The notes below the pieces were generated by a model. The model ran no database searches. It worked only from the letters and a program-made list of their open reading frames with translations, and was not told where the DNA came from. Source: Phycobacter azelaicus (GTDB taxonomy: Bacteria > Pseudomonadota > Alphaproteobacteria > Rhodobacterales > Rhodobacteraceae). From it: DNA of 64,000 nt. Positions 1-64,000 of the stretch are shown here, in pieces. The stretch lies in NCBI RefSeq assembly GCF_014884385.1, contig NZ_WKFH01000003.1, positions 2,326,001 through 2,390,000 of the forward strand. Reading direction: 5' to 3'. A program made the position numbers and the translations under genes. Numbering within the stretch: position 1 is the first letter of the stretch; each line of letters opens with the position of its first letter.

Positions 1-1165
1 CCTGCCGCACATCAATCAGGACGCTGGTCTCGGACGGGGCATATTTTATGGCGTTGTCGAGAATATTGCGCACTGCGTTCTGGATCAGGATGGCGTCGCC
101 GGGGATGGCCGAAACGCCCGCGCAAAAGAATTGCAGATCGATATCCTTGAGATCCGCCACCGGGCGCAGCCGGTCTACCAGATCACGGGCCAGAACGTCC
201 AGATCGACAGGTTTGCGCTCCAGGCTGTCGGTGCGAAAGGTGACCATCGCATGATCCAGAAGCTGTCCCGCCGCACGAGAGCTTTCGTCAATGGCCCGGA
301 TCATCTCCCGCAAAGATGCCCTGTTCTCTGTCTTGTCCACGCGCCGCAATGTGATTTCGGCCTGCGCTCGGACAGTGGCGAGAGGGGTGCGCACACGGTG
401 CGCCGCTTCGGCGATAAAGTCTTCGGATCGCGCCAGCGAGACCCGCAGCCGCTCAATGAACCGGTTGAGCGAATGGACAAGCGGCGCCATTTCGCTTGGC
501 ACCGCGTGACGCACCGGGCGCAGGTCTTTTGGCCCGCGGCGAGACACCACACCGGTCAGTGCATGAAGCGGCTGCACGCTGGATTGCGCGGCCCAGATCC
601 CGATGAGCGCGGAAACCAGGAAAAAGCCGCCTCCAAGCATCAGCGCCCAGCGGGTCAGCCGAGCCAGTTCCGCGGTCTGGCCTTCACGGGTCTGGGCGAC
701 GGTGATTTCGATATCGGCCGGACCGCTGTCCAGTGACAGGCGCCGCGCCAGTGTCACCACACGCAGACTGGTCCCGCGATAACCCACGGTCGAATAGACT
801 GGTGATCCGGAAATCGGGCGCTGCGCCGGAGCGGGCAGATCCTCATAGCCGGTCAGGATCCTTCCGTTGTTGCGCACGCTGTAGAACACCCTGTCATCGC
901 TGACGTTGCCCAGCATGGAAAGCGCTGCGTAAGGGATGTCCAGGGTGATTTCCCCTGCCTGTACCCGAAGCGAGTCCATGATCGATGTTGCGGAGGCGAA
1001 GAGGATGCTGTCGTGGGTACGTTGCGAGATGTCGCGCACAAAAATCAGCACGACAAGAAACAGAACCAGGGCCAGAAAGGCCGCGCTCAGCAACAGGCGA
1101 AACGTCAGGCGCCGCACGAGGGAGCCGCTGGTGCGCAGGTCCGATGCAGGGTGCGGCAGGGTCAT
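1..1165 (-). CDS. tctE: Sensor histidine kinase, TctE-like (C-terminus beyond window edge)
   Basis: Membrane histidine kinase that would phosphorylate the regulator encoded just upstream. The start at 1165 forms an ATGA overlap with the regulator stop. Visible parts in order: a first membrane segment at about residues 20-40, a periplasmic sensor region, a second membrane segment near residue 180, a HAMP-like linker, and the H-box AHRVRTPLATVRAQAE near residue 255 carrying the phospho-acceptor His. The N-box (VRNILDNAIKYA) lies just before the window edge, so the G-boxes are off-window. About 388 residues are visible. Family knowledge: TctE/TctD pairs respond to tricarboxylates and control tctCBA, which lies divergently here. 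The inducer is inferred from context only. Confidence 0.9.
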   Translation of the reverse strand, partial: MTLPHPASDLRTSGSLVRRLTFRLLLSAAFLALVLFLVVLIFVRDISQRTHDSILFASATSIMDSLRVQAGEITLDIPYAALSMLGNVSDDRVFYSVRNNGRILTGYEDLPAPAQRPISGSPVYSTVGYRGTSLRVVTLARRLSLDSGPADIEITVAQTREGQTAELARLTRWALMLGGGFFLVSALIGIWAAQSSVQPLHALTGVVSRRGPKDLRPVRHAVPSEMAPLVHSLNRFIERLRVSLARSEDFIAEAAHRVRTPLATVRAQAEITLRRVDKTENRASLREMIRAIDESSRAAGQLLDHAMVTFRTDSLERKPVDLDVLARDLVDRLRPVADLKDIDLQFFCAGVSAIPGDAILIQNAVRNILDNAIKYAPSETSVLIDVRQ

Positions 1166-1827
1166 TGCAAAGAGATCCTGTAGCCAAGACCGCGCACGGT
1201 CACGATCGCGGCACCGGATCCTGCCAGCCGCTTGCGCAGGCGCGCCACGTAAACTTCGATGGCGTTTTCTGAAACCTCTTCGTCATAGGAAAACAGCCTG
1301 TCGACCAGCTTTGCTTTGGAAAAGATCCGTTCCGGCGCGTTGAGAAAGATCTCGAGTAGGCGAAGCTCCTTGTTGCGCAAGCGTACGGGTCGGCCTGCCA
1401 CCAAAAGGGTTCCGGCCAGTGGATCAAAGACCAGATCCCCGAACCGTTGCTGATTCGAACTGTTGCCGCCATGGCGGCGCAGGACGGCGCGGCAGCGGGC
1501 TTCAAGCTCGGAGAAATCGAAGGGCTTGGTGATGTAATCGTCGGCGCCAAGATCCAGAACACCAACCCGGTCCGAAACCTCAGAGCGGGCGGTCAGCACG
1601 ATAACGGGTGTTTTTCCCTGGCGCGCTCGATGCGCCTTGAGGAAGCTTCGTCCATCGCCATCAGGCAGCATAATATCTAGCAAAATCAGATCGTAATCCG
1701 TGGTGTCGGCAAACGCCTCGGCATCTTTTGCGCAAGGTGCATGGTCGACGACATGGCCATCCATCTGCAGGCGATCGCTGATGGCGCCCGCGAGGCTCAT
1801 ATTGTCTTCTACCAGCAAAAACCGCAC
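1162..1827 (-). CDS. tctD: OmpR-family response regulator, TctD-like
   Basis: A 221-residue two-domain regulator. The N-terminal receiver has the acidic pair (VEDN) and phospho-acceptor Asp in LILLDIMLPDGDG near residue 51, plus the conserved Lys in YITKPF. The C-terminal half is a winged-helix DNA-binding domain ending in VTVRGLGYRI, typical of the OmpR/PhoB family. It is first in a two-gene operon with the kinase and diverges from tctC across about 118 bp. That gap holds a tandem 8-bp repeat that fits its expected binding mode. The role in activating tctCBA is inferred from synteny with known tctDE-tctCBA loci. Confidence 0.92.
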   Translation of the reverse strand: MRFLLVEDNMSLAGAISDRLQMDGHVVDHAPCAKDAEAFADTTDYDLILLDIMLPDGDGRSFLKAHRARQGKTPVIVLTARSEVSDRVGVLDLGADDYITKPFDFSELEARCRAVLRRHGGNSSNQQRFGDLVFDPLAGTLLVAGRPVRLRNKELRLLEIFLNAPERIFSKAKLVDRLFSYDEEVSENAIEVYVARLRKRLAGSGAAIVTVRGLGYRISLQ

Positions 1828-1859
1828 CTGTTGCTCCCTGTGGCTGACAGCCTTTGATC

Positions 1860-1878
1860 GGTCCGTGACAGGTCCGTG
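1860..1878. promoter_or_regulatory. Putative TctD binding site (tandem GGTCCGTG)
   Basis: The octamer GGTCCGTG occurs at 1860-1867 and again at 1871-1878, exactly 11 bp apart, in the intergenic region between the divergent tctD and tctC genes. OmpR/PhoB-type regulators commonly bind direct repeats spaced about one helical turn, so this is a reasonable operator. No binding evidence is available. Confidence 0.45.
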
Positions 1879-1945
1879 TCAGCTTTGCGTGTTCTTTTCA
1901 GTCATGAGCGGCTCAGCCGCCATTTGTCAAATGGGAGGACAACAG

Positions 1946-2926
1946 ATGACATTGACCCTGACCCGCCGGGCCCTGATGGCCGCGGCGACAGCGACCCTTG
2001 CTCTTGGCGCGCCTGTAATGGCTGAGGAGGGCAAACTCGACAGCATTCACTTCCTCATCCCCGGCGGCGCAGGTGGCGGCTGGGACGGGACCGCCAGGGG
2101 GACCGGAGAAGCGCTGACCAAAGCAGGCCTCGTTGGAACCGCGTCGTTCGAGAACATGTCTGGTGGCGGCGGTGGCAAGGCCATCGGCTATCTGATCGAG
2201 AATGCCGAAAGCAATCACGGCACGTTGATGGTGAATTCAACGCCGATCGTGATCCGTTCGCTCACGGGCGTGTTTCCGCACAACTTCCGCGATCTCACCA
2301 TGGTGGCGGGCACCATAGGGGACTATGCGGCGATCGTTGTCGGCAAAGACAGCCCTATCAATTCCATGAGCGACCTGATCGCCGCCTACAAGGCAGATCC
2401 GCGCGGCACTGCGATTGGGGGCGGCTCGGTGCCCGGCGGTATGGACCACCTGGTCGCGGCCATGGTGATGAAGGCGGCGGGCGAGAATCCGACCCAAGTG
2501 AAGTACATTCCCTATGATGCCGGCGGCATGGCCATGGCGGCGTTGCTGTCCGGGGAGATTGCGGCGCTTTCCACCGGCTTCTCCGAAGCCATCGACCTCG
2601 CCAACGCGGGTGAGGTGAAGATCATCGGCGTCACCGCAGACGACCGCGTGCCGGCCTATGCCGATGCCATGACCATGAAAGAGCAGGGGATCGACGCAAG
2701 TTTCGTGAACTGGCGCGGGTTCTTTGCAGCCCCTGGCCTGCCGGAAGAGCGCAAAGCGGCCTATCAGGCGGCCATCGCCAAGATGTATGACACGCCGGAA
2801 TGGGAAGAGGTTCGCGCCCGCAATGGTTGGGTCAATATCCATAACAGCGGTGACGACTTTGAAAAATTCCTCGCAGAACAGGAAGAAGTCATCAAATCGC
2901 TGATGCAGGAACTCGGGTTCCTCTAA
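1946..2926 (+). CDS. tctC: Tripartite tricarboxylate transporter periplasmic binding protein
   Basis: A 326-residue solute-binding protein of the TctC family, first gene of tctCBA. The ATG at 1946 is preceded by GGGAGGA at 1933-1939. An in-frame extension upstream lacks a ribosome site. Residues 1-26 look like a signal sequence (TRR followed by an Ala/Leu-rich core and ending APVMA-EE). The mature protein begins with the family pattern IHFLIPGGAGGGWDGTAR and has MSGGGGGKAIGYL, a ligand-loop sequence usual in this family. It should capture a carboxylate in the periplasm and hand it to TctAB. The actual ligand (citrate, tartrate or another carboxylate) cannot be read from sequence. Confidence 0.93.
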   Translation: MTLTLTRRALMAAATATLALGAPVMAEEGKLDSIHFLIPGGAGGGWDGTARGTGEALTKAGLVGTASFENMSGGGGGKAIGYLIENAESNHGTLMVNSTPIVIRSLTGVFPHNFRDLTMVAGTIGDYAAIVVGKDSPINSMSDLIAAYKADPRGTAIGGGSVPGGMDHLVAAMVMKAAGENPTQVKYIPYDAGGMAMAALLSGEIAALSTGFSEAIDLANAGEVKIIGVTADDRVPAYADAMTMKEQGIDASFVNWRGFFAAPGLPEERKAAYQAAIAKMYDTPEWEEVRARNGWVNIHNSGDDFEKFLAEQEEVIKSLMQELGFL

Positions 2927-3022
2927 GCCCTTGTATCCTATCTGAGCGGTGCATCCGGGGCATCAATCGATCCGCCCCGGATGAGCCGTCTTCCCATTCC
3001 AGATCATACACCGGAGGACAGC

Positions 3023-3517
3023 ATGGCGCTTGACCGATGGATCGCGCTGGTCATTCTCTTGATCAGCCTCACCTATGGCTATGCGGCCTATTTCACCATG
3101 GACGCAGGCCTTCCGCCTTTCATGAAATTTAATGCCATCTGGCCCAGTACCTTCCCCAAGGTTTTGTCCGTTCTCGCGGCTATCTGCGCGGTGATCCTTC
3201 TTGTGGGGCCACAAAAGGGGGACAGTGGCCCCAAGGCAGGAGACATCGATCACCGTCGCCTTGGCGAATACAATCTTGGCCAGGCACTCGCACTTTTGGC
3301 GCTGATGGTGGCCTATGCGCTGCTTTTGCGTCCGGCCGGTTTCCTGATTTCGACGGTCGCCTTCCTGACCCTTGGTGCGGTCATCCTTGGCGAGCGCAAA
3401 CTGCACGTCCTATTGCCCATCGCTGCGATTGCGGCGGGCGGGGTCTGGTATCTGGTGCAAGAGGTGCTGGGCATCTTTCTCAGCCCCTGGCCCATCTTCT
3501 TTGGCGTAGGAGGCTGA
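3023..3517 (+). CDS. tctB: Tripartite tricarboxylate transporter small membrane subunit
   Basis: A 164-residue protein with four predicted membrane segments, the size and layout of TctB. The start at 3023 (MALDRWIALVILL) has GGAGGA at 3013-3018. Segments lie near residues 6-25, 43-60, 80-110 (two close segments separated by the LRPAGF turn) and 120-150. It sits between tctC and tctA, with its stop one base before the tctA start, and with TctA forms the inner-membrane part of the transporter. Confidence 0.88.
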   Translation: MALDRWIALVILLISLTYGYAAYFTMDAGLPPFMKFNAIWPSTFPKVLSVLAAICAVILLVGPQKGDSGPKAGDIDHRRLGEYNLGQALALLALMVAYALLLRPAGFLISTVAFLTLGAVILGERKLHVLLPIAAIAAGGVWYLVQEVLGIFLSPWPIFFGVGG

Positions 3518-3518
3518 C

Positions 3519-5036
3519 ATGTTCGAAGGTATCATGATTGGCCTGTCCAGTGCCTTTTCCCTTACCAACCTCATGATGGTAATTGGCGGCTGCCTGATCG
3601 GCACCTTCATCGGGATGCTGCCGGGGCTTGGCCCGATGAGCATCATCTCGATCATGATCCCGGTGGCGATCACCATCGGCGATCCGTCGGCGGCACTCAT
3701 CCTTCTGGCCGGTGTTTACTACGGTGCGATCTTTGGCGGCTCGACCTCGTCAATCTTGATCAATGCGCCGGGCGTGGCCTCGACCGTGGCGACCTCTTTT
3801 GACGGCTACCCGTTGGCGCGCCAGGGCAAGGCCGGCAAGGCGCTGACCGTAGCAGCGATTTCGTCGTTCTGTGGCGGCAGTATAGGCGCGGTGCTGCTCA
3901 TGATCTTTGCCCCAGCTTTGGCGACCGTGGCACTCCTGTTCCATTCGGCCGAGTATTTCGCGCTGATGGTGGTGGGGCTTTCGGCCATCGCGGCTTTTGC
4001 GGGGACGGGGCAGGTGGTCAAGGCGCTTTTGATGACGCTCCTGGGTCTCATCATGGCCACGGTAGGAGAGGGCGCGCTCTTCAACATGCCTCGATTTACC
4101 ATGGGGATCATGGACCTTCAGTCAGGCTTTGGGTTTATCACGCTGGCCATGGCGATGTTCGCCCTGCCCGAAGCGCTGTACCTCGTGCTTGACCCGAGCC
4201 GCTCCAAGACCGAAGGCGGAAGCAAAGAGATCAAGGATCTGCGCATCACCAAGGACGAAGCGCGCTCCATTGCTCCGGTGATTGGACGTCAGTCCGTGCA
4301 GGGCTTCTTGATTGGTGTCTTGCCGGGGGCAGGGGCCACGATTGCCTCCTTCCTTGGCTATGCGGTGGAACGCAACATTGCGCCCAAGGAAGAGCAAGAG
4401 CAATTCGGGAAAGGATCTGTCAAAGGTCTCGCCGCGCCGGAAAGCGCCAACAACGCGGCCTGCACCGGATCTTTTGTTCCACTCTTGACCCTGGGCATTC
4501 CGGGGTCTGGTACCACGGCGATCCTCCTGGGCGCGCTAATTGCGCTCAATGTCTCTCCGGGGCCGCGCCTGATGATCGACGAGCCGCAAATCTTCTGGGC
4601 AGTGATCATCTCCATGTATGTGGGCAACCTGGTTCTTCTGGTGCTGAACCTGCCGCTGATCCCCTATATTGCCAAGGTGCTGGCGGTGCCGCGTAACTAC
4701 CTGATCCCCTTCATCCTGTTCTTTACCCTGATGGGGGCCTACATCGGGCAGAACAACGCGACCGAGTTGTTGATCCTTGTTGGCCTTGGGGTCTGCGCAA
4801 CCCTTCTGAGGTTTGCAGACTACCCGCTGGCGCCCTTGCTGATCGGCTTCATCCTTGGCTCGATGCTGGAGGACAACTTTGCCCGCGCGATGCAGCTTTA
4901 TGACGGAATGGGCTTCCTGCTGGATCGACCCATGACGCTGGCGCTGCTGGTTTTGGCTGGTCTTCTGGTGCTGCTGCCGAGCTACCGTGCCCGGCGCGCC
5001 CGGTTGAGGCAGGTGGGCGTCTCGGACGGGGACTGA
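3519..5036 (+). CDS. tctA: Tripartite tricarboxylate transporter large membrane subunit
   Basis: A 505-residue polytopic membrane protein with about 11-12 hydrophobic segments. It shows the repeated TctA glycine/proline motifs: GTFIGMLPGLGPMSIISIM near residue 30, GAIFGGSTSSILINAPG near residue 70, and the second-half counterparts LIGVLPGAGATIASFLGY and FVPLLTLGIPGSGTTAILLGAL. Length is normal for the family. Translation is probably coupled to tctB, because GGAGG lies at the very end of tctB. It is the secondary, ion-driven translocation subunit. Confidence 0.94.
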   Translation: MFEGIMIGLSSAFSLTNLMMVIGGCLIGTFIGMLPGLGPMSIISIMIPVAITIGDPSAALILLAGVYYGAIFGGSTSSILINAPGVASTVATSFDGYPLARQGKAGKALTVAAISSFCGGSIGAVLLMIFAPALATVALLFHSAEYFALMVVGLSAIAAFAGTGQVVKALLMTLLGLIMATVGEGALFNMPRFTMGIMDLQSGFGFITLAMAMFALPEALYLVLDPSRSKTEGGSKEIKDLRITKDEARSIAPVIGRQSVQGFLIGVLPGAGATIASFLGYAVERNIAPKEEQEQFGKGSVKGLAAPESANNAACTGSFVPLLTLGIPGSGTTAILLGALIALNVSPGPRLMIDEPQIFWAVIISMYVGNLVLLVLNLPLIPYIAKVLAVPRNYLIPFILFFTLMGAYIGQNNATELLILVGLGVCATLLRFADYPLAPLLIGFILGSMLEDNFARAMQLYDGMGFLLDRPMTLALLVLAGLLVLLPSYRARRARLRQVGVSDGD

Positions 5037-5169
5037 CCAAAGGACCGGCCCCCGGTTATCGCACTTTGGGGTCGGTCTATACTATGTGCGTCGGATGGTC
5101 CTCTGTCTGGCGACTGGCAGCTCTGGCAGGCTCGCGTGTGAATGCGCGCAGATGCCGGGAGGGCACTAA

Positions 5170-6081
5170 ATGAAATCTCTTTCCCTGACCCTTGTGCTGA
5201 CGGCTGTGCCGCTGGCGTCCGTCGCGGATGTGCTGCAGGTTCAGCAGGTCACAGAGGATGTATGGGCTCTGGTTGGCCCGCACAGCCAGCGCAATGCCGA
5301 GAACCTTGGCAATAATGCCACCTTCGGCGTGGTGGTGACGCGCGAAGGGGTCGTGCTGATGGATCCGGGCGGGTCCTGGAAGGGCGCGGCGATGATCGAT
5401 GCCGCCATTGACCAGATCACCGATCAGCCGGTCACGCATGTGATCGATACCGGCGGGCAGGATCACCGCTGGCTGGGCAATGGCTATTGGCAGGCCCAAG
5501 GCGCGACGGTGATTGCTTCCGAGCCCGCCGTAGCCGATCAAAAGGACCGCCTGTCCATGCAGATGACGATGCTCTCGCAGCTCATGGGCGATGAACTGGC
5601 CGGGACCGAGCCAAGCTATGCCGATGTCACCTTTGATACCGATCATGGGCTGTCCCTTGGTGGTTTGACTTTCCAGATCATGCACCGCGGCCAGGCCCAT
5701 ACGCCGGGTGACAGTTTCGTCTGGCTGGAAGAGCGGAACGTGATGTTCACAGGCGATATCGTCTATGTGGAGCGGATCCTGGGCGTCGGGCCGCAGTCCA
5801 ATGCCAAAAGCTGGATCCAGGCTTTTGATGCCATGGCCGCCGTTGAGCCCACCCATGTGGTTCCGGGTCATGGCCGCGCCACAACGCTGGAGCAGGCCCG
5901 CGCCGATACCTACGATTACCTTGTGAACCTGCGCAGCCGGATCGGGGAGTTGATCGAAGAGGGCGGCGATATCATGGAAGCGCCGGAGATCGATCAGTCC
6001 GCCTTTGCGGGTCTTGAGCAGTTCGACAGCCTGGCTGGGCGCAATGCGCAAACCGTCTATGAACAGATGGAGTGGGAATAG
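5170..6081 (+). CDS. Metallo-beta-lactamase-fold hydrolase, SoxH-like, exported
   Basis: A 303-residue protein with a short signal peptide (MKSLSLTLVLTAVPLASVA) and a GGGAGGG site just before its ATG. It has the MBL fold order: VVLMDPGG, a zinc-loop region, HTPGDSF, FTGD and VVPGHG. The usual HxHxDH motif is reduced to TGGQDH, so the first two metal-ligand His are absent while the DH pair, the later His/Asp and the last His are kept. Related exported MBL proteins occur near sox or quinoprotein genes, but none is visible here. It lies alone between tctA and the arsenic operon. The substrate is unknown. Confidence 0.8.
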   Translation: MKSLSLTLVLTAVPLASVADVLQVQQVTEDVWALVGPHSQRNAENLGNNATFGVVVTREGVVLMDPGGSWKGAAMIDAAIDQITDQPVTHVIDTGGQDHRWLGNGYWQAQGATVIASEPAVADQKDRLSMQMTMLSQLMGDELAGTEPSYADVTFDTDHGLSLGGLTFQIMHRGQAHTPGDSFVWLEERNVMFTGDIVYVERILGVGPQSNAKSWIQAFDAMAAVEPTHVVPGHGRATTLEQARADTYDYLVNLRSRIGELIEEGGDIMEAPEIDQSAFAGLEQFDSLAGRNAQTVYEQMEWE

Positions 6082-6192
6082 CCCGGCACTCCACGCTTTG
6101 ATGTTCGAACCTGCCGCCTCCGTTTCGGGGGCGGTATTTCTATCAGCCACCGTCATGGGAGTGTTACAAAAGCTTCACTGTATTAGCCCCAT

Positions 6193-6214
6193 TATTTCGA
6201 ATATTCATGAAATA
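6193..6214. promoter_or_regulatory. Putative ArsR operator
   Basis: Inverted repeat TATTTC (6193-6198) and GAAATA (6209-6214) separated by 10 bp, immediately before the start of the ArsR-ArsC fusion gene. Its position and AT-rich dyad symmetry fit autorepression by the ArsR domain, relieved by arsenite. Binding is inferred. Confidence 0.4.
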
Positions 6215-7074
6215 TGGAAAAAATGATTCCCTCTCGCCTCACCACCCTCGGCCATCCACAGCGATTGGCCCTGTTCCGGCTGCTGATGCGCCGCTACCCG
6301 GATCGTCTGCCCGCCGGTGAAATCGCCGAGGTGCTTGATCTGAAGGCCAGCACCCTGTCGGCCTATCTGGCCTCGCTGATGCAGGCCGGGCTGGTGACCC
6401 AGCACCGGGTTGGGACATCGCTGCTTTACATGATCAACATGGCAGCGGTGCGACAGACCTTTGACTACCTTTTCCTGGATTGTTGCCGCGGGCGCCCCGA
6501 GATCTGCGCGCCCGTTTCCATCTCCTCTGACACGGGACAGGCTGCTATGACTGGACAGATATCTAACGGGAAGAAATACAACGTTCTTTTCATCTGCACG
6601 GGCAATTCTGCCCGCTCAATCTTTGCTGAATGCCTGTTGCGTGATCTCGCGTCGGATCGCTTCAATGTCTACTCCGCAGGGACGCGCCCGCAATCGGATT
6701 TGAATCCCTTTGCGCTGGAGGTGCTTGGCTCCAAAGGTCATGACACCGCACATCTGCGGGCCAAGAACACGACGGAGTTCACCGGAGAGGATGCCCCCCA
6801 GATGGATTTCGTCTTCACCGTCTGCAATCAGGCCGCCAACGAAGAATGCCCGGCCTGGGATGGCCAGCCGATCAGCGGCCATTGGGGCATGCCGGACCCG
6901 GTGAAGGCCGAAGGCACCGATGCCGAGAAAAGCCTCGCCTTCCAGCAGGCCTATGGCGCGCTGAAGCGCCGGATCGAGGCCTTTGCCGCCCTTCCCATCG
7001 AAACGCTGGACCGCATCGCCCTGCAACGGGCGGTGGATGAGATCGCCAGCCAGCCACAGGACACATTCCAATGA
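6214..7074 (+). CDS. ArsR regulator fused to arsenate reductase / LMW phosphatase-type ArsC
   Basis: A 286-residue fusion. Residues about 4-90 are an ArsR-type winged helix ([16 protein letters not shown], recognition region [19 protein letters not shown]), with a Cys pair LDCCRG that could bind As(III). After a linker, residues about 125-270 are a low-molecular-weight phosphatase-fold arsenate reductase with the P-loop CTGNSARS and the downstream MDFVFTVC and MPDP motifs. It would sense arsenite and reduce arsenate. The start is either 6214 or the ATG at 6223; neither has a strong ribosome site. Its stop overlaps the GAPDH start (ATGA). Such fusions are known in Rhodobacteraceae. Confidence 0.88.
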
Positions 7075-8069
7075 CCACCTATGCAGTGAACGGCCTTGGC
7101 CGGATCGGAAAACTGGCCCTGAAACCCTTGCTCGAGCGGGGGGCGCAGATCGCATGGATCAACGACGCGGTGGGCGATCCGGAAATGCATGCGCATCTCT
7201 TGGAATTTGATACGGTGCACGGGCGCTGGGACGCGGAGTTCTCCCATGATGCCGACAGCGTCACGATCAATGACATGCGTCTGCCCTTCATTGGCACATC
7301 CGACCTGACCGAGCTGCCCCTCGACGGTGTCGATGTGGTGATCGACTGCACCGGCGTGTTCAAGTCCGAGGCCAAGCTTGCCCCCTATTTCGAGGCGGGC
7401 GTGAAAAAGGTCGTTGTGTCGGCCCCTGTGAAGGACGGCGATGCGGCCAATATCGTCTATGGGGTCAACGAGGGCACCTATGATCCGGCGCGCCATCGTA
7501 TCGTGACTGCGGCGAGCTGTACCACCAACTGTATCGCGCCGGTGGTCAAGGTGATCCACGAAAACCTGCGCATCCGCCATGGATCGATCACCACCATCCA
7601 CGATGTGACCAACACTCAGACAATCGTGGACCGACCCGCGAAAGACCTGCGCCGGGCGCGTTCGGCGCTCAATTCGCTGATCCCCACCACCACCGGCAGC
7701 GCCACGGCGATCACGCTGATCTACCCGGAGCTAACCGGGCGTCTGAACGGCCATGCGGTGCGGGTGCCGCTTCTGAATGCCTCGCTGACGGACTGTGTGC
7801 TCGAGGTGGAGCGCGAAACCACGGCAGAAGAAGTCAACGCCCTGTTCAAAGAGGCTGCCGAGGGAGAGCTTGAGGGGATCCTGGGCTACGAGACCCGTCC
7901 GCTGGTGTCGACCGACTACACCAATGATCGGCGCTCTTCGATCGTGGATGGCCCCTCGACAATGGTGGTGAACGGGACGCAAGTGAAGATCTATGCCTGG
8001 TATGACAACGAAATGGGCTATGCTTGGCGCCTGGTCGATGTGGCCCTGATGGTGGGGGCGTCGCTGTGA
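7071..8069 (+). CDS. gap: Glyceraldehyde-3-phosphate dehydrogenase, arsenic-operon type
   Basis: A 332-residue type I GAPDH: N-terminal NAD-binding [14 protein letters not shown], catalytic Cys150 in ASCTTNC, and the C-terminal [14 protein letters not shown] typical of the family. It lies between the arsenate reductase and ArsJ with overlaps on both sides. In characterised operons with this arrangement, GAPDH joins arsenate to glyceraldehyde-3-phosphate to give 1-arseno-3-phosphoglycerate, which ArsJ exports. That role is inferred here from the neighbour. A housekeeping GAPDH role is less likely in this context. Confidence 0.92.
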
Positions 8070-9331
8070 GCCATCGCCCCGAGGGTCTTTCGGCCTATAT
8101 GGCGGTGACGGCGGCCTACTGGGCCTTCATGCTCACCGATGGGGCGCTCAGGATGCTGGTGCTCTTGCATTTCCACACGCTGGGGTTCTCCCCGGTGCAG
8201 CTGGCCTATCTGTTTGTGCTCTATGAGATCGCCGGCATGGTGACGAATCTGTCAGCAGGCTGGATCGCCGCGCGCTTTGGTCTGGCGGCGACGCTTTATG
8301 CTGGGCTGGCGCTGCAGATCGTGGCCTTGGCGGCGCTGACGCAGCTAGATCCCAGCTGGGCCATTGGCGCCTCGGTCGTCTTTGTGATGTGCGTGCAAGG
8401 CATTTCGGGCGTCGCCAAGGACCTCGCCAAGATGTCATCGAAATCGGCGGTGAAGCTCTTGGCGCCATCTGCAAACGGCGGGCTGTTTCGCTGGGTGGCG
8501 GTGCTGACCGGGTCGAAGAACGCGGTAAAGGGGCTGGGGTTCCTTATAGGAGCGGCGCTCTTGGCAACGCTTGGCTTTTCCTGGGCGATCATCGCGATGG
8601 CCGTGGTGCTGGCTCTGGTCTTTGCCGCCATCGTGATGCTGATGCCGCCGGGGCTGCCCACGGGGCGCAAGGGCGCGAAGTTTTCCGAGGTCTTCTCCAA
8701 ATCCGCCAATGTGAACTGGCTGTCGGCGGCGCGGGTGTTCCTGTTCGGCGCCCGCGATGTCTGGTTCGTGGTGGGCATCCCGATCTATTTCTACGCGGTC
8801 TTGTCGGATGGGTCAGAGGCGGGCAACCGCGCGGCATTCTTCATGATCGGCACCTTCATGGCAGTCTGGATCATCCTATATGGCGCGGTGCAAGCTTCGG
8901 CGCCCTGGCTCCTCGGCGCCGCACAACGCCCCGAAAGCGACTTGATCCGCGCCGCGCGCGGCTGGGCGCTGGCGCTGTTTACGGTGCCCGCTGCATTGAC
9001 CCTAGCGGTTTGGATGGCCGGTGCACCTCAAACATGGCTGACGGCGGTTCTGGTCCTTGGCCTGCTGGCGTTTGGCGCGCTTTTTGCAGTGAATTCGTCC
9101 TTGCATTCCTATCTGATCCTCGCCTTCACCAAGGCCGAGCGGGTGACGATGGATGTGGGTTTCTACTATATGGCCAATGCGGGCGGGCGTCTTGCTGGTA
9201 CGCTTCTGTCCGGTTTCACCTACCAGATCGGGGGACTTGCGCTTGTTCTGGGCACGGCGGCCATTATGGTGGGCCTGTCGGCGCTTGCTTCGGGCAAGTT
9301 GCACGTTGAGGGGGCAGAAGCCACGGCATGA
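8066..9331 (+). CDS. arsJ: ArsJ organoarsenical efflux permease (MFS)
   Basis: A 421-residue MFS transporter with about 11-12 membrane segments. The start is a GTG at 8066 that overlaps the GAPDH stop (GTGA). It gives the ArsJ N-terminus, including the conserved stretch [20 protein letters not shown]. ArsJ exports 1-arseno-3-phosphoglycerate, which decays to arsenate outside the cell and so gives arsenate resistance together with the upstream GAPDH. Its stop overlaps the ACR3 start by four bases. Confidence 0.92.
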
Positions 9332-10344
9332 GTATCTTTGAACGCTACCTGACCCTCTGGGTTGCCCTTGCCATGGCGGCAGGCATCCTGATCGGCAATG
9401 TGGCGCCTCAGCTGGTCGAAATGATCGCGGCGGCTGAAGTCGCGCGTGTAAATCTTGTCGTCGCCGTTTTGATCTGGGCGATGGTCTATCCGATGATGGT
9501 CGGGGTTGATCCGGCCGCACTGAAGGATGCGGTGAAGCAGCCAAAGGGGTTGGCTATCACCCTGACGGTCAACTGGCTGATCAAACCTTTCTCCATGGCG
9601 GCGCTAGGCGTTTTGTTCTTTGAGGTGGTTTTTGCGGACCTACTGTCTCCGCAGGATGCGCAGCAGTATATCGCCGGCCTGATCCTCTTGGGTGCGGCAC
9701 CCTGTACAGCGATGGTCTTTGTCTGGTCGCAGCTGACGCGCGGGGATGAGAATTACACGCTTCTTCAGGTTTCGCTCAACGATGTGGTGATGATCTTTGC
9801 CTTTGCGCCAATCGTGGCCTTCCTTTTGGGTGTCACCGATATCGAGGTCCCCTGGGAGACGCTGGTGCTGTCGGTGGTCCTTTTCGTTCTGTTGCCGCTG
9901 CTGGCTGGGATCTGGACCCGGCGCAGGCTGGGAAATCTTGCGCAGATCGAAGCGTTTCAGGCGCGGATCAAGCCCTGGTCGGTGATCGGGCTGATCGCGA
10001 CCGTCATGATACTGTTTGGCCTGCAGGGGCAGGTGATTCTGGATCGGCCCGAGGTGATTGCCCTGATCGCGGTGCCAATCCTTGTGCAGTCTTACGGGAT
10101 ATTTGCAATTGCCTATGGTGCTGCCTTTGCGCTCAAGGTCCCGCACCGGATAGCAGCTCCTTGTGCATTGATTGGAACGTCGAATTTTTTTGAGCTGGCG
10201 GTAGCCGTCGCGATTTCCCTGTTCGGGCTGAATTCGGGTGCGGCCTTGGCCACCGTGGTCGGGGTGCTTGTCGAGGTGCCGGTCATGCTGTCCCTGGTTG
10301 CATTCGCCAATCGCACCCGCAGCCGGTTTCCGGGGCCTTCGTAA
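9328..10344 (+). CDS. acr3: ACR3-family arsenite efflux pump
   Basis: A 338-residue membrane protein with about ten hydrophobic segments and the ACR3 signature [16 protein letters not shown], whose Cys in TM4 is needed for As(III) transport. The later [18 protein letters not shown] motif is also typical. It is the last gene of the arsenic operon (arsRC-gap-arsJ-acr3), coupled by an ATGA overlap, and extrudes the arsenite made by the ArsC domain. It converges on the lysR gene with only 9 bp between stops and no visible terminator. Confidence 0.93.
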
Positions 10345-10353
10345 CCTGCGGTC

Positions 10354-11250
10354 TTATCCCTGAAACGGAGCTGACAGGCGCCTGATCTGCCGGGACAGCT
10401 CTTTTACTGCTGGCAAAAGCGGACGGTCTGCCTTGTGCATCAGGTGGAGATGGCGGCGGGCCTCTGGGTCGGCCAAGGGGCGGAACACAAGGGCAGATGC
10501 GCCGGGCAACTGCATCGTCATCTCGGGCAGGATCGAATATCCAAGCCCTGCGCGCACCATCGCCAGGATCGAAGTGACATTGTGCCCCCGCACCTGGGCA
10601 TTGGCGTGAAGGGCCTTGGACTCCTCGCTCCTCATTCCTGCAGAGAGAGGGTTGGTGATAAGCCTGTGATCCAGAAGGCTTTGCCATGGGAGCGGACCAC
10701 CCGGGTTGGCGAGGGGATGATCGCTGGAACAGATCACGCCAAAGGCATCCGACATCAACCCCGCGGAGTGAATGCTCCTGTGCGCCATGGTGGCGGACTC
10801 GCCACCTGTCGCAATCCCGATGTCGGCCTGGTCCTGCTCCACCGCGCTGATGACGTCACCTGAGGCCATATCCCAAACCTCTACACGCACGTCCGGAAAA
10901 CGCGCGATAAATTCTGAGATCGCCTGCGGTAGAAGGCTGCCCGCAACCGAGGGTACGGCCGCAACGCGTACATGGCCTTTTCGGGCGCTGGCAAAGCCCT
11001 CCATGGCTCGAACCGTCAAGTCAAAGTGCTGCAGCTCTCGGTCTGCCTCTTCGAGCACAAAGACGCCAAGTGCGGTAAGCCGATTTTTGCGGTCAGTCTC
11101 AAACAGCGGCTCGCCGAGGTGTTCCTCCAGCTGTTTCAATGTCATGGACACGGCGGATGGTGTGCGCCCCAATTGACGTGCCGCCGCACCAAGTGTCCCT
11201 GCATGGGCGACGGCAGCAAAACAGCGCAGCATTTCGATCTTGATCGCCAT
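10354..11250 (-). CDS. LysR-family transcriptional regulator
   Basis: A 298-residue LysR regulator: winged HTH at residues 1-60 (AAVAHAGTLGAAARQLGRTPSAVSMTLKQLEEHLGEPLF), then a periplasmic-binding-protein-like effector domain starting with VRVAAVPSVAGSLLPQAI. It is divergent from the M19 dipeptidase gene, so its likely target is that operon. A perfect dyad (TTCAGAA-T-TTCTGAA at 11252-11266) touches its start codon and may be the autoregulatory site. The effector is unknown. Confidence 0.92.
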   Translation of the reverse strand: MAIKIEMLRCFAAVAHAGTLGAAARQLGRTPSAVSMTLKQLEEHLGEPLFETDRKNRLTALGVFVLEEADRELQHFDLTVRAMEGFASARKGHVRVAAVPSVAGSLLPQAISEFIARFPDVRVEVWDMASGDVISAVEQDQADIGIATGGESATMAHRSIHSAGLMSDAFGVICSSDHPLANPGGPLPWQSLLDHRLITNPLSAGMRSEESKALHANAQVRGHNVTSILAMVRAGLGYSILPEMTMQLPGASALVFRPLADPEARRHLHLMHKADRPLLPAVKELSRQIRRLSAPFQG

Positions 11251-11251
11251 A

Positions 11252-11266
11252 TTCAGAATTTCTGAA
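11252..11266. promoter_or_regulatory. Dyad adjoining the lysR start, putative LysR operator
   Basis: Perfect 7-bp inverted repeat TTCAGAA-T-TTCTGAA, one base from the lysR start codon and about 140 bp before the divergent dipeptidase. The position suits negative autoregulation combined with divergent activation, as is usual for LysR proteins. Binding is not demonstrated. Confidence 0.4.
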
Positions 11267-11360
11267 ATTGATTTGAGTCCTTTGAGTTTGTGTGAAGCTT
11301 GTCCCCAAGTCCATAGTTGGCTTGCACCCCTATCGCCCAGCCAAAAGGAGAGCTGTTTTC

Positions 11361-11405
11361 ATGCGCCAGAACGTAAGCCAGCTTGGGCGCGGGGTGTTGC
11401 CATGA
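11361..11405 (+). CDS. Possible 14-residue leader peptide ahead of the dipeptidase
   Basis: A short reading frame, MRQNVSQLGRGVLP, begins with ATG at 11361 after AAAGGAG (11344-11350). Its TGA stop (11403-11405) overlaps the dipeptidase ATG at 11402 in another frame. The dipeptidase itself has no good ribosome site, so translation of the short frame may deliver ribosomes to it. It has no run of one amino acid that would suggest attenuation. It could be chance. Confidence 0.3.
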   Translation: MRQNVSQLGRGVLP

Positions 11406-12376
11406 TGCGGATCGACGGGCTGCAATACGCCAACTGGTCTGAAGTGATTTTTCGGCAGATGCGCGAAGGCGGCGTGGATGCGGTGCATGTGACCATCGCG
11501 TATCATGAGAGCTTTCGCGAAACAGTCCTGAATTTCGAACAATGGAACCGCTGGTTCGAACAATATCCCGATCTGATCCTGAAAGGCACGACGGCCCGCG
11601 ATATTGACCGGGCACGGGACAGCGGTCGCACTGCGGTTTTCTTCGGTTTTCAGAACCCGTCCCCGATTGAAGATGATATCGGGCTGGTGGAGATCCTGCA
11701 CACTTTGGGTGCGCGTTTCATGCAGCTCAGCTATAACAACCAGTCGCTTCTTGCGGCCGGGTGCTACGAGACAGAGGACAGCGGCATCACCCGCATGGGC
11801 CGTCAGGTGATCCGGGAGATGAACCGAGTCGGCATGGTGATCGACATGAGCCATTCGGCAGACCGTTCCACCATCGAGGCTGCGGACCTGTCCACGCGGC
11901 CCATCGCCATCACCCATGCCAATCCCCATTTCTGGATGCCAGCTTTGCGAAACAAGAGCGATGATGTGATCCGCGCCGTTACGCAAAACGGTGGCATGCT
12001 TGGCTTCTCACTTTACCCACATCACCTGAAAGACAAATCGGACTGCACGCTTGATAGCTTCTGCACCATGGTTGCCCGCACGGCCGAGCGTTTTGGAGTG
12101 GAGCATTTGGGGATCGGCTCGGACCTGTGTCAGGATCAGCCAGATAGTGTTGTGGAGTGGATGCGGGTCGGGCGCTGGACCAAAGAGATGGACTACGGCG
12201 AAGGCTCTGCCAGCGCGCCGGGGTTTCCGCCGATGCCGACATGGTTTCAGGATAATCGGGACTTTCCGAAAATCGAGGCCGGGCTGCGTTCCGTTGGCAT
12301 GAACAACGATGAAGTTTCTGCGATCATGGGCGGGAACTGGTACCGTTTCTTTGAAGAGGGCTTTGGCCCGGCCTAA
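11402..12376 (+). CDS. Membrane dipeptidase, peptidase family M19
   Basis: A 324-residue zinc peptidase of the renal dipeptidase family with no signal peptide, so probably cytoplasmic. It has the family core: MIDMSHSADRSTIEAA (metal-ligand His), ITHANPHF, and LGIGSDLCQDQP with the Asp ligand, ending GGNWYRFFEEGF. The N-terminal HxD metal motif is less obvious: HVTIAYHE stands near that position. The start at 11402 (MMRIDGLQYANW) is chosen because family members begin there; an upstream extension is unsupported. It leads a unit with the next two genes. The substrate is unknown. Confidence 0.85.
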   Translation: MMRIDGLQYANWSEVIFRQMREGGVDAVHVTIAYHESFRETVLNFEQWNRWFEQYPDLILKGTTARDIDRARDSGRTAVFFGFQNPSPIEDDIGLVEILHTLGARFMQLSYNNQSLLAAGCYETEDSGITRMGRQVIREMNRVGMVIDMSHSADRSTIEAADLSTRPIAITHANPHFWMPALRNKSDDVIRAVTQNGGMLGFSLYPHHLKDKSDCTLDSFCTMVARTAERFGVEHLGIGSDLCQDQPDSVVEWMRVGRWTKEMDYGEGSASAPGFPPMPTWFQDNRDFPKIEAGLRSVGMNNDEVSAIMGGNWYRFFEEGFGPA

Positions 12377-12404
12377 GCGAATACAACCAGGGAGCGGAGG
12401 CAAG

Positions 12405-14114
12405 ATGGACAGCAGTAGTGCACCCGAACCGGCACATATTCCGCTGCGCCCGCCCCAGCAGGTGATGCGCCTTTCGAGGCTTGGCGCCTTTCACCAGTCA
12501 CGCCTGTCCTTCATGCGAATACTTCTGCGCCGCCTGACGGCAGAGGCATGGCGCTTTGACCGCCCTGTTTTCGATATTGATGCGCAGGGTGTCGGCCATG
12601 CCGTGTATTGCGCCCATGGACCGGAGCGCAGCTATTCGCTTGTCTGTTTTGCCCATGATCTGCCGCCCGAGAAGCGCTCGGATCGGGTTATTGCGCAGGC
12701 TTGGGATGCGACCTTTGCTCTGTTTGATGGTGTGCCAACTGGGCAGGATATCGCCCGGCTGTCCCGGAATGTTCCCCTTCAAGAAGCAGGACGGGTAACG
12801 GAGCTGGAGTTGTCCGTCTCTCGTGCAAACCGTTCGGTGCGCCTTTGGGAACATGTGGTTTCTTCCCTTGCTGCAGGGCACCAGCCTGACGTGGATCAGA
12901 TTGACGCGGTCGGTTACCTGATGCGTACGACGGCAGTCTACGGATCCGGGAAGCTCGGCGCGGCTGATCGCGAGGCGATTGCCAAACGGGCTGAACTTGC
13001 AGCGCCGTTTCAGGTCGAGATGCTGTCAGTATACCTGACGCGCGCCTTTGTCAGGGACCTTGTCCAGCACATGGCGCATGTGCGCGCCGAGAAAGCAGGC
13101 AAACGCGCAGCGCAGCTAGATCCCTATCTGGCCCGGCGCCTTGGTATCGGAAACTCCACCGGCCTTGGCATGGCTCCCTTCCTGATCAACCATCCTCAAC
13201 TGTTTCACAATTGGATTGCAGCGCGGGAAACTGCCCTGCAGCGGGTTCGCTCTTTAGAGGCGGCAAGTGATCTGGAGGTCGCCCAGTTTCTTGAACTCTT
13301 TGAATCCGCACGGGCATCAACCATGCGGTGGCGGTCCGAACATGCTTTGCAAGAGCGGAAACTGGTGGCGCTCATGGCCGACCTCGATAGCATGGCGGAT
13401 TTCCTGAGCCATGAAGTGCTGGAAGGTGCAAGACCTTGGGACCGGCTTTACCGATGGGCAGAAGAGCGGCTTTCTGTCGAAGGGCAGGAATGGCTCGTAT
13501 CGTTGATGCTGGAGCCGTTCGGCGACCTGGTGGATGATCTGGCCGATCAAATGGCGAGCCACGCGCCCGAGTTGCGCCCGGTCGACGGCAGCATGCTGCT
13601 TGCGCGACTGCGTCTGGCAATAGAGGCGCGTTATGATTGGGCGCTATGCATAGACTGGGATGATCCGGAGAGTGCTGCCCGTGTCTGGTATATCTCGGCT
13701 GAAAAGCAGGAGCCGCGCTTGGGCGAACGGCATCAGGAACCCGTTGAAGCCTATGAACAGCCTCTGGCGCCCGGGCGTGATGTTGCAACCTTGTATGCTG
13801 CGCTGGATGGCTGGGACGGCGCGGCAACGGTCGCTGAGTTCTTATGCCACCACCCTGAGCACCGTCATGCTCTGCGCCGGGTGCAGATCTTGGAGCGGGC
13901 GCCCTATGCAGAGATCCGCGACAATACGATTGCGGCAGATTTGCTGCCGATTGATCTGCTGCGCTGCAAGCTGTCGTTCTTCGGGGCCACGTGTTTTGAT
14001 CCCCGTTCGGACCGCTGGGTTCGCATTTCGATGTTCTCAAATGCCCCTTATCCGAATGAACTCGCGGCGCGATGTGACCCGTTCTGGATCTATCCGGAGG
14101 CGTTACATCAATGA
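12405..14114 (+). CDS. Conserved protein of unknown function next to DUF3726
   Basis: A 569-residue protein I cannot assign to a family. The ATG at 12405 follows GGAGCGGAGG, 28 bp after the dipeptidase stop. It is mostly helical with no membrane segment or signal peptide. Visible points are an N-terminal LSFMRILLRRLTAEAWRF, a central Arg/Glu-rich region and a compact C-terminus (KLSFFGATCFDPRSDRWVRI). Its stop overlaps the start of the next gene (ATGA), so the two are very likely translated together. I recall this pairing with DUF3726 genes in Rhodobacteraceae, but no function follows from that. Confidence 0.75.
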   Translation: MDSSSAPEPAHIPLRPPQQVMRLSRLGAFHQSRLSFMRILLRRLTAEAWRFDRPVFDIDAQGVGHAVYCAHGPERSYSLVCFAHDLPPEKRSDRVIAQAWDATFALFDGVPTGQDIARLSRNVPLQEAGRVTELELSVSRANRSVRLWEHVVSSLAAGHQPDVDQIDAVGYLMRTTAVYGSGKLGAADREAIAKRAELAAPFQVEMLSVYLTRAFVRDLVQHMAHVRAEKAGKRAAQLDPYLARRLGIGNSTGLGMAPFLINHPQLFHNWIAARETALQRVRSLEAASDLEVAQFLELFESARASTMRWRSEHALQERKLVALMADLDSMADFLSHEVLEGARPWDRLYRWAEERLSVEGQEWLVSLMLEPFGDLVDDLADQMASHAPELRPVDGSMLLARLRLAIEARYDWALCIDWDDPESAARVWYISAEKQEPRLGERHQEPVEAYEQPLAPGRDVATLYAALDGWDGAATVAEFLCHHPEHRHALRRVQILERAPYAEIRDNTIAADLLPIDLLRCKLSFFGATCFDPRSDRWVRISMFSNAPYPNELAARCDPFWIYPEALHQ

Positions 14115-14761
14115 ACCTTTCGTTGAATGAAATGGAGGCGCTGTGCAGGCGCGCGGCGGTGGGCGCCGGGTTGCATTGGGGGCTTGCCGAAGAGGCGGGC
14201 AAGGCCGCGCGTTGGTTGGCTGAGTTCGACTTGCCGGGAGCACAGGCACTGTTGCGGTATTTGGAAACTCTATCAGGCGGCTCTGTCCTTAGGGCAGGGC
14301 CAGTCTCGCTCGAGGCACCTTGGCGGGCTGAGGCTGGACGTCTGTGTCCGCTTATTGCTGGTCCCGCGCTTTGTGATTCTGCGGAAAGACTGGCAAAGAG
14401 TGGCGGCCTTGAGATGGAAAACGTCTGTTTTCCTGTGCTGGTGCTTCCACATGCGGCTGCGACTGCAGAGATTTTGGGCGAATGCGTCAGCCTGGACTGG
14501 CAGGCTCTTCATGCTGTCACAGACGGCAGATGTCTGAGTCTGGCCAGTAAACAAACAGATTTGTTGTCAGAGCAGGCGGTTTCATTGACGTGCCGTCTCG
14601 GCGGGCGTCTCTGGCGGCATCGCGCGCGCCACCGGCGGGCATGTGTTTCAGCGGATTGCTTTGACCGCCTCTCTGCTTTGGCGCATCGCTCCTTTGCGCC
14701 TGCCACAGCCCAATCACGGATGCTTGGCGCAGGATCTGGATGTGATGAGGGCAATCAGTAA
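14111..14761 (+). CDS. DUF3726-like protein
   Basis: A 216-residue protein starting MNLSLNEMEALCRRAAVGAG, then WGLAEEAGKAARWLAEF and a later ALCDSAERLA block, which resembles the DUF3726 pattern. No catalytic motif is recognisable. It is translationally coupled to the preceding unknown protein. The C-terminal 50 residues are rich in Arg, His, Cys and Ala and look less conserved. The assignment to DUF3726 is from memory of the N-terminal signature. Confidence 0.6.
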   Translation: MNLSLNEMEALCRRAAVGAGLHWGLAEEAGKAARWLAEFDLPGAQALLRYLETLSGGSVLRAGPVSLEAPWRAEAGRLCPLIAGPALCDSAERLAKSGGLEMENVCFPVLVLPHAAATAEILGECVSLDWQALHAVTDGRCLSLASKQTDLLSEQAVSLTCRLGGRLWRHRARHRRACVSADCFDRLSALAHRSFAPATAQSRMLGAGSGCDEGNQ

Positions 14762-15118
14762 AGCAGGCCGCTTCCGGAGCGCCTTAGCCCTTTGGGGCAG
14801 GTCAGCGCATGGGTTGACGCTGCTGCGACGGAAGGGATAGCTTAAAAAGGCTAATCTCACCCTCCAAGCCCTCGGTTGCGGTTTTTTGCGTCACACTGAC
14901 ACAAAGATAAAGTGTTCACTGGCGCTTTTATGGTTGCGACTATCAATGGAACGCTTTCGTTGGTTGTTCTACATGCGATACACTATTCGCATGTGCTGGT
15001 CTCAACAACGGCCTGGCGGTGAGAGATGCCGCCTCGGTCGCATGAATTTAATGCATGTTGGGCGTTTATTAACAATAAGGCCCCATTAGTGAGTCACGGT
15101 AGGAAAAGGGGCCAAGAG
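14762..15118. other. Intergenic region with one inverted repeat
   Basis: No gene is visible in these 357 bases. The perfect dyad ACATGCG (14971-14977) / CGCATGT (14988-14994), with a 10-bp spacer, lies about 125 bp before the H-NOX-like gene and may be a regulator site for it. No convincing promoter hexamers or terminator were found. Confidence 0.4.
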
Positions 15119-15706
15119 ATGCATGGTCTGATCAACAGGGCGATCCAGGCTTTTGTGACCAGTACCTATGGCGGGGACCGTTGGAACGAAGTCATGGATC
15201 AGGCAGGTCTCGGTTTTCGCGATTTCGAGGCCATGTTGATCTATACGGATGAGCAATCCAACAAAATGCTTTCGGCCATGGAAATGGTCATCAAGCGTCC
15301 GCTGGCAGAGATGCTTGAAGATATGGGCACCTTTCTTGTCTCTAACCCTCAGGTCGAGTCCTTACGCCGTTTGCTGCGGTTCGGAGGCGTGAACTACGTC
15401 GAATTCCTACACTCCCTTGACGACTTGCCGGGGCGCGCGCGCCTTGCCGTTTCGGATTTGCATTTGCCCGGTTTGGAGCTTTTGGAGCAAGCACCGGGAC
15501 AGTTTGAACTTGTTTGCCAGCCTGGTCTGCCCGGCTATGCAAACGTGATGGTCGGTATCTTGCGCGCCATGGCCGATGACTATGGCGATCTTGTGATTCT
15601 GGATTACAGCGGCGTCCGGGATGGAGCGGAAGTGATTTCCATCACTGTTGTGGAACGCGACTTTGCTGAGGGGCGAAGCTTCGATTTGGGGGCGCATTCG
15701 TTATGA
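15119..15706 (+). CDS. H-NOX-fold protein without heme-ligating residues
   Basis: A 195-residue protein with the H-NOX opening MHGLINRAIQAFVTSTYGGDRW and the family length. In the segment aligned to canonical H-NOX (LDNLHARVGLSFP), this protein reads LDDLPGRARLAVS, so the proximal heme His is Pro. The YxSxR heme-propionate motif is replaced by CQPGL. Heme and NO binding in the usual way is therefore unlikely. Its stop overlaps the diguanylate cyclase start, so the two should act as a pair, as H-NOX/GGDEF pairs do elsewhere. The ATG at 15119 follows AGGAAAAGGGG; the in-frame upstream extension is not supported. Confidence 0.78.
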   Translation: MHGLINRAIQAFVTSTYGGDRWNEVMDQAGLGFRDFEAMLIYTDEQSNKMLSAMEMVIKRPLAEMLEDMGTFLVSNPQVESLRRLLRFGGVNYVEFLHSLDDLPGRARLAVSDLHLPGLELLEQAPGQFELVCQPGLPGYANVMVGILRAMADDYGDLVILDYSGVRDGAEVISITVVERDFAEGRSFDLGAHSL

Positions 15707-16713
15707 TGACAGGCCAGCAGCTTGCTGCCATCGCGGACCATATCTGTCCCATGTACGCAATCGTGGATCCACGAGGCCGTATCGTGCGCGTTGGTCCGAC
15801 ACTCAGAAAACTGCGACCCGATTTGAAATGGGAAGGGCGGCGCTTCTTTCGAGTGTTCGACCTGTCCCGTCCAAGGCGGGTTCGTTCGATGGAGGATCTG
15901 GTGAATACCGCCGGGTCCAAACTGCATTTGCATTTTCGCGATACACCGCAGACCAGTTTGAAAGGTGTGCTGGTCCCGCTGCCCGAAGGCCAGGGCGCCA
16001 TCATCAACATGTCGTTCGGCATCTCGGTTCTTGAGGCCGTGCGAGACTATGATTTGACCAGCGCTGATTTTTCACCGACGGATCTGACGATCGAGATGCT
16101 CTATCTTGTTGAGGCAAAGTCCGCCGCGATGGAGGCCTCCCGCCAGCTTAACCTGCGTCTGCAGGGGGCAAAAATTGCAGCCGAAGAACAGGCATTCACC
16201 GATACACTGACCGGATTGAAAAACCGGCGCGCGATGGACCATATTCTTGAACGCCTGATCAACAGCGGTCGGGATTTCGCCCTGATGCACCTCGATCTCG
16301 ATTACTTCAAGCAGGTCAATGATACCCTTGGCCATGCTGCGGGGGATGCGGTTTTGCAGCACGTGGCGCGTGTGATGGTCGATTGTACAAGGCAGTCTGA
16401 TACCGTTGCCCGTGTCGGAGGTGATGAATTCGTTCTCATTTTCAACGATCTGCGGGATGCGCGGCAGCTTGATGGCTTGGCAGAGCGATTGATCTCACAA
16501 CTTGAGGTCCCCATTCCGTATGGTGGAAAGCAGTGCAAGATTTCGGCAAGCGCCGGGACAACACTTTCTGTCTGGCACGACGGTACGATCACAGCGGCGC
16601 AAATCATGAACGAGTCGGACCTTGCACTTTATGCGGCCAAGGGATCTGGCCGAGCGCGGCATTGCTTCTATCAAAAAGGCATGGAAAAAGACGTTCTGGC
16701 TCAAGGCAACTGA
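15703..16713 (+). CDS. Diguanylate cyclase (GGDEF), H-NOX-associated
   Basis: A 336-residue protein. The N-terminal about 140 residues form the PAS-like/H-NOX-associated sensory region (IVDPRGRIVRVGPTLRKLRP), followed by a short coiled coil. The C-terminal GGDEF domain is complete: DTLTGLKNRRAMD, DLDYFKQVNDTLGHAAGDAVL and the active-site VGGDEFVLIF, so it should make cyclic di-GMP. There is no membrane segment. It is coupled by ATGA to the H-NOX-like gene, which probably controls it. No RxxD inhibitory site is evident just before GGDEF. Confidence 0.93.
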   Translation: MMTGQQLAAIADHICPMYAIVDPRGRIVRVGPTLRKLRPDLKWEGRRFFRVFDLSRPRRVRSMEDLVNTAGSKLHLHFRDTPQTSLKGVLVPLPEGQGAIINMSFGISVLEAVRDYDLTSADFSPTDLTIEMLYLVEAKSAAMEASRQLNLRLQGAKIAAEEQAFTDTLTGLKNRRAMDHILERLINSGRDFALMHLDLDYFKQVNDTLGHAAGDAVLQHVARVMVDCTRQSDTVARVGGDEFVLIFNDLRDARQLDGLAERLISQLEVPIPYGGKQCKISASAGTTLSVWHDGTITAAQIMNESDLALYAAKGSGRARHCFYQKGMEKDVLAQGN

Positions 16714-16840
16714 ATGCTGAGCGCCCATCGTCGGCGATTTCAGCCATGAGCATTGATGCACGTAGATGCCCGAAATTGGCGATCCTGAACACTGCCCCTC
16801 ACAGATTGGGAGACAGCCCTTCGGCAGTTGCCAAGTCAGA

Positions 16841-16859
16841 ATTTTGCCGGGTGCAAAAT
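16841..16859. promoter_or_regulatory. Palindrome upstream of the molybdopterin oxidoreductase
   Basis: Perfect 7-bp inverted repeat ATTTTGC (16841-16847) and GCAAAAT (16853-16859) with a 5-bp spacer, about 140 bp before the oxidoreductase start. It could be an operator, or a weak hairpin after the cyclase gene; no T-tract follows. Confidence 0.3.
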
Positions 16860-16999
16860 GCCTCGCCTGCTGCGACATAACCCAGGTCGGTTATCCGGTC
16901 TTTGGAAATTGGTCTGGTCATTTGGTGTGTTTTTGGACGTTTTTTACGCCCCATTGAAGGGTGTATCCGGTCGGTGAACACTCGACGCCAGAGGACGCC

Positions 17000-19054
17000 A
17001 TGACCGACCACCAGCCAACTATGTCACATCCAAGTGTTTGCCCGCTCGATTGTCCCGATACCTGTAGCCTGACCATAAAGGTGCGCGGAGACAGAATTGT
17101 CGATGTCAAAGGTTCCGACGTGAACCCGTTCACCGCGGGTGTCATTTGTAACAAGGTTGCGCGCTGCTTCCCGGACTATGTGCATGGCCAGACACGGTTG
17201 CGCCATCCTCTGAAGCGCACGGGGGCCAGAGGCGCTGGAAGCTATGCCCAAATCTCCTGGGATGAAGCGCTGGATCTCGTGCATGACGGGTTTTCTCGTG
17301 CGATCGAACAGCATGGTCCCCAGTCTGTGTTGCCGCTCAACTATGCCGGGCCACATGGGGAACTGGCAGGGGCATCAATGGACCGTCGGTTTTTCTACAA
17401 GATGGGGGCGACACTGCTGGATCGAGGCCCCCTGTGCGGCGGCGTACGTGGTGCCGCCTATGAAAGCCTGTTCGGTGCGGCTCCCGGCATGCCGCCGGAA
17501 CAGGTCATCCACTCCGACCTGATCCTTGTCTGGGGCAACAACGTCACCGTCTCCAACCTGCATTTCATGCGCGTGCTCAAACAGGCCCGCGCCGCTGGCG
17601 CGCGTGTCGTGGTGATCGATCCCAAGCGGATCAAGCTGGCCGAACAATGTGACCTCCACCTGCAGCTTAGGCCGGGAACCGATGTCGTCCTCGGTCTGGG
17701 CCTTGCGGCCGAGTTGGAGCGGCGCGGCGCCTTGGATGCCGATTTCATTGCAGAATGGACGCTGGGCTTTGAGGACTACATGAGCGCGGCGCGCGCCTAT
17801 ACGCCGGAACGCGTGGCGCAGATCTGCGGCATCCCGGTCGAAGGAGTGTTGCGGCTTGTCGATTGGATCGCTGGTGCCAGAAATCTGGCAAGCGCTTTTG
17901 GCAACGGGATCGAACGTACCCGGTCTGGCGGGGCAGGGCTGCGTGCTGCCATGGCCCTGAATGCCTTGACCGGCCAACATGGGCGGCTCGGGGCTGGGAT
18001 CGTGGCCAAATCCGGGGCAGCAGCGCCCAAAACGTCTGATCGCCTGCAGGGGGCACATTTGATGCGTCCCGGAACCCGGTGCTTCAACATTGTGGATGTC
18101 GCGGCCAAGATGCTTGACCGGGATCTGGAGCCTCCTGTCGCGGCGGCTATGATCTACAATCACAACCCGGTTGCGACACACCCGGATCAGGAGGGGATGA
18201 TCAAAGCCCTGATGCAGGAGGAGATCTTTGTTGTCGGCTCGGATGTGGTGATGACTGACTCCATGGCGCTCTGCGATGTGATCCTGCCTGCGGCCAGCCA
18301 TTTTGAATACGATGATATCTATGGTGCATATGGACAGAACTACCTGCAGCGGGCCACGCCGGTGATTGCGCCTGTCGGGGAAAGCCTGCCCAACACCGAG
18401 ATCTTTCGCCGTCTGGCCGCGCGGTTCGGATATCTGGAGGACGAATTCCAGCACAGCGATCTTGAGCTGATTGATCAGGCCTTCGATGCATCCAGCCCTG
18501 TATTCAACGGGACCGCGCCCAGCGACATCCCGGTTGACGCTGCGATCGAACTGAATGCGGGCGATGGCGCTCCGCTTGTCATGTGCAAGACAATTGCGCC
18601 GCGCACAGGCTCGGGGCGGATCGAGCTTTTCAGCCAAACCCTTGAAGACCGATATGGCTGTGGTGTGCCACGTTATGCTCCTGCGCCACAGGATCTGCCT
18701 CTGGTCCTGATCACCCCAAGTTCGGACAAGCGCACCAATGCCACCTTTGGCGACCATCCTCTTTCTGCCGGGGCTGAGGTCATCGAGGTGCACCCTCAAG
18801 ATGCTGCGGAGCGGGGGCTCACGGACGGGGAGGACGTGACCGTTTGGAATGCCCAAGGGCAGGTGACACTTGTCCTGAAGGTTTCCACCGCGACGCGCCC
18901 GGGCGTGGCTTACAGCCCCAAAGGGACATGGCTGTCTTCCTCCAAGACGGGCCGGACGGCCAATGTGCTCATTCCGTCTGTGGTGCGCACGGATATCGCG
19001 GACGGAGCCTGCTACAATGAGACCTTCGTCGATCTGAGACGGGCGTCGATATAG
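17000..19054 (+). CDS. Molybdopterin-dependent oxidoreductase (DMSO reductase superfamily)
   Basis: A 684-residue cytoplasmic enzyme without a Tat signal. The N-terminus has a [4Fe-4S] motif CPLDCPDTC followed by a fourth Cys in GVICNKVARC. The molybdopterin core and the C-terminal dinucleotide-binding domain (LITPSSDKRTNATFG, EVHPQDAAERGLTDGEDV) follow. AGAGGA precedes the ATG at 17000. The substrate cannot be told; members of this clade act on formate, sulfur or nitrogen compounds. No partner electron-transfer subunit is adjacent. The MocR gene downstream may regulate it. Confidence 0.88.
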   Translation: MTDHQPTMSHPSVCPLDCPDTCSLTIKVRGDRIVDVKGSDVNPFTAGVICNKVARCFPDYVHGQTRLRHPLKRTGARGAGSYAQISWDEALDLVHDGFSRAIEQHGPQSVLPLNYAGPHGELAGASMDRRFFYKMGATLLDRGPLCGGVRGAAYESLFGAAPGMPPEQVIHSDLILVWGNNVTVSNLHFMRVLKQARAAGARVVVIDPKRIKLAEQCDLHLQLRPGTDVVLGLGLAAELERRGALDADFIAEWTLGFEDYMSAARAYTPERVAQICGIPVEGVLRLVDWIAGARNLASAFGNGIERTRSGGAGLRAAMALNALTGQHGRLGAGIVAKSGAAAPKTSDRLQGAHLMRPGTRCFNIVDVAAKMLDRDLEPPVAAAMIYNHNPVATHPDQEGMIKALMQEEIFVVGSDVVMTDSMALCDVILPAASHFEYDDIYGAYGQNYLQRATPVIAPVGESLPNTEIFRRLAARFGYLEDEFQHSDLELIDQAFDASSPVFNGTAPSDIPVDAAIELNAGDGAPLVMCKTIAPRTGSGRIELFSQTLEDRYGCGVPRYAPAPQDLPLVLITPSSDKRTNATFGDHPLSAGAEVIEVHPQDAAERGLTDGEDVTVWNAQGQVTLVLKVSTATRPGVAYSPKGTWLSSSKTGRTANVLIPSVVRTDIADGACYNETFVDLRRASI

Positions 19055-19193
19055 CTGGCATCTCAGGGACGTCCGGCTTCTGCCCAGCCTCGGCACACTT
19101 GCCTGAGCGTTCATTGTGACGAATGCGATCCGTGACTAAGGTGGCCTCAGGAGAGCCGCTGAACGGCTCCACCTGCAAGAAAAGGTCAGGTTG

Positions 19194-20627
19194 ATGTCGA
19201 ACTCCTCAGTGCGTCATGAGCAAAGCATGTCGGCCTTGGCCTTTACGCTGGACCGGGATCAGCCAACACCATTGTTTGAACAGATCTGCGCTGCGCTGCG
19301 TCAACAGATCGTGGCCGGAGAGCTTCCAGAAGGGTATCGGCTGCCTGCAACACGCAGTCTTGCCGTCGAACTGGGGGTCGCGCGCTCCACCGTGGTGACT
19401 GCCTATGAACAGATGCAGGCAGAGGGCTACATTTCCGGTCGGCAGGGGGCGGGCTATAACGTCTGCGCAATGGGCGAGGTCGAAGTCGCCGCCGCATGCC
19501 AGCCGCGTGCTCAGCCGCCATTCGAAGACATGTCCCGCAGCCCTTTGCCGTTCAGTGGCGGTGAGCCGGATATGCGGCTGTTTCCTCATCGGCGGTGGGG
19601 GCAGTGCGTGGCCCGGATTTGCCGCAACGCACCAGAGGCGCTGCTGGATGGGGGATCGGCTCTGGGCAATGCAGACCTCAGACGATCCATTGCATCTTAC
19701 GTGGCTGATTGGCGCGGGCTGTCTGTCGGGCCGCATCAGGTGATCATCACGGCCGGGGCAGGGGATGCGCTGGACTTGTGCCTGCGCACCATCGCCCAAA
19801 AGGGGCATGCGATCGGGCTTGAAGACCCTGGGTACATCCCTTTGCGCCGGATCGTCGAAGGTCAGGGGTTGCTGCGCACCTCTGTGTGGGTTGATGAATC
19901 GGGTGCCTGCGTGCCGCAGGGCGATGCGGAGTTGAGGGCTGTTGTTCTCACGCCCTCCCATCAGTTTCCGCTTGGTGGGGCAATGGCGCCAGGGCGGCGG
20001 GTTGAGTTTCTGGACTGGGCGCAAAAGTCAAAGGCCTGGATCATAGAAGACGATTATGACAGTGAATTCCGCTACGCAGGCCGCCCCATCCCGGCTATGG
20101 CTGGGTTCGAGGGATCGAACCGGACGGTTTATGTCGGCAGTTTCTCCAAAACCTTTTCCAACCGCCTTCGGATCGGTTATCTCATTGCGCCCGAGGCGTT
20201 GTTGCCTGCATTGCAGGACAGGCTGCACCGTGTTGGCTCCCGAGCAAGTGTGATGCCGCAGCAAGCCTTGGCGGCCTTCATCGACAGTGGAGAGTTCTAT
20301 CGGCATTTGCGGCGGATGCGGCGTATCTATGCCGAGCGGCGTAAGCATCTCTTGTCACGTCTTGCGGCAGAGTTCGCCGAATTTGGCCATGCGCTGGACC
20401 AGGGGGCCGGCATGCAGATCGTTTTCCACCTGAGGCCGGGGCTCAATGATGCTGAAATCTGTCTTCGCGCCAAGGGGGCGGGCTTGGGGCTGCAGCCATT
20501 GTCTGGTTTCGCCGTCAAGGCCGATGGTTTGAACGGCCTTGTCCTTGGTTGCTGTCATATGAATGAGCAGGAGGTCGATCTAGGGTTGACGCGTTTGGCA
20601 CAGATTCTGGACGAAACCTCTGGCTGA
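19194..20627 (+). CDS. MocR/PdxR-type regulator (GntR HTH plus aminotransferase domain)
   Basis: A 477-residue PLP-dependent regulator. Residues about 15-85 are a GntR winged helix (GYRLPATRSLAVELGVARSTVVTAYEQMQAEGYI). The remainder is an aminotransferase class I fold with GAGDALDLCLRTI, DDYDSEFRY and the PLP-Lys motif VGSFSKTFSNRLRIGY. Such proteins control vitamin B6 synthesis, taurine, GABA or other amine catabolism. Here the neighbours are a molybdoenzyme and the hydroxycinnamate operon, so the target is unclear. The ATG at 19194 follows AAAAGG. Confidence 0.9.
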   Translation: MSNSSVRHEQSMSALAFTLDRDQPTPLFEQICAALRQQIVAGELPEGYRLPATRSLAVELGVARSTVVTAYEQMQAEGYISGRQGAGYNVCAMGEVEVAAACQPRAQPPFEDMSRSPLPFSGGEPDMRLFPHRRWGQCVARICRNAPEALLDGGSALGNADLRRSIASYVADWRGLSVGPHQVIITAGAGDALDLCLRTIAQKGHAIGLEDPGYIPLRRIVEGQGLLRTSVWVDESGACVPQGDAELRAVVLTPSHQFPLGGAMAPGRRVEFLDWAQKSKAWIIEDDYDSEFRYAGRPIPAMAGFEGSNRTVYVGSFSKTFSNRLRIGYLIAPEALLPALQDRLHRVGSRASVMPQQALAAFIDSGEFYRHLRRMRRIYAERRKHLLSRLAAEFAEFGHALDQGAGMQIVFHLRPGLNDAEICLRAKGAGLGLQPLSGFAVKADGLNGLVLGCCHMNEQEVDLGLTRLAQILDETSG

Positions 20628-20712
20628 AAGCGTTCGGGTTTGCTGGCTTATGTCCTGTGTGAATCCGAAGATATCATTGTTTTTAATGTGTTAGGTGCTG
20701 AGCAAAATTTGC

Positions 20713-20740
20713 TTGGCAGAATATAGGTACTTCGTATAAC
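20713..20740 (+). promoter_or_regulatory. Promoter of the hydroxycinnamate operon
   Basis: TTGGCA (20713-20718) and TATAAC (20735-20740) are separated by 16 bp, each one base from the sigma-70 consensus. Transcription would begin near 20747, so the dyad at 20764-20783 lies in the 5' leader. Confidence 0.6.
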
Positions 20741-20763
20741 TATATTTCAAATAGATATGTGGA

Positions 20764-20783
20764 ATAACGATGATGATCGTTAT
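20764..20783. promoter_or_regulatory. MarR-type operator in the operon leader
   Basis: Perfect 8-bp inverted repeat ATAACGAT (20764-20771) and ATCGTTAT (20776-20783) with a 4-bp spacer, just downstream of the predicted transcription start and before GGGAGG. A MarR regulator is encoded inside the operon, so this is its likely binding site, with repression relieved by a CoA ester or acid. Confidence 0.6.
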
Positions 20784-20800
20784 CCAATTGGGAGGGCATC

Positions 20801-21565
20801 ATGGATATCGATGGACGTGTGGCTTTGGTCACAGGCGCGGGCAGTGGCCTCGGTGCGGCGACGGCACGGCATCTTGCGGCCAAAGGAGCCAAGGTTGCGG
20901 TTCTGGATTTCGACATCGAGCGGGCCACAGCAGTCGCAGGTGAGATTGGCGGCATCGCGCTGCACGTGGATGTAAGCGACGAGAGCGCCGTGGGCGCAGC
21001 CTTGGATAGCGCGATACGTCAGCTTGGCAGTGCGCCTCGCATTGCGATCAACTGCGCTGGCGTCGGCATGGCGGTGCGGATCGTCGGGCGTGAGGGCAAG
21101 CTGTCCTTCGATGTATTTGAAAAAACGCTGCGGGTGAATCTGTTTGGCACGTACAACGTGATGAGCCACGCCGCCCGCCGCATGGCCGAGCTTGAGCCGT
21201 TGGACGATGGCGAACGTGGCGTGATCATCAACACCGCATCCGTCGCTTATGAGGACGGTCAGCTAGGGCAGGCGGCCTATGCGGCCTCGAAAGGTGCGAT
21301 TGCCTCCATGTGCCTGCCTGCGGCACGCGAGTTTGCACAGAGCGGCATTCGTGTCGTGGCGATTGCGCCGGGCCTGTTCCAGACCCCGATGATGGAAGGC
21401 CTGCCCGAAGAAGTCTCGGCCAAGATCACAGCCAATATCCCGTTCCCCGCTCGGCTTGGCGCGCCCGAGGAATACGCGCTTCTGGCCGAGCAGATCGTGA
21501 CCAATCCATTCCTCAATGGAACAACAATCCGGTTGGACGGCGCCGTGCGCCTGCCGCCTCGCTAA
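20801..21565 (+). CDS. SDR beta-hydroxyacyl-CoA dehydrogenase, CouN-like
   Basis: A 254-residue short-chain dehydrogenase: TGAGSGLG nucleotide site, NCAGVG, catalytic Ser in NTASVAYEDG and YAASK. It resembles 3-hydroxyacyl-CoA dehydrogenases of the HSD17B10 type. As first gene of the operon with a hydratase, CoA ligase and amidohydrolase, it most likely oxidises the beta-hydroxyphenylpropanoyl-CoA intermediate to the beta-keto ester. That step follows the scheme known for the Rhodococcus cou pathway and is inferred here. Confidence 0.85.
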   Translation: MDIDGRVALVTGAGSGLGAATARHLAAKGAKVAVLDFDIERATAVAGEIGGIALHVDVSDESAVGAALDSAIRQLGSAPRIAINCAGVGMAVRIVGREGKLSFDVFEKTLRVNLFGTYNVMSHAARRMAELEPLDDGERGVIINTASVAYEDGQLGQAAYAASKGAIASMCLPAAREFAQSGIRVVAIAPGLFQTPMMEGLPEEVSAKITANIPFPARLGAPEEYALLAEQIVTNPFLNGTTIRLDGAVRLPPR

Positions 21566-21577
21566 AGGACCTCGCCC

Positions 21578-22345
21578 ATGAGCGACCCCATTCTGAAGAT
21601 CGACATCGAAGACAGTATCGCCACCCTGACAATGAACCGTCCGGACAAGCGCAACGCCATGTGCGAAGAGCTGCTGGAGGCGCTGGATGCGTTCTTTTCC
21701 GCGCCACCGAAAGATGTGCGCGTGGTCATCCTAACCGGCACCGCCGGGCATTTCTGCTCTGGTTTGGATCTGTCGGAACATGTGCACCGCTCGGCCGAAG
21801 AGAACCTTTATCACTCGCGCCAATGGCATGGGGTGATGGAGAAGATCCAGTTCGGCGGGCTGGCGGTCGTCTCGGCCATGTTCGGGGCAGTAATCGGTGG
21901 TGGTTTGGAGCTTGCGTCCTCGACCCATGTGCGCATTGCTGAGCCTTCGACCATCTTCCAACTGCCCGAGGGGCGGCGCGGTATCTTTGTGGGTGGTGGT
22001 GCCACCGCGCGGGTCGGGCGCCTTCTGGGCGCGGACCGCATGACTGAGATGATGCTGACAGGCCGCAAGTATGACGCCGAAACCGGCGTGGCGCTGGGCC
22101 TTGCCCACTATGCGGTGGGCGAAGGCGAGGCGATGGAGTTGGCGCGGACGCTGGCCGGAAAGATTGCCCGTAACGCGCCCCTGTCCAACTATCTGATGAT
22201 CCAGTCCATCGCGCGCATCAACGACATGTCGCAGGCGGATGGGCTGTTCACGGAATCGCTGGCCGCCGCGCTGTCGCAAACCACGCCCGATGCCGAGGAA
22301 GGTCTGTGTGCCTTCCTTGAAAAGCGTGCGCCAAAGTTCCGGTGA
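21578..22345 (+). CDS. Enoyl-CoA hydratase/isomerase family protein
   Basis: A 255-residue crotonase-fold enzyme with both oxyanion-hole motifs (GHFCSGLDLSE and GAVIGGGLELA) and the LPEGRRGIFVGGG active-site segment. It is expected to hydrate a hydroxycinnamoyl-CoA. Whether it stops at the hydroxyacyl-CoA (beta-oxidative route) or also cleaves it to the aldehyde (Fcs/Ech route) cannot be seen, but the adjacent SDR and amidohydrolase favour the former. It lies 12 bp after the SDR. Confidence 0.88.
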   Translation: MSDPILKIDIEDSIATLTMNRPDKRNAMCEELLEALDAFFSAPPKDVRVVILTGTAGHFCSGLDLSEHVHRSAEENLYHSRQWHGVMEKIQFGGLAVVSAMFGAVIGGGLELASSTHVRIAEPSTIFQLPEGRRGIFVGGGATARVGRLLGADRMTEMMLTGRKYDAETGVALGLAHYAVGEGEAMELARTLAGKIARNAPLSNYLMIQSIARINDMSQADGLFTESLAAALSQTTPDAEEGLCAFLEKRAPKFR

Positions 22346-22349
22346 TGGG

Positions 22350-22832
22350 ATGAAGAAAGCTGTGTCCGATAGCGATATGCAGTCGCAGGCCGCCGAGGTC
22401 AGCGACGCCACCCTGCGCGGCTTTATTGGCTATCACATGAAGCGCGCCTTCAACGTGCTGCAGGCGGATCTGACCCAGACGCTGAAACCGTTCGAGCTGC
22501 GCATGCTGACCTATACCGCGTTGACGCTGATTGTGGACAACCCGGGCCTGCGCCAATCGCAGCTGGCCGATGCCATGGATGTGGAACGTCCCAATCTGGT
22601 GATTGTCATCGACGAGCTGGAGCGGCGCGACCTGATCGTGCGGGACCGTGTTCCCACCGATCGACGCGCCTATGCACTGCGGGTGACGCTGGCAGGACGG
22701 CAGCTCTATGAAAAAGCCTTTGCGGCGATGAAAGACCACGAAAAACGGATGCTTGATGGGCTGGACGAAGAGACCTGCAAGACGGTCGTGGCTGCTCTTG
22801 AGGTCATCCAGAAACACCAGGCGAAAGGATAA
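22350..22832 (+). CDS. MarR-family regulator of the hydroxycinnamate operon
   Basis: A 160-residue MarR protein with the winged HTH in LRQSQLADAMDVERPNLV and the wing DRVPTDRRAYALRVT. The start at 22350 (MKKAVSDSD) lies 4 bp after the hydratase stop; in-frame sequence further upstream lies inside the hydratase gene. Its position within the operon, and the dyad at 20764, suggest product- or substrate-responsive autorepression, as for CouR and FerC-type regulators. Confidence 0.88.
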   Translation: MKKAVSDSDMQSQAAEVSDATLRGFIGYHMKRAFNVLQADLTQTLKPFELRMLTYTALTLIVDNPGLRQSQLADAMDVERPNLVIVIDELERRDLIVRDRVPTDRRAYALRVTLAGRQLYEKAFAAMKDHEKRMLDGLDEETCKTVVAALEVIQKHQAKG

Positions 22833-22835
22833 GTG

Positions 22836-24650
22836 ATGAAACGGACGTCCACCTTTCTACCCCATGCGATAAGCCGTGAGGACCGGGCCGATGGCACGAT
22901 CCTCTTACGCTCGGACTATGACCTGGGGCCCGTCACCGATCGTACCGGAGACTGGCTGCACCACTGGGCTTCAGAGGCCCCGGATCGGGTTTTTCTGGCC
23001 GAACGAAGCGGCGCAGGCTGGCGCGAGGAAAGCTACAGCGCGACCCTTCAGCAGGTGCGCGCGATTGCGGCCTCCCTGCTGGCGCGGGGCATGGGGGCGG
23101 ATACGCCGATCCTAATCATGTCGGGCAACGGCGTCGATCACGGGCTGTTGTCGCTGGGCGCGCAATATGCCGGTGTTCCGACCGTGCCAGTGGCCGAACA
23201 GTATTCGCTGATCCACGGCGCCCATGGTCGCTTGCGGCACGCCATTGAACTGGTGCGGCCCAAGATGGCCTATGTGGTGGATGCCGATCAGTATGGCGAG
23301 GCGCTGAAACTGGACGCGCTGGAGGGGGTTGAGATCGTCGCAACCCGCAACGGCGCCGCCACTGTCACGCCTTTCGCGGATCTCTTGAAAGGCGATGCTG
23401 GCGTCGACGTGGATGCAGGCTTTGCCAAGGTGACGCCCGACACCGTTGCCAAGATCCTGATGACCAGCGGGTCGACCTCCAATCCCAAGGGGGTGCTGAC
23501 CACCCAGCGGATGATGTGCGTGAACCAGACCCAGCTGGCCGACAGTCTGCCGTTCCTGCGCGCCCGCCCGCCACGCATCGTTGACTGGCTGCCCTGGAAC
23601 CACGTCTTTGGTGGCTCGCATAATTTCAACATGATGCTGGCCAATGGCGGCAGTTTCTACATCGACGACGGCAAACCGGTGAAGGGCCTGTTCGATCGCA
23701 CCGTGGAAAACCTGTCGATGGTGACGGGCAGCCTGGTGTTCAACGTGCCCATGGGCTTTGCCATGCTGCTGGAGGCCCTGAAAAAGGACGCGAGCCTGCG
23801 CCAGCGGTTCTTTGAAGAACTGGACATGATCTTTTACGCCGGCGCTTCCCTGCCGCAGGAGGTCTGGACCGGCTTTGAAGCCATGGCGATGGAGATCAAG
23901 GGCGAGGTGCCGCTGATGACCTCCTCCTGGGGGCTGACGGAAACCGCGCCTGCCACCATGATCCAGCAGGAACCGACCGAAAGTTCTGGCGTGGTGGGCG
24001 TGCCGATGACCGGTGTGACCCTGAAATTGATTCCGGACGATGACATGCGCTGCGAAATGCGCGTCAAGGGACCGAACGTCATGCCGGGCTACTTCGAGGA
24101 CCCCGAGAAGACCGCCGATGCCTTTGATGACGAAGGTTATTTTATTACCGGCGATGCCATGGTGTTCGTTGACAAGGCGGACATCAACAAGGGCATGCGC
24201 TTTGACGGGCGCATCTCCGAGGACTTCAAGCTTCTGACCGGCACTTGGGTGCGGGCGGCGGGTCTTCGCATCGAGATGCTTTCGACCCTGGCGCCGCTGG
24301 CTGCAGATCTCGTGGTGACCGGCCAGGACCGCAACGAGATAGGCGTGATGATCTTCCCCAATCGTGAGGCCATCGAGGAGGCCGGTTACACTCTGGAAGA
24401 AGATGGCGGCGCATTGGTCTGTCCGCAGCTTCTGTTCGAGATCCATCACCGGCTGAACGAACGGGCCGGGCGTATTTCCGGCTCTTCCACGCGGGTGGCG
24501 CGGGCGATTGTGCTGGCCGAACCGCCCTCCCTCACGGATGCCGAGATCACCGCCAAGGGCAACCTCAACTTCCGCAAGGTGCTGACGCGCCGCGCTAATC
24601 TGCTGGAGCGTCTTTACGACGACGCCGCCAGCGGCATTGCGAAACTCTGA
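22836..24650 (+). CDS. Feruloyl/hydroxycinnamoyl-CoA synthetase
   Basis: A 604-residue ANL-superfamily ligase: P-loop LMTSGSTSNPKGV, the WGLTETAP adenylate motif, YFITGDAMVF, and the C-terminal catalytic Lys in ITAKGNLNFRKV. Its overall sequence is of the feruloyl-CoA synthase type, longer at the C-terminus than 4-coumarate ligases. It activates the aromatic acid for the pathway. The ATG at 22836 follows AAAGGA; a GTG three bases earlier is the alternative. Confidence 0.88.
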   Translation: MKRTSTFLPHAISREDRADGTILLRSDYDLGPVTDRTGDWLHHWASEAPDRVFLAERSGAGWREESYSATLQQVRAIAASLLARGMGADTPILIMSGNGVDHGLLSLGAQYAGVPTVPVAEQYSLIHGAHGRLRHAIELVRPKMAYVVDADQYGEALKLDALEGVEIVATRNGAATVTPFADLLKGDAGVDVDAGFAKVTPDTVAKILMTSGSTSNPKGVLTTQRMMCVNQTQLADSLPFLRARPPRIVDWLPWNHVFGGSHNFNMMLANGGSFYIDDGKPVKGLFDRTVENLSMVTGSLVFNVPMGFAMLLEALKKDASLRQRFFEELDMIFYAGASLPQEVWTGFEAMAMEIKGEVPLMTSSWGLTETAPATMIQQEPTESSGVVGVPMTGVTLKLIPDDDMRCEMRVKGPNVMPGYFEDPEKTADAFDDEGYFITGDAMVFVDKADINKGMRFDGRISEDFKLLTGTWVRAAGLRIEMLSTLAPLAADLVVTGQDRNEIGVMIFPNREAIEEAGYTLEEDGGALVCPQLLFEIHHRLNERAGRISGSSTRVARAIVLAEPPSLTDAEITAKGNLNFRKVLTRRANLLERLYDDAASGIAKL

Positions 24651-24663
24651 CAGGAACAAACGA

Positions 24664-25536
24664 ATGGTAGATTTTTCCAAGGTCCGCGCGATCGACATTC
24701 ACACCCATGCCGAAGAACCCTGCGGCTGCCATGCCGATGACGGCTATGACGAACTGCAGGCGACTATGGCCAACTACTTCGGCGCTCCCTGGCAGCACCC
24801 GCCCACCGTGCCGGAAACCGCTGCCCACTATCGCAAACAGAACATCGCCGCCGTGATCTTTCCGGTCGATGCCGAGCGCGAGACCGGCTATCGCCGCTAC
24901 AAGAACGAGGAAGTCGCGGAACTGGCGGCCGAAAACGATGACGTGCTGATCCCCTTTGCCAGCATCGACCCGCACAAGGGCAAGATGGGTGCCCGCGAGG
25001 CGCGCCGCCTGATGAAGGATTTTGGCATCAAGGGCTTCAAGTTCCACCCCACCATGCAGGGGTTTTATGCCAATGACCGCATGGCCTATGACCTCTATGA
25101 AGCCATCGCCGAAGAGGGCGGAATTGCTCTGTTCCATACCGGTCAGACCGGTGTCGGCAGCGGCATGCCTGGCGGCAACGGGATGCGGCTGAAGTATTCC
25201 AACCCGATGTACATGGATGATGTGGCGGTGGATTTCCCGGAGATGAAGATCATCCTCGCGCACCCCTCTTTCCCCTGGCAGGAAGAGGCGCTGGCCGTGG
25301 CGCAGCACAAGCCCAACGTCTATATCGACCTCTCGGGCTGGTCGCCCAAGTATTTCCCTGAAATCCTTGTGAAATACTGCAATTCGATCCTGAAGAAGAA
25401 GGTGTTGTTCGGCTCTGACTGGCCGATGATCACGCCGGAACGCTGGCTCGCGGATTTCGAAAAGATCGCCATCAAGGACCACCTGCGCGAAGACATCATC
25501 AAGGGCAACGCCATGCGTCTGCTTGGGGTCGAGTAA
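24664..25536 (+). CDS. Amidohydrolase, CouO-like beta-ketoacyl-CoA hydrolase
   Basis: A 290-residue amidohydrolase-superfamily TIM barrel with metal ligands in IDIHTHAEE, the FKFHPT segment, LAHPSFPW and LFGSDWP. AGGA precedes the ATG at 24664. In Rhodococcus a homologous amidohydrolase (CouO) hydrolyses 4-hydroxyphenyl-beta-ketoacyl-CoA to acetyl-CoA and a benzoate. The neighbouring SDR, hydratase and ligase make the same role likely here. A gamma-resorcylate-decarboxylase-like role is the alternative. Confidence 0.8.
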   Translation: MVDFSKVRAIDIHTHAEEPCGCHADDGYDELQATMANYFGAPWQHPPTVPETAAHYRKQNIAAVIFPVDAERETGYRRYKNEEVAELAAENDDVLIPFASIDPHKGKMGAREARRLMKDFGIKGFKFHPTMQGFYANDRMAYDLYEAIAEEGGIALFHTGQTGVGSGMPGGNGMRLKYSNPMYMDDVAVDFPEMKIILAHPSFPWQEEALAVAQHKPNVYIDLSGWSPKYFPEILVKYCNSILKKKVLFGSDWPMITPERWLADFEKIAIKDHLREDIIKGNAMRLLGVE

Positions 25537-25537
25537 G

Positions 25538-26002
25538 ATGGAGACCCCCGCACCCAAGCTGCGCCATGCCTTCCGACTTCGGGTGGATCTCGGCGCCCCG
25601 ATCGAACTGGGGCAGGGGCGTGCGGGCGTGCGACGCATCATACCGATCATCGGGGGCAAGGCGCTTGGCCCTGATCTGACCGGCGAGGTGCTGAACCTTG
25701 GTGCTGACTGGCAGACCGTATTCGCCGATGGGGCTGCGCATCTTGATACGCGCTATGCGGTGAAAACCGAGGACGGCGCGGTGATCGAGATCGTCAATGT
25801 TGGCAGCCGCCATGGCCCTGCGGATGTGATCGCGCGGCTGGCCAAGGGCGAGGATGTGGATCCCACCACCTACTACATGCGTACCGCTGCGCGGTTGGAA
25901 ACGGGCGATGACCGCTATGCCTGGGTCAATCACATGCTGTTTGTCTGTTCCGGTATCCGCCGCGCCTCGGCCGTGGAAATCGACTATTATGCTGTGGAGT
26001 AA
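25538..26002 (+). CDS. DUF3237 family protein
   Basis: A 154-residue protein matching the DUF3237 pattern (HAFRLRVDLGAPIELG, GRAGVRRIIPIIGG, ARLETGDDRYAWVN). These are small beta-barrel proteins without known catalysis that recur in aromatic-acid gene clusters. It begins one base after the amidohydrolase stop and may assist or tune that pathway. No catalytic residues can be named. Confidence 0.75.
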   Translation: METPAPKLRHAFRLRVDLGAPIELGQGRAGVRRIIPIIGGKALGPDLTGEVLNLGADWQTVFADGAAHLDTRYAVKTEDGAVIEIVNVGSRHGPADVIARLAKGEDVDPTTYYMRTAARLETGDDRYAWVNHMLFVCSGIRRASAVEIDYYAVE

Positions 26003-26005
26003 CCC

Positions 26006-27586
26006 GTGAAGCCATTTGTTGCCCCGGTCGAGGACATCCTTTTCACACTGAATCATGTGGCAGGAGCAAAAGAACTACCCGATTGGGATGCGGAGTTCGC
26101 ATCAGAGATTGCGGGGCATTTCGCAAGCTTTGCCGAGGGCGAGATCGCGCCGCTGGACGAGTCGGGCGATCTTGAGGGCTGCACCCTGACAGAGGGCCGC
26201 GTGACGATGCCCGCAGGGTTCAAGGATCTCTATAAATCATACGCCGAACAGGGATGGCCGGGCCTCACCATCCCCGAGGAATTTGGCGGCCAGGGCATGG
26301 GCGCGATGATGCTGGCGATCACGTCAGAGATCTTTTCGGGCGCCAACCATTCGATGCAGATGGTCACCGGACTGGTCCCCGGTGCCGCGCGCACCCTATT
26401 GCGGTTTGGCACTGACGAGCAAAAGGCGCGCTACCTGCCATCTCTGGCCTCGGGCGAAACCCTTGCCACCATGTGCCTCACGGAACCCGGTGCCGGGTCG
26501 GACCTGTCCCGTGTGCGCTGCCGCGCGATACCCGATGGGGACAGCTGGCAGATCAGCGGTGAGAAGATCTTCATCTCCGGCGGCGATCAGGACATGAGCG
26601 ACAAGATCCTGCATCTGGTACTGGCGCGCACATCCGATAACGGGATCAAGGGGCTGTCGCTGTTCCTGTGCCCCTGCACCCGCGCGAACGGCAGCCGCAA
26701 CGGCATTACCGTCACCCGGATCGAGGAAAAAATGGGCCTGCATGCCTCTCCCACCTGTCAACTGGTCTTTGACGGCGCCGAGGCAGAGCTGATCGGCGAC
26801 GAGGGGCAGGGGCTTATGGCGATGTTCACCATGATGAACCACGCCCGTGCCGATGTCGCTCTGCAGGGTGTGGCCCATGCGGCCCGCGCCCATGATGTAG
26901 CGGCATCTTATGCGGCAGAGCGTCAGCAGGGACGCGATGCGGACGGACAACCGGTGACGCTGGATGGCCACGCGGATGTGCGCCGCATGCTGGATGAGAT
27001 CGACGCCGCCGCCCTGGGCGCCCGGGCCATCGCGCATCTGTCCTTTGTCACCATGGAGAAGGGCGACAATCCCGATCTGGTGGAGTTCCTGACGCCGCTC
27101 GCCAAGGTGAGCGGCACCGAAGCCGGTATTCGGGGGGCAGAGCAGGGCATGCAGGTGCTCGGCGGCTACGGATATCTGCGCGAATATCGGCTGGAGCAGA
27201 CATACAGGGACGCGCGGATCACATCCATCTATGAGGGGGCCAACGGTATTCACGAACGGATGCTGGCAACCCGCCTCGTCAGTGGCAGCCCGGCAGATGC
27301 CTTTGCTGACTTCCTTTCGGGCGAGAGAGGTGACGACGCGGCCGCTGCGCATTGGGAGTGGATTGAGGCGCGCCGTGTGCTGCTTTCCCGTGAAGACCCG
27401 ATGTCATTGGCTCATGAGTTTTATCTGCTAACGCGTGATGCGCTTCTTACGGCGTTGTGGGGCCGGTTCATGGCTGCCTGTCAGCATCATTCTCAGCAAC
27501 AACGGCTGCTGCGTGTTGCCGAGACGCAAATGAGGCAGCTGTCTGTGCGGCGCACAGGGCATCTGGCCCTGCTCAGCGCAGCTTGA
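26006..27586 (+). CDS. Acyl-CoA dehydrogenase
   Basis: A 526-residue flavoprotein with GTG start at 26006. It has the acyl-CoA dehydrogenase signatures MCLTEPGAGSDLSRV, GEKIFISGG, GMQVLGGYGYLREY and the catalytic-base region SIYEGANGIHERML. The N-terminal extension and C-terminal tail match the longer class seen with aromatic and phenylpropanoyl-CoA substrates. As last gene of the operon it may dehydrogenate dihydrohydroxycinnamoyl-CoA to the unsaturated ester, widening the pathway to phenylpropanoids. This is inferred. Confidence 0.9.
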   Translation: MKPFVAPVEDILFTLNHVAGAKELPDWDAEFASEIAGHFASFAEGEIAPLDESGDLEGCTLTEGRVTMPAGFKDLYKSYAEQGWPGLTIPEEFGGQGMGAMMLAITSEIFSGANHSMQMVTGLVPGAARTLLRFGTDEQKARYLPSLASGETLATMCLTEPGAGSDLSRVRCRAIPDGDSWQISGEKIFISGGDQDMSDKILHLVLARTSDNGIKGLSLFLCPCTRANGSRNGITVTRIEEKMGLHASPTCQLVFDGAEAELIGDEGQGLMAMFTMMNHARADVALQGVAHAARAHDVAASYAAERQQGRDADGQPVTLDGHADVRRMLDEIDAAALGARAIAHLSFVTMEKGDNPDLVEFLTPLAKVSGTEAGIRGAEQGMQVLGGYGYLREYRLEQTYRDARITSIYEGANGIHERMLATRLVSGSPADAFADFLSGERGDDAAAAHWEWIEARRVLLSREDPMSLAHEFYLLTRDALLTALWGRFMAACQHHSQQQRLLRVAETQMRQLSVRRTGHLALLSAA

Positions 27587-27632
27587 TCAAAGGCCAGCCT
27601 AATCTGGAGAGTGATGCGGGCAAGTGCCTTGC

Positions 27633-29297
27633 TCAAAAGAACACATCGTCCAGATCATCGCCATCAGACGTGTCGGCTGTCTCACCCGGGACCTGCGCCA
27701 AACCGGGGTAGAGAGCCTCGTGGACGTGTCTTTCGTCATCCATGCTGTAGGAATTCCAGACCTCCAGCAGAACTTCATGTGGTGGGTCTGTGTTATTTGC
27801 CGTTTGGTCCAGCAAGGACGCCATATCGGACAGTTCGTCCGAGATCCGCTCCACGTCGCGCATGCACTGTATCGCGGCTTCCACCTGCTCCAGAAGCTTT
27901 GATGTCACGGAGACTGCTCCGCTCCGCAAGGCGTCTAGTTGGGTCAGTCGTTGCTGGCCGTTCTCTATCTCGCCTTCGTAAAGGGTGATTGCCTCCTCCA
28001 AGGAGGTGCCGGTATCCATCAGTTCCTGGATGCCAAATGCTGAGTTGTGAGCAACCGCTTGAAGCTCTCGCTGGCTTGCCTGGACAGCGGCCAGACATTT
28101 GTGCGCTGTGTCACGTACCTCGAACGACAGGGCTGACATTGCATGCCGCGCCTTGTTGGACCGGGATGCCAGCAGCGAGGAGTTCATCGCCGAGTAAGCC
28201 ACTGCGCGGGTGTTGTCTTCCAGCCGCTGAAAGTTGTCTTTGGCGGCCGCGATCATGTCCGGCAGTGCTTCGGCATCCTTGAAGGTGGAGCGCAGCGCTG
28301 CTCGTATCTCCGAGAAACGCGATACAATGGACTGCGCGGTCTTTCTGCGCGTGTCGAGGCTCTGTTCGATCGAGTCCGCAATGGTGCCGCCAGAATAGAT
28401 TGCTGTGCCTTCCCGCCAGATCTGCAACAGAGCCTGCATCGTATCGGAGACTTCTTGTGCGACGGTCGTCACATCCTTTGAAAGGCTGCGTGCCTGAGCG
28501 GCGGCCAGGGCTTCTAGATTGCATCCCTTCCGGTTCAGAATGGCCGCAAGATGATCAAGTCGTTGCGCAAGCCTGTCGGAGAACTGCGCGGCTGTCACAA
28601 AAACGTTCATGTGCTGGTTGGTCCTGCTGACCAGATCGCGCGATGTATCGGTAATCCCTTCAGCTGCGATTCGCTCTTTCTGCTGGAGGGCATTGATCTG
28701 TTCTGCCCTTTGCCGAGCGACCTGAAGCAGTTGGCTGAGTCGGTCCTGCGCCGAGGTGCAACTGGCAAGGCTTGCGGCTTCGCGTTCAGCCAGATTTTTC
28801 AGCGTCGACAAGACGGCTTCGGAGGCTTCCCGGATCACCAGAGCGATCTTGCTGAGATCATCTACATATTCGACGAAAGCAGAAGTGCCGTACGAAGCGG
28901 CGGTTGTCTTGGTCAGAGTGGCAACCACTGAAAGCGTCTGACTGTGCCGGTTTATGTCTGAAAGCAGCCGCTCCACCTCGCTTTGGCTGTTGCGAGCGTC
29001 CAAATCACTGTGGCGTTCACAAAAGTCTTTAAGTGCAGCGTGCATGGCCTGGATGCTGGCAAGCAAACACTGCAGTGGATCGCTGCTGTTGCCGGGGTCT
29101 GCTGCAGCCAGATTTGCAAAGCTGTCGAGATCCGCAATGGCTTTGCTTTGAAGCTCACGTACTTCCGATAGGCAGTCTATCAAACGGGAGAAAGCCCCAG
29201 TACCGTCCGTGGACAGTGTTTCAGCTTTGCCCGAAAGGCCAATGAGAGGGGCCTCAGGTTGTAGTATTTTTATGTCTGTTTTTTGAGCGGGTTGCAT
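27633..29297 (-). CDS. Large soluble coiled-coil protein next to chemotaxis genes
   Basis: A 554-residue protein of unknown family. It is almost entirely helical, with Ala/Gln/Glu/Ser-rich heptad-like stretches, no membrane segment and no MCP hairpin-tip signature. The last residues are DGDDLDDVFF, an acidic stretch ending in aromatic residues that resembles the CheY-binding tail of CheZ (VDDLLDSLGF). It is divergent from the chemotaxis operon across a 190-bp AT-rich gap, so a role in phosphate removal from CheY or in array assembly is possible, but this is only an inference. Confidence 0.7.
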   Translation of the reverse strand: MQPAQKTDIKILQPEAPLIGLSGKAETLSTDGTGAFSRLIDCLSEVRELQSKAIADLDSFANLAAADPGNSSDPLQCLLASIQAMHAALKDFCERHSDLDARNSQSEVERLLSDINRHSQTLSVVATLTKTTAASYGTSAFVEYVDDLSKIALVIREASEAVLSTLKNLAEREAASLASCTSAQDRLSQLLQVARQRAEQINALQQKERIAAEGITDTSRDLVSRTNQHMNVFVTAAQFSDRLAQRLDHLAAILNRKGCNLEALAAAQARSLSKDVTTVAQEVSDTMQALLQIWREGTAIYSGGTIADSIEQSLDTRRKTAQSIVSRFSEIRAALRSTFKDAEALPDMIAAAKDNFQRLEDNTRAVAYSAMNSSLLASRSNKARHAMSALSFEVRDTAHKCLAAVQASQRELQAVAHNSAFGIQELMDTGTSLEEAITLYEGEIENGQQRLTQLDALRSGAVSVTSKLLEQVEAAIQCMRDVERISDELSDMASLLDQTANNTDPPHEVLLEVWNSYSMDDERHVHEALYPGLAQVPGETADTSDGDDLDDVFF

Positions 29298-29487
29298 GAT
29301 TTTGCTTTGCTTTATCGATACAGATATGCGCTTTCAAAATTGTTCCATAGATTTCTAAAATCAGAGTGAAGATAATCGTTTAGTTTTTAATATCGAGTAT
29401 TTTTTCCATTAATTGAAATTTCATAATGACACTGCATTCTTTGCCGCATCCAGTTCCGTTGTCAAATCCGTTCAGGCGGGGAGTGTC

Positions 29488-29760
29488 ATGCATCAAGGTT
29501 CGGAGTTTGTTTTATCTCATGACTTAAGTCCAATTTCTGCCAAGGCAGCTCAATCCGCGCTGTTGGCGGCAATTGGCGGTGGTGGAAGAACGACTTTCCG
29601 CTTGGAGATTGAGAGTGCAGCGGCAACGCAGGTTGCGATTCAGCTTTTATTTTCTGGTGAGCGTGAGCTGCGAGAACGTGGAATTCCATTTGAGCTGGGA
29701 CCTATCGCATCCGAGTTAATGGAGCGAAGCAATTCTGAAAAAGGAAGGTCGGGGAGATGA
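29488..29760 (+). CDS. STAS-domain protein of the chemotaxis operon
   Basis: A 90-residue protein resembling small STAS-domain (anti-sigma-antagonist-like) proteins: an N-terminal strand-helix (EFVLSHDLSPISAKAAQSALLA) and FRLEIESAAATQVAIQLLFSGERELRERG. The start at 29488 follows GGCGGGGAG; an in-frame ATG at 29413 is upstream but without a ribosome site. The STAS phospho-Ser position is not obvious. It heads the operon and overlaps cheY (ATGA). Confidence 0.65.
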   Translation: MHQGSEFVLSHDLSPISAKAAQSALLAAIGGGGRTTFRLEIESAAATQVAIQLLFSGERELRERGIPFELGPIASELMERSNSEKGRSGR

Positions 29761-30122
29761 CCAAAACAATTCTCACTATTGACGACAGCAAGGCGGTGCG
29801 TGACATGGTTTGTTTCACGCTGGAGCCGCAAGGATTCAGAGTGGTGGCAGCAGAAAATGGGGCGGATGGGTTGCAGAAACTGCGCTCCGAGCGTCCGGAT
29901 CTTGTTATTACAGATCTCAACATGCCCGTCATGAATGGTATTGATTTTATTTCCAATGCGAGGCGGGATGCAGCTGGAGCGGGTGTTCCAATCGTAATGC
30001 TGACAACCGAATCCTCCCCGGACATGAAAGCCAAGGGAAAGGCTGCCGGCGCAACGGGTTGGATCAACAAGCCGTTTGATACCCAAAAGCTGATCGCAGT
30101 GACAAAAAAACTGTTGGGTTGA
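29757..30122 (+). CDS. cheY: CheY-type single-domain response regulator
   Basis: A 121-residue receiver domain with acidic residues in TIDDSKAVRD, phospho-acceptor Asp in LVITDLNMPVMNG, the Thr in MLTTESS and the Lys in WINKPFD. It has no output domain. It is expected to carry the signal from CheA to the flagellar switch, or to serve as a phosphate sink. It is coupled to the STAS gene and to cheA, which starts 3 bp later. Confidence 0.93.
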   Translation: MTKTILTIDDSKAVRDMVCFTLEPQGFRVVAAENGADGLQKLRSERPDLVITDLNMPVMNGIDFISNARRDAAGAGVPIVMLTTESSPDMKAKGKAAGATGWINKPFDTQKLIAVTKKLLG

Positions 30123-30125
30123 ATC

Positions 30126-32171
30126 ATGATCGAACAGGCGACCGAAGCATTTGTTCTTGAAGCGCGTGAGCTTCTGGCCGAGCTTGAGACGTTATTCCTT
30201 GAGCTTGAAGATGAAGTGAGCGCGGCCAGGATCGATGAGATCTTTCGTGCCTTGCATACGGTCAAAGGGTCGGGAAGCATGTTTGGCTACACAGCCCTGT
30301 CACGCTTCACCCACCATTTCGAGAACGCCTATGACCTGGTTAGAGATGGGCAGCTAGAGGTTGAGCGCAATCTAATTGACCTGTCGCTGTCGGCTCGTGA
30401 TCTGATGATATCCTTCCTGGATCTCGGTGGCGATGGTCCCGAAGCCGAAGCTCTGTTGGAGTCCGAAGATGTCATGCGCATCGTTAGCCAACTCACCGGT
30501 CTCACCGGTCAGCACGAAAACGAGGCGGAAACTAAAGGTGCAACTGGCACGGAGCCGGTGCAGAGCACCCCAAGTCAGGCGGAACAGGCTGGCAGGACTA
30601 GATTTCGGGTAAGGTTCCGTCCGGCGGTTGATGCCTTGCGCAATGGCATGCGGCCCGACCTTTTGTTGCGTGAACTTGAGGATCTGGGCTCGACCTCGGT
30701 TGAGCTGGACGTTTCGGCTGTGCCGCGATTGACGGATCTGGACCCAACGGATGCTCTGATCGGCTGGGTGTTGGAAGTGGAGACCTCTGAGGGGCGCGAA
30801 GCGATCGAGGACGTCTTTATCTTCGCCGATGATGCGGATCTGTCCGTTGAGGAGCTTGGTTGCGAGACGCCATTGGCAGAGACGGCCAATACCCCGAGCG
30901 TCGATGCCGCTTCACCTGCACCCGCAGTTTCGTCTGAGAAAACGGATCCTGCTGCCCGGTCTGTTGCAACGCCAAAGGCAACAGCCATGGCAAAGTCCGA
31001 AAGTATTCGTGTCACGTCGTCGCGGCTGGACGACATGATGGACGCATTGGGAGAACTCGTTATCGCCCAGGCCCGGCTGGAGGCGGTCTCCGAAGAAATG
31101 GGGAGCCCGACACTGGAAACCGTGGTGGAAGACATGCAGCGCCTGGTGATGGGGCTTCGTGATGCGACGCTTTCGATCCGAATGCTTCCGGTCGAAAGTG
31201 TTTTCGGCAAGTTTCGGCGCGTGGTGCGGGATCTCTCGGCCGATCTGGGCAAGGACGTGCGCCTTTTGACTGAAGGCGGGGAAACGGAGATCGACAAGAA
31301 TGTGATTGACCGGATCAGCGAGCCCTTGGTGCACATGATCCGCAACTCCATCGATCACGGGCTTGAAACTGCGCAGGAAAGGACGGAGCTGGGCAAACCC
31401 GCCCAAGGCACGGTGTGGCTCTCGGCCTGCCAGGAAGGTGGAGAGATTCTGGTTTCGATAGAGGACAATGGAAAAGGCCTGGACGCAGAGGCGATCCGTG
31501 CCAGGGCTGTTGAGCGTGAATTGATCGATGCGAACGCGGAGCTTAGCGTTCAGGACCTGCATCAACTGATTTTTGAACCGGGCTTTTCAACCGCCAAGAT
31601 CGTTTCTGCGGTGTCGGGGCGCGGGGTTGGCATGGATGCCGTGAAGACGACCATTGATGCTCTCGGCGGCAGCATAACTGTCCTGTCCAGAGCCGGTCAG
31701 GGGACAAGGATCACGCTGCGATTGCCCGTAACGATGGCAATCATTGACGGGCTTCGGGTTCGGTTGGGCGACTCTGTCTATGTAATTCCACTTTCTGCCG
31801 TCGAGGAATGCGTCGAAATGGACGAGGCAGAAAACTTGCGGGAGAGTGGCCGCTCTCTCCTGCAGATCCGGGATGAAACCGTACCTTACCTTGAGCTGGA
31901 AGAGCTGTTTGGCCAGCAGGCGCGTCCCGAAGCGGGGCGCCGTGTCGTTGTCGTGCGCGTCGACGGGGTGCGGGCCGGTCTCGTTGTGGACGACATCCTT
32001 GGCCAAAGCCAGACAGTCATCAAAGGGCTGAGTATTTACCACCGCGACATTCCGGGGCTCGGAGGGGCGACCATTCTCGGCGATGGCCGGGTGGCATTGA
32101 TCATCGATGTCGTGACACTGATCCGCTGGGCTGAGACGCGCAGGGGGCAGGGGCCGCGGAAGGCAGCTTGA
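30126..32171 (+). CDS. cheA: Chemotaxis histidine kinase CheA
   Basis: A 681-residue CheA. Domains in order: Hpt with His44 in ALHTVKGSGSMFG; an acidic linker; a P2-like segment (RFRVRFRPAVDALRNG to about residue 240); an Ala/Pro-rich linker; dimerisation helices (IRVTSSRLDDMMDALGELVIAQARLE); the catalytic domain with N-box LVHMIRNSIDHGLE and G-boxes DNGKGLD and GRGVGMDAV; and a CheW-like coupling domain to the C-terminus. All catalytic motifs are intact. Confidence 0.96.
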   Translation: MIEQATEAFVLEARELLAELETLFLELEDEVSAARIDEIFRALHTVKGSGSMFGYTALSRFTHHFENAYDLVRDGQLEVERNLIDLSLSARDLMISFLDLGGDGPEAEALLESEDVMRIVSQLTGLTGQHENEAETKGATGTEPVQSTPSQAEQAGRTRFRVRFRPAVDALRNGMRPDLLLRELEDLGSTSVELDVSAVPRLTDLDPTDALIGWVLEVETSEGREAIEDVFIFADDADLSVEELGCETPLAETANTPSVDAASPAPAVSSEKTDPAARSVATPKATAMAKSESIRVTSSRLDDMMDALGELVIAQARLEAVSEEMGSPTLETVVEDMQRLVMGLRDATLSIRMLPVESVFGKFRRVVRDLSADLGKDVRLLTEGGETEIDKNVIDRISEPLVHMIRNSIDHGLETAQERTELGKPAQGTVWLSACQEGGEILVSIEDNGKGLDAEAIRARAVERELIDANAELSVQDLHQLIFEPGFSTAKIVSAVSGRGVGMDAVKTTIDALGGSITVLSRAGQGTRITLRLPVTMAIIDGLRVRLGDSVYVIPLSAVEECVEMDEAENLRESGRSLLQIRDETVPYLELEELFGQQARPEAGRRVVVVRVDGVRAGLVVDDILGQSQTVIKGLSIYHRDIPGLGGATILGDGRVALIIDVVTLIRWAETRRGQGPRKAA

Positions 32172-32180
32172 GAGGTGGAT

Positions 32181-32663
32181 ATGAAAGACGAAAACATGGA
32201 CATCACAAGCTCTGGTCTTCTGCTGATCTTTCGCCTGGGCGGGGAGGCATTTGCGCTCTCGGTCAGCTGGGTGCACGAGATCCTGGATGCCCAGCCGTGG
32301 GCTCCGGTGCCCAATTCCGGCCCCTTTGCGCCAGGCCTGATCAATGTGCGTGGCGCTGTGGTTCCGGTGATCGACATCAGGCACCGGCTGGGACTGCCAC
32401 ACTCTGAAAAGGATCTGAGCGGCCGCATGATCGTCTTTGAGAATGTGATCGATGGCGTCCCTCACAAACTGGCCTTTCACGCTGACAGTGTCGAACAGGT
32501 TATTGAATATGATCCCTCCTCGCTTGAGCCGGTTCCGCCCTTGGGTGCTGCCTGGCCTCAGGACTGCCTGCGCGGTGTCATCCGCCACGGCCAGGAGTTG
32601 GTGATCCTTCTTGAAACTGAAACAACCTTCGCGCCGCCTGCTGATCGTTTTGCGGCTGCCTGA
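32181..32663 (+). CDS. cheW: CheW coupling protein (first copy)
   Basis: A 160-residue CheW-fold protein: [39 protein letters not shown] and a C-terminal ELVILLETE. It bridges receptors to CheA. The ATG at 32181 follows AGAGGTGG; a GTG at 32175 is less likely. A second CheW is encoded after the receptor. Confidence 0.93.
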
Positions 32664-32680
32664 CATCTGGAGACTTTGGC

Positions 32681-34879
32681 ATGCAATTGACTATCAAACG
32701 AAAATTGATCGGTGCCTTTGCCACCGTTCTGATCCTGATGGGTGGCTTGGCCTGGGTATCGATTACCCGTCTGGCCGGATCACATTCAGACCTGGAACAC
32801 TTGGTCAACGTGACTTCCAAGAATGCTCTCATCGCCGCAGAAATGGAGGCAACGTTCATCGAGATCGAAGCTGCCCAAGCCGAGATGCTTATTTTGCGTA
32901 GCGCCGCAGAACTGGATGCGTTGGACCGCAAGATCAAAGATAAATTGGAAAGCCTTCGGGCGCAACGCGTCGCATTGCAGGAAACCTCCGATGATCAGGT
33001 GCGTGCCCAACTTGGGGCGCTGGATACCGCTTTGGAGCGCTATGTTGAGTTGGAAGCGGAAATCTCTGACCTGCTGCATGCCGACAATGAGGGGCGTGCC
33101 ATGACAATCTCACAAGGTGAGGGACAAGAGGCATATTTGCGTTTCCTGGCCGCGCTGGACCGACTTGAAACCAGCCGATCTTTCCCTGGGGGCACACCCA
33201 CTGCGGAGCCGGCCAGAGGACTCAGTGGTTTGACTGTCGTGCGGGATGCTGCGGCTGCGGCAAGAGTAGCTGAACTCTCTGCGCTTCTGGCGCATGACAT
33301 CACCCGCCGGGAAGCCCATGTTGAAGCGGTCAAGACGCAACTGGCAAAGGCTGCATCGGCATTGGAGGCGTTCCAGCGCACCAACCGGCAAGCGGATCCT
33401 GCAGCTGTTGCGGATGCGGTCGAGGCGCTGATGCAGTTTGAAGGTACGTCCGACGAAGCCACTTCGCTGATGCTGTCGAACTCCACGGGACGGGCTGCAG
33501 AGCTGTTTTCAGGGCCTGTCATGACCTTGATCGCCTCTTCCAAGGCAGCCTTGGCGGACATTGCCCAGCACAATCTCGATGCGATGCAGCAGGAAACTCT
33601 GCTTTCTGCCGAACACTATACAACCGCGCGCAATACGCTTCTGACCGTTGCTGCAATTGCCATAGTGGTGGGCTTGACTGCGGCGATTGTGCTGTCGGTT
33701 TCGATCGGGCGGGGCCTCGACAGGGCCATCACCTTGGTGCGAAAAGTTGCGGCCGGAGATCGCCGCGTAGACACTTCTCATACGTCGCGTGACGAAATCG
33801 GCAATCTGATGAACGAAATGAAGAAGATGAACGATGCGCTCGGCGAAATGGCGACTGCTGCAGAGCGGATCTCAGATGGGGACCTGACCGTGAAGGTTGC
33901 GCGCCGCTCTGACTATGACGGGCTCGGCATTGCCTTGGAAAAGATGATCGACAAGCTGCGTGAGGTGATGGAGGGCGCGACGGTCAGCTCTGCTGCGGTG
34001 GCTGACAGCAGCCTTGCCATGAGTGCAACTGCCGAACAGCTGAGCCAGGGTTCGACCGAGCAGGCCGCCGCTGCAGAGGAAGCAAGCGCTGCAATGGAGC
34101 AGATGACCGGCAATATCCGCCAAACTGCGGACAACGCGGCTCAGACCGAAAAGATTGCGGTTCAGTCGTCCAAGGATGCTGCAGAAAGTGGTGCAGCAGT
34201 TGCAGAAGCCGTTTCCGCCATGAAAACGATCGCGGAAAAGATCAATATCATCCAGGAAATCGCCCGCCAGACCGACCTTCTGGCCCTCAATGCTGCGGTC
34301 GAAGCGGCCCGGGCAGGAAGCCACGGCAAAGGCTTTGCGGTTGTGGCCTCGGAGGTGCGCAAACTTGCGGAACGCAGCCAGCAGGCCGCCGCAGAGATTG
34401 GTGAGCTTTCGGGCCAGACGGTATCGGTAAGCGAACGGGCTGGGGAGATGCTGCAGTCGTTGCTGCCCAGCATCCAGCGCACTTCGGACCTGGTGCAGGA
34501 GATTTCGGCCGCCACGCGTGAGCAGAATGTTGGCGCTGACCAAATCAACCTTGCCATCCGCGAACTGGATGCGGTGATCCAGCAAAATGCGGCATCAGCC
34601 ACAGAGGCGGCTTCTGTATCGCAATCTCTTGCGACCCAATCCGATCAACTGCGTGGCTTGATTTCCTATTTCGATCTTGGAAAGACCGTGGCCGACGCCG
34701 CTACCAGAGGGTTGCAGCCACGATCTCAGGCCGCCGCCGTGCCGCCTTCGTCGCCGCGGCCTGCGATGACAAGTCCACAGCCGGAACGCGCACCAGCCGA
34801 AGAGGGCGGCTTTGCCCTGGATCTGGGCCCGGAAGAGCTTTCAGATGCAGAGTTCGAACGGCATCAGGCTGCGTCCTGA
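32681..34879 (+). CDS. Methyl-accepting chemotaxis protein
   Basis: A 732-residue receptor. The first membrane segment is at residues 9-29, followed by a helical periplasmic region of about 290 residues, a second segment near residues 315-340 ([21 protein letters not shown]), HAMP, and the signalling domain with the hairpin tip [21 protein letters not shown]. The C-terminus is Pro/Ala-rich, and no CheR/CheB docking pentapeptide is seen. The ligand is unknown. Confidence 0.95.
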
Positions 34880-34898
34880 GAGTGGAAGGGGAACTCTG

Positions 34899-35432
34899 AT
34901 GCGGAATGAAGCACTGCGCGGGGAAATCGTGGCGGACAGTCGGGGCTGGCAGGGTGAAGGAGAGGAGGAGGCCTCCTCTGCCACATACCTGATGTTCAAG
35001 CTGGGGGAGCGCATCTTTGCAGTGGATGTCCGTTCGGTGAGAGAAGTTCTGGTCGTCTGTGAGATGCTTCCGCTGCCCAAGGCACCGCCGGATGTCGTTG
35101 GGGTGATTGATCTTAGACAACAGGGGATCGCCATCGTGGATCTGGCATCCCGGCTTGGGATGACCGCAGAACCGGCTGAAGACGCAAGGATTGTGGTCTT
35201 TGAGGTGGGCGATGGGTCCGAGGCGGTTTCCATCGGTGTGATTGCGGATCAGGTTCTGCGGGTGCGCGAGGTTGCAGATGAAGATGTGGAACCGGTCGCA
35301 CAAGTCGGAGCGGATTGGCAAGGCGAAGGTGTCACTGGGATGATACGATCCGGAGATGGCCTGGCGCTGATCCTTGAGGTTGAGCGGTTCCTGATCATCT
35401 CGGATGACAAAAGTGAGTTTGATTTCGGCTGA
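34899..35432 (+). CDS. cheW: CheW coupling protein (second copy)
   Basis: A 177-residue CheW-fold protein with an extra N-terminal stretch of about 25 residues: YLMFKLGERIFAVDVRSVREVL, VVGVIDLRQQGIAIVDLASRLG and GLALILEVERFL. The ATG at 34899 follows AAGGGGA. It differs clearly from the first CheW, so the two may couple different receptors or occupy different ring positions in the array. Confidence 0.92.
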   Translation: MRNEALRGEIVADSRGWQGEGEEEASSATYLMFKLGERIFAVDVRSVREVLVVCEMLPLPKAPPDVVGVIDLRQQGIAIVDLASRLGMTAEPAEDARIVVFEVGDGSEAVSIGVIADQVLRVREVADEDVEPVAQVGADWQGEGVTGMIRSGDGLALILEVERFLIISDDKSEFDFG

Positions 35433-35505
35433 TCTGCGGTTCTGTGGCAAGGCTGGACGTCGCAGATCCTTGGTTCTCAGTATCGGATAAGACTGGATAT
35501 TCGAC

Positions 35506-36363
35506 ATGAAAATGGTGGCCCCGCCCTTGAAGTTGTCTGCTCAAGAGTGTCGCTTTCTGGCTGAACGGGCGTTTGCATTCGCCGGGGTCCAGATCGATCC
35601 GCGCAATCAGGATTTTTTTCAACTACGGGTGTCTCGGCGTTTGCGTATGCTCGGAATGGATAATTTTGACGACTACATGTCGTTGCTGGAGTCCGATGGG
35701 ACCGGCAACGAAACCAGATGCCTGACCGAGGCGCTTACGACCCATACGACCAGTTTCTTTCGCGAATGCCACCAGTATGAATGGCTGCAAAAGGAGGGGC
35801 TGCAACGATTAAGCGCTTCAGGAGCCGGGTTCGAACGCCCTTTGGTGGTGTGGAGTGCGGCCTGCTCGACCGGCGCGGAACTCTGGTCGGCGGCCATGAT
35901 CCTTGAGGATGCTGCACGTGCGCGGGGCGGATTGCGCAAGTACCAGTTGATCGGCACGGATATCTCGCGGCCCGTCCTGAAAAAGGCAGCTGGTGCCACC
36001 TACAAAGAAATCGAGATTGACGGTCTTGGTGATGCCCATCGATGTCGCTATTTGATGCGCTCAACCACGGCAACGGATCTCGAAAAACGTCCCTATTACC
36101 GGATCGTGCCCGAGTTGCGGCAACATGCGGAGTTTAAGTGGGCAAACCTCAGCAACTTGTCCGGATTTCAGGATTGCGCAGCTGACGTGGTGTTCCTGCG
36201 CAATGTGCTGATCTACTTTTCCGAAGAGGTGCAGCAGCGGGCTTTGAACGGTGTCATCGACCGCATGCGACAAGGGGGCATATTGATGACGGGCCACGCC
36301 GAAGTTGTCTCGCCAAGGCCCTATTTGCGCATGATCCGGCCGTCCATTTACGAGAAGGTCTGA
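35506..36363 (+). CDS. cheR: Chemotaxis methyltransferase CheR
   Basis: A 285-residue SAM-dependent glutamate methyltransferase: the N-terminal helical domain with [17 protein letters not shown], the SAM motif [30 protein letters not shown] and [14 protein letters not shown]. The usual STGEEPYS reads STGAELWS, which may alter the SAM pocket slightly. It methylates receptor glutamates in adaptation. Confidence 0.94.
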
Positions 36364-36367
36364 CGTG

Positions 36368-37444
36368 ATGGCAGTTGAGAAAAAAAGCGGCCCATGGAAA
36401 GTTCTGATTATCGACGACAGTGCTGTCGTCAGGCAGACCATGCAGAAAATACTCGACGGCGATCCGGATCTTGAGGTCATGGCGGTTGCCTCGGATCCGT
36501 TTGTGGCGGCGGAAAGGATCCGGCAGCAGGTTCCGGATGTCATCACCTTGGACGTCGAGATGCCACGCATGGACGGCATTACTTTCCTGCGGCGCCTCAT
36601 GGCGCAGAAGCCGATCCCTGTGGTGATCTGTTCCACCCTGGTAACGGACCGGTCGGAAACCCTGTCAGAGGCGCTTGATGCCGGGGCAGTCGACATCGTG
36701 CTGAAGCCAGAACTTGGGATCAAAGAGTTCTTTGAGGAGGCCTGCATGACCCTGCGCGATACGGTCAAGGCAGCGGCGCAGGCCAAGCTGCAGATCGTTC
36801 GTCGTCCGAAGGTGCAGGAAAAACTCAACGCTGATGTCATGCTGGCTCCCCCTAGCAAGGCGATGGCGCGTACTACGGAAAAGGTAATCGCAATTGGTGC
36901 GTCCACAGGGGGCACCGAGGCTTTGCGTATCGTGCTGGAGGGTTTGCCTATGGATTGCCCACCGATCCTCATTGTTCAGCATATGCCCGAGACCTTCACC
37001 GGTGCCTTTGCCCGTCGTCTTGACGCTACATGCGATGTGACCGTGCGGGAGGCCCGTTCGGGTGATCGCATGTTGCGCGGCCATGTCCTGATCGCGCCCG
37101 GAAATCGCCATACACTGCTATCGCGCAGCGGGGCCCACTACAGTGTGGAGGTCAAGGATGGTCCTTTGGTCTCGCGCCATCGCCCGTCCGTCGATGTGAT
37201 GTTTCGGTCCGTCGCGCGCTATGCCGGAAAGAATGCTGTGGGTGTTATCATGACGGGCATGGGGGATGATGGGGCCAAGGGACTGCTGGAGATGCGGCAG
37301 GCGGGTGCGCGGACGATAGGCCAGAACGAGGAGAGTTGCGTGGTTTATGGAATGCCCAAGGAAGCCAAGAAGGCCGGCGGTGTTGATGAGGAAATCCATT
37401 TGGACAGAATAGCCAGCGCAATCAGGCGCCTGTCCTCGACATGA
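36368..37444 (+). CDS. cheB: Chemotaxis methylesterase/deamidase CheB
   Basis: A 358-residue CheB: receiver with IDDSAVVRQ and the phospho-Asp in [12 protein letters not shown], linker, and the methylesterase domain with catalytic Ser in [11 protein letters not shown], His in VQHMPETF and Asp in [12 protein letters not shown]. It is the last gene of the operon. The ATG at 36368 is preferred over the GTG at 36365 and follows GAGAAGG. Confidence 0.95.
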
Positions 37445-37484
37445 AACAACACCCGACTGAGAAAACCGCGCGTTGTGTTGTTTT
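37444..37484 (+). terminator. Possible terminator of the che operon
   Basis: Inverted repeat AAACAACAC (from 37444) and GTGTTGTTT (37475-37483) with a 22-base loop, ending in a short T run. The long loop and short T-tract make it a weak candidate, but its position at the cheB stop is right. Confidence 0.4.
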
Positions 37485-37496
37485 CTGAAGGGGAGG

Positions 37497-37571
37497 TGGC
37501 AGCCCGTAGGGGAATCGAACCCCTCTTTCCAGGTTGAAAACCTGGCGTCCTAACCGATAGACGAACGGGCC
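37497..37571 (-). tRNA. tRNA-Glu (anticodon UUC)
   Basis: A full cloverleaf reads on the minus strand from 37571 (GGCCCGT) to the encoded CCA at 37497-37499. The anticodon stem CCAGG/CCTGG encloses TTTTCAA, giving anticodon TTC for Glu. The T-arm GGGGTTCGATTCCCC is perfect. It separates the chemotaxis operon from the accessory region. The accessory DNA lies on its 5' side rather than its 3' end, so it is not a standard tRNA 3'-end insertion. Confidence 0.95.
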
Positions 37572-37742
37572 ACGCTCTGTCTGAGCCGGTGTTTACTCAT
37601 AGTGTCGGGAGCGTGCAAGAGTGTTTATGGCTCAATTGCGAAGAAAACACTCGCACATGGTATCGCCCCTCAAGGGGCATGACATCCCGCAGGAGTGGCG
37701 CGCTCCACTGATCAGCCCCACCTGAGTGGTCCGTTTTGATTG

Positions 37743-38594
37743 TTAGTGCATGACCGGTCTCGGGTCCATCGGGATGATGGTTTCCGGGGCGGGAGGGCGA
37801 TAGCCCAAGGCACTATGTGGTCGTTTGGTATTGTAGTGTTTCCTCCATTGTTCGATCAGGATTTCCGCTTCCCGAAGGCTGTAGAAGACTTCTCCGTTGA
37901 GCAGTTCATCGCGGAACCTGGCATTGAGGCTTTCGCAGTAGCCGTTCTCCCAAGGTGACCCGGGCGCGATGTAGGCGGTCTTGGCGCCGACGGCCCTGAT
38001 CCAATCTTGAACGGCCTGAGCCACGAACTCCGGGCCGTTGTCAGACCGGATGTAATCCGGCACACCCCGCATGATGAACAGGTCGCTCAAGGCATCGATC
38101 ACGTCACCCGAGTTCAGCTTGCGCTTCACCTTGATCGCCAAGCATTCCCGACTGTGCTCGTCCAAGATGTTGAGCGTCCGGAAGACCTTTCCGTCCTCCG
38201 TCCGGCAGTGGACAAAGTCATAGCTCCAGACGTGGTTGCGATACTCAGGGCGCAGCCGGACACAGGATCCGTCATAAAGCCAGAGCCGTCCCTTCTTCGG
38301 TTGCTTCATTGGCACTTTCAGCCCCTCTCGTCGCCATAGGCGCTCGACCCGCTTGTCGTTCACCTCCCAGCCCGCATCTCTCAGCAAAGCCGCGATCCGA
38401 CGATAGCCGTAACGGCCATACTGCCGCGCCAGTTCGACCATGTCCGCGACCAGACGCTCCTCATCGGCACGGCCATGCGGCACCTTCCTCTGCGTGGATC
38501 GGTGCTGACCCAAGACACGGCAGGCGCGTCTCTCGGACAGATGGAACCGGGTGCGAACGTGATCGATGCAGGCACGGCGGCGAGCGGGGCTCAA
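37743..38594 (-). CDS. IS3-family transposase OrfB
   Basis: A 283-residue integrase-core transposase. It has an N-terminal HTH-like region (YGRYGYRRIAALLRDAGW) and the DDE residues: Asp in WSYDFVHC, Asp in SDNGPEF and Glu in NGYCESLNARF. It overlaps orfA by four bases. Frameshifting onto orfA would normally make the OrfAB fusion; a plain stop-start overlap is also possible here. Confidence 0.92.
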   Translation of the reverse strand: MSPARRRACIDHVRTRFHLSERRACRVLGQHRSTQRKVPHGRADEERLVADMVELARQYGRYGYRRIAALLRDAGWEVNDKRVERLWRREGLKVPMKQPKKGRLWLYDGSCVRLRPEYRNHVWSYDFVHCRTEDGKVFRTLNILDEHSRECLAIKVKRKLNSGDVIDALSDLFIMRGVPDYIRSDNGPEFVAQAVQDWIRAVGAKTAYIAPGSPWENGYCESLNARFRDELLNGEVFYSLREAEILIEQWRKHYNTKRPHSALGYRPPAPETIIPMDPRPVMH

Positions 38595-38869
38595 AAGTTT
38601 CCCTTTGCCGCCTCCGCCAGGATCAGCTTGTCCAAAGTCAGATCCGAGACGGCTTTTCTCAACCGTTCGTTCTCTTTCTGGAGGCGCTTCAGTTCCCTGA
38701 GTTGGTCGGTTCCCATACCGCCGTATTTCTTGCGCCAGCGATAATAGGTCTGCTCAGTAATGCGAACCTCGCGGATCGCATCCGCCCGCGCCATGCCTTG
38801 CCCGACAAGCACTTCAACCTGCCGCAGCTTCGTGACAATCTCTTCCGGCTTGTGTCTCTTCGTAGCCAT
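38591..38869 (-). CDS. IS3-family transposase OrfA
   Basis: A 92-residue HTH protein: EEIVTKLRQVEVLVGQGM, TEQTYYRWRKKYGG and a leucine-zipper-like helix (LKRLQKENERLRKAV). It binds the inverted repeats of the element and dimerises. Intact. Confidence 0.92.
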   Translation of the reverse strand: MATKRHKPEEIVTKLRQVEVLVGQGMARADAIREVRITEQTYYRWRKKYGGMGTDQLRELKRLQKENERLRKAVSDLTLDKLILAEAAKGNF

Positions 38870-38925
38870 TCTGATCCTCCGTTTTCCTAAACATAACGGC
38901 GGACCACTTCAGTGGGGGAGGATCA

Positions 38926-39365
38926 GGTGCTGCCACGCCTACCAGTGGGGGCAGCCTCCCAGGTCGTCTCGGGTTCGAACCAGATCGTTAGCGAACCTCG
39001 GCGCCTTAGCGATGCGTTGTAGGTTGGCAAAGCCTGGCTCTGTCAGTTGGGTGTATCGGCCTGCTCATGGAACCCGGTTACCGTGCTGGCTTTACGAGAT
39101 AAACCCGTCAGGTGGCTTTTGAAAAAGAGCCTCGCCGTGTCATCAAAACAAGCCCTCTGCCGGTCGCAGGAGGTGGTTTAGCTCCGTAATTTGGAGAACG
39201 CAGATTCCAGATGGTAAACGATGCTCATCCCAAAGGTATTCGCTTATCGCAGAAGGAAGGTACCGCCATCATCTTAGGTTGCGACCATAGGGTGCACTGG
39301 TGGCCTAAAGACGACGACGGGATCCCTTTTGGACCAACTGACCGGTCCCGTGCTATACTCAGTGC
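38926..39365. other. Non-coding stretch after the IS element
   Basis: I see no gene on either strand in these 440 bases. A possible promoter lies at its right end: TTGGAC (39329-39334) and TATACT (39354-39359) with a long 19-bp spacer. The palindrome GGTTCGAACC at 38972-38981 looks T-loop-like but has no tRNA around it. Confidence 0.4.
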
Positions 39366-39578
39366 ATGACCACCTTCGAAGCCATCCTCTCCATCACTGC
39401 TGTAATCGTCAGTGCGGCCGTGATCGCGTATATGCGCCACCTTGGTAAGATCTCGGGCCGTGATCGCCCCCATGATCCGGAGCGTCTGCGCCGCTTCATA
39501 GCGAATGCGCCCTATGACGCGTTGAAGCGCCGTCCTGAGAAGGAAACACGATGCTCGCCACCATCACCAGAGAAGTGA
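39366..39578 (+). CDS. Possible small membrane protein
   Basis: A 70-residue frame starting MTTFEAILSITAVIVSAAVIAY, a single N-terminal membrane segment, then a basic tail (RRPEKETR). The TATACT hexamer at 39354-39359 would start transcription at or next to the ATG, giving a leaderless message; no ribosome site is present. The family is unknown and it could be spurious. Confidence 0.35.
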   Translation: MTTFEAILSITAVIVSAAVIAYMRHLGKISGRDRPHDPERLRRFIANAPYDALKRRPEKETRCSPPSPEK

Positions 39579-39804
39579 TCGTCGACGTAGACAGGATCGG
39601 ACCACGCTTAACCGTCGTCATCGCGGTCAACTGTGCAATGCGGCCGCGGTGCCAGATTAAGCCAACTTTGATGTAGAGAAACGCGTGCGCGTCGCGCCCT
39701 GCACTTGCTCGAAGATATGGGCTAATAGGACCAGGGGAACGGATGTCCAAGCGCGTGCGCCGTTTCAGCTTCTACCTCGTGTGAGAACGACTGATCTGTA
39801 ATCA

Positions 39805-40056
39805 GTGGAGCGGAAGGGGGCTGGAGCAACTGCAGGATGCAAAAAAAGGATCGCGTCACCGAAGCCCCGGGAAGGCAGGCTGGATTCCGGCGAGTTAAGT
39901 GATGAACAACACGCTGCCTGGGGGAAGGTCTTCACCAAGCTTATGGGCGAACCAGGCCCTGAGGAAGAGGCCTTCTTTGCCGGTCGCCGGAACCTGGGAT
40001 TGGGTGTCCGCCGCGATGACAAGGGCGAGCTGATCTACGCGCGGCCAAAGGATTAG
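39805..40056 (+). CDS. Possible small hypothetical protein
   Basis: An 83-residue frame with a GTG start. The N-terminal third is basic and low-grade. The C-terminal part (LSDEQHAAWGKVFTKLMGEP, FFAGRRNLGLGVRRDDKGEL) reads like real protein, so this may be the remains of a longer gene. The family is not recognised. Confidence 0.25.
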   Translation: MERKGAGATAGCKKRIASPKPREGRLDSGELSDEQHAAWGKVFTKLMGEPGPEEEAFFAGRRNLGLGVRRDDKGELIYARPKD

Positions 40057-40348
40057 CTATCAATCGAGGCGGTGCTGAAGCCTACTCCCCGTTAATCAGA
40101 GGTGGTGCGGCTTTTTCGACCCGTTTTCCGCCTGGCTAAGTTATTGTAGTGGTTTCATTTCAGGCGGCGGCTTTCAGGGGCTGGTGCGGCGCACCGTAGG
40201 CTTCGCTTGGGGCTAACAGCTCATACGTTCAGTGCGAGCGTTTTTCGCTTTAGTGGCTGTTTTAGGTGCCGGTCTCCAAGGCAGATCATCCCATTAGGTC
40301 AAAGCACGTCAGGAGCATGCCGTCGCGTAAGCGAATGAAAGGCGCCGA

Positions 40349-42334
40349 CTACTTTGACACAAGGTCTGAAAAGAACTCGGACACGGGGGTTACTCCTGAC
40401 ATCCAAAGATAGTCCCTTGCACGTGTGGCAGCTACATAGAGCAAATGCCTTTCAGTCGCCATGACTTCGTCGAGTTGAGCTTCGTCTCGCGCGGCCATGA
40501 TCCTGCGTTCGTCAGGTAGAACGTCGTGATCAAGAGCGACAATTGCCACAGCCCTGAATTCGGCACCTTTTGCATCGTGCATGACCATGGTGTTTACGGT
40601 ATTATCCCCCAAGGAAGCGCATATTTGCTCTTTAAGTTGCTCCCGACGCACAAGGACTGCGATTTCGTCCGAAGGAACACCAAGTTCTGTTAATCCCGCA
40701 AGCCAAGTCCTGAGCGCCGAAACCTCTTCATCGCGGTCGCAAAAAGCCGCCATTTCCGGCGGCGGACCGTCGAATACTGATGTTACTCCGGTGCGACTGT
40801 CTTCACTGCCGTCCGCTTCAACGAGGATTTCTGGTAACAGAGTGTCGCTTCGAACACGGATTTGGTGGGACGTCCGGTAGTTGACCTTAAGGCTTCTCGA
40901 CCGGCCGCGGATGGAAACGCCTGCAGCTGACCAAGGGAACGGTGCGCGGAAAATGCGTTGCCCAATGTCGCCAGCAAAGAAAAGGCCGTTTTTAGCTTCA
41001 CCCAGTGCGGATCCAAGCAGCAGCAACTCTGCGACAGAGATATCTTGTGCCTCGTCCACAACCACATGATCGAATGGGAAATTCCCATGACGGCGCAGAT
41101 CATGCGCCATCTGCGCCTCTGTTGTGTAGCCTTCGGCCTGAAGCCTTTCACGTGTGGCTTCGAACACCATCCAAAGCGCATCTCGTCGCGAGGTTGCCAT
41201 GCGTACCTTGCGCCCAAGCCGTGGCAGGTCTCGATAGGTGTCCATGTCAGGCACATCCCAAGCGTCGACGATCAGTGACCACTCATCAAAAAGGAAGTCC
41301 GGATCAACCTGGACGCTGCAGGAAGCAGCCGCTTCTTCGAGGAAATGGCGCAGCGTGCTTTCATCGGCAAGTTCGTGATTTCCGAAGTGTTGCACATGAA
41401 GCCGCAGTATCAACGAGCCGAGTGCTTCAACGCAAACTCGATCAAGCTTATCCAGCCCAGCAACGAGCGGTAGCTTTTCTCGCAATCGATCCGCCAGCTT
41501 CCGGTTGAAGGTCGTGAGAAGCACGCGTTTCTCTGGCACTTCCGCCAGCCGCGCGGCGCGGTGCAGCGCGACCACCGTTTTGCCCGTGCCTGCTGAGCCG
41601 ACGACCCGTGCGGGGCCTGAGAAGTCGCGGGTGACGTATTCTACTTGGGCCGGATGCAGGAAGACCGACCATTTTTCCCATGGGGCGTCCAGCGCAGCTT
41701 GCAACTCTTCCACATTCTCGAATACACGGAAACGGCGTGCGGCATCGGGGTGCGCGTAGGGGTCTGCGCTGGAGGGGGACGGCGTTGGACGTGTGCCCGT
41801 CGCCGCTTGTATCAAGGCTTCCCCGGCTTCGGCGGGAAGGTGCCCGGCAATGTCCAGAACCGTCTCTTCTGTTGCCTCACGCACCGTATCGAGCCAATCT
41901 TCCGGCACACCCCAGGACAAAAGGGTGTCATCGGACTCGTCCGCGAAGAGGCGTGGCAGTCGCACGGCTTCTTCGACATAGCGTTGTATGATCACTTCCT
42001 CGACAGTCTCGCGGATCTCGACGATCTGCGCGGCCCCGGTGCGGGGGTGGGTGTCGATGCGGCGCGTCTCGGCCCAACGATAGGCGTCGTCATGATGTCC
42101 GACCCAAGCCAGCAGGGTGGCGCCGTCTTTTTTGTGCAGGACCAGCCGGATGTCGCGGTTGACCCGGGCGGTCCAGAAATACGGATCGCGTGCCCGGTCG
42201 ACGCGGTGCATCTGCAGGCCCGGATTGGCGGGGTTCATCTGAAGGTCAAATGCTGCCGTCTTGACCGCCTTTTGCTCCTGCGCGGTCAGCTTGGCGAGGC
42301 TGTCGGTAAAGGTGTCGGCTATGCGGGTGGTCAT
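40349..42334 (-). CDS. UvrD-family helicase with RelE/ParE-like N-terminal domain
   Basis: A 661-residue protein, last gene of the minus-strand restriction operon. Residues 1-93 resemble a RelE/ParE-type toxin fold (FTDSLAKLTAQEQKAV, FWTARVNRDIRLVLHK, WVGHHDDAYRWAE). The rest is a superfamily 1 helicase: Walker A VGSAGTGKTVVAL near residue 243, VVVDEAQDIS near 425, VNYRTSHQIR, the HDAKGAEFRAV motif and LLYVAATRARDYLWM. Its start overlaps the DUF4357 gene stop (ATGA). It probably unwinds or translocates on DNA for the neighbouring restriction system. Whether the N-terminal domain cleaves RNA, binds DNA or is structural is unknown. Confidence 0.87.
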   Translation of the reverse strand: MTTRIADTFTDSLAKLTAQEQKAVKTAAFDLQMNPANPGLQMHRVDRARDPYFWTARVNRDIRLVLHKKDGATLLAWVGHHDDAYRWAETRRIDTHPRTGAAQIVEIRETVEEVIIQRYVEEAVRLPRLFADESDDTLLSWGVPEDWLDTVREATEETVLDIAGHLPAEAGEALIQAATGTRPTPSPSSADPYAHPDAARRFRVFENVEELQAALDAPWEKWSVFLHPAQVEYVTRDFSGPARVVGSAGTGKTVVALHRAARLAEVPEKRVLLTTFNRKLADRLREKLPLVAGLDKLDRVCVEALGSLILRLHVQHFGNHELADESTLRHFLEEAAASCSVQVDPDFLFDEWSLIVDAWDVPDMDTYRDLPRLGRKVRMATSRRDALWMVFEATRERLQAEGYTTEAQMAHDLRRHGNFPFDHVVVDEAQDISVAELLLLGSALGEAKNGLFFAGDIGQRIFRAPFPWSAAGVSIRGRSRSLKVNYRTSHQIRVRSDTLLPEILVEADGSEDSRTGVTSVFDGPPPEMAAFCDRDEEVSALRTWLAGLTELGVPSDEIAVLVRREQLKEQICASLGDNTVNTMVMHDAKGAEFRAVAIVALDHDVLPDERRIMAARDEAQLDEVMATERHLLYVAATRARDYLWMSGVTPVSEFFSDLVSK

Positions 42335-42654
42335 CGGCCAAAAGCCTCCTTGAGGCTTCGACCTGTCTTTTCGTCCTTCCAGAGTTGTGGGCCGCTGGCG
42401 TTGCCGTCCTTGACTATACCTGCCGCGGCGCTTGCGCTGGTGAACTCGTAGTCACGCGTGAACCTCAACAGTTCGGGATCCTTGTCGGCGCATAAAACGC
42501 CATCCCGAAGCAACTTGTCCCGCAACGGCCTGTCTCGTTTCTTGCGAGGTGAGCCCTCCGCCATTGCGGTCGAACCGGCGCGAACGAGAAATCTGTTGTC
42601 AGTGGGCTTTCCATATGCTTGTGCTTTCTCGGGTCTAAATACGAACCAAGTCAT
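42331..42654 (-). CDS. Small DUF4357-domain protein
   Basis: A 107-residue protein. Its C-terminal half (LLRFTRDYEFTSASAAAGIV, GPQLWKDEKTGRSLKEAF) matches DUF4357, a small domain often found at the C-terminus of restriction-modification subunits or alone beside them. The N-terminus (MTWFVFRPEKAQAYGKPTDN) is not recognised. It starts 3 bp after the methyltransferase stop and overlaps the helicase start. It is probably an accessory of the modification or restriction complex. Confidence 0.75.
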   Translation of the reverse strand: MTWFVFRPEKAQAYGKPTDNRFLVRAGSTAMAEGSPRKKRDRPLRDKLLRDGVLCADKDPELLRFTRDYEFTSASAAAGIVKDGNASGPQLWKDEKTGRSLKEAFGR

Positions 42655-42657
42655 CCC

Positions 42658-45540
42658 TCAAACCCCCATCACCTTCATCACCTCATCCCCCAGATGGTTG
42701 ATCACCTTCACCGCGATCCGCCCCGATTTCGGGCGCGAGAACGGGCGCGAAATGGTGCGTTTCAGGCTGTCCCAGGCTTCTTCGTCGATCTCGCCTTTCA
42801 GCGTGGTGCGCAGCTGCTTGTAGGGGATGTCTGCGCCGGGGAAATAGGCGTGGCGGACGAAGAAGCTTTCTTCGTTGTAATCGGTGTCGATAAACCAGCA
42901 GGCGATATCGTCCGGCTCTGATGCTACAACTTCGCCGGTCTGGGGTTTGAACACATCGACGCCGCGCAGCTCGACGCGCAGCTTGTCGCCATCCTCGATC
43001 ACCTCGATATCCGGCTCGCCGAAGACCACGAACAGGTTGCCGCCTCCGGCCTTGAGGTCATCGGCCATGTGCAGGTCGGGGTTCATCCGCGCCTGCAGGA
43101 TCGGCACGCGGCCCAGTTTGCGGAACTCGGCCGTGTGGGCGTCGAAGTTGAAGGCGCAGGCAATCACGATGTCGAAGCCGGCATCGGCGGCCTCGCGCGC
43201 GGCGGCGACCAGATCGGCGCGCTGCACGGTGCCGTATTCGGGGCCGATGAAGATGCCGGCGCGGCGTTCGGTGTCGCCCTCCATATACCGCCCCTCGGCG
43301 GCCAGCCAGTCACCAGGCCAGGGGGTGAGGGCGGTGAAGTCGATCTTGTCCGCCTTGCCCGATTGCTGCACTCCGGCTTTCTTGAGGTTCTCCAGGATCG
43401 ACTCGCGGAAATTCTCGGCCTCCTGCGCGCGACTGCGCTTTCCTTGGGCGGCATCATGCTCGTCGATCAACTCGCCATATTCGTTGACCGCCTGCGTGCG
43501 GTGGGGCGATAGGCTTTCGACCGTGAACGGCCCGGCGACGCGGATGCGCTTCTTGTCCTCATAGGGCTTGTCATAGAGGTATTCGAAATCGGCCTTGGCG
43601 GCGATCGAGGCGTCGATTTCTTTCTGCCGCGCGATGCGCGCCTCCCAGAACTGCGCCAGCGCATGTTTGGCCGCGTCGGGCCAATCGTCGGGCGCGTCGC
43701 GGGGGATTTCCCATTCCATGAAGCCGTTTGCCGGGGCCATCTCTCCGCTGGGCATCTCGACCTCGCCTTGGGCGGTGAAGTCGATCTCTTGCCCCTTGCG
43801 CCCGCCGGTCGTCACCTCGAAGGGCGTGGGGTGGCCCTTGAGGGCGGCGTTGAGGGCTTCGCGGGCGTCTTCCACGGCGGGCTGCATCCGGTCCCAGATC
43901 ACGTCGATCTCGGTGTTGTTGGCGATGGATTTCAGCGTGATGTGGGGGACGCGCTGGTAGACGAAGCCGTGGCGGATGTCGTTGTAGGTGGCATGGGTCG
44001 CAGGGGCAGAGCGGGTGATCTCGGCCTCTTTCTTCTGGCCTTCGGGGGAGTCCTTGAGCAGGTAGAAGGGATATTTCGCCCCCATGATCCGCGCGCGGGC
44101 GAGCGCAAGGGCCACGCGTGAGGTGTCGATGGTGATCCAGCGCCGCCCCCATTGCTCGGCCACATAGGCCGTGGTGCCGGAGCCGCAGGTGGGATCGAGC
44201 ACGAGGTCGCCGGGGTCGGTGGTCATGAGGAGGCAGCGTTGAATCGCCCGGGCATCGGTTTGCACCACATAAACTTTGTCATCTCCCACAAAGCCACCGA
44301 CCCCAGTATCCTGCCAGAGGTTCGCCATAGGGATAATCTGATTGTCCGCGATAAAGCGAACCATCCGAAGACGATTGCCTTTCTTGGCAAATCGGTCTGC
44401 CTTGGTAAGACGTTCCATGCCCGTTGGCGTCGTCTTCCAATGGGAATTGGCGGCACACGGAATCTGTTCACCTTGGAAGTTCATCGCACTGGATGAAGTT
44501 GGAGACAAACCCGCCGAGGTTAGAGGGTTTCGCGCAAAGACTTCCGATCCAGCGGGCGGTGGGACGATTTTTTCACGTTCCTGCTTGGTAAGCTGACGGC
44601 GTTCGCCATTTTCCAGCTGAACGCTATCGAAGAACTGTGTGTCTGAATTTTCAAAGGTTCGGAAAGCATACACGTTCCTGATCTTTGGGGCTGATGTCTT
44701 CGAAAACCAGAGAATGTGGTCAAAGACGTTGGAAAGCACGCCAGAAGCGTCATAGGCATTTTTCTTGAACCATATCGAACTCACAAAGTGCTCCTCCCCA
44801 AACACCTCATCCATCAGCGCCCGCACCCGGTGGACGTTCTCGTCGCCGATCTGGACGAAGCAGGAGCCGCTCTCGGTCAGCAGTTCCCGCGCCACCACCA
44901 GTCGGTCGCGCAAATACTGAAGGTAGGAATGGATGCCGTCGCGCCAGGTGTCGCGGAAGGCCTTCACCTGCTCGGGCTCGCGGGTCAGATGCTCCAGCTT
45001 GCCGTCCTTCACGTCGCGCGACTGCGTGGACCACTGGAAGTTGGAGTTGAACTTGATGCCATAGGGCGGGTCGATATAGATCGCCTGCACCTGGCCTTTC
45101 AGCCCCTCACGCTCGGCCAAGGACGCCATCACCTGCAACCCGTCGCCCAGGATCATCCGGTTCGACCATTTCTGCTGGTGGCGGTAGAATTCCACCTCGG
45201 CCTCGCGGTCCTCGTCCGTGATCCCGAAATGATCGAACAGATCGACACCCGCGCCCTCGCCATTGCGGGGATTGCCGGCGCGCAGATCCTCGATGATCGC
45301 CTTGGGATGCACCTGTTCCTGCAGGTAAATGGGGGGCGCATCGGCGGTGACGGCAGCCGCGTCGATATCCTTGCCGCGCCAGATCAGCTGCGGGTCAAGG
45401 TCGGGGTTGCGGCGCTGATAGGCCACCTTGATGGGGCGGGCATCGTCCGGGTCCATCATCGGCGCCAGTTCCGGCGTGGGAATGTTCACGCGGTCGGTGT
45501 CATGGGTGATCGGCTCGATCGGGGTTTTCTTGTCGGTCAT
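42658..45540 (-). CDS. mod: Type III-like DNA methyltransferase (beta-class, N6-adenine)
   Basis: A 960-residue site-specific methyltransferase. The catalytic motif DPPYGI (near residue 153) precedes the SAM motif DPTCGSGTTAYVAEQWGRRW (near residue 452), the beta-class order. Target recognition sequence lies between them and also in the long C-terminal half, which makes the protein longer than the usual Mod of about 650 residues. Its start overlaps the NYN gene stop (ATGA). It should modify adenine and give specificity to the restriction helicase. The recognition sequence cannot be read. Confidence 0.9.
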   Translation of the reverse strand: MTDKKTPIEPITHDTDRVNIPTPELAPMMDPDDARPIKVAYQRRNPDLDPQLIWRGKDIDAAAVTADAPPIYLQEQVHPKAIIEDLRAGNPRNGEGAGVDLFDHFGITDEDREAEVEFYRHQQKWSNRMILGDGLQVMASLAEREGLKGQVQAIYIDPPYGIKFNSNFQWSTQSRDVKDGKLEHLTREPEQVKAFRDTWRDGIHSYLQYLRDRLVVARELLTESGSCFVQIGDENVHRVRALMDEVFGEEHFVSSIWFKKNAYDASGVLSNVFDHILWFSKTSAPKIRNVYAFRTFENSDTQFFDSVQLENGERRQLTKQEREKIVPPPAGSEVFARNPLTSAGLSPTSSSAMNFQGEQIPCAANSHWKTTPTGMERLTKADRFAKKGNRLRMVRFIADNQIIPMANLWQDTGVGGFVGDDKVYVVQTDARAIQRCLLMTTDPGDLVLDPTCGSGTTAYVAEQWGRRWITIDTSRVALALARARIMGAKYPFYLLKDSPEGQKKEAEITRSAPATHATYNDIRHGFVYQRVPHITLKSIANNTEIDVIWDRMQPAVEDAREALNAALKGHPTPFEVTTGGRKGQEIDFTAQGEVEMPSGEMAPANGFMEWEIPRDAPDDWPDAAKHALAQFWEARIARQKEIDASIAAKADFEYLYDKPYEDKKRIRVAGPFTVESLSPHRTQAVNEYGELIDEHDAAQGKRSRAQEAENFRESILENLKKAGVQQSGKADKIDFTALTPWPGDWLAAEGRYMEGDTERRAGIFIGPEYGTVQRADLVAAAREAADAGFDIVIACAFNFDAHTAEFRKLGRVPILQARMNPDLHMADDLKAGGGNLFVVFGEPDIEVIEDGDKLRVELRGVDVFKPQTGEVVASEPDDIACWFIDTDYNEESFFVRHAYFPGADIPYKQLRTTLKGEIDEEAWDSLKRTISRPFSRPKSGRIAVKVINHLGDEVMKVMGV

Positions 45541-46256
45541 GTCTGTGCCTCGCCTGCTGGTTGCTGCTTTTGGCCCGGTTTGGGAAAGCCGCTGCGCAAC
45601 CCGTCAATGTGTTCGAATAGCCCGTCTTCGACCTTGCGCCAAAGCGGATCGAGGATGAATTTTACGCCCTCGCGGCGAGCCAGTTTGGCCGCGGGGACAA
45701 AATCGCTGTCACCTGCTACGAGAACGATTGCCTCGGCCTGCCGTTTCAGCGTGATTGACGCGATATCGAGACCGATCCGCATATCGACGGCCTTCTGGCG
45801 GAATGTGGGCCGGAAATCGTCATCCGTCAGGTCGTCGAATACACGGTTTTTCTTTAGCAGATCGCGCAGAACCGCGGGCTTCAACTCCCAAAGGCTGTCA
45901 GGGTCGCGGCGCACTTCGCCCAGGCGAACGGCCATATTCGAGGTGCGGCGCAACTGGTCATGCAGGGCAAGGTGGAACTGCGCCTGTTCGGTTTTGGCAT
46001 AATCGATGCCCTTGCCACTGATTGGCCGGTGCCCTTTGTCGAGATAGGGGCGCGCATCATACCAGAACGACCGGTAGAGCAGGGCGCGCGGATGCGGCTG
46101 ACGTTCGATCTTGTTGATGTGTTGGAGATGTGCTGACACGAGACGGCTGATGTCGCGGGCGACGGCCTGCGGATCATTGATGTCTGTTTTGGGGCGCACA
46201 GAACGCAGGCGTTTCAGGAAATATCCGCCGTCGATCAGGATCGCGACCTTGCTCAT
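45537..46256 (-). CDS. NYN (PIN-like) domain nuclease
   Basis: A 239-residue LabA/DUF88-type NYN protein with the acidic metal residues in ILIDGGYF, QKAVDMRIGLDIA and VLVAGDSDFVPAA. NYN domains usually cut RNA and sometimes DNA. The start at 46256 follows a GGGGG run; an upstream in-frame extension is unsupported. It sits between the restriction and methyltransferase genes and overlaps the latter, so it is likely a co-expressed effector of this operon. Confidence 0.87.
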   Translation of the reverse strand: MSKVAILIDGGYFLKRLRSVRPKTDINDPQAVARDISRLVSAHLQHINKIERQPHPRALLYRSFWYDARPYLDKGHRPISGKGIDYAKTEQAQFHLALHDQLRRTSNMAVRLGEVRRDPDSLWELKPAVLRDLLKKNRVFDDLTDDDFRPTFRQKAVDMRIGLDIASITLKRQAEAIVLVAGDSDFVPAAKLARREGVKFILDPLWRKVEDGLFEHIDGLRSGFPKPGQKQQPAGEAQT

Positions 46257-46389
46257 GCCGCCCCCTGAAACGAAACAGCCCCAAGGGGTCGGCGTTGCCC
46301 TGGATGTCGAGGGGTCACGCTTACTGCCAAGGGGCGGATGCCCCAATAATTACGTCCGAATTCGGAGCTGATCAAGAGCGAATTCTGTT

Positions 46390-49300
46390 TCATGCTGTCG
46401 CAAACTGTTTCAGAGCGTCGCAGATTGCCTCTTCCAGCCCCGGCCCTAAGTCATGCACGTCGCGCAGTTCGGCAAAGCCCCATCGGCCGAAGCTGCCCAG
46501 TCGGTTCACGGCCGGGATCCACTTGTAGCGCATGGTTTCAGCCTTGAGCATGGCGTCATGGCCGCGGAACCCCTTGACTTCGATCACCAGTGTCGTCGGC
46601 TCGGGTGCGTCCAGGCGGATCAGGAAATCGGGGCGGTAAACATGCGGTTCGCCTTCTTTCAGGTAGGGCACTTCGAAGCCAAGGTTGTGGTTCTTGGCAT
46701 AGGCGAGCACCTTGGGGTGGTCCTCGATCCTGTTGGCCAGCTTCGCCTCCCAGTCGCTGTCGGTGATGATCCAGTTGAGGTGCGACTTGTCCGGGTGCGG
46801 CTGGTAGCGGGTGGCAACCGAGGTGTTGAAATTGACGCCCAAGGTGGAGCCTTGCGGGTTATAGGGATCGAGCACCGCCCGCAGAACGCCGTCGCCACGC
46901 GGTGAGTCGATGAGGGCGCCGAAGATCAGGTCGCACACCTCGTCGGCCAGTTCACGATAGAGCAGTTGCGCCGGCACGGTGTCGCCCTTGCAGACAAGAT
47001 GGCCCTCTTGCAGCCACTGCATGACGATGCGTTTGGCGGCCGGGATCAGGTGGATCTTGGGCTGCTGGTTGGCGTCGCGGAGTTTCTCGAACACCATATG
47101 CTTGGCGACGTTGTAGGCGATGGTCGAAAGCCGCGCGGTCTTCAGATAGTCGAGCGACAGTTTTTCACTTTCGCCGACGATACCCTGCATGGTCACAACA
47201 GTTGCCGCGACCTTTTCAGGGGTGAGCACGTATTGTTCCAGCTTCGAGAAATCCACGTCGAGTCGATCGGACGGCAGGTCTGCGACGTAGCCTTGGACCC
47301 GCGGGAAGGTTATTTCCAGATGGTCACGCTCGGGTGAAACCGCGCGGACATTGATCACGTCGCGGGGGGGCTGTGGCGGCGCTACGCGTGGCTGGTCCGA
47401 GAAGTTCAGACCGTCGATCCCCATGATGTCGGCATATTCCGTGCGGAACAGGCCATTTTCGGGGTCGGCTTCATAAGACATGCGCCGGAGTGCGCGGCCG
47501 ATTACCTGTTCACAAATCAACTGTGTGCCGAAAGCACGAAGGCCGAGGATATGGGTGACGTTGTTGGCGTCCCACCCTTCGGTGAGCATGGAAACCGAGA
47601 CAACGCAGCGAACCTGCTCGCCCAGTCGCCCCTTCTTGCCGACTGTGTTCATGACTTCGCGCAGAATGTCGGCATCAGTCAGATCTTGAGTGCCTCCACG
47701 TTCTGCTTGCTCGCGGCGGAAAGCTTCAATTTCGTCGGCGTGGGCGTCTCGGAATCCTTTGTCGATATCTCCACTGGCTTCGAGCGTCGCGCTGTCGATC
47801 AAAACAGTGCGCGGACGTGGCAAGCGTTCCCCGTCATCTGCAAAGTTTGAGAACAGAGCACATTTTCCGGGGACGGTTTCCAATGTGCCATCCGGGTTTT
47901 CTCGTTCGTATCCGGCCACATAGTCGCGCAATAGCTCGGAGTTCGTCGTGTTGTTGCACACGATGATCATGACCGGCGGGATGCCCATCCCTTCGGACTG
48001 CCACAGATCAAAAGTCTTCTTGTAGTGGCCATATAGCGCGTCGATCGCGGTCTTGAGCGGGATCGGAAGGCTTTGCGGGTCAGGGCGCGCTGCGCCCCGT
48101 GCCTTCTTGGGCATCTTCTTCCCGATTGCTTTCCACAAGTTGCGGTAAAGGGGGTGCTCTCCGGAAGGCAGATTGTCGGCTACTGGCACGCGGGGAAGCT
48201 TGACGATCCCGCATTCAATAGCATCCATGAGAGAGAAATCGGACACCACCCAGGGAAACAATGTGCCCTCGACCCAACCGGATCCCGACAGGAAAAACGG
48301 GGTCGCCGACAAATCATAGACCACGCGAACGCCGACCTTTTTCTTGGCCGCTTCAATGCCGGAAATCCATAGACGCGCGGCTTCTGCGTTTTCCTCGGCC
48401 TCTTTCCTCTCGTCGCCGGTCAGTTTCGGCTTTTCTGCAGCCGTCCGCTCGCGATAGCTGTGATGGGCCTCGTCATTGATGACGTTGATTGGCCCCAGCC
48501 CCATGAGTTCGGGCATCACCCTTTGCACCATCTGCCCTTCGGTCTCGAGCGTGGTGAGTTCCTCGCCATGGCCCTTCAGTGCCGATCTTGTGCCCTTGGC
48601 AAGTTGAATCCGCTCGCGCAGTTTGAAAGCGTGATAGTTCGTGATCACGATCTTTGCCCGCTGCATGTCCTGCATCATGTCGGAAGGCACAAGGCTGAGC
48701 CGTCGGTAATAGTTCTCGGCATCGTTGGGCAAAAGAACACGCAAGCGATCGCGAATGGTGATGCCGGGTGTCACGATGAGGAACCCGCGGGAGTATGATT
48801 TTGCCCCGGGGCTGCGCACCGCATTGAGGGTCTGCCAAGCGATCAGCATCGCCATGACCGTTGTCTTGCCGGCACCGGTGGCGAGTTTCATGGCGACGCG
48901 GAACAAATCGGGGTTCGCTTCGGCATTGGCGGCCGTCAAGCGTTCTCGAAAACGTTTGCCGCGAGCCCCCATTTTCGGCGCAACCTCGGCGAGAAAGATT
49001 GCGGTTTCGACCGCTTCAAGTTGGCAGAAGAACGGCCGGATCGTCTGGGTTTCATCGGATTGCAGCGTACGCCAGTGCTGGAGCAGCTTTTGCGTCACCG
49101 GCGATACAGACCAATCGTTGGGATTGCGAAGCGCGCGCCAACTGTCCACCTGACTGCGCAGTTCATTAACGAACTCGGTCACGTTGTAGGCCATGTCCTG
49201 ACCTTCGAGACCGGCTTCGCTCAAAGATAGCTCTGTTTGCTTGGCGCCGCTTTTCACCGACTTTGCCTGAGGCATGGCCGAAATCAGATCCGATCTGCGG

Positions 49301-49407
49301 CGGGACGGCACGATTTTGTCAGTCGGTCGCCCATCCCCGTCCAACTCCCAGTGTCTGTCCGGCACTCGATAAGGAGAATTAAGTATAGGATGCTCAAAAA
49401 ATGACAT
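46390..49407 (-). CDS. res: Type III restriction subunit, DEAD/DEAH helicase with PD-(D/E)xK nuclease
   Basis: A 1005-residue protein, first gene of the minus-strand operon. Superfamily 2 motifs: Walker A KLATGAGKTTVM, DEAH box INDEAHHSY, YDLSATPFF, LTEGWDANNVTHI and EQVIGRALRRM. The C-terminus has the nuclease core YRPDFLIRLD followed by LVIEVKGF. GAGG precedes the ATG at 49407. It should move along DNA and cut it with the Mod subunit. A 133-bp gap separates it from the NYN gene, so a second internal promoter is possible. Confidence 0.92.
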   Translation of the reverse strand: MSFFEHPILNSPYRVPDRHWELDGDGRPTDKIVPSRRRSDLISAMPQAKSVKSGAKQTELSLSEAGLEGQDMAYNVTEFVNELRSQVDSWRALRNPNDWSVSPVTQKLLQHWRTLQSDETQTIRPFFCQLEAVETAIFLAEVAPKMGARGKRFRERLTAANAEANPDLFRVAMKLATGAGKTTVMAMLIAWQTLNAVRSPGAKSYSRGFLIVTPGITIRDRLRVLLPNDAENYYRRLSLVPSDMMQDMQRAKIVITNYHAFKLRERIQLAKGTRSALKGHGEELTTLETEGQMVQRVMPELMGLGPINVINDEAHHSYRERTAAEKPKLTGDERKEAEENAEAARLWISGIEAAKKKVGVRVVYDLSATPFFLSGSGWVEGTLFPWVVSDFSLMDAIECGIVKLPRVPVADNLPSGEHPLYRNLWKAIGKKMPKKARGAARPDPQSLPIPLKTAIDALYGHYKKTFDLWQSEGMGIPPVMIIVCNNTTNSELLRDYVAGYERENPDGTLETVPGKCALFSNFADDGERLPRPRTVLIDSATLEASGDIDKGFRDAHADEIEAFRREQAERGGTQDLTDADILREVMNTVGKKGRLGEQVRCVVSVSMLTEGWDANNVTHILGLRAFGTQLICEQVIGRALRRMSYEADPENGLFRTEYADIMGIDGLNFSDQPRVAPPQPPRDVINVRAVSPERDHLEITFPRVQGYVADLPSDRLDVDFSKLEQYVLTPEKVAATVVTMQGIVGESEKLSLDYLKTARLSTIAYNVAKHMVFEKLRDANQQPKIHLIPAAKRIVMQWLQEGHLVCKGDTVPAQLLYRELADEVCDLIFGALIDSPRGDGVLRAVLDPYNPQGSTLGVNFNTSVATRYQPHPDKSHLNWIITDSDWEAKLANRIEDHPKVLAYAKNHNLGFEVPYLKEGEPHVYRPDFLIRLDAPEPTTLVIEVKGFRGHDAMLKAETMRYKWIPAVNRLGSFGRWGFAELRDVHDLGPGLEEAICDALKQFATA

Positions 49408-49472
49408 GCTCGCCTCGGATGTTTTGGCTCAGCATCAATCAATCAAGACACGCGCGTGGCTTCAAGTGGTAA

Positions 49473-50104
49473 TGGACCTGTCACGCATTGATGCCGCTCC
49501 GATTTCTCACTTATGCAGCTTGAGCCTCGAAGGCCAAGGGACTTTTCCGGCCGAGAGCTGAATGCTTACGGCGCGGATTGTAGAAGCCGTTGATGTATTC
49601 GAAGATTGCCAGTTCGGCAGCCCGCCGTGTCGGCCATGAACGACGCCAGATCAACTCGGCCTTGATGGTCTTGAAGAATGTTTCGACCGCTGCGTTGTCG
49701 TAGCAGTTGCCTTTCCCGCTCATCGAGACCTCAAAGCCATGCTGACGCAGGATCTTCTGGTAGTCGTGAGAACAATACTGGGCGGATTCAAACGGTCGTC
49801 GCAACGGTTCCGAATTGGAGGTTGTGATGACAAACCGCAAACGCGCATCAGAGCGCAGCACACGAGGTAAACTGTATTCACCGGGGCGGCCACGGGCGGC
49901 ACTGCGTTCCTGCTGGATCCACCGGCTCAGCGTTGAAAAGCCAACACCGAAGTCAGCGGCAACCTGCTTGCGGGAAAGCCCGCTCGTCAATGCGACCCGA
50001 ACCGCTTCTGCGCGGAACTCCGGGCTCGGTCGTGATGCCATGTCTGTTCTCCTTTGCGACACGATACGTGTTCAAAGGAGCGGCACAATTCCGCGACAGG
50101 TCCA
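49473..50104 (-). mobile_element. Internally deleted IS3-family element
   Basis: A 632-bp remnant with imperfect inverted repeats of about 28 bp (49473-49500 and 50077-50104, both beginning TGGACCTGTC when read inward). The 3-bp target duplication TAA flanks it at 49470-49472 and 50105-50107. A large internal deletion has removed most of the transposase. It separates the restriction operon from the Druantia genes. Confidence 0.75.
49511..50062 (-). pseudogene. Chimeric OrfA-OrfB transposase fragment
   Basis: A 183-residue open frame that joins the HTH part of OrfA (SRKQVAADFGVGFSTLSRWI, residues about 30-50) to the C-terminal part of OrfB (GKGNCYDNAAVETFFKTIKA with the catalytic Glu, then EYINGFYNPRRKHSALG). 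The first two catalytic Asp are missing, so it cannot transpose. The deletion kept an open frame. Confidence 0.75.
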
Positions 50105-50135
50105 TAAAGCGCCGAGAATTCATGTCGATAGCGCC

Positions 50136-50202
50136 GTGGCCCTGTCAGGATCGGATGCCGCCTCAAGTTCTCAATTACGCCGTCTGAGCTTAGAAGGCCA
50201 AG
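50136..50202 (-). mobile_element. Degenerate second copy of the same IS end
   Basis: About 67 bases align well with the left end of the neighbouring IS3 remnant (from 49472), including GGCCCTGTCA, GATGCCGC and GAAGGCCAAGG, but with several substitutions and an in-frame stop in the transposase tail. It shows that related elements have inserted here more than once. Confidence 0.45.
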
Positions 50203-50791
50203 GTGTCAACGGCGACAGCTATCGGCTGGCCCAAAGCAAGGCTCGCCAATACTCCTGAACCAAGCCTGGCCTTGGTCCTAACAGACCAAGGCGCCTTGGC
50301 AACCGACAGCTATGTGGGGAGCGAGTTCGCCAGGAGCCAGTCACACCCAGACTGGCCGACTTATGCTCCGCCCCGTCGCCGGATTTTGCGCCGCCGTTGA
50401 CAATCCTTACTCTTGTAGGGTGTGACTGGTTCGTACCTGACGGGCAGCGCAGGACAGGGGGGGCGATGAAGCCAGAACTCCCGCGCGGTCGCCATACGGG
50501 CCGCAGTCTTGAAACCCGGGCATCCCAGGTCGCGCAACTGCGACACAGGCATGCATAGCCGGGTGTCCGGAGCGGCGGCCCCGTGACGTTGCCGCTGTCA
50601 TGCTTGCTGCCGACGACGAACCTTGTGGCCGGCTTAACCAAGCTCTTCCCAGAGCCAAATCGTCGGCCTCTAACAACGCTTCACTGCGTCTCGCTTCCGT
50701 CGTCCGGGCTTCCACGGCTCAACCTGAGATTGCTGCTTGCAATCTGCGGCCGCATTCGCAAGGATCGCGCAACCGAGTTGAGGCGAATACA
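50203..50791. other. Non-coding stretch before the Druantia genes
   Basis: No convincing gene is seen in these 589 bases; short frames on both strands lack ribosome sites and family motifs. It probably contains decayed mobile-element sequence plus the promoter of the druH-druE unit. No clear promoter hexamers were identified. Confidence 0.4.
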
Positions 50792-53700
50792 ATGACAGTC
50801 TTCCAAGGTACTCTTGATACTAATAAATTTTCGGTAAGCGGCGGACCTCTACACACCTACCGCCTTTCGGATGAGGGTCATTCGCAATTGGCGCAGGAAA
50901 TCAGAAATCTGCTGGCGTTGCGGAAATTTCGCACCGCAGCGGCCCCATTTGTCCTGTGGGCGGCTGAGAGGTATCGCCGGGAGTATGACGGCGGCGCCCT
51001 TTCTTGGGAATTCCTGACCGAACCCTTGGGAATCGCTCTTTCTCAAACAGATCTGCGCGACATGACGCGCGCTGGATTGAAGAATCTCGGCCGACCTTTG
51101 CGGCGGATCGAGGGCGGCACGCAATATCTGCGCACCATCGCGGCAGAGGGCGGGATTCCAGTTAAACTCCTAAGCGGGCAGGGCGGATACCGTTCGGCGC
51201 TCGTCGGCCTGGTTGCGGATCTGGCACGGATGGGGCTTGGGTGTCCGCGCGATGTCGCTTTGGCATTCGCGGCGCGGCGCAGCCGACGGTTGCCGATAGG
51301 ATATCGCACCGAGGAGTTCCGAAATCTGTTTGTTGACTTCGCTATGGAGATTCTGGAGCTTCGCACTCTTGCGCCGGAAGGGCTCGCCGTACATGAGGTT
51401 GAGCCGTGGCTCGACCGCGTGAACCCAGATTGGCGGGAAGGTTTGCCGCTTCGGCTCGATGGTGACGCAGCACGCAGCCTGCTGTCCGAGGCCGTTTCCG
51501 TAACCCGCCGCTCCGGACTTGTTACCGACCCCTTCTGCCGTGTCTTGCTGCGAGACGCAGAGGAGTGTTGGACATCCTGGATAGACGTCGAGGAACAAGC
51601 CGAGATTGCGCCGGAGTTGATTGCTGGGGTGGAGCATGGGAGGCATCGCTTGCGCCTCGGTCCTGTCGGGCCGCTGGCCTCGGCAGTCCCGGACCTCCTA
51701 CTGGCACTGGATCGTGATGGGGGCAGCGACATCTGGACGTGCCGACGCATCAGCGCGCGCCGGACCTCCCGTTTCCCCTTTCCTCTGGAGCAGGCCGCGG
51801 AGCTCATCGCAATGGCCGACGGCGCTTTTCTGACACGCGTGCGACTTGCCGGGGGAGATGCGATCGACATTGGCGTCAGTCCAACCTTCTGGCGCGTCGC
51901 AGAAACCGGCGCGACAGGGGCTGAAGCCCTGTCTTACGCTGGCAGCGCATCGCTGAAGACGCAGGATCCTCATATCTGGCTGCTATGCGCCAAGGATTTA
52001 ACGCCGGATGTGGCGGAAGGCATCACGGCGAAACCGGATGGAGAGATCGCGGGAGGACAGCTTTGGCGATTGTCCGGAAGCGGGCGCGTGCTTCTGCGCG
52101 GATGGAATGCCGCCATCGCGACCCGGGCAGATGCCGATGATCGAGAAGAGATCCAGGTCGTCGGGCCGCTTGAATACCGCCTCCTCGACCGCACAGGCAC
52201 GCCGGTCTATCGAGGTCTGCCGACAATTCTCCACCGTCGGGCAGGACGCGGTTTCCGCAAGCTCTCACATCGCGAAATGTTCCATCGATTTGGCCGGTCA
52301 AAGCCTTGGCGACTGGGGCTTCCGCGCGGCGACATGATCGGACGGGTGGAAATCGCCGTGAAAGAAGGTGAGGGCGTTGGGGCGCGCGTCACCGTCAATG
52401 TAGCCCCACCTGGGATATCCATCCGGGATGTGGACCCGGGCAATCCCGAAATCCGCCTGTTGCGACTGGATGGGCTACCCATGGGCTGGAAGCTTCGGAT
52501 CGCGGATGGCGAGACGGTCGCCGTCAATGACAAGGGCCTCGCCGAGGCAGCCGTGAGTTCGGTCGATACGTTGCGTGGTCGGTTGAGCATTGCCCTTGTC
52601 AGCCCGAAGGGCGACGCGCCTTTGGCCTGGACACTCGATCTTCCCCGGGCGCGGGGGGAATTCCAGGACCAGGAAGGCGAGGTCTTGGCCCGCGACAGAG
52701 ACATCACCATGCTGGAGTTGCGGAACTGGCGGGTGGTCCCCGCCGAAACCGGCAAAACAGAACTGCGGATCCGACTTGAAGGAGCACGGTCAGGGGTCAG
52801 TCCAGTGATCGTTCGCCCCATTGTGACCGAGCAACCTCTCTCCGCCTTCCGGCCACTTCTGGAAGAGATGCTTGTGGCAGGGGGGCCGGACAGTGAACTA
52901 CGGTTACGTATTCTCTCCGGTGGTCTGCAGTCGCCGAGGCTGAAGCTTCGGCATGTGCTGGGCGAGACCTGCCTTGAGGGCTGCAAGCTGCTCACCCGAC
53001 GACAGCAGACGCTTGTCTTCGACGCAGACGTGCAAGCGGTCGCCATAGACATGGAGCACCCCGATCGCGTGGAGACGGCCAATATAGAGGATCTTGCCGA
53101 ATTGGGCGAAGGTCGCTGGTTCCTTCTCCCAAACTGGCGTGGCGTTCCGATGAGACCTCCGCGCCCCTACGTCACGCCGCAGCCAAGCGCACTGATTGGC
53201 GCAGACGCCCCAAGCCGCGACGCGCGTATCGCTCATTTTGCGGCAAGATACCGAAGTCGAGAAGCGGACACGGAATTGTCGCGGCTCTCCAAGCTGGACG
53301 GCCAGTTGCTGGCGCATGGGGTTTCGCCAGGGGCGCTGGACCAGGTTCACGCTCTTTGCGACGTGCCGGAGGCCGCGGTTCGCCTATTGATGCGTGTCTC
53401 GGAAAGCGATCTCGACGACATGCTCTCGCTTGAGCTGCACGGCGGTCCACGTTGGATATTTGTCGGGCCGGAACATTGGGCCGAAGGTTTCAGGCAGCAA
53501 GTGGCAACCCTTCGCGAGGTTTTTTCGGCGTCTCCATCGCTCGTACACAAAGCCGACGAAGAAATCCGCAGGGCAATTGCATCGCGCACCGCCGACATCG
53601 TGCGATTGCGCCCGGCCCTCACTGGGCATGTGGTGCTGGGGTTGCCGGAGAACGATCCGTTTCTCATTGTCGAACTCGCAAAGCGCCTTGGAGAATTGCC

Positions 53701-54016
53701 TTCGGCCCTGCAAGATCCGGAGGCTGCCCTGCGTGACTACGCCGACGAAGTCGTCCGGCGAAACGCGACGACCGCACCCCGACTCTACGATCTTGATGCG
53801 CGCAATCGGCCACGGGATTTCGCGAAGTATGACCCCGATCTGCGCGGGCTGATCGACGCCCCGCTGTTTGTCGCAGAAGTCGCATTCGGGACCCGTCCGC
53901 CTCCGACTACACGTCAGAGTATCGAGCTCTTGCAAGCAATTCACACAGACACAGGCGCCTTTGAAGCCGCGTTACCCGCGGCAATGGCCTGGCTCAACGA
54001 TCGGCTGCAATCCTGA
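50792..54016 (+). CDS. druH: Druantia type III protein DruH (candidate)
   Basis: A 1074-residue protein of unknown fold, placed 9 bp before a 2024-residue DUF1998 helicase. I chose the ATG at 50792 (MTVFQGTLDTNKF), which follows GAGG; the open frame runs further upstream but that part looks like random translation. It has no membrane segments. Visible repeated features are beta-rich Arg/Asp stretches (RLRLGPVGPLASAVPDLLLAL and GRVEIAVKEGEGVGARVTVN). Druantia type III consists of DruH and DruE; size, order and neighbour fit, but the family match could not be computed. Its biochemical role is unknown. Confidence 0.65.
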   Translation: MTVFQGTLDTNKFSVSGGPLHTYRLSDEGHSQLAQEIRNLLALRKFRTAAAPFVLWAAERYRREYDGGALSWEFLTEPLGIALSQTDLRDMTRAGLKNLGRPLRRIEGGTQYLRTIAAEGGIPVKLLSGQGGYRSALVGLVADLARMGLGCPRDVALAFAARRSRRLPIGYRTEEFRNLFVDFAMEILELRTLAPEGLAVHEVEPWLDRVNPDWREGLPLRLDGDAARSLLSEAVSVTRRSGLVTDPFCRVLLRDAEECWTSWIDVEEQAEIAPELIAGVEHGRHRLRLGPVGPLASAVPDLLLALDRDGGSDIWTCRRISARRTSRFPFPLEQAAELIAMADGAFLTRVRLAGGDAIDIGVSPTFWRVAETGATGAEALSYAGSASLKTQDPHIWLLCAKDLTPDVAEGITAKPDGEIAGGQLWRLSGSGRVLLRGWNAAIATRADADDREEIQVVGPLEYRLLDRTGTPVYRGLPTILHRRAGRGFRKLSHREMFHRFGRSKPWRLGLPRGDMIGRVEIAVKEGEGVGARVTVNVAPPGISIRDVDPGNPEIRLLRLDGLPMGWKLRIADGETVAVNDKGLAEAAVSSVDTLRGRLSIALVSPKGDAPLAWTLDLPRARGEFQDQEGEVLARDRDITMLELRNWRVVPAETGKTELRIRLEGARSGVSPVIVRPIVTEQPLSAFRPLLEEMLVAGGPDSELRLRILSGGLQSPRLKLRHVLGETCLEGCKLLTRRQQTLVFDADVQAVAIDMEHPDRVETANIEDLAELGEGRWFLLPNWRGVPMRPPRPYVTPQPSALIGADAPSRDARIAHFAARYRSREADTELSRLSKLDGQLLAHGVSPGALDQVHALCDVPEAAVRLLMRVSESDLDDMLSLELHGGPRWIFVGPEHWAEGFRQQVATLREVFSASPSLVHKADEEIRRAIASRTADIVRLRPALTGHVVLGLPENDPFLIVELAKRLGELPSALQDPEAALRDYADEVVRRNATTAPRLYDLDARNRPRDFAKYDPDLRGLIDAPLFVAEVAFGTRPPPTTRQSIELLQAIHTDTGAFEAALPAAMAWLNDRLQS

Positions 54017-54025
54017 GGACGCACC

Positions 54026-57000
54026 ATGAAGGACAACACTACCCTGCACCATTCGGGATACGCGGAAGCCCTCGCGCGCGTGAACAACCGCGCCGCAGAT
54101 GCGGTAGTTGGCAAGGGGCGCGTGCGCTCGAACGCGCTGCGAAAGGAGATTTCACAGAGGCTGCACGGTGAGCCAGGACGTCCCGAAGCCTTTGTGACTG
54201 ACCCGGGACTGGAGGCCGCTCGCATTTGGGAGCGTGCAAGCGTTTGCCTCGACGATCTGGCCGGACAGCTCCTCGAAGAAGATCTGGTTGCGGCCCTCGA
54301 CCGCGAATACGTCAACGATGGCAGGCCAAACTCACGCCGTTGGCCGCGCCGCGGCCTCGATGTCGCCCCGTACGCCCACCAGCTTCGGGCATGGGAGACC
54401 GCCGAAGCGGGCAAGAGCTTCATGGTGACGAGTGGCACCGGATCGGGAAAGACCGAGTGCTTTATGATCCCGCTGCTCAACGATTTGTTGCGCCAGCATC
54501 GACCGGGGCAGACTGGCGTGCAAGCGATCGTTCTCTATCCTTTGAATGCGCTGATCGACAGCCAGAAGGAACGGCTTGGCGCGTGGATGGAGCCGCTCGC
54601 TGACCGGCTGTCCTATGCTCTCTACAATCGCCATCTTCCCGAAACCATCCCCGGACCAAAGCGGCGTGGGGCCGAGATTCGGGACCGTAAGACGCTCCGG
54701 GCCGATCCGCCATCACTGCTGGTGACGAACGTCACCATGTTGGAATACATGCTGATGCGCGCGCAGGATCGGGATATTCTGAAGAAGTCGCAAGGCACGC
54801 TACGCTGGATTGTGCTGGACGAGGCACACAGCTATGTCGGCGCGCAGGCGGCGGAAATGGCGCTGCTGCTGCGCCGGGTGCGAGAGGCGTTCGGCGTGCG
54901 ACCGCAGGACGTCCGGCTTGCCGCCACCTCTGCAACGATCGGAGAAGGCGATGAAGCGCGGAGAACGCTACAGCGTTTTCTGGCCGATCTTGCCGGTCTG
55001 GAACAGTCCCAGGTCGAAGTGATTGAGGGACAGGAGCGTGTGCCCAATCTGCCCCCGCTCGGCCCCGATACCGCACTGGATCCAGATGATCTGCCCGAGA
55101 ATAGCCGCGCTCTGTGGGCCTCCCTGGCGAGCCATCCGCGCCTTCGCGATATTCGGGACCGGATGCGCGGTGTCGGCATCGGCTTGCGTGACGTGGCCAA
55201 AGTGCTGGGACGGGACCCTGATACCCCGGGGGAAACGGCAAGAGTTTTGCGCGTGATGGAGGCGGCAGCGCAGGCGCAGGATCCGGAGACTGGCATCAGA
55301 TTTGCGCCCTGGCGCCTGCATGCGTTCCATCGCGCGCAAAGCGGGATCTGGGCCTGCATTGATCCCGGATGCGCGAAGCGTGGGGCGGCACTGGCTGAGG
55401 ACGACGCCGACTGGCCGTTCGGCCAAGTGTATCTGACTGAACGGGAAAATTGCGATTGCGGCGCTTCGGTGTTCGAGCTTGGTGCCTGCGACGAATGCGG
55501 AACGCCGTGGCTGATCGCGGATGTCGTGAGCGAGGGTCCCCACAGGATACTCCGGCAAACGCAGGATCAAGAGCGAGACGACGAGTACATCCTTGATGTG
55601 GAGCCCGAGGACGGCGACGAGACACCGCAAGCCGGGACGGCCGTGGCAGAGCGCGTCTTGATAGGCCCTGCGGGTAGTGGCGCGCAGGAATTTCTGAGGC
55701 TGACGGATGCATGCCTGTTCGAGCGCCCGAAAGAAGGCGACCGTGTCCTCCCTGTCACCCTGGTCGAGGAAGCGGAACGGGGTTGCTGCGAGCGCAGTTC
55801 GCACCAAAGCGTCATCGTGCGCCCACAGCGCTTTGGCGCGCCCTTCCTCATGGGAAACGCCCTGCCGATCCTTTTGGAAGCATCCGCTCCCAACCCTTCT
55901 GACACTCCGGTCCCCTTCAATGGCCGACGTCTGCTCTCGTTTACCGACAGCCGACAGGGCACGGCGCGCTTTTCCGCCAAGCTCCAGCAAGAGGCGGAAC
56001 GCACACTCACGCGTGCCATCATTTACCATTCCGTCCAGCAGAGGTCGGGGGATGCGGAAAAGGCTGCGAAACTGCGCGAGGAAATCGCGGGCCTTCGCCA
56101 GGTTGTCGCGAGCGTTCCGAGCCTGCAATCCACCATCGAGGAGAAGCAAGCAGAGCTTAAAGCGGCCGAAGGTGGGCTGAAACCCGTCGCATGGTCCGAA
56201 ATGGTGTCCCGGCTCGCCGCCAATGAGGAGCTTAGGAATTTCGCCTGCCCGGTTTGGCGGAACCGTCCCAGCAAGGGCGACAACACCCTTGCCGAGGATC
56301 CCACGGCCCTGGCCGAGCTTTTCCTGTATCGCGAGCTATTCCGCCGCCCGCGGTTGCAGAACAACGCGGAGACAATGGGCCTGGCGCGCTTGCTTTTTCC
56401 TGAACTTGTCGAGCAGGCGCGCCTGAAACAACCCGAGGCCCTACTGGAAGTCGGTCATGACGACGCGATTTGGGCAGATCTGCTGCACGCCGCTGTCGAT
56501 ATCGTGTTCCGGACCACCCTTGCCATTGCATTGCCGGAAACGCCGGTGGACGTCCGGCACTGGATATCCCCCCGCAGTGCCCTCTCGATGGTCGTTGAAC
56601 CAGGATTGCCGCCGCAGGAGGTGAACGGCGTGAGGAACCCGACAACTTTTCCGGATGCACTCAATACGCGGTCGAACCTCACAAGGCTCGTCTATCGCCT
56701 CACAGGCGGAGACTGCGAAAGCAGGATCGACGCCGAACGCGCGGGTGCCGTTCTGACGGCAATCTGGGATACGTTGCGAAAAAGCAGGACGATCGTTCAG
56801 GCGGCCGCCGGCGCCTGGCGGCTGGCCATGACCAGAGCGTCGATTGCACCGGTCGAGACGTCCTATGAATGCCCGGTCACCCGGCGACTTCTGCCCTATG
56901 CCCCGGCTGGGATCTCAATGAACGCGGTGGGGGATCCGGAGACTTCGAGGGAAATCGTGATGCCCGAGTTGCCAGTTGGTGGACCGCAGGGCATTTCGAC

Positions 57001-60000
57001 GTCCGAGCGCAAGAGTATCCGTACTTGGCTTGAGAGCGACGAACGTGTCGCAGCCTTGCGAATTCAAGGGCATTGGACAGGTCTTCACGACCGCACGGCC
57101 GAGTTCACGCCTTTCCTGCGAGCGCAGGAACATTCCGCGCAGATCGACCGATCCAGCTTACAGGGCTATGAAGAGGAATTCAGGCAAGGCCAAATTAACG
57201 TCCTGAACTGCTCGACCACGATGGAGATGGGCGTCGATATTCCCGATGTCGGCCTGGTCGTGAACACGAACGTTCCACCCTCACCTGCCAATTATCGCCA
57301 GCGTATCGGTCGGGCAGGACGCCGAGGCGAACCCTGGGCGATGGCCTTCACCTTTTGCAAGGACCTGCCGCTTGACAACATGATTTTCCGCGAACCTGCC
57401 CGCCTTCTGCAGGCGCAGGTTGCCGCGCCTCAGGTGCGGCTTGACTCTGCAACGCTTGTGCAACGGCACGTCAATGCGCTGTTACTGGGGCTGTTCCTGC
57501 GGGAAGGCGGCGGGATCAACGTCAAGAAAAATATGGCCTCGTTCATGGGGGCGACGCCCGATCCGGACGCGCCATTCATGCCCGATAGTGTCGCGGATGA
57601 TTTCCTACTCGCGCTCAAGGGCGATTGGGGCGGCGGTGAGCCCGTGACCCGGGCAATAGACACGCTTGTGACTGGGACCTGCCTGGCCGGTCATAATGGG
57701 CTGGTCGCCCGGACGGAGGATAGTTTCGTCCGCATGCGTGATCATTGGCGCGACGAGTATGAACAGCTTTTGCAGGCACAGGCGGCCTATCCGGAAACCG
57801 AGCCGGCACACAGATTGTACCGTTTGCGCGCGAGACGCATGCGGGAAGAGTTCATGATGATGGAACTTGCCCGCCGCGGTTTCACCCCGTCTTATGGTTT
57901 CCCTGTCGATGTTGTCACCTTCGATCATGCCGGAAGGGACGGCGCAGAGGCTGGCCCAGCCCGTCAACTTGACATCGCTATCAGGGAATATTCGCCCGGA
58001 AGTGAAGTCGTGATCAACGGGCTGGTGCATCGCTCAGAGGGCGTCATGCCTACCTGGGGCAACAGGAACGACCCCAGCGCAGTCGAAGATCTTCGCACTC
58101 TTCTCTCTTGCCGAACCTGCGGCCACTTCGGCCTGACCCGGCAAAACGCAATGACGTGCCCGCGCTGCGCCGCGCCCGTGCAAAGGCAGGAACTGCTCCG
58201 GCCTTCCGGCTTCTTGGGCACCCGAAAACCGCACAGCGCCTATGAGCAGCTGGCATTTGTGGCCCCTGATCTGCCTCGCGTTTCTGCCTGCGCCGAGAAC
58301 TGGATCTCCTTGCCCGACCCTGAAATTGGTCGGCACAGAACGGCACGAGAGGGGCATGTGCTCCTAACCGCGTCCGGCGAACACGGGTGCGGATACGCGA
58401 TCTGCATTACTTGTGGCAGGGCCGCGGCCGAGACGGACGAGGCCAGCATGGTGATGCCGGGCGACATGCGCGATCATTTCCCGTTGCAGCGGCTTCGCGA
58501 CAATCCGCGACACGATGGCAAATGTCCAGGCAATGACGAGGCGGCCCGCAAGATCCGGCGACGGGTCAAGCTCGGCACCGAATACACCACGGACGTCTTC
58601 GAACTGCAACTCGACGCCTTGGCGAACACCGAAGAGGGCCGCGCGCAGGCTGCCGCCATTGCTTCTGCCCTGCGCGAAGCGCTCGCGGCGCGCCTTGGTG
58701 TGGATGCCGAAACCATGGGCATAGCGGTCGCGCCCAGTCTGCGCCCGGACGAAGCGCGACGCAGCTCTGTTTTTCTGTATGACAAGGCGTCAGGAGGGTC
58801 CGGTTTCGCAAGTGAGGCCGACAAAGACTTCCCCGGTCTGCTGAAACGCGCGATGCGCCGCCTGGATTGTCCGGCAGACTGCGACAGCGGCTGCCCTGAA
58901 TGCGTGCTGCGGCGCGACCTGCAATTCGGCGGCCCTATGGATCGCCGTGGCGCACTGAAACTATTACGGGACGAGATTCTGCCAAGGCTCGATTTGCCGG
59001 AAGCGATGCGCGTGTTCGGCCCGGAGACCCGGCCGGTCATGCAGCCGCTCGCGGACTGGCTGGGTCGGCAGTTGAACTCTGGAGCCATAGGCCGTCTGAC
59101 GCTGTTCCTCACAGATCCACCATCGCGCTGGGACATCGCCGAATGGCCCGGCTTCAGGGTTGCCACGGAGGCGGCGCGCGCCGGCGTTCCGGTCACCATC
59201 GCATTTAAGAAGAGTGACATTCAATCACTGGATATGTCGCAGAAACTGGACCTCGTTCGGCTTGCCGCGCGGGGCGATGCGACTGTTCATGTCAGCGAAA
59301 CCCTGCCCAAAATCGCCGGCGCATCAGTACTGGCTAACGCGACATTAAGCGGATCCGAAATCGCTGTCATGATCATGGATCCGGATGCTGCGCATGTGGA
59401 CCGTAAATGGGGGTCTGTGGAGGCGAGTCCGTTGCTCTTCGGACCATACTCAGCCGCAACACTCTCTCCTGCGCTGTCGCTTCAGAAAGTTACCGTGTTC
59501 GGAGAGGGCAATTCCGCCCATAAGGACGTGATGACCGAACTCGATGGGCCCGTCTCACAGTTCGGCAACCGCTTCTGGAAAATCGTGCGTAACTTGCGTC
59601 CGCAAGCCTTCGGCGAAGGTCGGCGGATCGCACATGTAAGCTACAACGATCGCTATCTTCGAGGCCCGCTCACCGCGCGGTTGCTATTCGAAGCATGGCG
59701 CACCATGCCGCTGCGGGATGATCGAACGAAATTCGAAATCATCTCGGAGGCTACTGGCCAAGACGGACGGCCTGGGTATCTACTTTGGCATAACTGGGAT
59801 AGCGACGCTGTTCGGCGTGAAATCTTGTCGGCAGTCTTCCCGAGCGCCGAAGTGAAACTTCGTGACAAGGCTGGTTGCGCCCATGCAAGATCATTCCGCC
59901 TAACCTTCGATGATGGGGCGGAAATCGCAGTTTTCCTTGATCAAGGATTTGGCGCATGGCGGGATTCGTCCCCACGCCCTACGCGCTTTCCTCATGATGA

Positions 60001-60100
60001 GGCTTCGTCGGAGCAAGCGAGGGCGCTTGTTGAGCTGCGTTTCAACGTGGCCCTTCAAGATGGTGGGCGATTCGCGTCCCCGATTTGGGTGCGATGGTAG
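54026..60100 (+). CDS. druE: Druantia large helicase DruE (DEAD/DEAH box, DUF1998)
   Basis: A 2024-residue protein. Walker A TSGTGSGKTECF is near residue 135, DEAH in VLDEAHSYVG near 265, and LAATSATIGEGDEARR follows. A Cys-rich insert (CIDPGCAKRG ... CDCGASVFELGACDECG) lies near 445-495. The second helicase lobe has NCSTTMEMGVDIPDVGLV and RIGRAGRRGEP near 1093. A zinc-like site (CRTCGHF ... CPRCAAPV) is near 1360, and the DUF1998 Cys cluster CPADCDSGCPECVL near 1615. About 370 C-terminal residues follow with no recognised motif. This layout and length match DruE. DISARM DrmA/DrmB would be two shorter proteins. Confidence 0.8.
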   Translation: MKDNTTLHHSGYAEALARVNNRAADAVVGKGRVRSNALRKEISQRLHGEPGRPEAFVTDPGLEAARIWERASVCLDDLAGQLLEEDLVAALDREYVNDGRPNSRRWPRRGLDVAPYAHQLRAWETAEAGKSFMVTSGTGSGKTECFMIPLLNDLLRQHRPGQTGVQAIVLYPLNALIDSQKERLGAWMEPLADRLSYALYNRHLPETIPGPKRRGAEIRDRKTLRADPPSLLVTNVTMLEYMLMRAQDRDILKKSQGTLRWIVLDEAHSYVGAQAAEMALLLRRVREAFGVRPQDVRLAATSATIGEGDEARRTLQRFLADLAGLEQSQVEVIEGQERVPNLPPLGPDTALDPDDLPENSRALWASLASHPRLRDIRDRMRGVGIGLRDVAKVLGRDPDTPGETARVLRVMEAAAQAQDPETGIRFAPWRLHAFHRAQSGIWACIDPGCAKRGAALAEDDADWPFGQVYLTERENCDCGASVFELGACDECGTPWLIADVVSEGPHRILRQTQDQERDDEYILDVEPEDGDETPQAGTAVAERVLIGPAGSGAQEFLRLTDACLFERPKEGDRVLPVTLVEEAERGCCERSSHQSVIVRPQRFGAPFLMGNALPILLEASAPNPSDTPVPFNGRRLLSFTDSRQGTARFSAKLQQEAERTLTRAIIYHSVQQRSGDAEKAAKLREEIAGLRQVVASVPSLQSTIEEKQAELKAAEGGLKPVAWSEMVSRLAANEELRNFACPVWRNRPSKGDNTLAEDPTALAELFLYRELFRRPRLQNNAETMGLARLLFPELVEQARLKQPEALLEVGHDDAIWADLLHAAVDIVFRTTLAIALPETPVDVRHWISPRSALSMVVEPGLPPQEVNGVRNPTTFPDALNTRSNLTRLVYRLTGGDCESRIDAERAGAVLTAIWDTLRKSRTIVQAAAGAWRLAMTRASIAPVETSYECPVTRRLLPYAPAGISMNAVGDPETSREIVMPELPVGGPQGISTSERKSIRTWLESDERVAALRIQGHWTGLHDRTAEFTPFLRAQEHSAQIDRSSLQGYEEEFRQGQINVLNCSTTMEMGVDIPDVGLVVNTNVPPSPANYRQRIGRAGRRGEPWAMAFTFCKDLPLDNMIFREPARLLQAQVAAPQVRLDSATLVQRHVNALLLGLFLREGGGINVKKNMASFMGATPDPDAPFMPDSVADDFLLALKGDWGGGEPVTRAIDTLVTGTCLAGHNGLVARTEDSFVRMRDHWRDEYEQLLQAQAAYPETEPAHRLYRLRARRMREEFMMMELARRGFTPSYGFPVDVVTFDHAGRDGAEAGPARQLDIAIREYSPGSEVVINGLVHRSEGVMPTWGNRNDPSAVEDLRTLLSCRTCGHFGLTRQNAMTCPRCAAPVQRQELLRPSGFLGTRKPHSAYEQLAFVAPDLPRVSACAENWISLPDPEIGRHRTAREGHVLLTASGEHGCGYAICITCGRAAAETDEASMVMPGDMRDHFPLQRLRDNPRHDGKCPGNDEAARKIRRRVKLGTEYTTDVFELQLDALANTEEGRAQAAAIASALREALAARLGVDAETMGIAVAPSLRPDEARRSSVFLYDKASGGSGFASEADKDFPGLLKRAMRRLDCPADCDSGCPECVLRRDLQFGGPMDRRGALKLLRDEILPRLDLPEAMRVFGPETRPVMQPLADWLGRQLNSGAIGRLTLFLTDPPSRWDIAEWPGFRVATEAARAGVPVTIAFKKSDIQSLDMSQKLDLVRLAARGDATVHVSETLPKIAGASVLANATLSGSEIAVMIMDPDAAHVDRKWGSVEASPLLFGPYSAATLSPALSLQKVTVFGEGNSAHKDVMTELDGPVSQFGNRFWKIVRNLRPQAFGEGRRIAHVSYNDRYLRGPLTARLLFEAWRTMPLRDDRTKFEIISEATGQDGRPGYLLWHNWDSDAVRREILSAVFPSAEVKLRDKAGCAHARSFRLTFDDGAEIAVFLDQGFGAWRDSSPRPTRFPHDEASSEQARALVELRFNVALQDGGRFASPIWVRW

Positions 60101-60340
60101 TGTTCGCTGCGGACGTCATCGGTGGCTTCCTAAAGCTCCAAGCCGGGGACGGATTGGTGCAGCGGAAAGTGACAATTGAGCGAAGTCAAATGTCTAAACA
60201 CTGACACAGACAGCGCGACCGAAATCTTACATGCGTTTGGTTTACGCTAAACCACTGTTAAGACCTGAGACCCGGTTGTGGCCACCCGCTGCGCGAGTTG
60301 AGGGCTGCGCTGGACCACGGACGTGAGCGTTTTTCCGTTT
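60101..60340. other. Short intergenic region after druE
   Basis: No gene is visible. The inverted repeat TGGTTT (60238-60243) / AAACCA (60249-60254) could form a small hairpin but lacks a T-tract. The right edge adjoins a decayed IS element. Confidence 0.35.
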
Positions 60341-61179
60341 CTAAGCCATCGGGTGGCAGGTTGCCCCGATGGATTTCATGAACTCTGCCGGTGTCACATT
60401 GCCGATTGAGCTGTGCGGCCGTTCATTATTGTACTCGTGGCGGTACGCCTCACATTTTAGCCTGGCATCTTCAACGGACAAGAACCAATTCTGGTCAATG
60501 CACTCGGCCCGGACCGTCCCATTGAACGCCTCAGCAAAGGCGTTATCCGTGGGCTTCCCCGGTCGGCTGAAGTCCAGAACAACACCATTCAGATGAGCCC
60601 AGAGATCAAGATCCTTGGAGATTAACTCCAGCCCCTGATCGACACGGATAGAAGCAGGAGAACCATATTCCCGCGCCACGTGCTCCAATGTCCTGACGAC
60701 GTCTGCACCTGCGTACCGCGGCCGGATGTCAATGGCTGCCGACACTTTCGATTACGTATCCACACTGGTCAGGATCCGGATTTTCCGGCCGTCATAAAAC
60801 TGATCAGACAGAAGATCCATTGCCAGACCTCATTCAAAGATGCCGCCGGTCTGCGGTCTTCCCGGAGCGTTGCGGCAACCTTGCGTTTTGGCCTCTTGCT
60901 CCGGATCTGCAAGCCTTCTTCGGTATATAGCCGGTAGACCCGCTTGGCGTTCACTTCCCAGCCTTCTCCTCTCAGAAGATTATGAACCCGCCGGTATCCG
61001 TAGCGCACCCGCGCCTCGGCGATCTCACGGATGCGCTTTCGCAATGCTGCCTACGACGGTCGACGCGACTTGTAGAAATAGGTGGACTTGTTCAGCCCCG
61101 AGAACCTCGCAGCCGTGCCGGATCGAGACCTGAAACACACCCTGGACATAGTCGACCGGCTGTCGACCTTTCGCAGGCG
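60341..61179 (-). pseudogene. Broken IS3-family OrfB
   Basis: Pieces of one OrfB lie in different frames. An N-terminal block (RIREIAEARVRYGYRRVHNLL) runs from about 61044 to a frameshift near 60815, and the DDE part (RVDQGLELISKDLDLWAHLN, NAFAEAFNGTVRAECID) runs to 60341. An in-frame TAA lies near 60750 and a TAG near 61055. It is inactive. Confidence 0.8.
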
Positions 61180-61445
61180 CTACACCTTTTTTGCCAGCAC
61201 GTCCTGAAGCATTGCCTTGTCGAGAGACAAGTCGGCGACAATCCTCTGCAGGCGGCCATTCTCCTCCTCAAGCAGCCTCAGGCGTCTCAAACCGGACGGC
61301 ATCAGCCCACCGTACTTCTTGCGCCACCGGTAATAGGTCGGCTGGGAAACGCCTGCCTTGCGGCAGACCCCTGCACACTCAACCCATCATCAACCTGCTT
61401 CAGAATGAAGGCGATCTGGTGTTCGCTGAACCGTGATTTCCGCAT
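61180..61445 (-). pseudogene. Broken IS3-family OrfA
   Basis: OrfA starts at 61445 (MRKSRFSEHQIAFILKQVDD) but a one-base deletion after about 25 codons shifts the frame. The remainder (CRKAGVSQPTYYRWRKKYGG, then LLEEENGRLQRIVADLSLDK) continues in another frame to a stop at 61180. The 266-bp span is one base short of a multiple of three. Together with OrfB this is a dead element. Confidence 0.78.
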
Positions 61446-61684
61446 CGGGAGTCTCCGCATTGCCTGCCGGGCATATTATGGAGAAATTCTTTCTGCCGCC
61501 GGTCCAGCTTCCGGGTGGCAGGTCAATTCCAGCAGCTCAGTATCAGACTCTATAGAATGTGTGATGCGCTTCCGAATAAGATTCGCTTGTGCTCATGTCT
61601 CACTGTGATCTTCGCGTAGGCTCCTGACGGGTCCTATCGTATGGAGCTTTCGTTTTTTTCGGAAATATGTCGTGAACCCAACTC

Positions 61685-61702
61685 CTCTCCGAAAACGGAG
61701 AG
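61685..61702 (+). promoter_or_regulatory. Hairpin covering a ribosome binding site
   Basis: Perfect inverted repeat CTCTCCG (61685-61691) and CGGAGAG (61696-61702) with an AAAA loop. The second arm contains GGAGAG, the ribosome site of the HTH gene that starts at 61706. Folding of the message would hide the site, so translation may be low or controlled. Confidence 0.5.
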
Positions 61703-61705
61703 AAA

Positions 61706-62245
61706 ATGCAACAACTGAACATACCAGACTGGAAGGCGGATCTTGGGAGCGTCACCGACCTCGCCAAATTCTTCAGTATATCCCGAGCGGCCATTCCGGG
61801 GCTTATGAAAGAGATGGGGGTTCCGAAGCGGGGGAGGGGGTATCCCTGGATCAGAATCTGGGTTGCTCTTGGTATTGACCTCGCCACTGTTCGTGATCCT
61901 GCGGTCCTGAGGACGCCGTTGCTGGAATTGCAGAAGGTCGCCGTGATGCTTGGTGAAAGCCCGAAGACGACGCGCCGTCGCAGCGAAGGCAAGCACCGTG
62001 ACAGGTCTTTCCCAGCCCACCTCAACCTCGGGCCGCGCAAGCGCTTGTTTTTTGAAGGCGAGATCCGGGCGTGGCTGCTGGGCGAACCGGTGCCATTCAA
62101 GCGGCGGCAGTCCAAGCTCGTTTTCATCCCTGCGGCGGAGCGAAAAAACCGCGCTCAGGACGAGCCGGAACCGACGTCGACCCAAAGAAAAACTCCGCGC
62201 GGCTCAGCGGCCAGCCTGTTCTTGGCGCCACCGCCCTCCAATTGA
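61706..62245 (+). CDS. Small HTH DNA-binding protein of an integrative element
   Basis: A 179-residue basic protein. Residues about 14-50 look like a helix-turn-helix (SVTDLAKFFSISRAAIPGLMK). A second segment (LLELQKVAVMLGESPKTTRR) may be another DNA-binding motif. The C-terminus is Lys/Arg/Pro-rich and probably disordered. It lies before a strong terminator and an integrase-like gene, so an excisionase or control role for a mobile element is plausible. The family is not recognised with certainty. Confidence 0.6.
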   Translation: MQQLNIPDWKADLGSVTDLAKFFSISRAAIPGLMKEMGVPKRGRGYPWIRIWVALGIDLATVRDPAVLRTPLLELQKVAVMLGESPKTTRRRSEGKHRDRSFPAHLNLGPRKRLFFEGEIRAWLLGEPVPFKRRQSKLVFIPAAERKNRAQDEPEPTSTQRKTPRGSAASLFLAPPPSN

Positions 62246-62282
62246 ACCAAACCTGAATTTCTGGACCAGCCTTCCAGAGACT

Positions 62283-62318
62283 ACCTCCTTTCCGCACCTG
62301 GAAAGGAGGTTTTCTTTT
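62283..62318 (+). terminator. Rho-independent terminator
   Basis: A perfect 11-bp stem (62283-62293 ACCTCCTTTCC pairs with 62300-62310 GGAAAGGAGGT), 6-base loop, then TTTCTTTT. It ends the HTH gene transcript. Confidence 0.88.
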
Positions 62319-62369
62319 GTATGTCGTCAGGGTGCTGTCTTGCCCGCGAATTCAACAACTTTCCGCGAA

Positions 62370-62522
62370 AATGACACCCGGGCAGGCAATTGGCCGATCA
62401 ACGGACAGATGACATCCTCAGCGGACAAAATGACAAACACCCCTGGATTTTCGGTTCCGGCAAATGAACGGGTATTTGTCATTTCCGGCTTCGGTTTTTC
62501 GGAAAACGGCCAATTTGTCATT
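62370..62522. repeat. Cluster of five ATGACA repeats, both orientations
   Basis: The core ATGACA occurs at 62371, 62409 and 62430 on the plus strand and as its complement TGTCAT at 62477 and 62516. Three copies extend to AATGACAAA or its exact complement TTTGTCATT. Two copies are preceded by CGGACA. Outer spacings are 38 and 39 bp on the two sides, and a CAATTGGCCG/CGGCCAATTTG dyad joins them. The cluster sits directly before the integrase-like gene and looks like operator or recombinase arm sites. Confidence 0.5.
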
Positions 62523-62547
62523 TAGCGGACAACGAAAAAGAGGCCCT

Positions 62548-64000
62548 ATGAGTTTTCTCAACCCTATCGCCCCGATGACGTTCCAGGACGTGTTGGACTG
62601 GACCATTGCTGAAGGCAAGAAGGATTACATCACACCGGTAAAACGGTGTGGCGCGTTGCATTCGAACCAACCGCTGGCACGGATTCCGGCGGACCACGCC
62701 GAATTCACTCGGCGTTTCCCGCTTGAGGGCTTCGATCCCCGGCATTTCAAGACCGATAAGGCGTACAAGGCGTGGCGGCGCAAGGTTGCCGCCGCGATCA
62801 AGGGCTGCTCAGGACAGCAGGCGGAAGCGCGCGCCCGCCGCGCGCGGCAGGATGAGTGGTCGTTGCTGATTGCGGCCATGGAGCACCTCGTCGGCAAGCC
62901 CGGTGATCGAAAGCAGTCACACCCGAGGCTGATCCCGGTCCGAAAGCTTGCGGATCTTGCGCGGCAGCACGGGAAGAGCCCGAAGCAAGTCTCCCAGGCA
63001 TGGCTGGCCGAGGTCCGGGCCGATCTGAACCCGAATGAGTGGAAATCCGTCCAGTCCGCGCTGCGGCGGCTGGACAAGTTCCGCAATGAGCAATCGATCC
63101 GGCCTTTCCTGCCGGCCTCCCCGTATGGCGGACCTCCGGTGCTGCGCCAGAACGTGCTGCCTGGTGTGCCGGAACACATCGCCGAAGAAATCAGCTCCTG
63201 GGTTCAAGTCGCGACCCGTGGCGGCTTCGATTCTGTTGAGGGAACCTGGGAAGGCGCGAACTCCGAGAAGGACATCATGTTCAAGACGTCGGCCCTGCGG
63301 AAGTTCGTCAGCACCCTGGCGGAATGCACGGCCATTGGCGCCCGTGACCGCCTGGCAGCGCTTCTCACCCCCGAAAACGCCACGCTGGTGATCCGCCGCT
63401 GGACAGCAAACACGGCGGGGCAGGGGCGGATCTCTGCCCGCACCGCCCAGGACTACATGAAAGCCGTGCGCACCGTGATGGCGCGGAACGGCGTTTCGCC
63501 GGACGTGCTCAAGCAGCACCTGGCGAACAACCGGTTCCTGCATGACGGCAAGAAGCAGGGGCGGGGGATGTCGCCGCAGGTGCGGGATTTTTGCGAAATG
63601 CTCCTCGGGTCGAGGAAGCAGTCCCTGACCTTTCTGTCGCTTCACGTTGCGCTTCGCAACAAGGCGCAAGGGTTTCTCGACGCATGCTCGGAAGCTGGTA
63701 GCGAGCTCACTCCGAGCGAACTTGAGGCCGTGCGCGCGATTGGCTCTGTCGCGGCCTTCTGCGCGCTTGAAACGCGCGGCGCGCCGATCCGGGTCCGCAA
63801 CGCTCTGGGCCTCAAGATTAGCGGGAGCGGGATCACCTTCCATCTGCCGAGCCGGATGGCAGACCACGCCACGATCGACATCCCGCCAGAGCTGACCAAG
63901 AATGGAAACGAGATCTGGGCGCCGATCACCCGCGGCAACCTGAACGGTCTCGAGGTTATCGAGTGGTACATGCGCGAAATCCGCCCCCTTTATCCCGATG
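62548..64000 (+). CDS. Tyrosine-recombinase-like integrase, 3' end beyond window
   Basis: An open frame of 484 codons running off the window, starting at ATG 62548 after AAGAGG. The N-terminal half is helical and basic (YKAWRRKVAAAIKGCSGQQA, LIPVRKLADLARQHGKSPKQ). The middle has an SAM-like core-binding region (ISARTAQDYMKAVRTVMARN). The later AFCALETRGAPIRVRNALGL resembles the box I Arg region of tyrosine recombinases. The C-terminal HxxR and Tyr boxes are off-window, so the assignment is tentative. It probably belongs to the mobile element that bounds the island. Confidence 0.5.
   Translation, partial: MSFLNPIAPMTFQDVLDWTIAEGKKDYITPVKRCGALHSNQPLARIPADHAEFTRRFPLEGFDPRHFKTDKAYKAWRRKVAAAIKGCSGQQAEARARRARQDEWSLLIAAMEHLVGKPGDRKQSHPRLIPVRKLADLARQHGKSPKQVSQAWLAEVRADLNPNEWKSVQSALRRLDKFRNEQSIRPFLPASPYGGPPVLRQNVLPGVPEHIAEEISSWVQVATRGGFDSVEGTWEGANSEKDIMFKTSALRKFVSTLAECTAIGARDRLAALLTPENATLVIRRWTANTAGQGRISARTAQDYMKAVRTVMARNGVSPDVLKQHLANNRFLHDGKKQGRGMSPQVRDFCEMLLGSRKQSLTFLSLHVALRNKAQGFLDACSEAGSELTPSELEAVRAIGSVAAFCALETRGAPIRVRNALGLKISGSGITFHLPSRMADHATIDIPPELTKNGNEIWAPITRGNLNGLEVIEWYMREIRPLYPD

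Follow-up and report, generated by a model that had tools for sequence, protein, structure and literature searches.

Does the five-gene operon at 40349..49407 of our window, a 64-kb stretch of Phycobacter azelaicus DNA, encode one fixed machine, or a restriction core that carries other genes along with it? A first-pass annotation had proposed the former, an extended type III restriction system made of Res, NYN, Mod, DUF4357 and RelE-like/UvrD genes, and its description of the layout was borne out: five open reading frames lie in that order on the minus strand, with ATGA overlaps at the NYN/Mod and DUF4357/helicase junctions and a 3-bp gap between Mod and DUF4357. Comparison with related loci favors a different reading, in which a type III-like core bears two cargo slots and an NYN back-up that would be controlled by RNA; we take this to be the best overall explanation, with a probability of roughly 0.6. 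The main new element is a conserved RNA before the NYN gene, which was missing from that annotation (Table 1).

Table 1. Features of the operon in the order of the minus strand; R1 and R2 are covariance models of the RNA element.
Feature	Position	Strand	Length (aa)	Place	Basis
Res-like helicase-nuclease	46390..49407	-	1005	core gene 1	NF046055, PF04851, motifs
Structured RNA element	46272..46340	-		upstream of NYN	R1 71.7 bits, R2 42.4 bits
NYN (PIN-like) predicted RNase	45537..46256	-	239	slot-1 cargo	PF01936
Mod, beta-class N6/N4 DNA methyltransferase	42658..45540	-	960	core gene 2	PF01555
DUF4357 protein	42331..42654	-	107	slot-2 cargo	PF14267
RelE-like domain (aa 1-110) + UvrD/GajB-like helicase	40349..42334	-	661	core gene 3	

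Both restriction proteins are of type III character. Res matches NF046055 (BPTD_3080) at 1210 bits (cut-off 800) and PF04851 at 6.6e-8, and joins an SF2 helicase to a PD-(D/E)xK nuclease: a Walker A motif (GAGKT), a DEAH-type box and a C-terminal PDF...EVK of the PD-ExK type were recognized by eye, and conserved columns were seen on the alignment; a sequence search of the PDB returned nothing for Res at E<=0.1. Mod matches PF01555 (1.6e-31), PADLOC MTase_III (1164 bits) and EcoP15I Mod (4zcf; 2.8e-11), and has motif IV before motif I (DPPY at aa 157-160 and DPTCGSGTT at aa 449-457, both conserved among relatives), separated by a target-recognition stretch at aa ~250-440 that varies among relatives. 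A beta-class Mod with a central variable recognition stretch and a ResIII helicase with a C-terminal nuclease motif are what the operon has in common with type III restriction-modification of the EcoP15I kind. At the same time, mod comes first in the classical type III order, whereas here Res lies upstream of Mod, and the operon has a third gene that is near-constant, along with two slots for cargo. The DUF4357 protein matches PF14267 (1.8e-15) and PADLOC PDC-S14 (3.3e-23).

The third core gene was described in the first pass as a RelE-like/UvrD fusion, and the fusion holds, with PF00580 and PF13361 (and GajB, 1.8e-19) in the helicase part and a predicted RelE-like fold (pLDDT 90.5) that matches YoeB/RelE/YafQ. 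Searched by sequence, the RelE-like domain matched nothing in Pfam at E<=0.001, and in the PDB only SufE, weakly (E 0.12); conservation of the protein was examined in 59 members. Such a fusion also characterizes ArmD of ARMADA Type II (ArmABCD), which, according to passages of its description, has a BrxHII-like ArmA, a PglX-like ArmB, a YprA-like ArmC and a RelE-GajB-like UvrD as ArmD (PMC12458937). As far as those passages go, the two systems share a combination of helicases with a methyltransferase and a final UvrD/GajB-like helicase with an N-terminal RelE-like domain, while the window operon has type III-like Res and Mod instead of ArmA, ArmB and ArmC, of which no counterparts were found among its five genes. 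We also came across a separate, weak-scoring class of RelE-UvrD, ~35% identical to the window's copy and ArmD-like by context, and rejected it as part of the same system, a very long gene lying directly upstream in six of the seven loci examined (L171-L176, that of L174 being cut by the contig end; L177 has none). In the E. coli plasmid example, the sole weak-class locus typed, this long gene matches DruE-type helicases.

Analysis of gene order across the comparative loci placed Mod after Res in 71 of 72 loci, and RelE-UvrD after Mod in 33 of the 37 loci where 5.5 kb or more of sequence was available beyond Mod; these counts leave out nine loci (L058, L059, L060, L062-L065, L085 and L087), most of which have Mod before Res. 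A full-length RelE-UvrD (at least 585 bits) was present in 18 of 398 genomes, 17 of which also have Res; in the remaining one, G104, RelE-UvrD lies at the edge of a contig, and another genome, G211, holds fragments only. One plasmid copy carries the three core genes alone. What lies between these genes is variable. Slot 1, between Res and Mod, holds NYN in 15 of 92 loci and is near-empty in 26, and slot 2, between Mod and RelE-UvrD, holds DUF4357 in 5 of 64 (counts that leave out loci with an absent or short Mod and include near-identical loci such as L105/L106 and L151/L166). Operons whose Res proteins are 96-98% identical can carry different cargo, and other genes take the place of NYN and DUF4357 in close relatives. 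Start-stop overlaps are retained at many cargo junctions. Among 40 chosen cargo proteins, 15 had no Pfam match, and many belong to toxin-antitoxin or defense-type families (HepT with nucleotidyltransferase, PIN, Abi_2, GmrSD, SIR2 with an SMC-type ATPase), with further matches to HEC-07 and PDC-S11. In one locus (L140), the stretch before the Abi_2 cargo gene looked by eye like an abiF-type RNA; we found no Rfam support for this and dropped it.

On these locus counts we rejected a fixed five-gene system, and the expected co-occurrence of all five families stood for RelE-UvrD, which is near-constant, but not for NYN and DUF4357, which are optional cargo and whose exchangeability had not been part of the annotation. 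We are highly confident that a Res > Mod > RelE-UvrD core with two between-gene slots for exchangeable cargo is real. Guest defense genes between conserved operon genes are also a feature of Hma in published excerpts (PMC8565338, PMC12839542, PMC12255303), which describe Hma as a helicase, an m5C methylase and a DUF499 ATPase (PMC8565338, PMC12839542). Identity with Hma was rejected: the DUF499 ATPase and m5C methylase families are absent from the five genes, and the core is a different one.

The RNA before the NYN gene is ~65 nt long, and consists of a terminator-like outer stem (GCCCC/GGGGC, 5' arm 46335-46331, 3' arm 46282-46278), followed by a T-run, and an inner hairpin, with conserved AGUA and CGA loop motifs. 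Across 55 sequences, 146 cells had changes on both sides that preserved pairing, compared with 31.8 in shuffles, a value reached by 0 of 500 shuffles. Both-side changes occurred in all 12 pairs, which 49 of 500 shuffles equaled, so that the cell count and the score carry the case for covariation. This stretch also bears on where NYN begins. The start is most likely ATG 46256 and not TTG 46346; we rejected the longer form because the codons it would add are those of the conserved RNA, which covaries at the RNA level and sits at varying distances from NYN.

To ask how closely the RNA follows NYN, we used two covariance models, in both of whose training sets the window copy is included. R1, trained on operon copies only (20 of the 21 NYN-bearing operon loci, L169 being left out), recovered NYN genes outside the operon, although 8 of its 14 matches there at E<1e-5 had no adjoining NYN. 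In 77 of 95 loci from viruses and genomes, an R2 match ended 4-64 nt upstream of NYN (71 of 83 when counted by NYN cluster at 90% identity); the 95 are what remains of 99 loci after dropping four that lack a usable NYN start, and six of the 99 (L303-L308, of which L304 is the window) are copies of the operon. Where the element lay outside the R2 training set, 28 of 47 loci matched. R2 found no match at 19 of the 99 NYN loci and at 5 of 11 plasmid or phage loci. In plasmid records with an NYN relative, 134 of 164 are from Campylobacter, and the element is absent from the single Campylobacter plasmid locus examined (L222). A simpler score for the outer stem and T-run reached at least 14 before 78 of 95 NYN genes versus 60 of 427 other genes; it misses true elements (the window itself, L260 and L241), and the covariance model was therefore preferred. 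The RNA was absent from 71 of 71 control Res loci, hand-chosen among the Res loci examined, one of which (L168) has a distant NYN relative on the opposite strand; outside this set, L113, a Res locus with no detected NYN, gave a weak match (R1 30 bits, R2 23.3). We consider it almost certain that the RNA is real and linked to NYN.

A search of Rfam with the window stretch gave four matches, every one far under its gathering score. The only Rfam relative found was RF03535 TEG147, a small RNA of S. aureus, which scored 58.3 bits (gathering 56.1) against the element just before NYN in L269; on 12 loci it gave one match above gathering, four below, and nothing at E<=0.1 in seven. TEG147 resembles the NYN-linked RNA in position and architecture, is classed by Rfam as cis-regulatory (Cis-reg), and is listed as an expressed 60-nt sRNA in published passages that make no mention of NYN.

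The NYN protein itself matches PF01936 (3e-8), and its acidic residues are conserved without exception in the 27 members aligned. In Foldseek, its structure model (pLDDT 92) found the Marf1 NYN at rank 4 (prob 1.00, TMt 0.67, E 2.1e-3), with no PDB structure at E<=0.001, and a search of the PDB with the sequence profile found nothing. An RNA-cutting element beside the restriction genes is plausible, because of these invariant residues and the predicted RelE fold. NYN relatives are also encoded away from the operon, in phages, plasmids and genomes, and adjoin repressor or integrase genes in four loci (L214, L216, L217 and L218); 7736 of 8000 scored proteins are related, pairing with the RNA having been checked solely in the named loci. 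The arrangement of a small RNA and its terminator immediately before the gene of a predicted RNase recalls type III toxin-antitoxin systems (ToxIN, CptIN) and the AbiF/RCd22 pair of a small RNA and an Abi_2-family protein (PMC12373285), which, in the published passages, share with our cassette the small structured RNA directly before a (predicted) RNase gene and the presence in phages and plasmids. By the same passages, our protein is an NYN (PIN-like) rather than a ToxN or Abi_2 family member, and its RNA is short and single-copy whereas the ToxIN antitoxin consists of repeats.

The locus is best read as a type III-like system that has an ARMADA-type RelE helicase and, embedded in it, an RNA-antitoxin/NYN-RNase cassette whose toxicity and neutralization are inferred. 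Comparison establishes the core order, the slots, the exchange of content and the NYN-RNA pairing; how the parts act may be pictured as follows. Mod would mark host DNA, Res would translocate along unmarked DNA and cut it, and RelE-UvrD would act on the resulting ends or on stalled DNA, its RelE domain possibly cleaving translated mRNA. Since NYN comes with an RNA partner of its own, it looks to be part of a self-contained cassette, which could serve as a separate back-up: the short RNA would bind NYN and keep it inactive, its stem restricting read-through into the gene, and a phage that halts host transcription or removes the RNA would free NYN to cut RNA and abort the infection, on the pattern of type III toxin-antitoxin or AbiF/RCd22 pairs. 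Genes swapped into the slots would be alternative back-ups hitch-hiking on the core. The RNA probably neutralizes or controls NYN, and, with slightly less assurance, the cassette is anti-phage.

The terminator-like stem and T-run immediately before the gene could also mean that the RNA is a cis-acting leader only, an attenuator or terminator that NYN binds or cuts for self-tuning, with NYN a housekeeping-type RNase and not a toxin; the Rfam class of TEG147, and LabA/DUF88 among the source names of some NYN-related proteins, would agree with this. However, the inner hairpin and conserved loop motifs exceed a terminator's needs, promoter-like sites are enriched upstream, in 23 of 72 cases versus 10% of shuffles (the window's own match is weak, 8/12), and NYN is found in phages, plasmids and restriction operons; we regard the leader explanation as unlikely.

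The spread of NYN outside the operon also tells against the first-pass idea of one five-gene machine whose Mod-Res complex switches on NYN and RelE-UvrD as effectors. The shared strand, tight junctions and near-constant RelE-UvrD would suit such a machine, but the rarity of NYN and DUF4357, the often near-empty slot 1 and the cargo swaps between close operons make it highly improbable. The highly mixed content of the slots, with no Pfam match for 15 of the 40 cargo proteins examined, could instead reflect gene borders that are recombination hot spots, with cargo that has no common role; given the toxin-antitoxin and defense families among the cargo and the start-stop overlaps kept at many junctions, such passive passage is improbable as well.

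Returning to the RNA-controlled back-up, we give even odds to a broader proposal, that the NYN/LabA-like RNases encoded by phages, plasmids and restriction operons, together with their short upstream RNAs, form a new and widespread class of abortive-infection cassettes made of an RNA antitoxin and an RNase, a class that includes the unexplained staphylococcal RNA TEG147 and moves among restriction operons that are type III, ARMADA-like and possibly type I. The RelE-UvrD helicase, described in ARMADA in the passages cited above, here accompanies a second methylation-based system, of a different kind, as a near-constant partner. If our reading is true, a restriction operon bears exchangeable back-up weapons at fixed places, which makes its slots a place to look for new defense genes; the orphan Rfam RNA TEG147 would gain a testable function, and part of a large RNase family would gain a partner and a likely role.

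The window sequence bears out the first-pass annotation of the operon: five genes lie on the minus strand at the positions claimed, with the overlaps at NYN-Mod and DUF4357-RelE-UvrD and the 3-bp gap between Mod and DUF4357, and Pfam, PADLOC and NCBIfam support the gene families it named. Pieces of an IS3-family transposase stand on each side, their flanks having just a 12-bp match in common, with a tRNA gene near the left piece; next to the operon lies a Druantia type III pair, and a chemotaxis cluster is seen left of the tRNA.

Features of the window and of compared loci (L-numbers; positions are those of the window or of the locus named)
Source	Feature	Position	Strand	Remark
window	Res	49407-46390	-	
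window	RNA element	46340-46272	-	
window	NYN	46256	-	likely ATG start
window	Mod	45540-42658	-	
window	DUF4357	42654-42331	-	
window	RelE-UvrD	42334-40349	-	
window	IS3-family piece, left	37743-38594	-	
window	IS3-family piece, right	49511-50062	-	
window	tRNA-Glu	37497-37571		
window	CheA-, MCP-, CheR-, CheB-like genes	30126-37444	+	
window	DruH	50600-54016	+	PADLOC 2.7e-60
window	DruE	54026-60100	+	1994 bits
L113	weak RNA match	4119-4184	+	R1 30 bits, R2 23.3 bits
L140	Abi_2 gene, slot 1	3832	+	
L168	distant NYN relative, slot 2	11803-12462	-	
L169	RNA element	11640-11706		R1 72.2 bits
L196	RNA match	1500-1560	-	R2 54.5 bits
L250	two RNA elements	2430-2486, 3441-3498	+	viral contig
L286	Pistol ribozyme match	414-476	-	viral contig; 35.7 bits, gathering 34.5
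L324	ARMADA/DISARM-like locus	1378-19395		Thermus plasmid

Relatives of Res were collected from 101 related genomes (18 matching at E<=0.001), a phylum sample of 398 genomes (35 matching at E<=1e-20, 27 above the curated cut-off) and GTDB genomes (the best 80 of 198 confirmed loci, named), and the window's five proteins were then mapped onto these loci. With nine loci excluded, most of them from a different family with Mod ahead of Res, 71 of the 72 loci that offered 6 kb or more of room had Mod behind Res on the same strand (the exception is L089), and RelE-UvrD lay downstream of Mod in 33 of the 37 with at least 5.5 kb (exceptions L115, L134, L141 and L158). Locus comparison thus demonstrates the core order Res, Mod, RelE-UvrD; a Pseudomonas avellanae plasmid carries this three-gene minimum alone, near IS elements. 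In the reverse search of the 398 genomes, RelE-UvrD matches formed a strong class, made up of 18 genomes at 585 bits or above and of G026, whose copy is split in two, and a weak class at about 32–37% identity; genome G211 had fragments. A Res match is present in 17 of the 18 strong-class genomes and in G026; in the sole genome lacking one, G104, the RelE-UvrD copy starts at a contig edge. In six of seven weak-class loci a very long gene lies directly ahead; the only such gene typed, from an E. coli plasmid, gave a match to DruE-type helicases and has a methyltransferase ahead of it.

A fusion of this kind is already described as ArmD of ARMADA Type II (PMC12458937). The predicted structure of the N-terminal 110 residues of RelE-UvrD (pLDDT 90.5) best matched the toxins YoeB, RelE and YafQ in a Foldseek comparison with the PDB (17 matches at E<=0.001, the best 1.1e-4), and residues R57, D61, R63, H80, H81, D82 and Y85, which may be catalytic, are at least 97% conserved among 59 full-length members.

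Exchangeable cargo occupies the Res/Mod interval (slot 1) and the Mod/RelE-UvrD interval (slot 2). Among 92 scorable slot-1 loci, the window included, the gap is shorter than 170 bp in 26, NYN is present in 15 and a family of about 308 aa in 19 (the one member tested, from L061, matches PADLOC PDC-S11), the remainder being mixed; among 64 scorable slot-2 loci, the gap is shorter than 170 bp in 10 and DUF4357 is present in 5. The five-gene set proposed at first pass therefore stands for the core trio, which is near-constant, and not for NYN and DUF4357. Pfam searches of 40 cargo proteins that we picked returned Bro-N, PIN, GmrSD, Schlafen-AlbA, ORF6N, Fic, Abi_2, nucleotidyltransferase with HepT, C5 methylase, AAA_21 with DUF4276, SIR2 with an SMC-type ATPase, PLD nuclease and AAA ATPases, among others, and no match at E<=0.001 for 15 of the 40; the cargo of L070 was typed by PADLOC as HEC-07.

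Comparison of the loci demonstrates both the slots and the swaps, since cargo differs between operons whose Res is almost identical: the 308-aa family versus NYN (L094/L095, Res 98.5%), an empty slot versus NYN (L093/L109, 97.7%), NYN versus a relative of Bro-N cargo (L124/L131, 96.7%) and NYN versus the 308-aa family (L097/L098, 91.6%). In ten pairs, DNA homology typically ends at or near the Res end and restarts at or near the Mod start; a second break falls within Mod, around residues 250–440, where the recognition domain is expected (measured in seven pairs among L091–L167, in otherwise similar operons), and after slot 2 homology restarts at the RelE-UvrD start. These breaks delimit three variable places: slot 1, the Mod recognition stretch and slot 2. 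We also observed, in slot 2 of L168, a distant relative of NYN on the opposite strand, unaccompanied by the RNA element, and in L140 an Abi_2 gene directly preceded, by eye, by a different stem and T-run; Rfam found no abiF match in the stretch before the latter.

A conserved stretch was read ahead of NYN in 20 of 21 operon loci, and in the last, L169, the RNA element was detected by R1, a covariance model trained on operon copies alone. Alignment of the 20 sequences gave an outer stem, GCCCC/GGGGC, with T residues behind it, plus an inner hairpin, and 28 cells changed on both sides versus 8.4 in shuffles (reached by 0 of 500). Across 93 sources with the Res operon, R1 matched the 21 NYN loci, L113 weakly and L088 at chance level. 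The L113 match, directly behind Res in a locus where no NYN was found and which lies outside the control described below, is perhaps a remnant. Rfam gave no credible match to the window's RNA stretch.

In the 398 phylum genomes, R1 matched 27 at E<=0.01 (28 matches, six of them operon copies), and it matched just 2 of 147 near relatives. Six of the 14 non-operon matches with E<1e-5 adjoin NYN or a broken NYN (L187, L191, L194, L197 with a stop, L210 broken, L183 truncated); NYN was absent beside the other eight and was not found beside eight weaker matches. NYN relatives occur in 164 plasmid records (134 from Campylobacter), 15 phage records and 210 viral stretches, 80 of which were used. Taking 99 viral and genome loci, 95 with a usable NYN start, we found an outer stem with a directly adjoining T-run (score at least 14) ahead of 78 of the 95 NYN genes; that score was also reached before 60 of 427 other genes and in 36 of 475 upstream stretches after shuffling. 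When 55 diverse elements were aligned, pairing was kept through 146 both-side changes versus 31.8 in shuffles (0/500), with a covariation score of 0.642 versus 0.246; change on both sides at all 12 pairs is less telling, being reached by 49 of 500 shuffles.

The model built from this alignment, R2, matches 80 of the 99 loci, of which 48 had served to train it and four others duplicate trained elements; 28 of the 47 loci that remain match, some closely resembling trained ones. The match ends 4–64 nt ahead of NYN in 77 of the 95 usable-start loci and is present for 71 of 83 NYN clusters (90% identity), with zero matches in 71 control Res loci (1.27 Mb; 70 without detected NYN, plus L168). Six of the 11 plasmid and phage loci with annotation are matched by R2. 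Among the five missed, visual inspection still shows a stem and T-run in L213, L214, L217 and L218, whereas L222, from Campylobacter, departs from this pattern. At the sequence level, conservation of the RNA and its pairing with NYN are thereby demonstrated. Separately, an RNA match without NYN in L196, where the flanking genes look by eye like hsdM/hsdS, may be what is left of a cassette in a type I restriction system; two elements about 1 kb apart in L250 are possibly a doubled cassette; and L286 holds a Pistol ribozyme match barely over gathering.

Rfam family TEG147 (RF03535) matches directly ahead of NYN in L269 (58.3 bits, gathering 56.1), and of 12 loci tried four more match, all below gathering. 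This 60-nt staphylococcal RNA is listed among the bona fide sRNAs of S. aureus HG003 (PMC5826253), and its Rfam family is described as originating in a course (PMC7779021). Among the papers listed for NYN, LabA or DUF88 together with antitoxins, type III toxin-antitoxin systems, noncoding RNA or phages, we found no title or abstract opening describing an RNA-NYN pair, subscription papers and preprints being mostly outside the scope.

Nine residues are invariant among 27 aligned NYN members (D9, R16, R62, Y66, D67, D164, D183, D185, D203), fitting a predicted active PIN-like nuclease. With the NYN model (pLDDT 92), Foldseek returned nothing at E<=0.001, and of the NYN structures Marf1 came closest (rank 4, TMt 0.67); Mn-dependent RNase activity is reported for a CRISPR-associated NYN (PMC11346440). 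The Thermus plasmid locus L324 includes NYN, brxL and RelE-UvrD. Its NYN (47% identical) has on one side a DrmD/BrxH-like helicase, whose top PADLOC match is DrmD, and on the other a DrmMI-like methylase, which it overlaps by 4 bp; the locus ends with a DEAD/DEAH helicase and RelE-UvrD. A stem and T-run precede this NYN by eye only, R2 giving no match, and the arrangement resembles the operon's cassette placed within another type of methylation-based system, once more directly ahead of a methylase.

In 23 of 72 loci a promoter-like site scoring at least 9 of 12 lies upstream of the RNA, versus 10% of shuffles; the window's own site scores 8. The main rival to a toxin-holding role is that the RNA element is a leader solely tuning NYN expression. 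In operons that bear it, the stem may also lower Mod transcription, because it ends in a T-run ahead of both NYN and Mod. In the mechanism we propose, Mod-Res would perform restriction, RelE-UvrD would give helicase/RNase support, and NYN would be a toxin held by the RNA and released during infection; the precedent for this last step is AbiF/RCd22, described as a toxic phage-borne protein neutralised by its associated RNA (PMC12373285).
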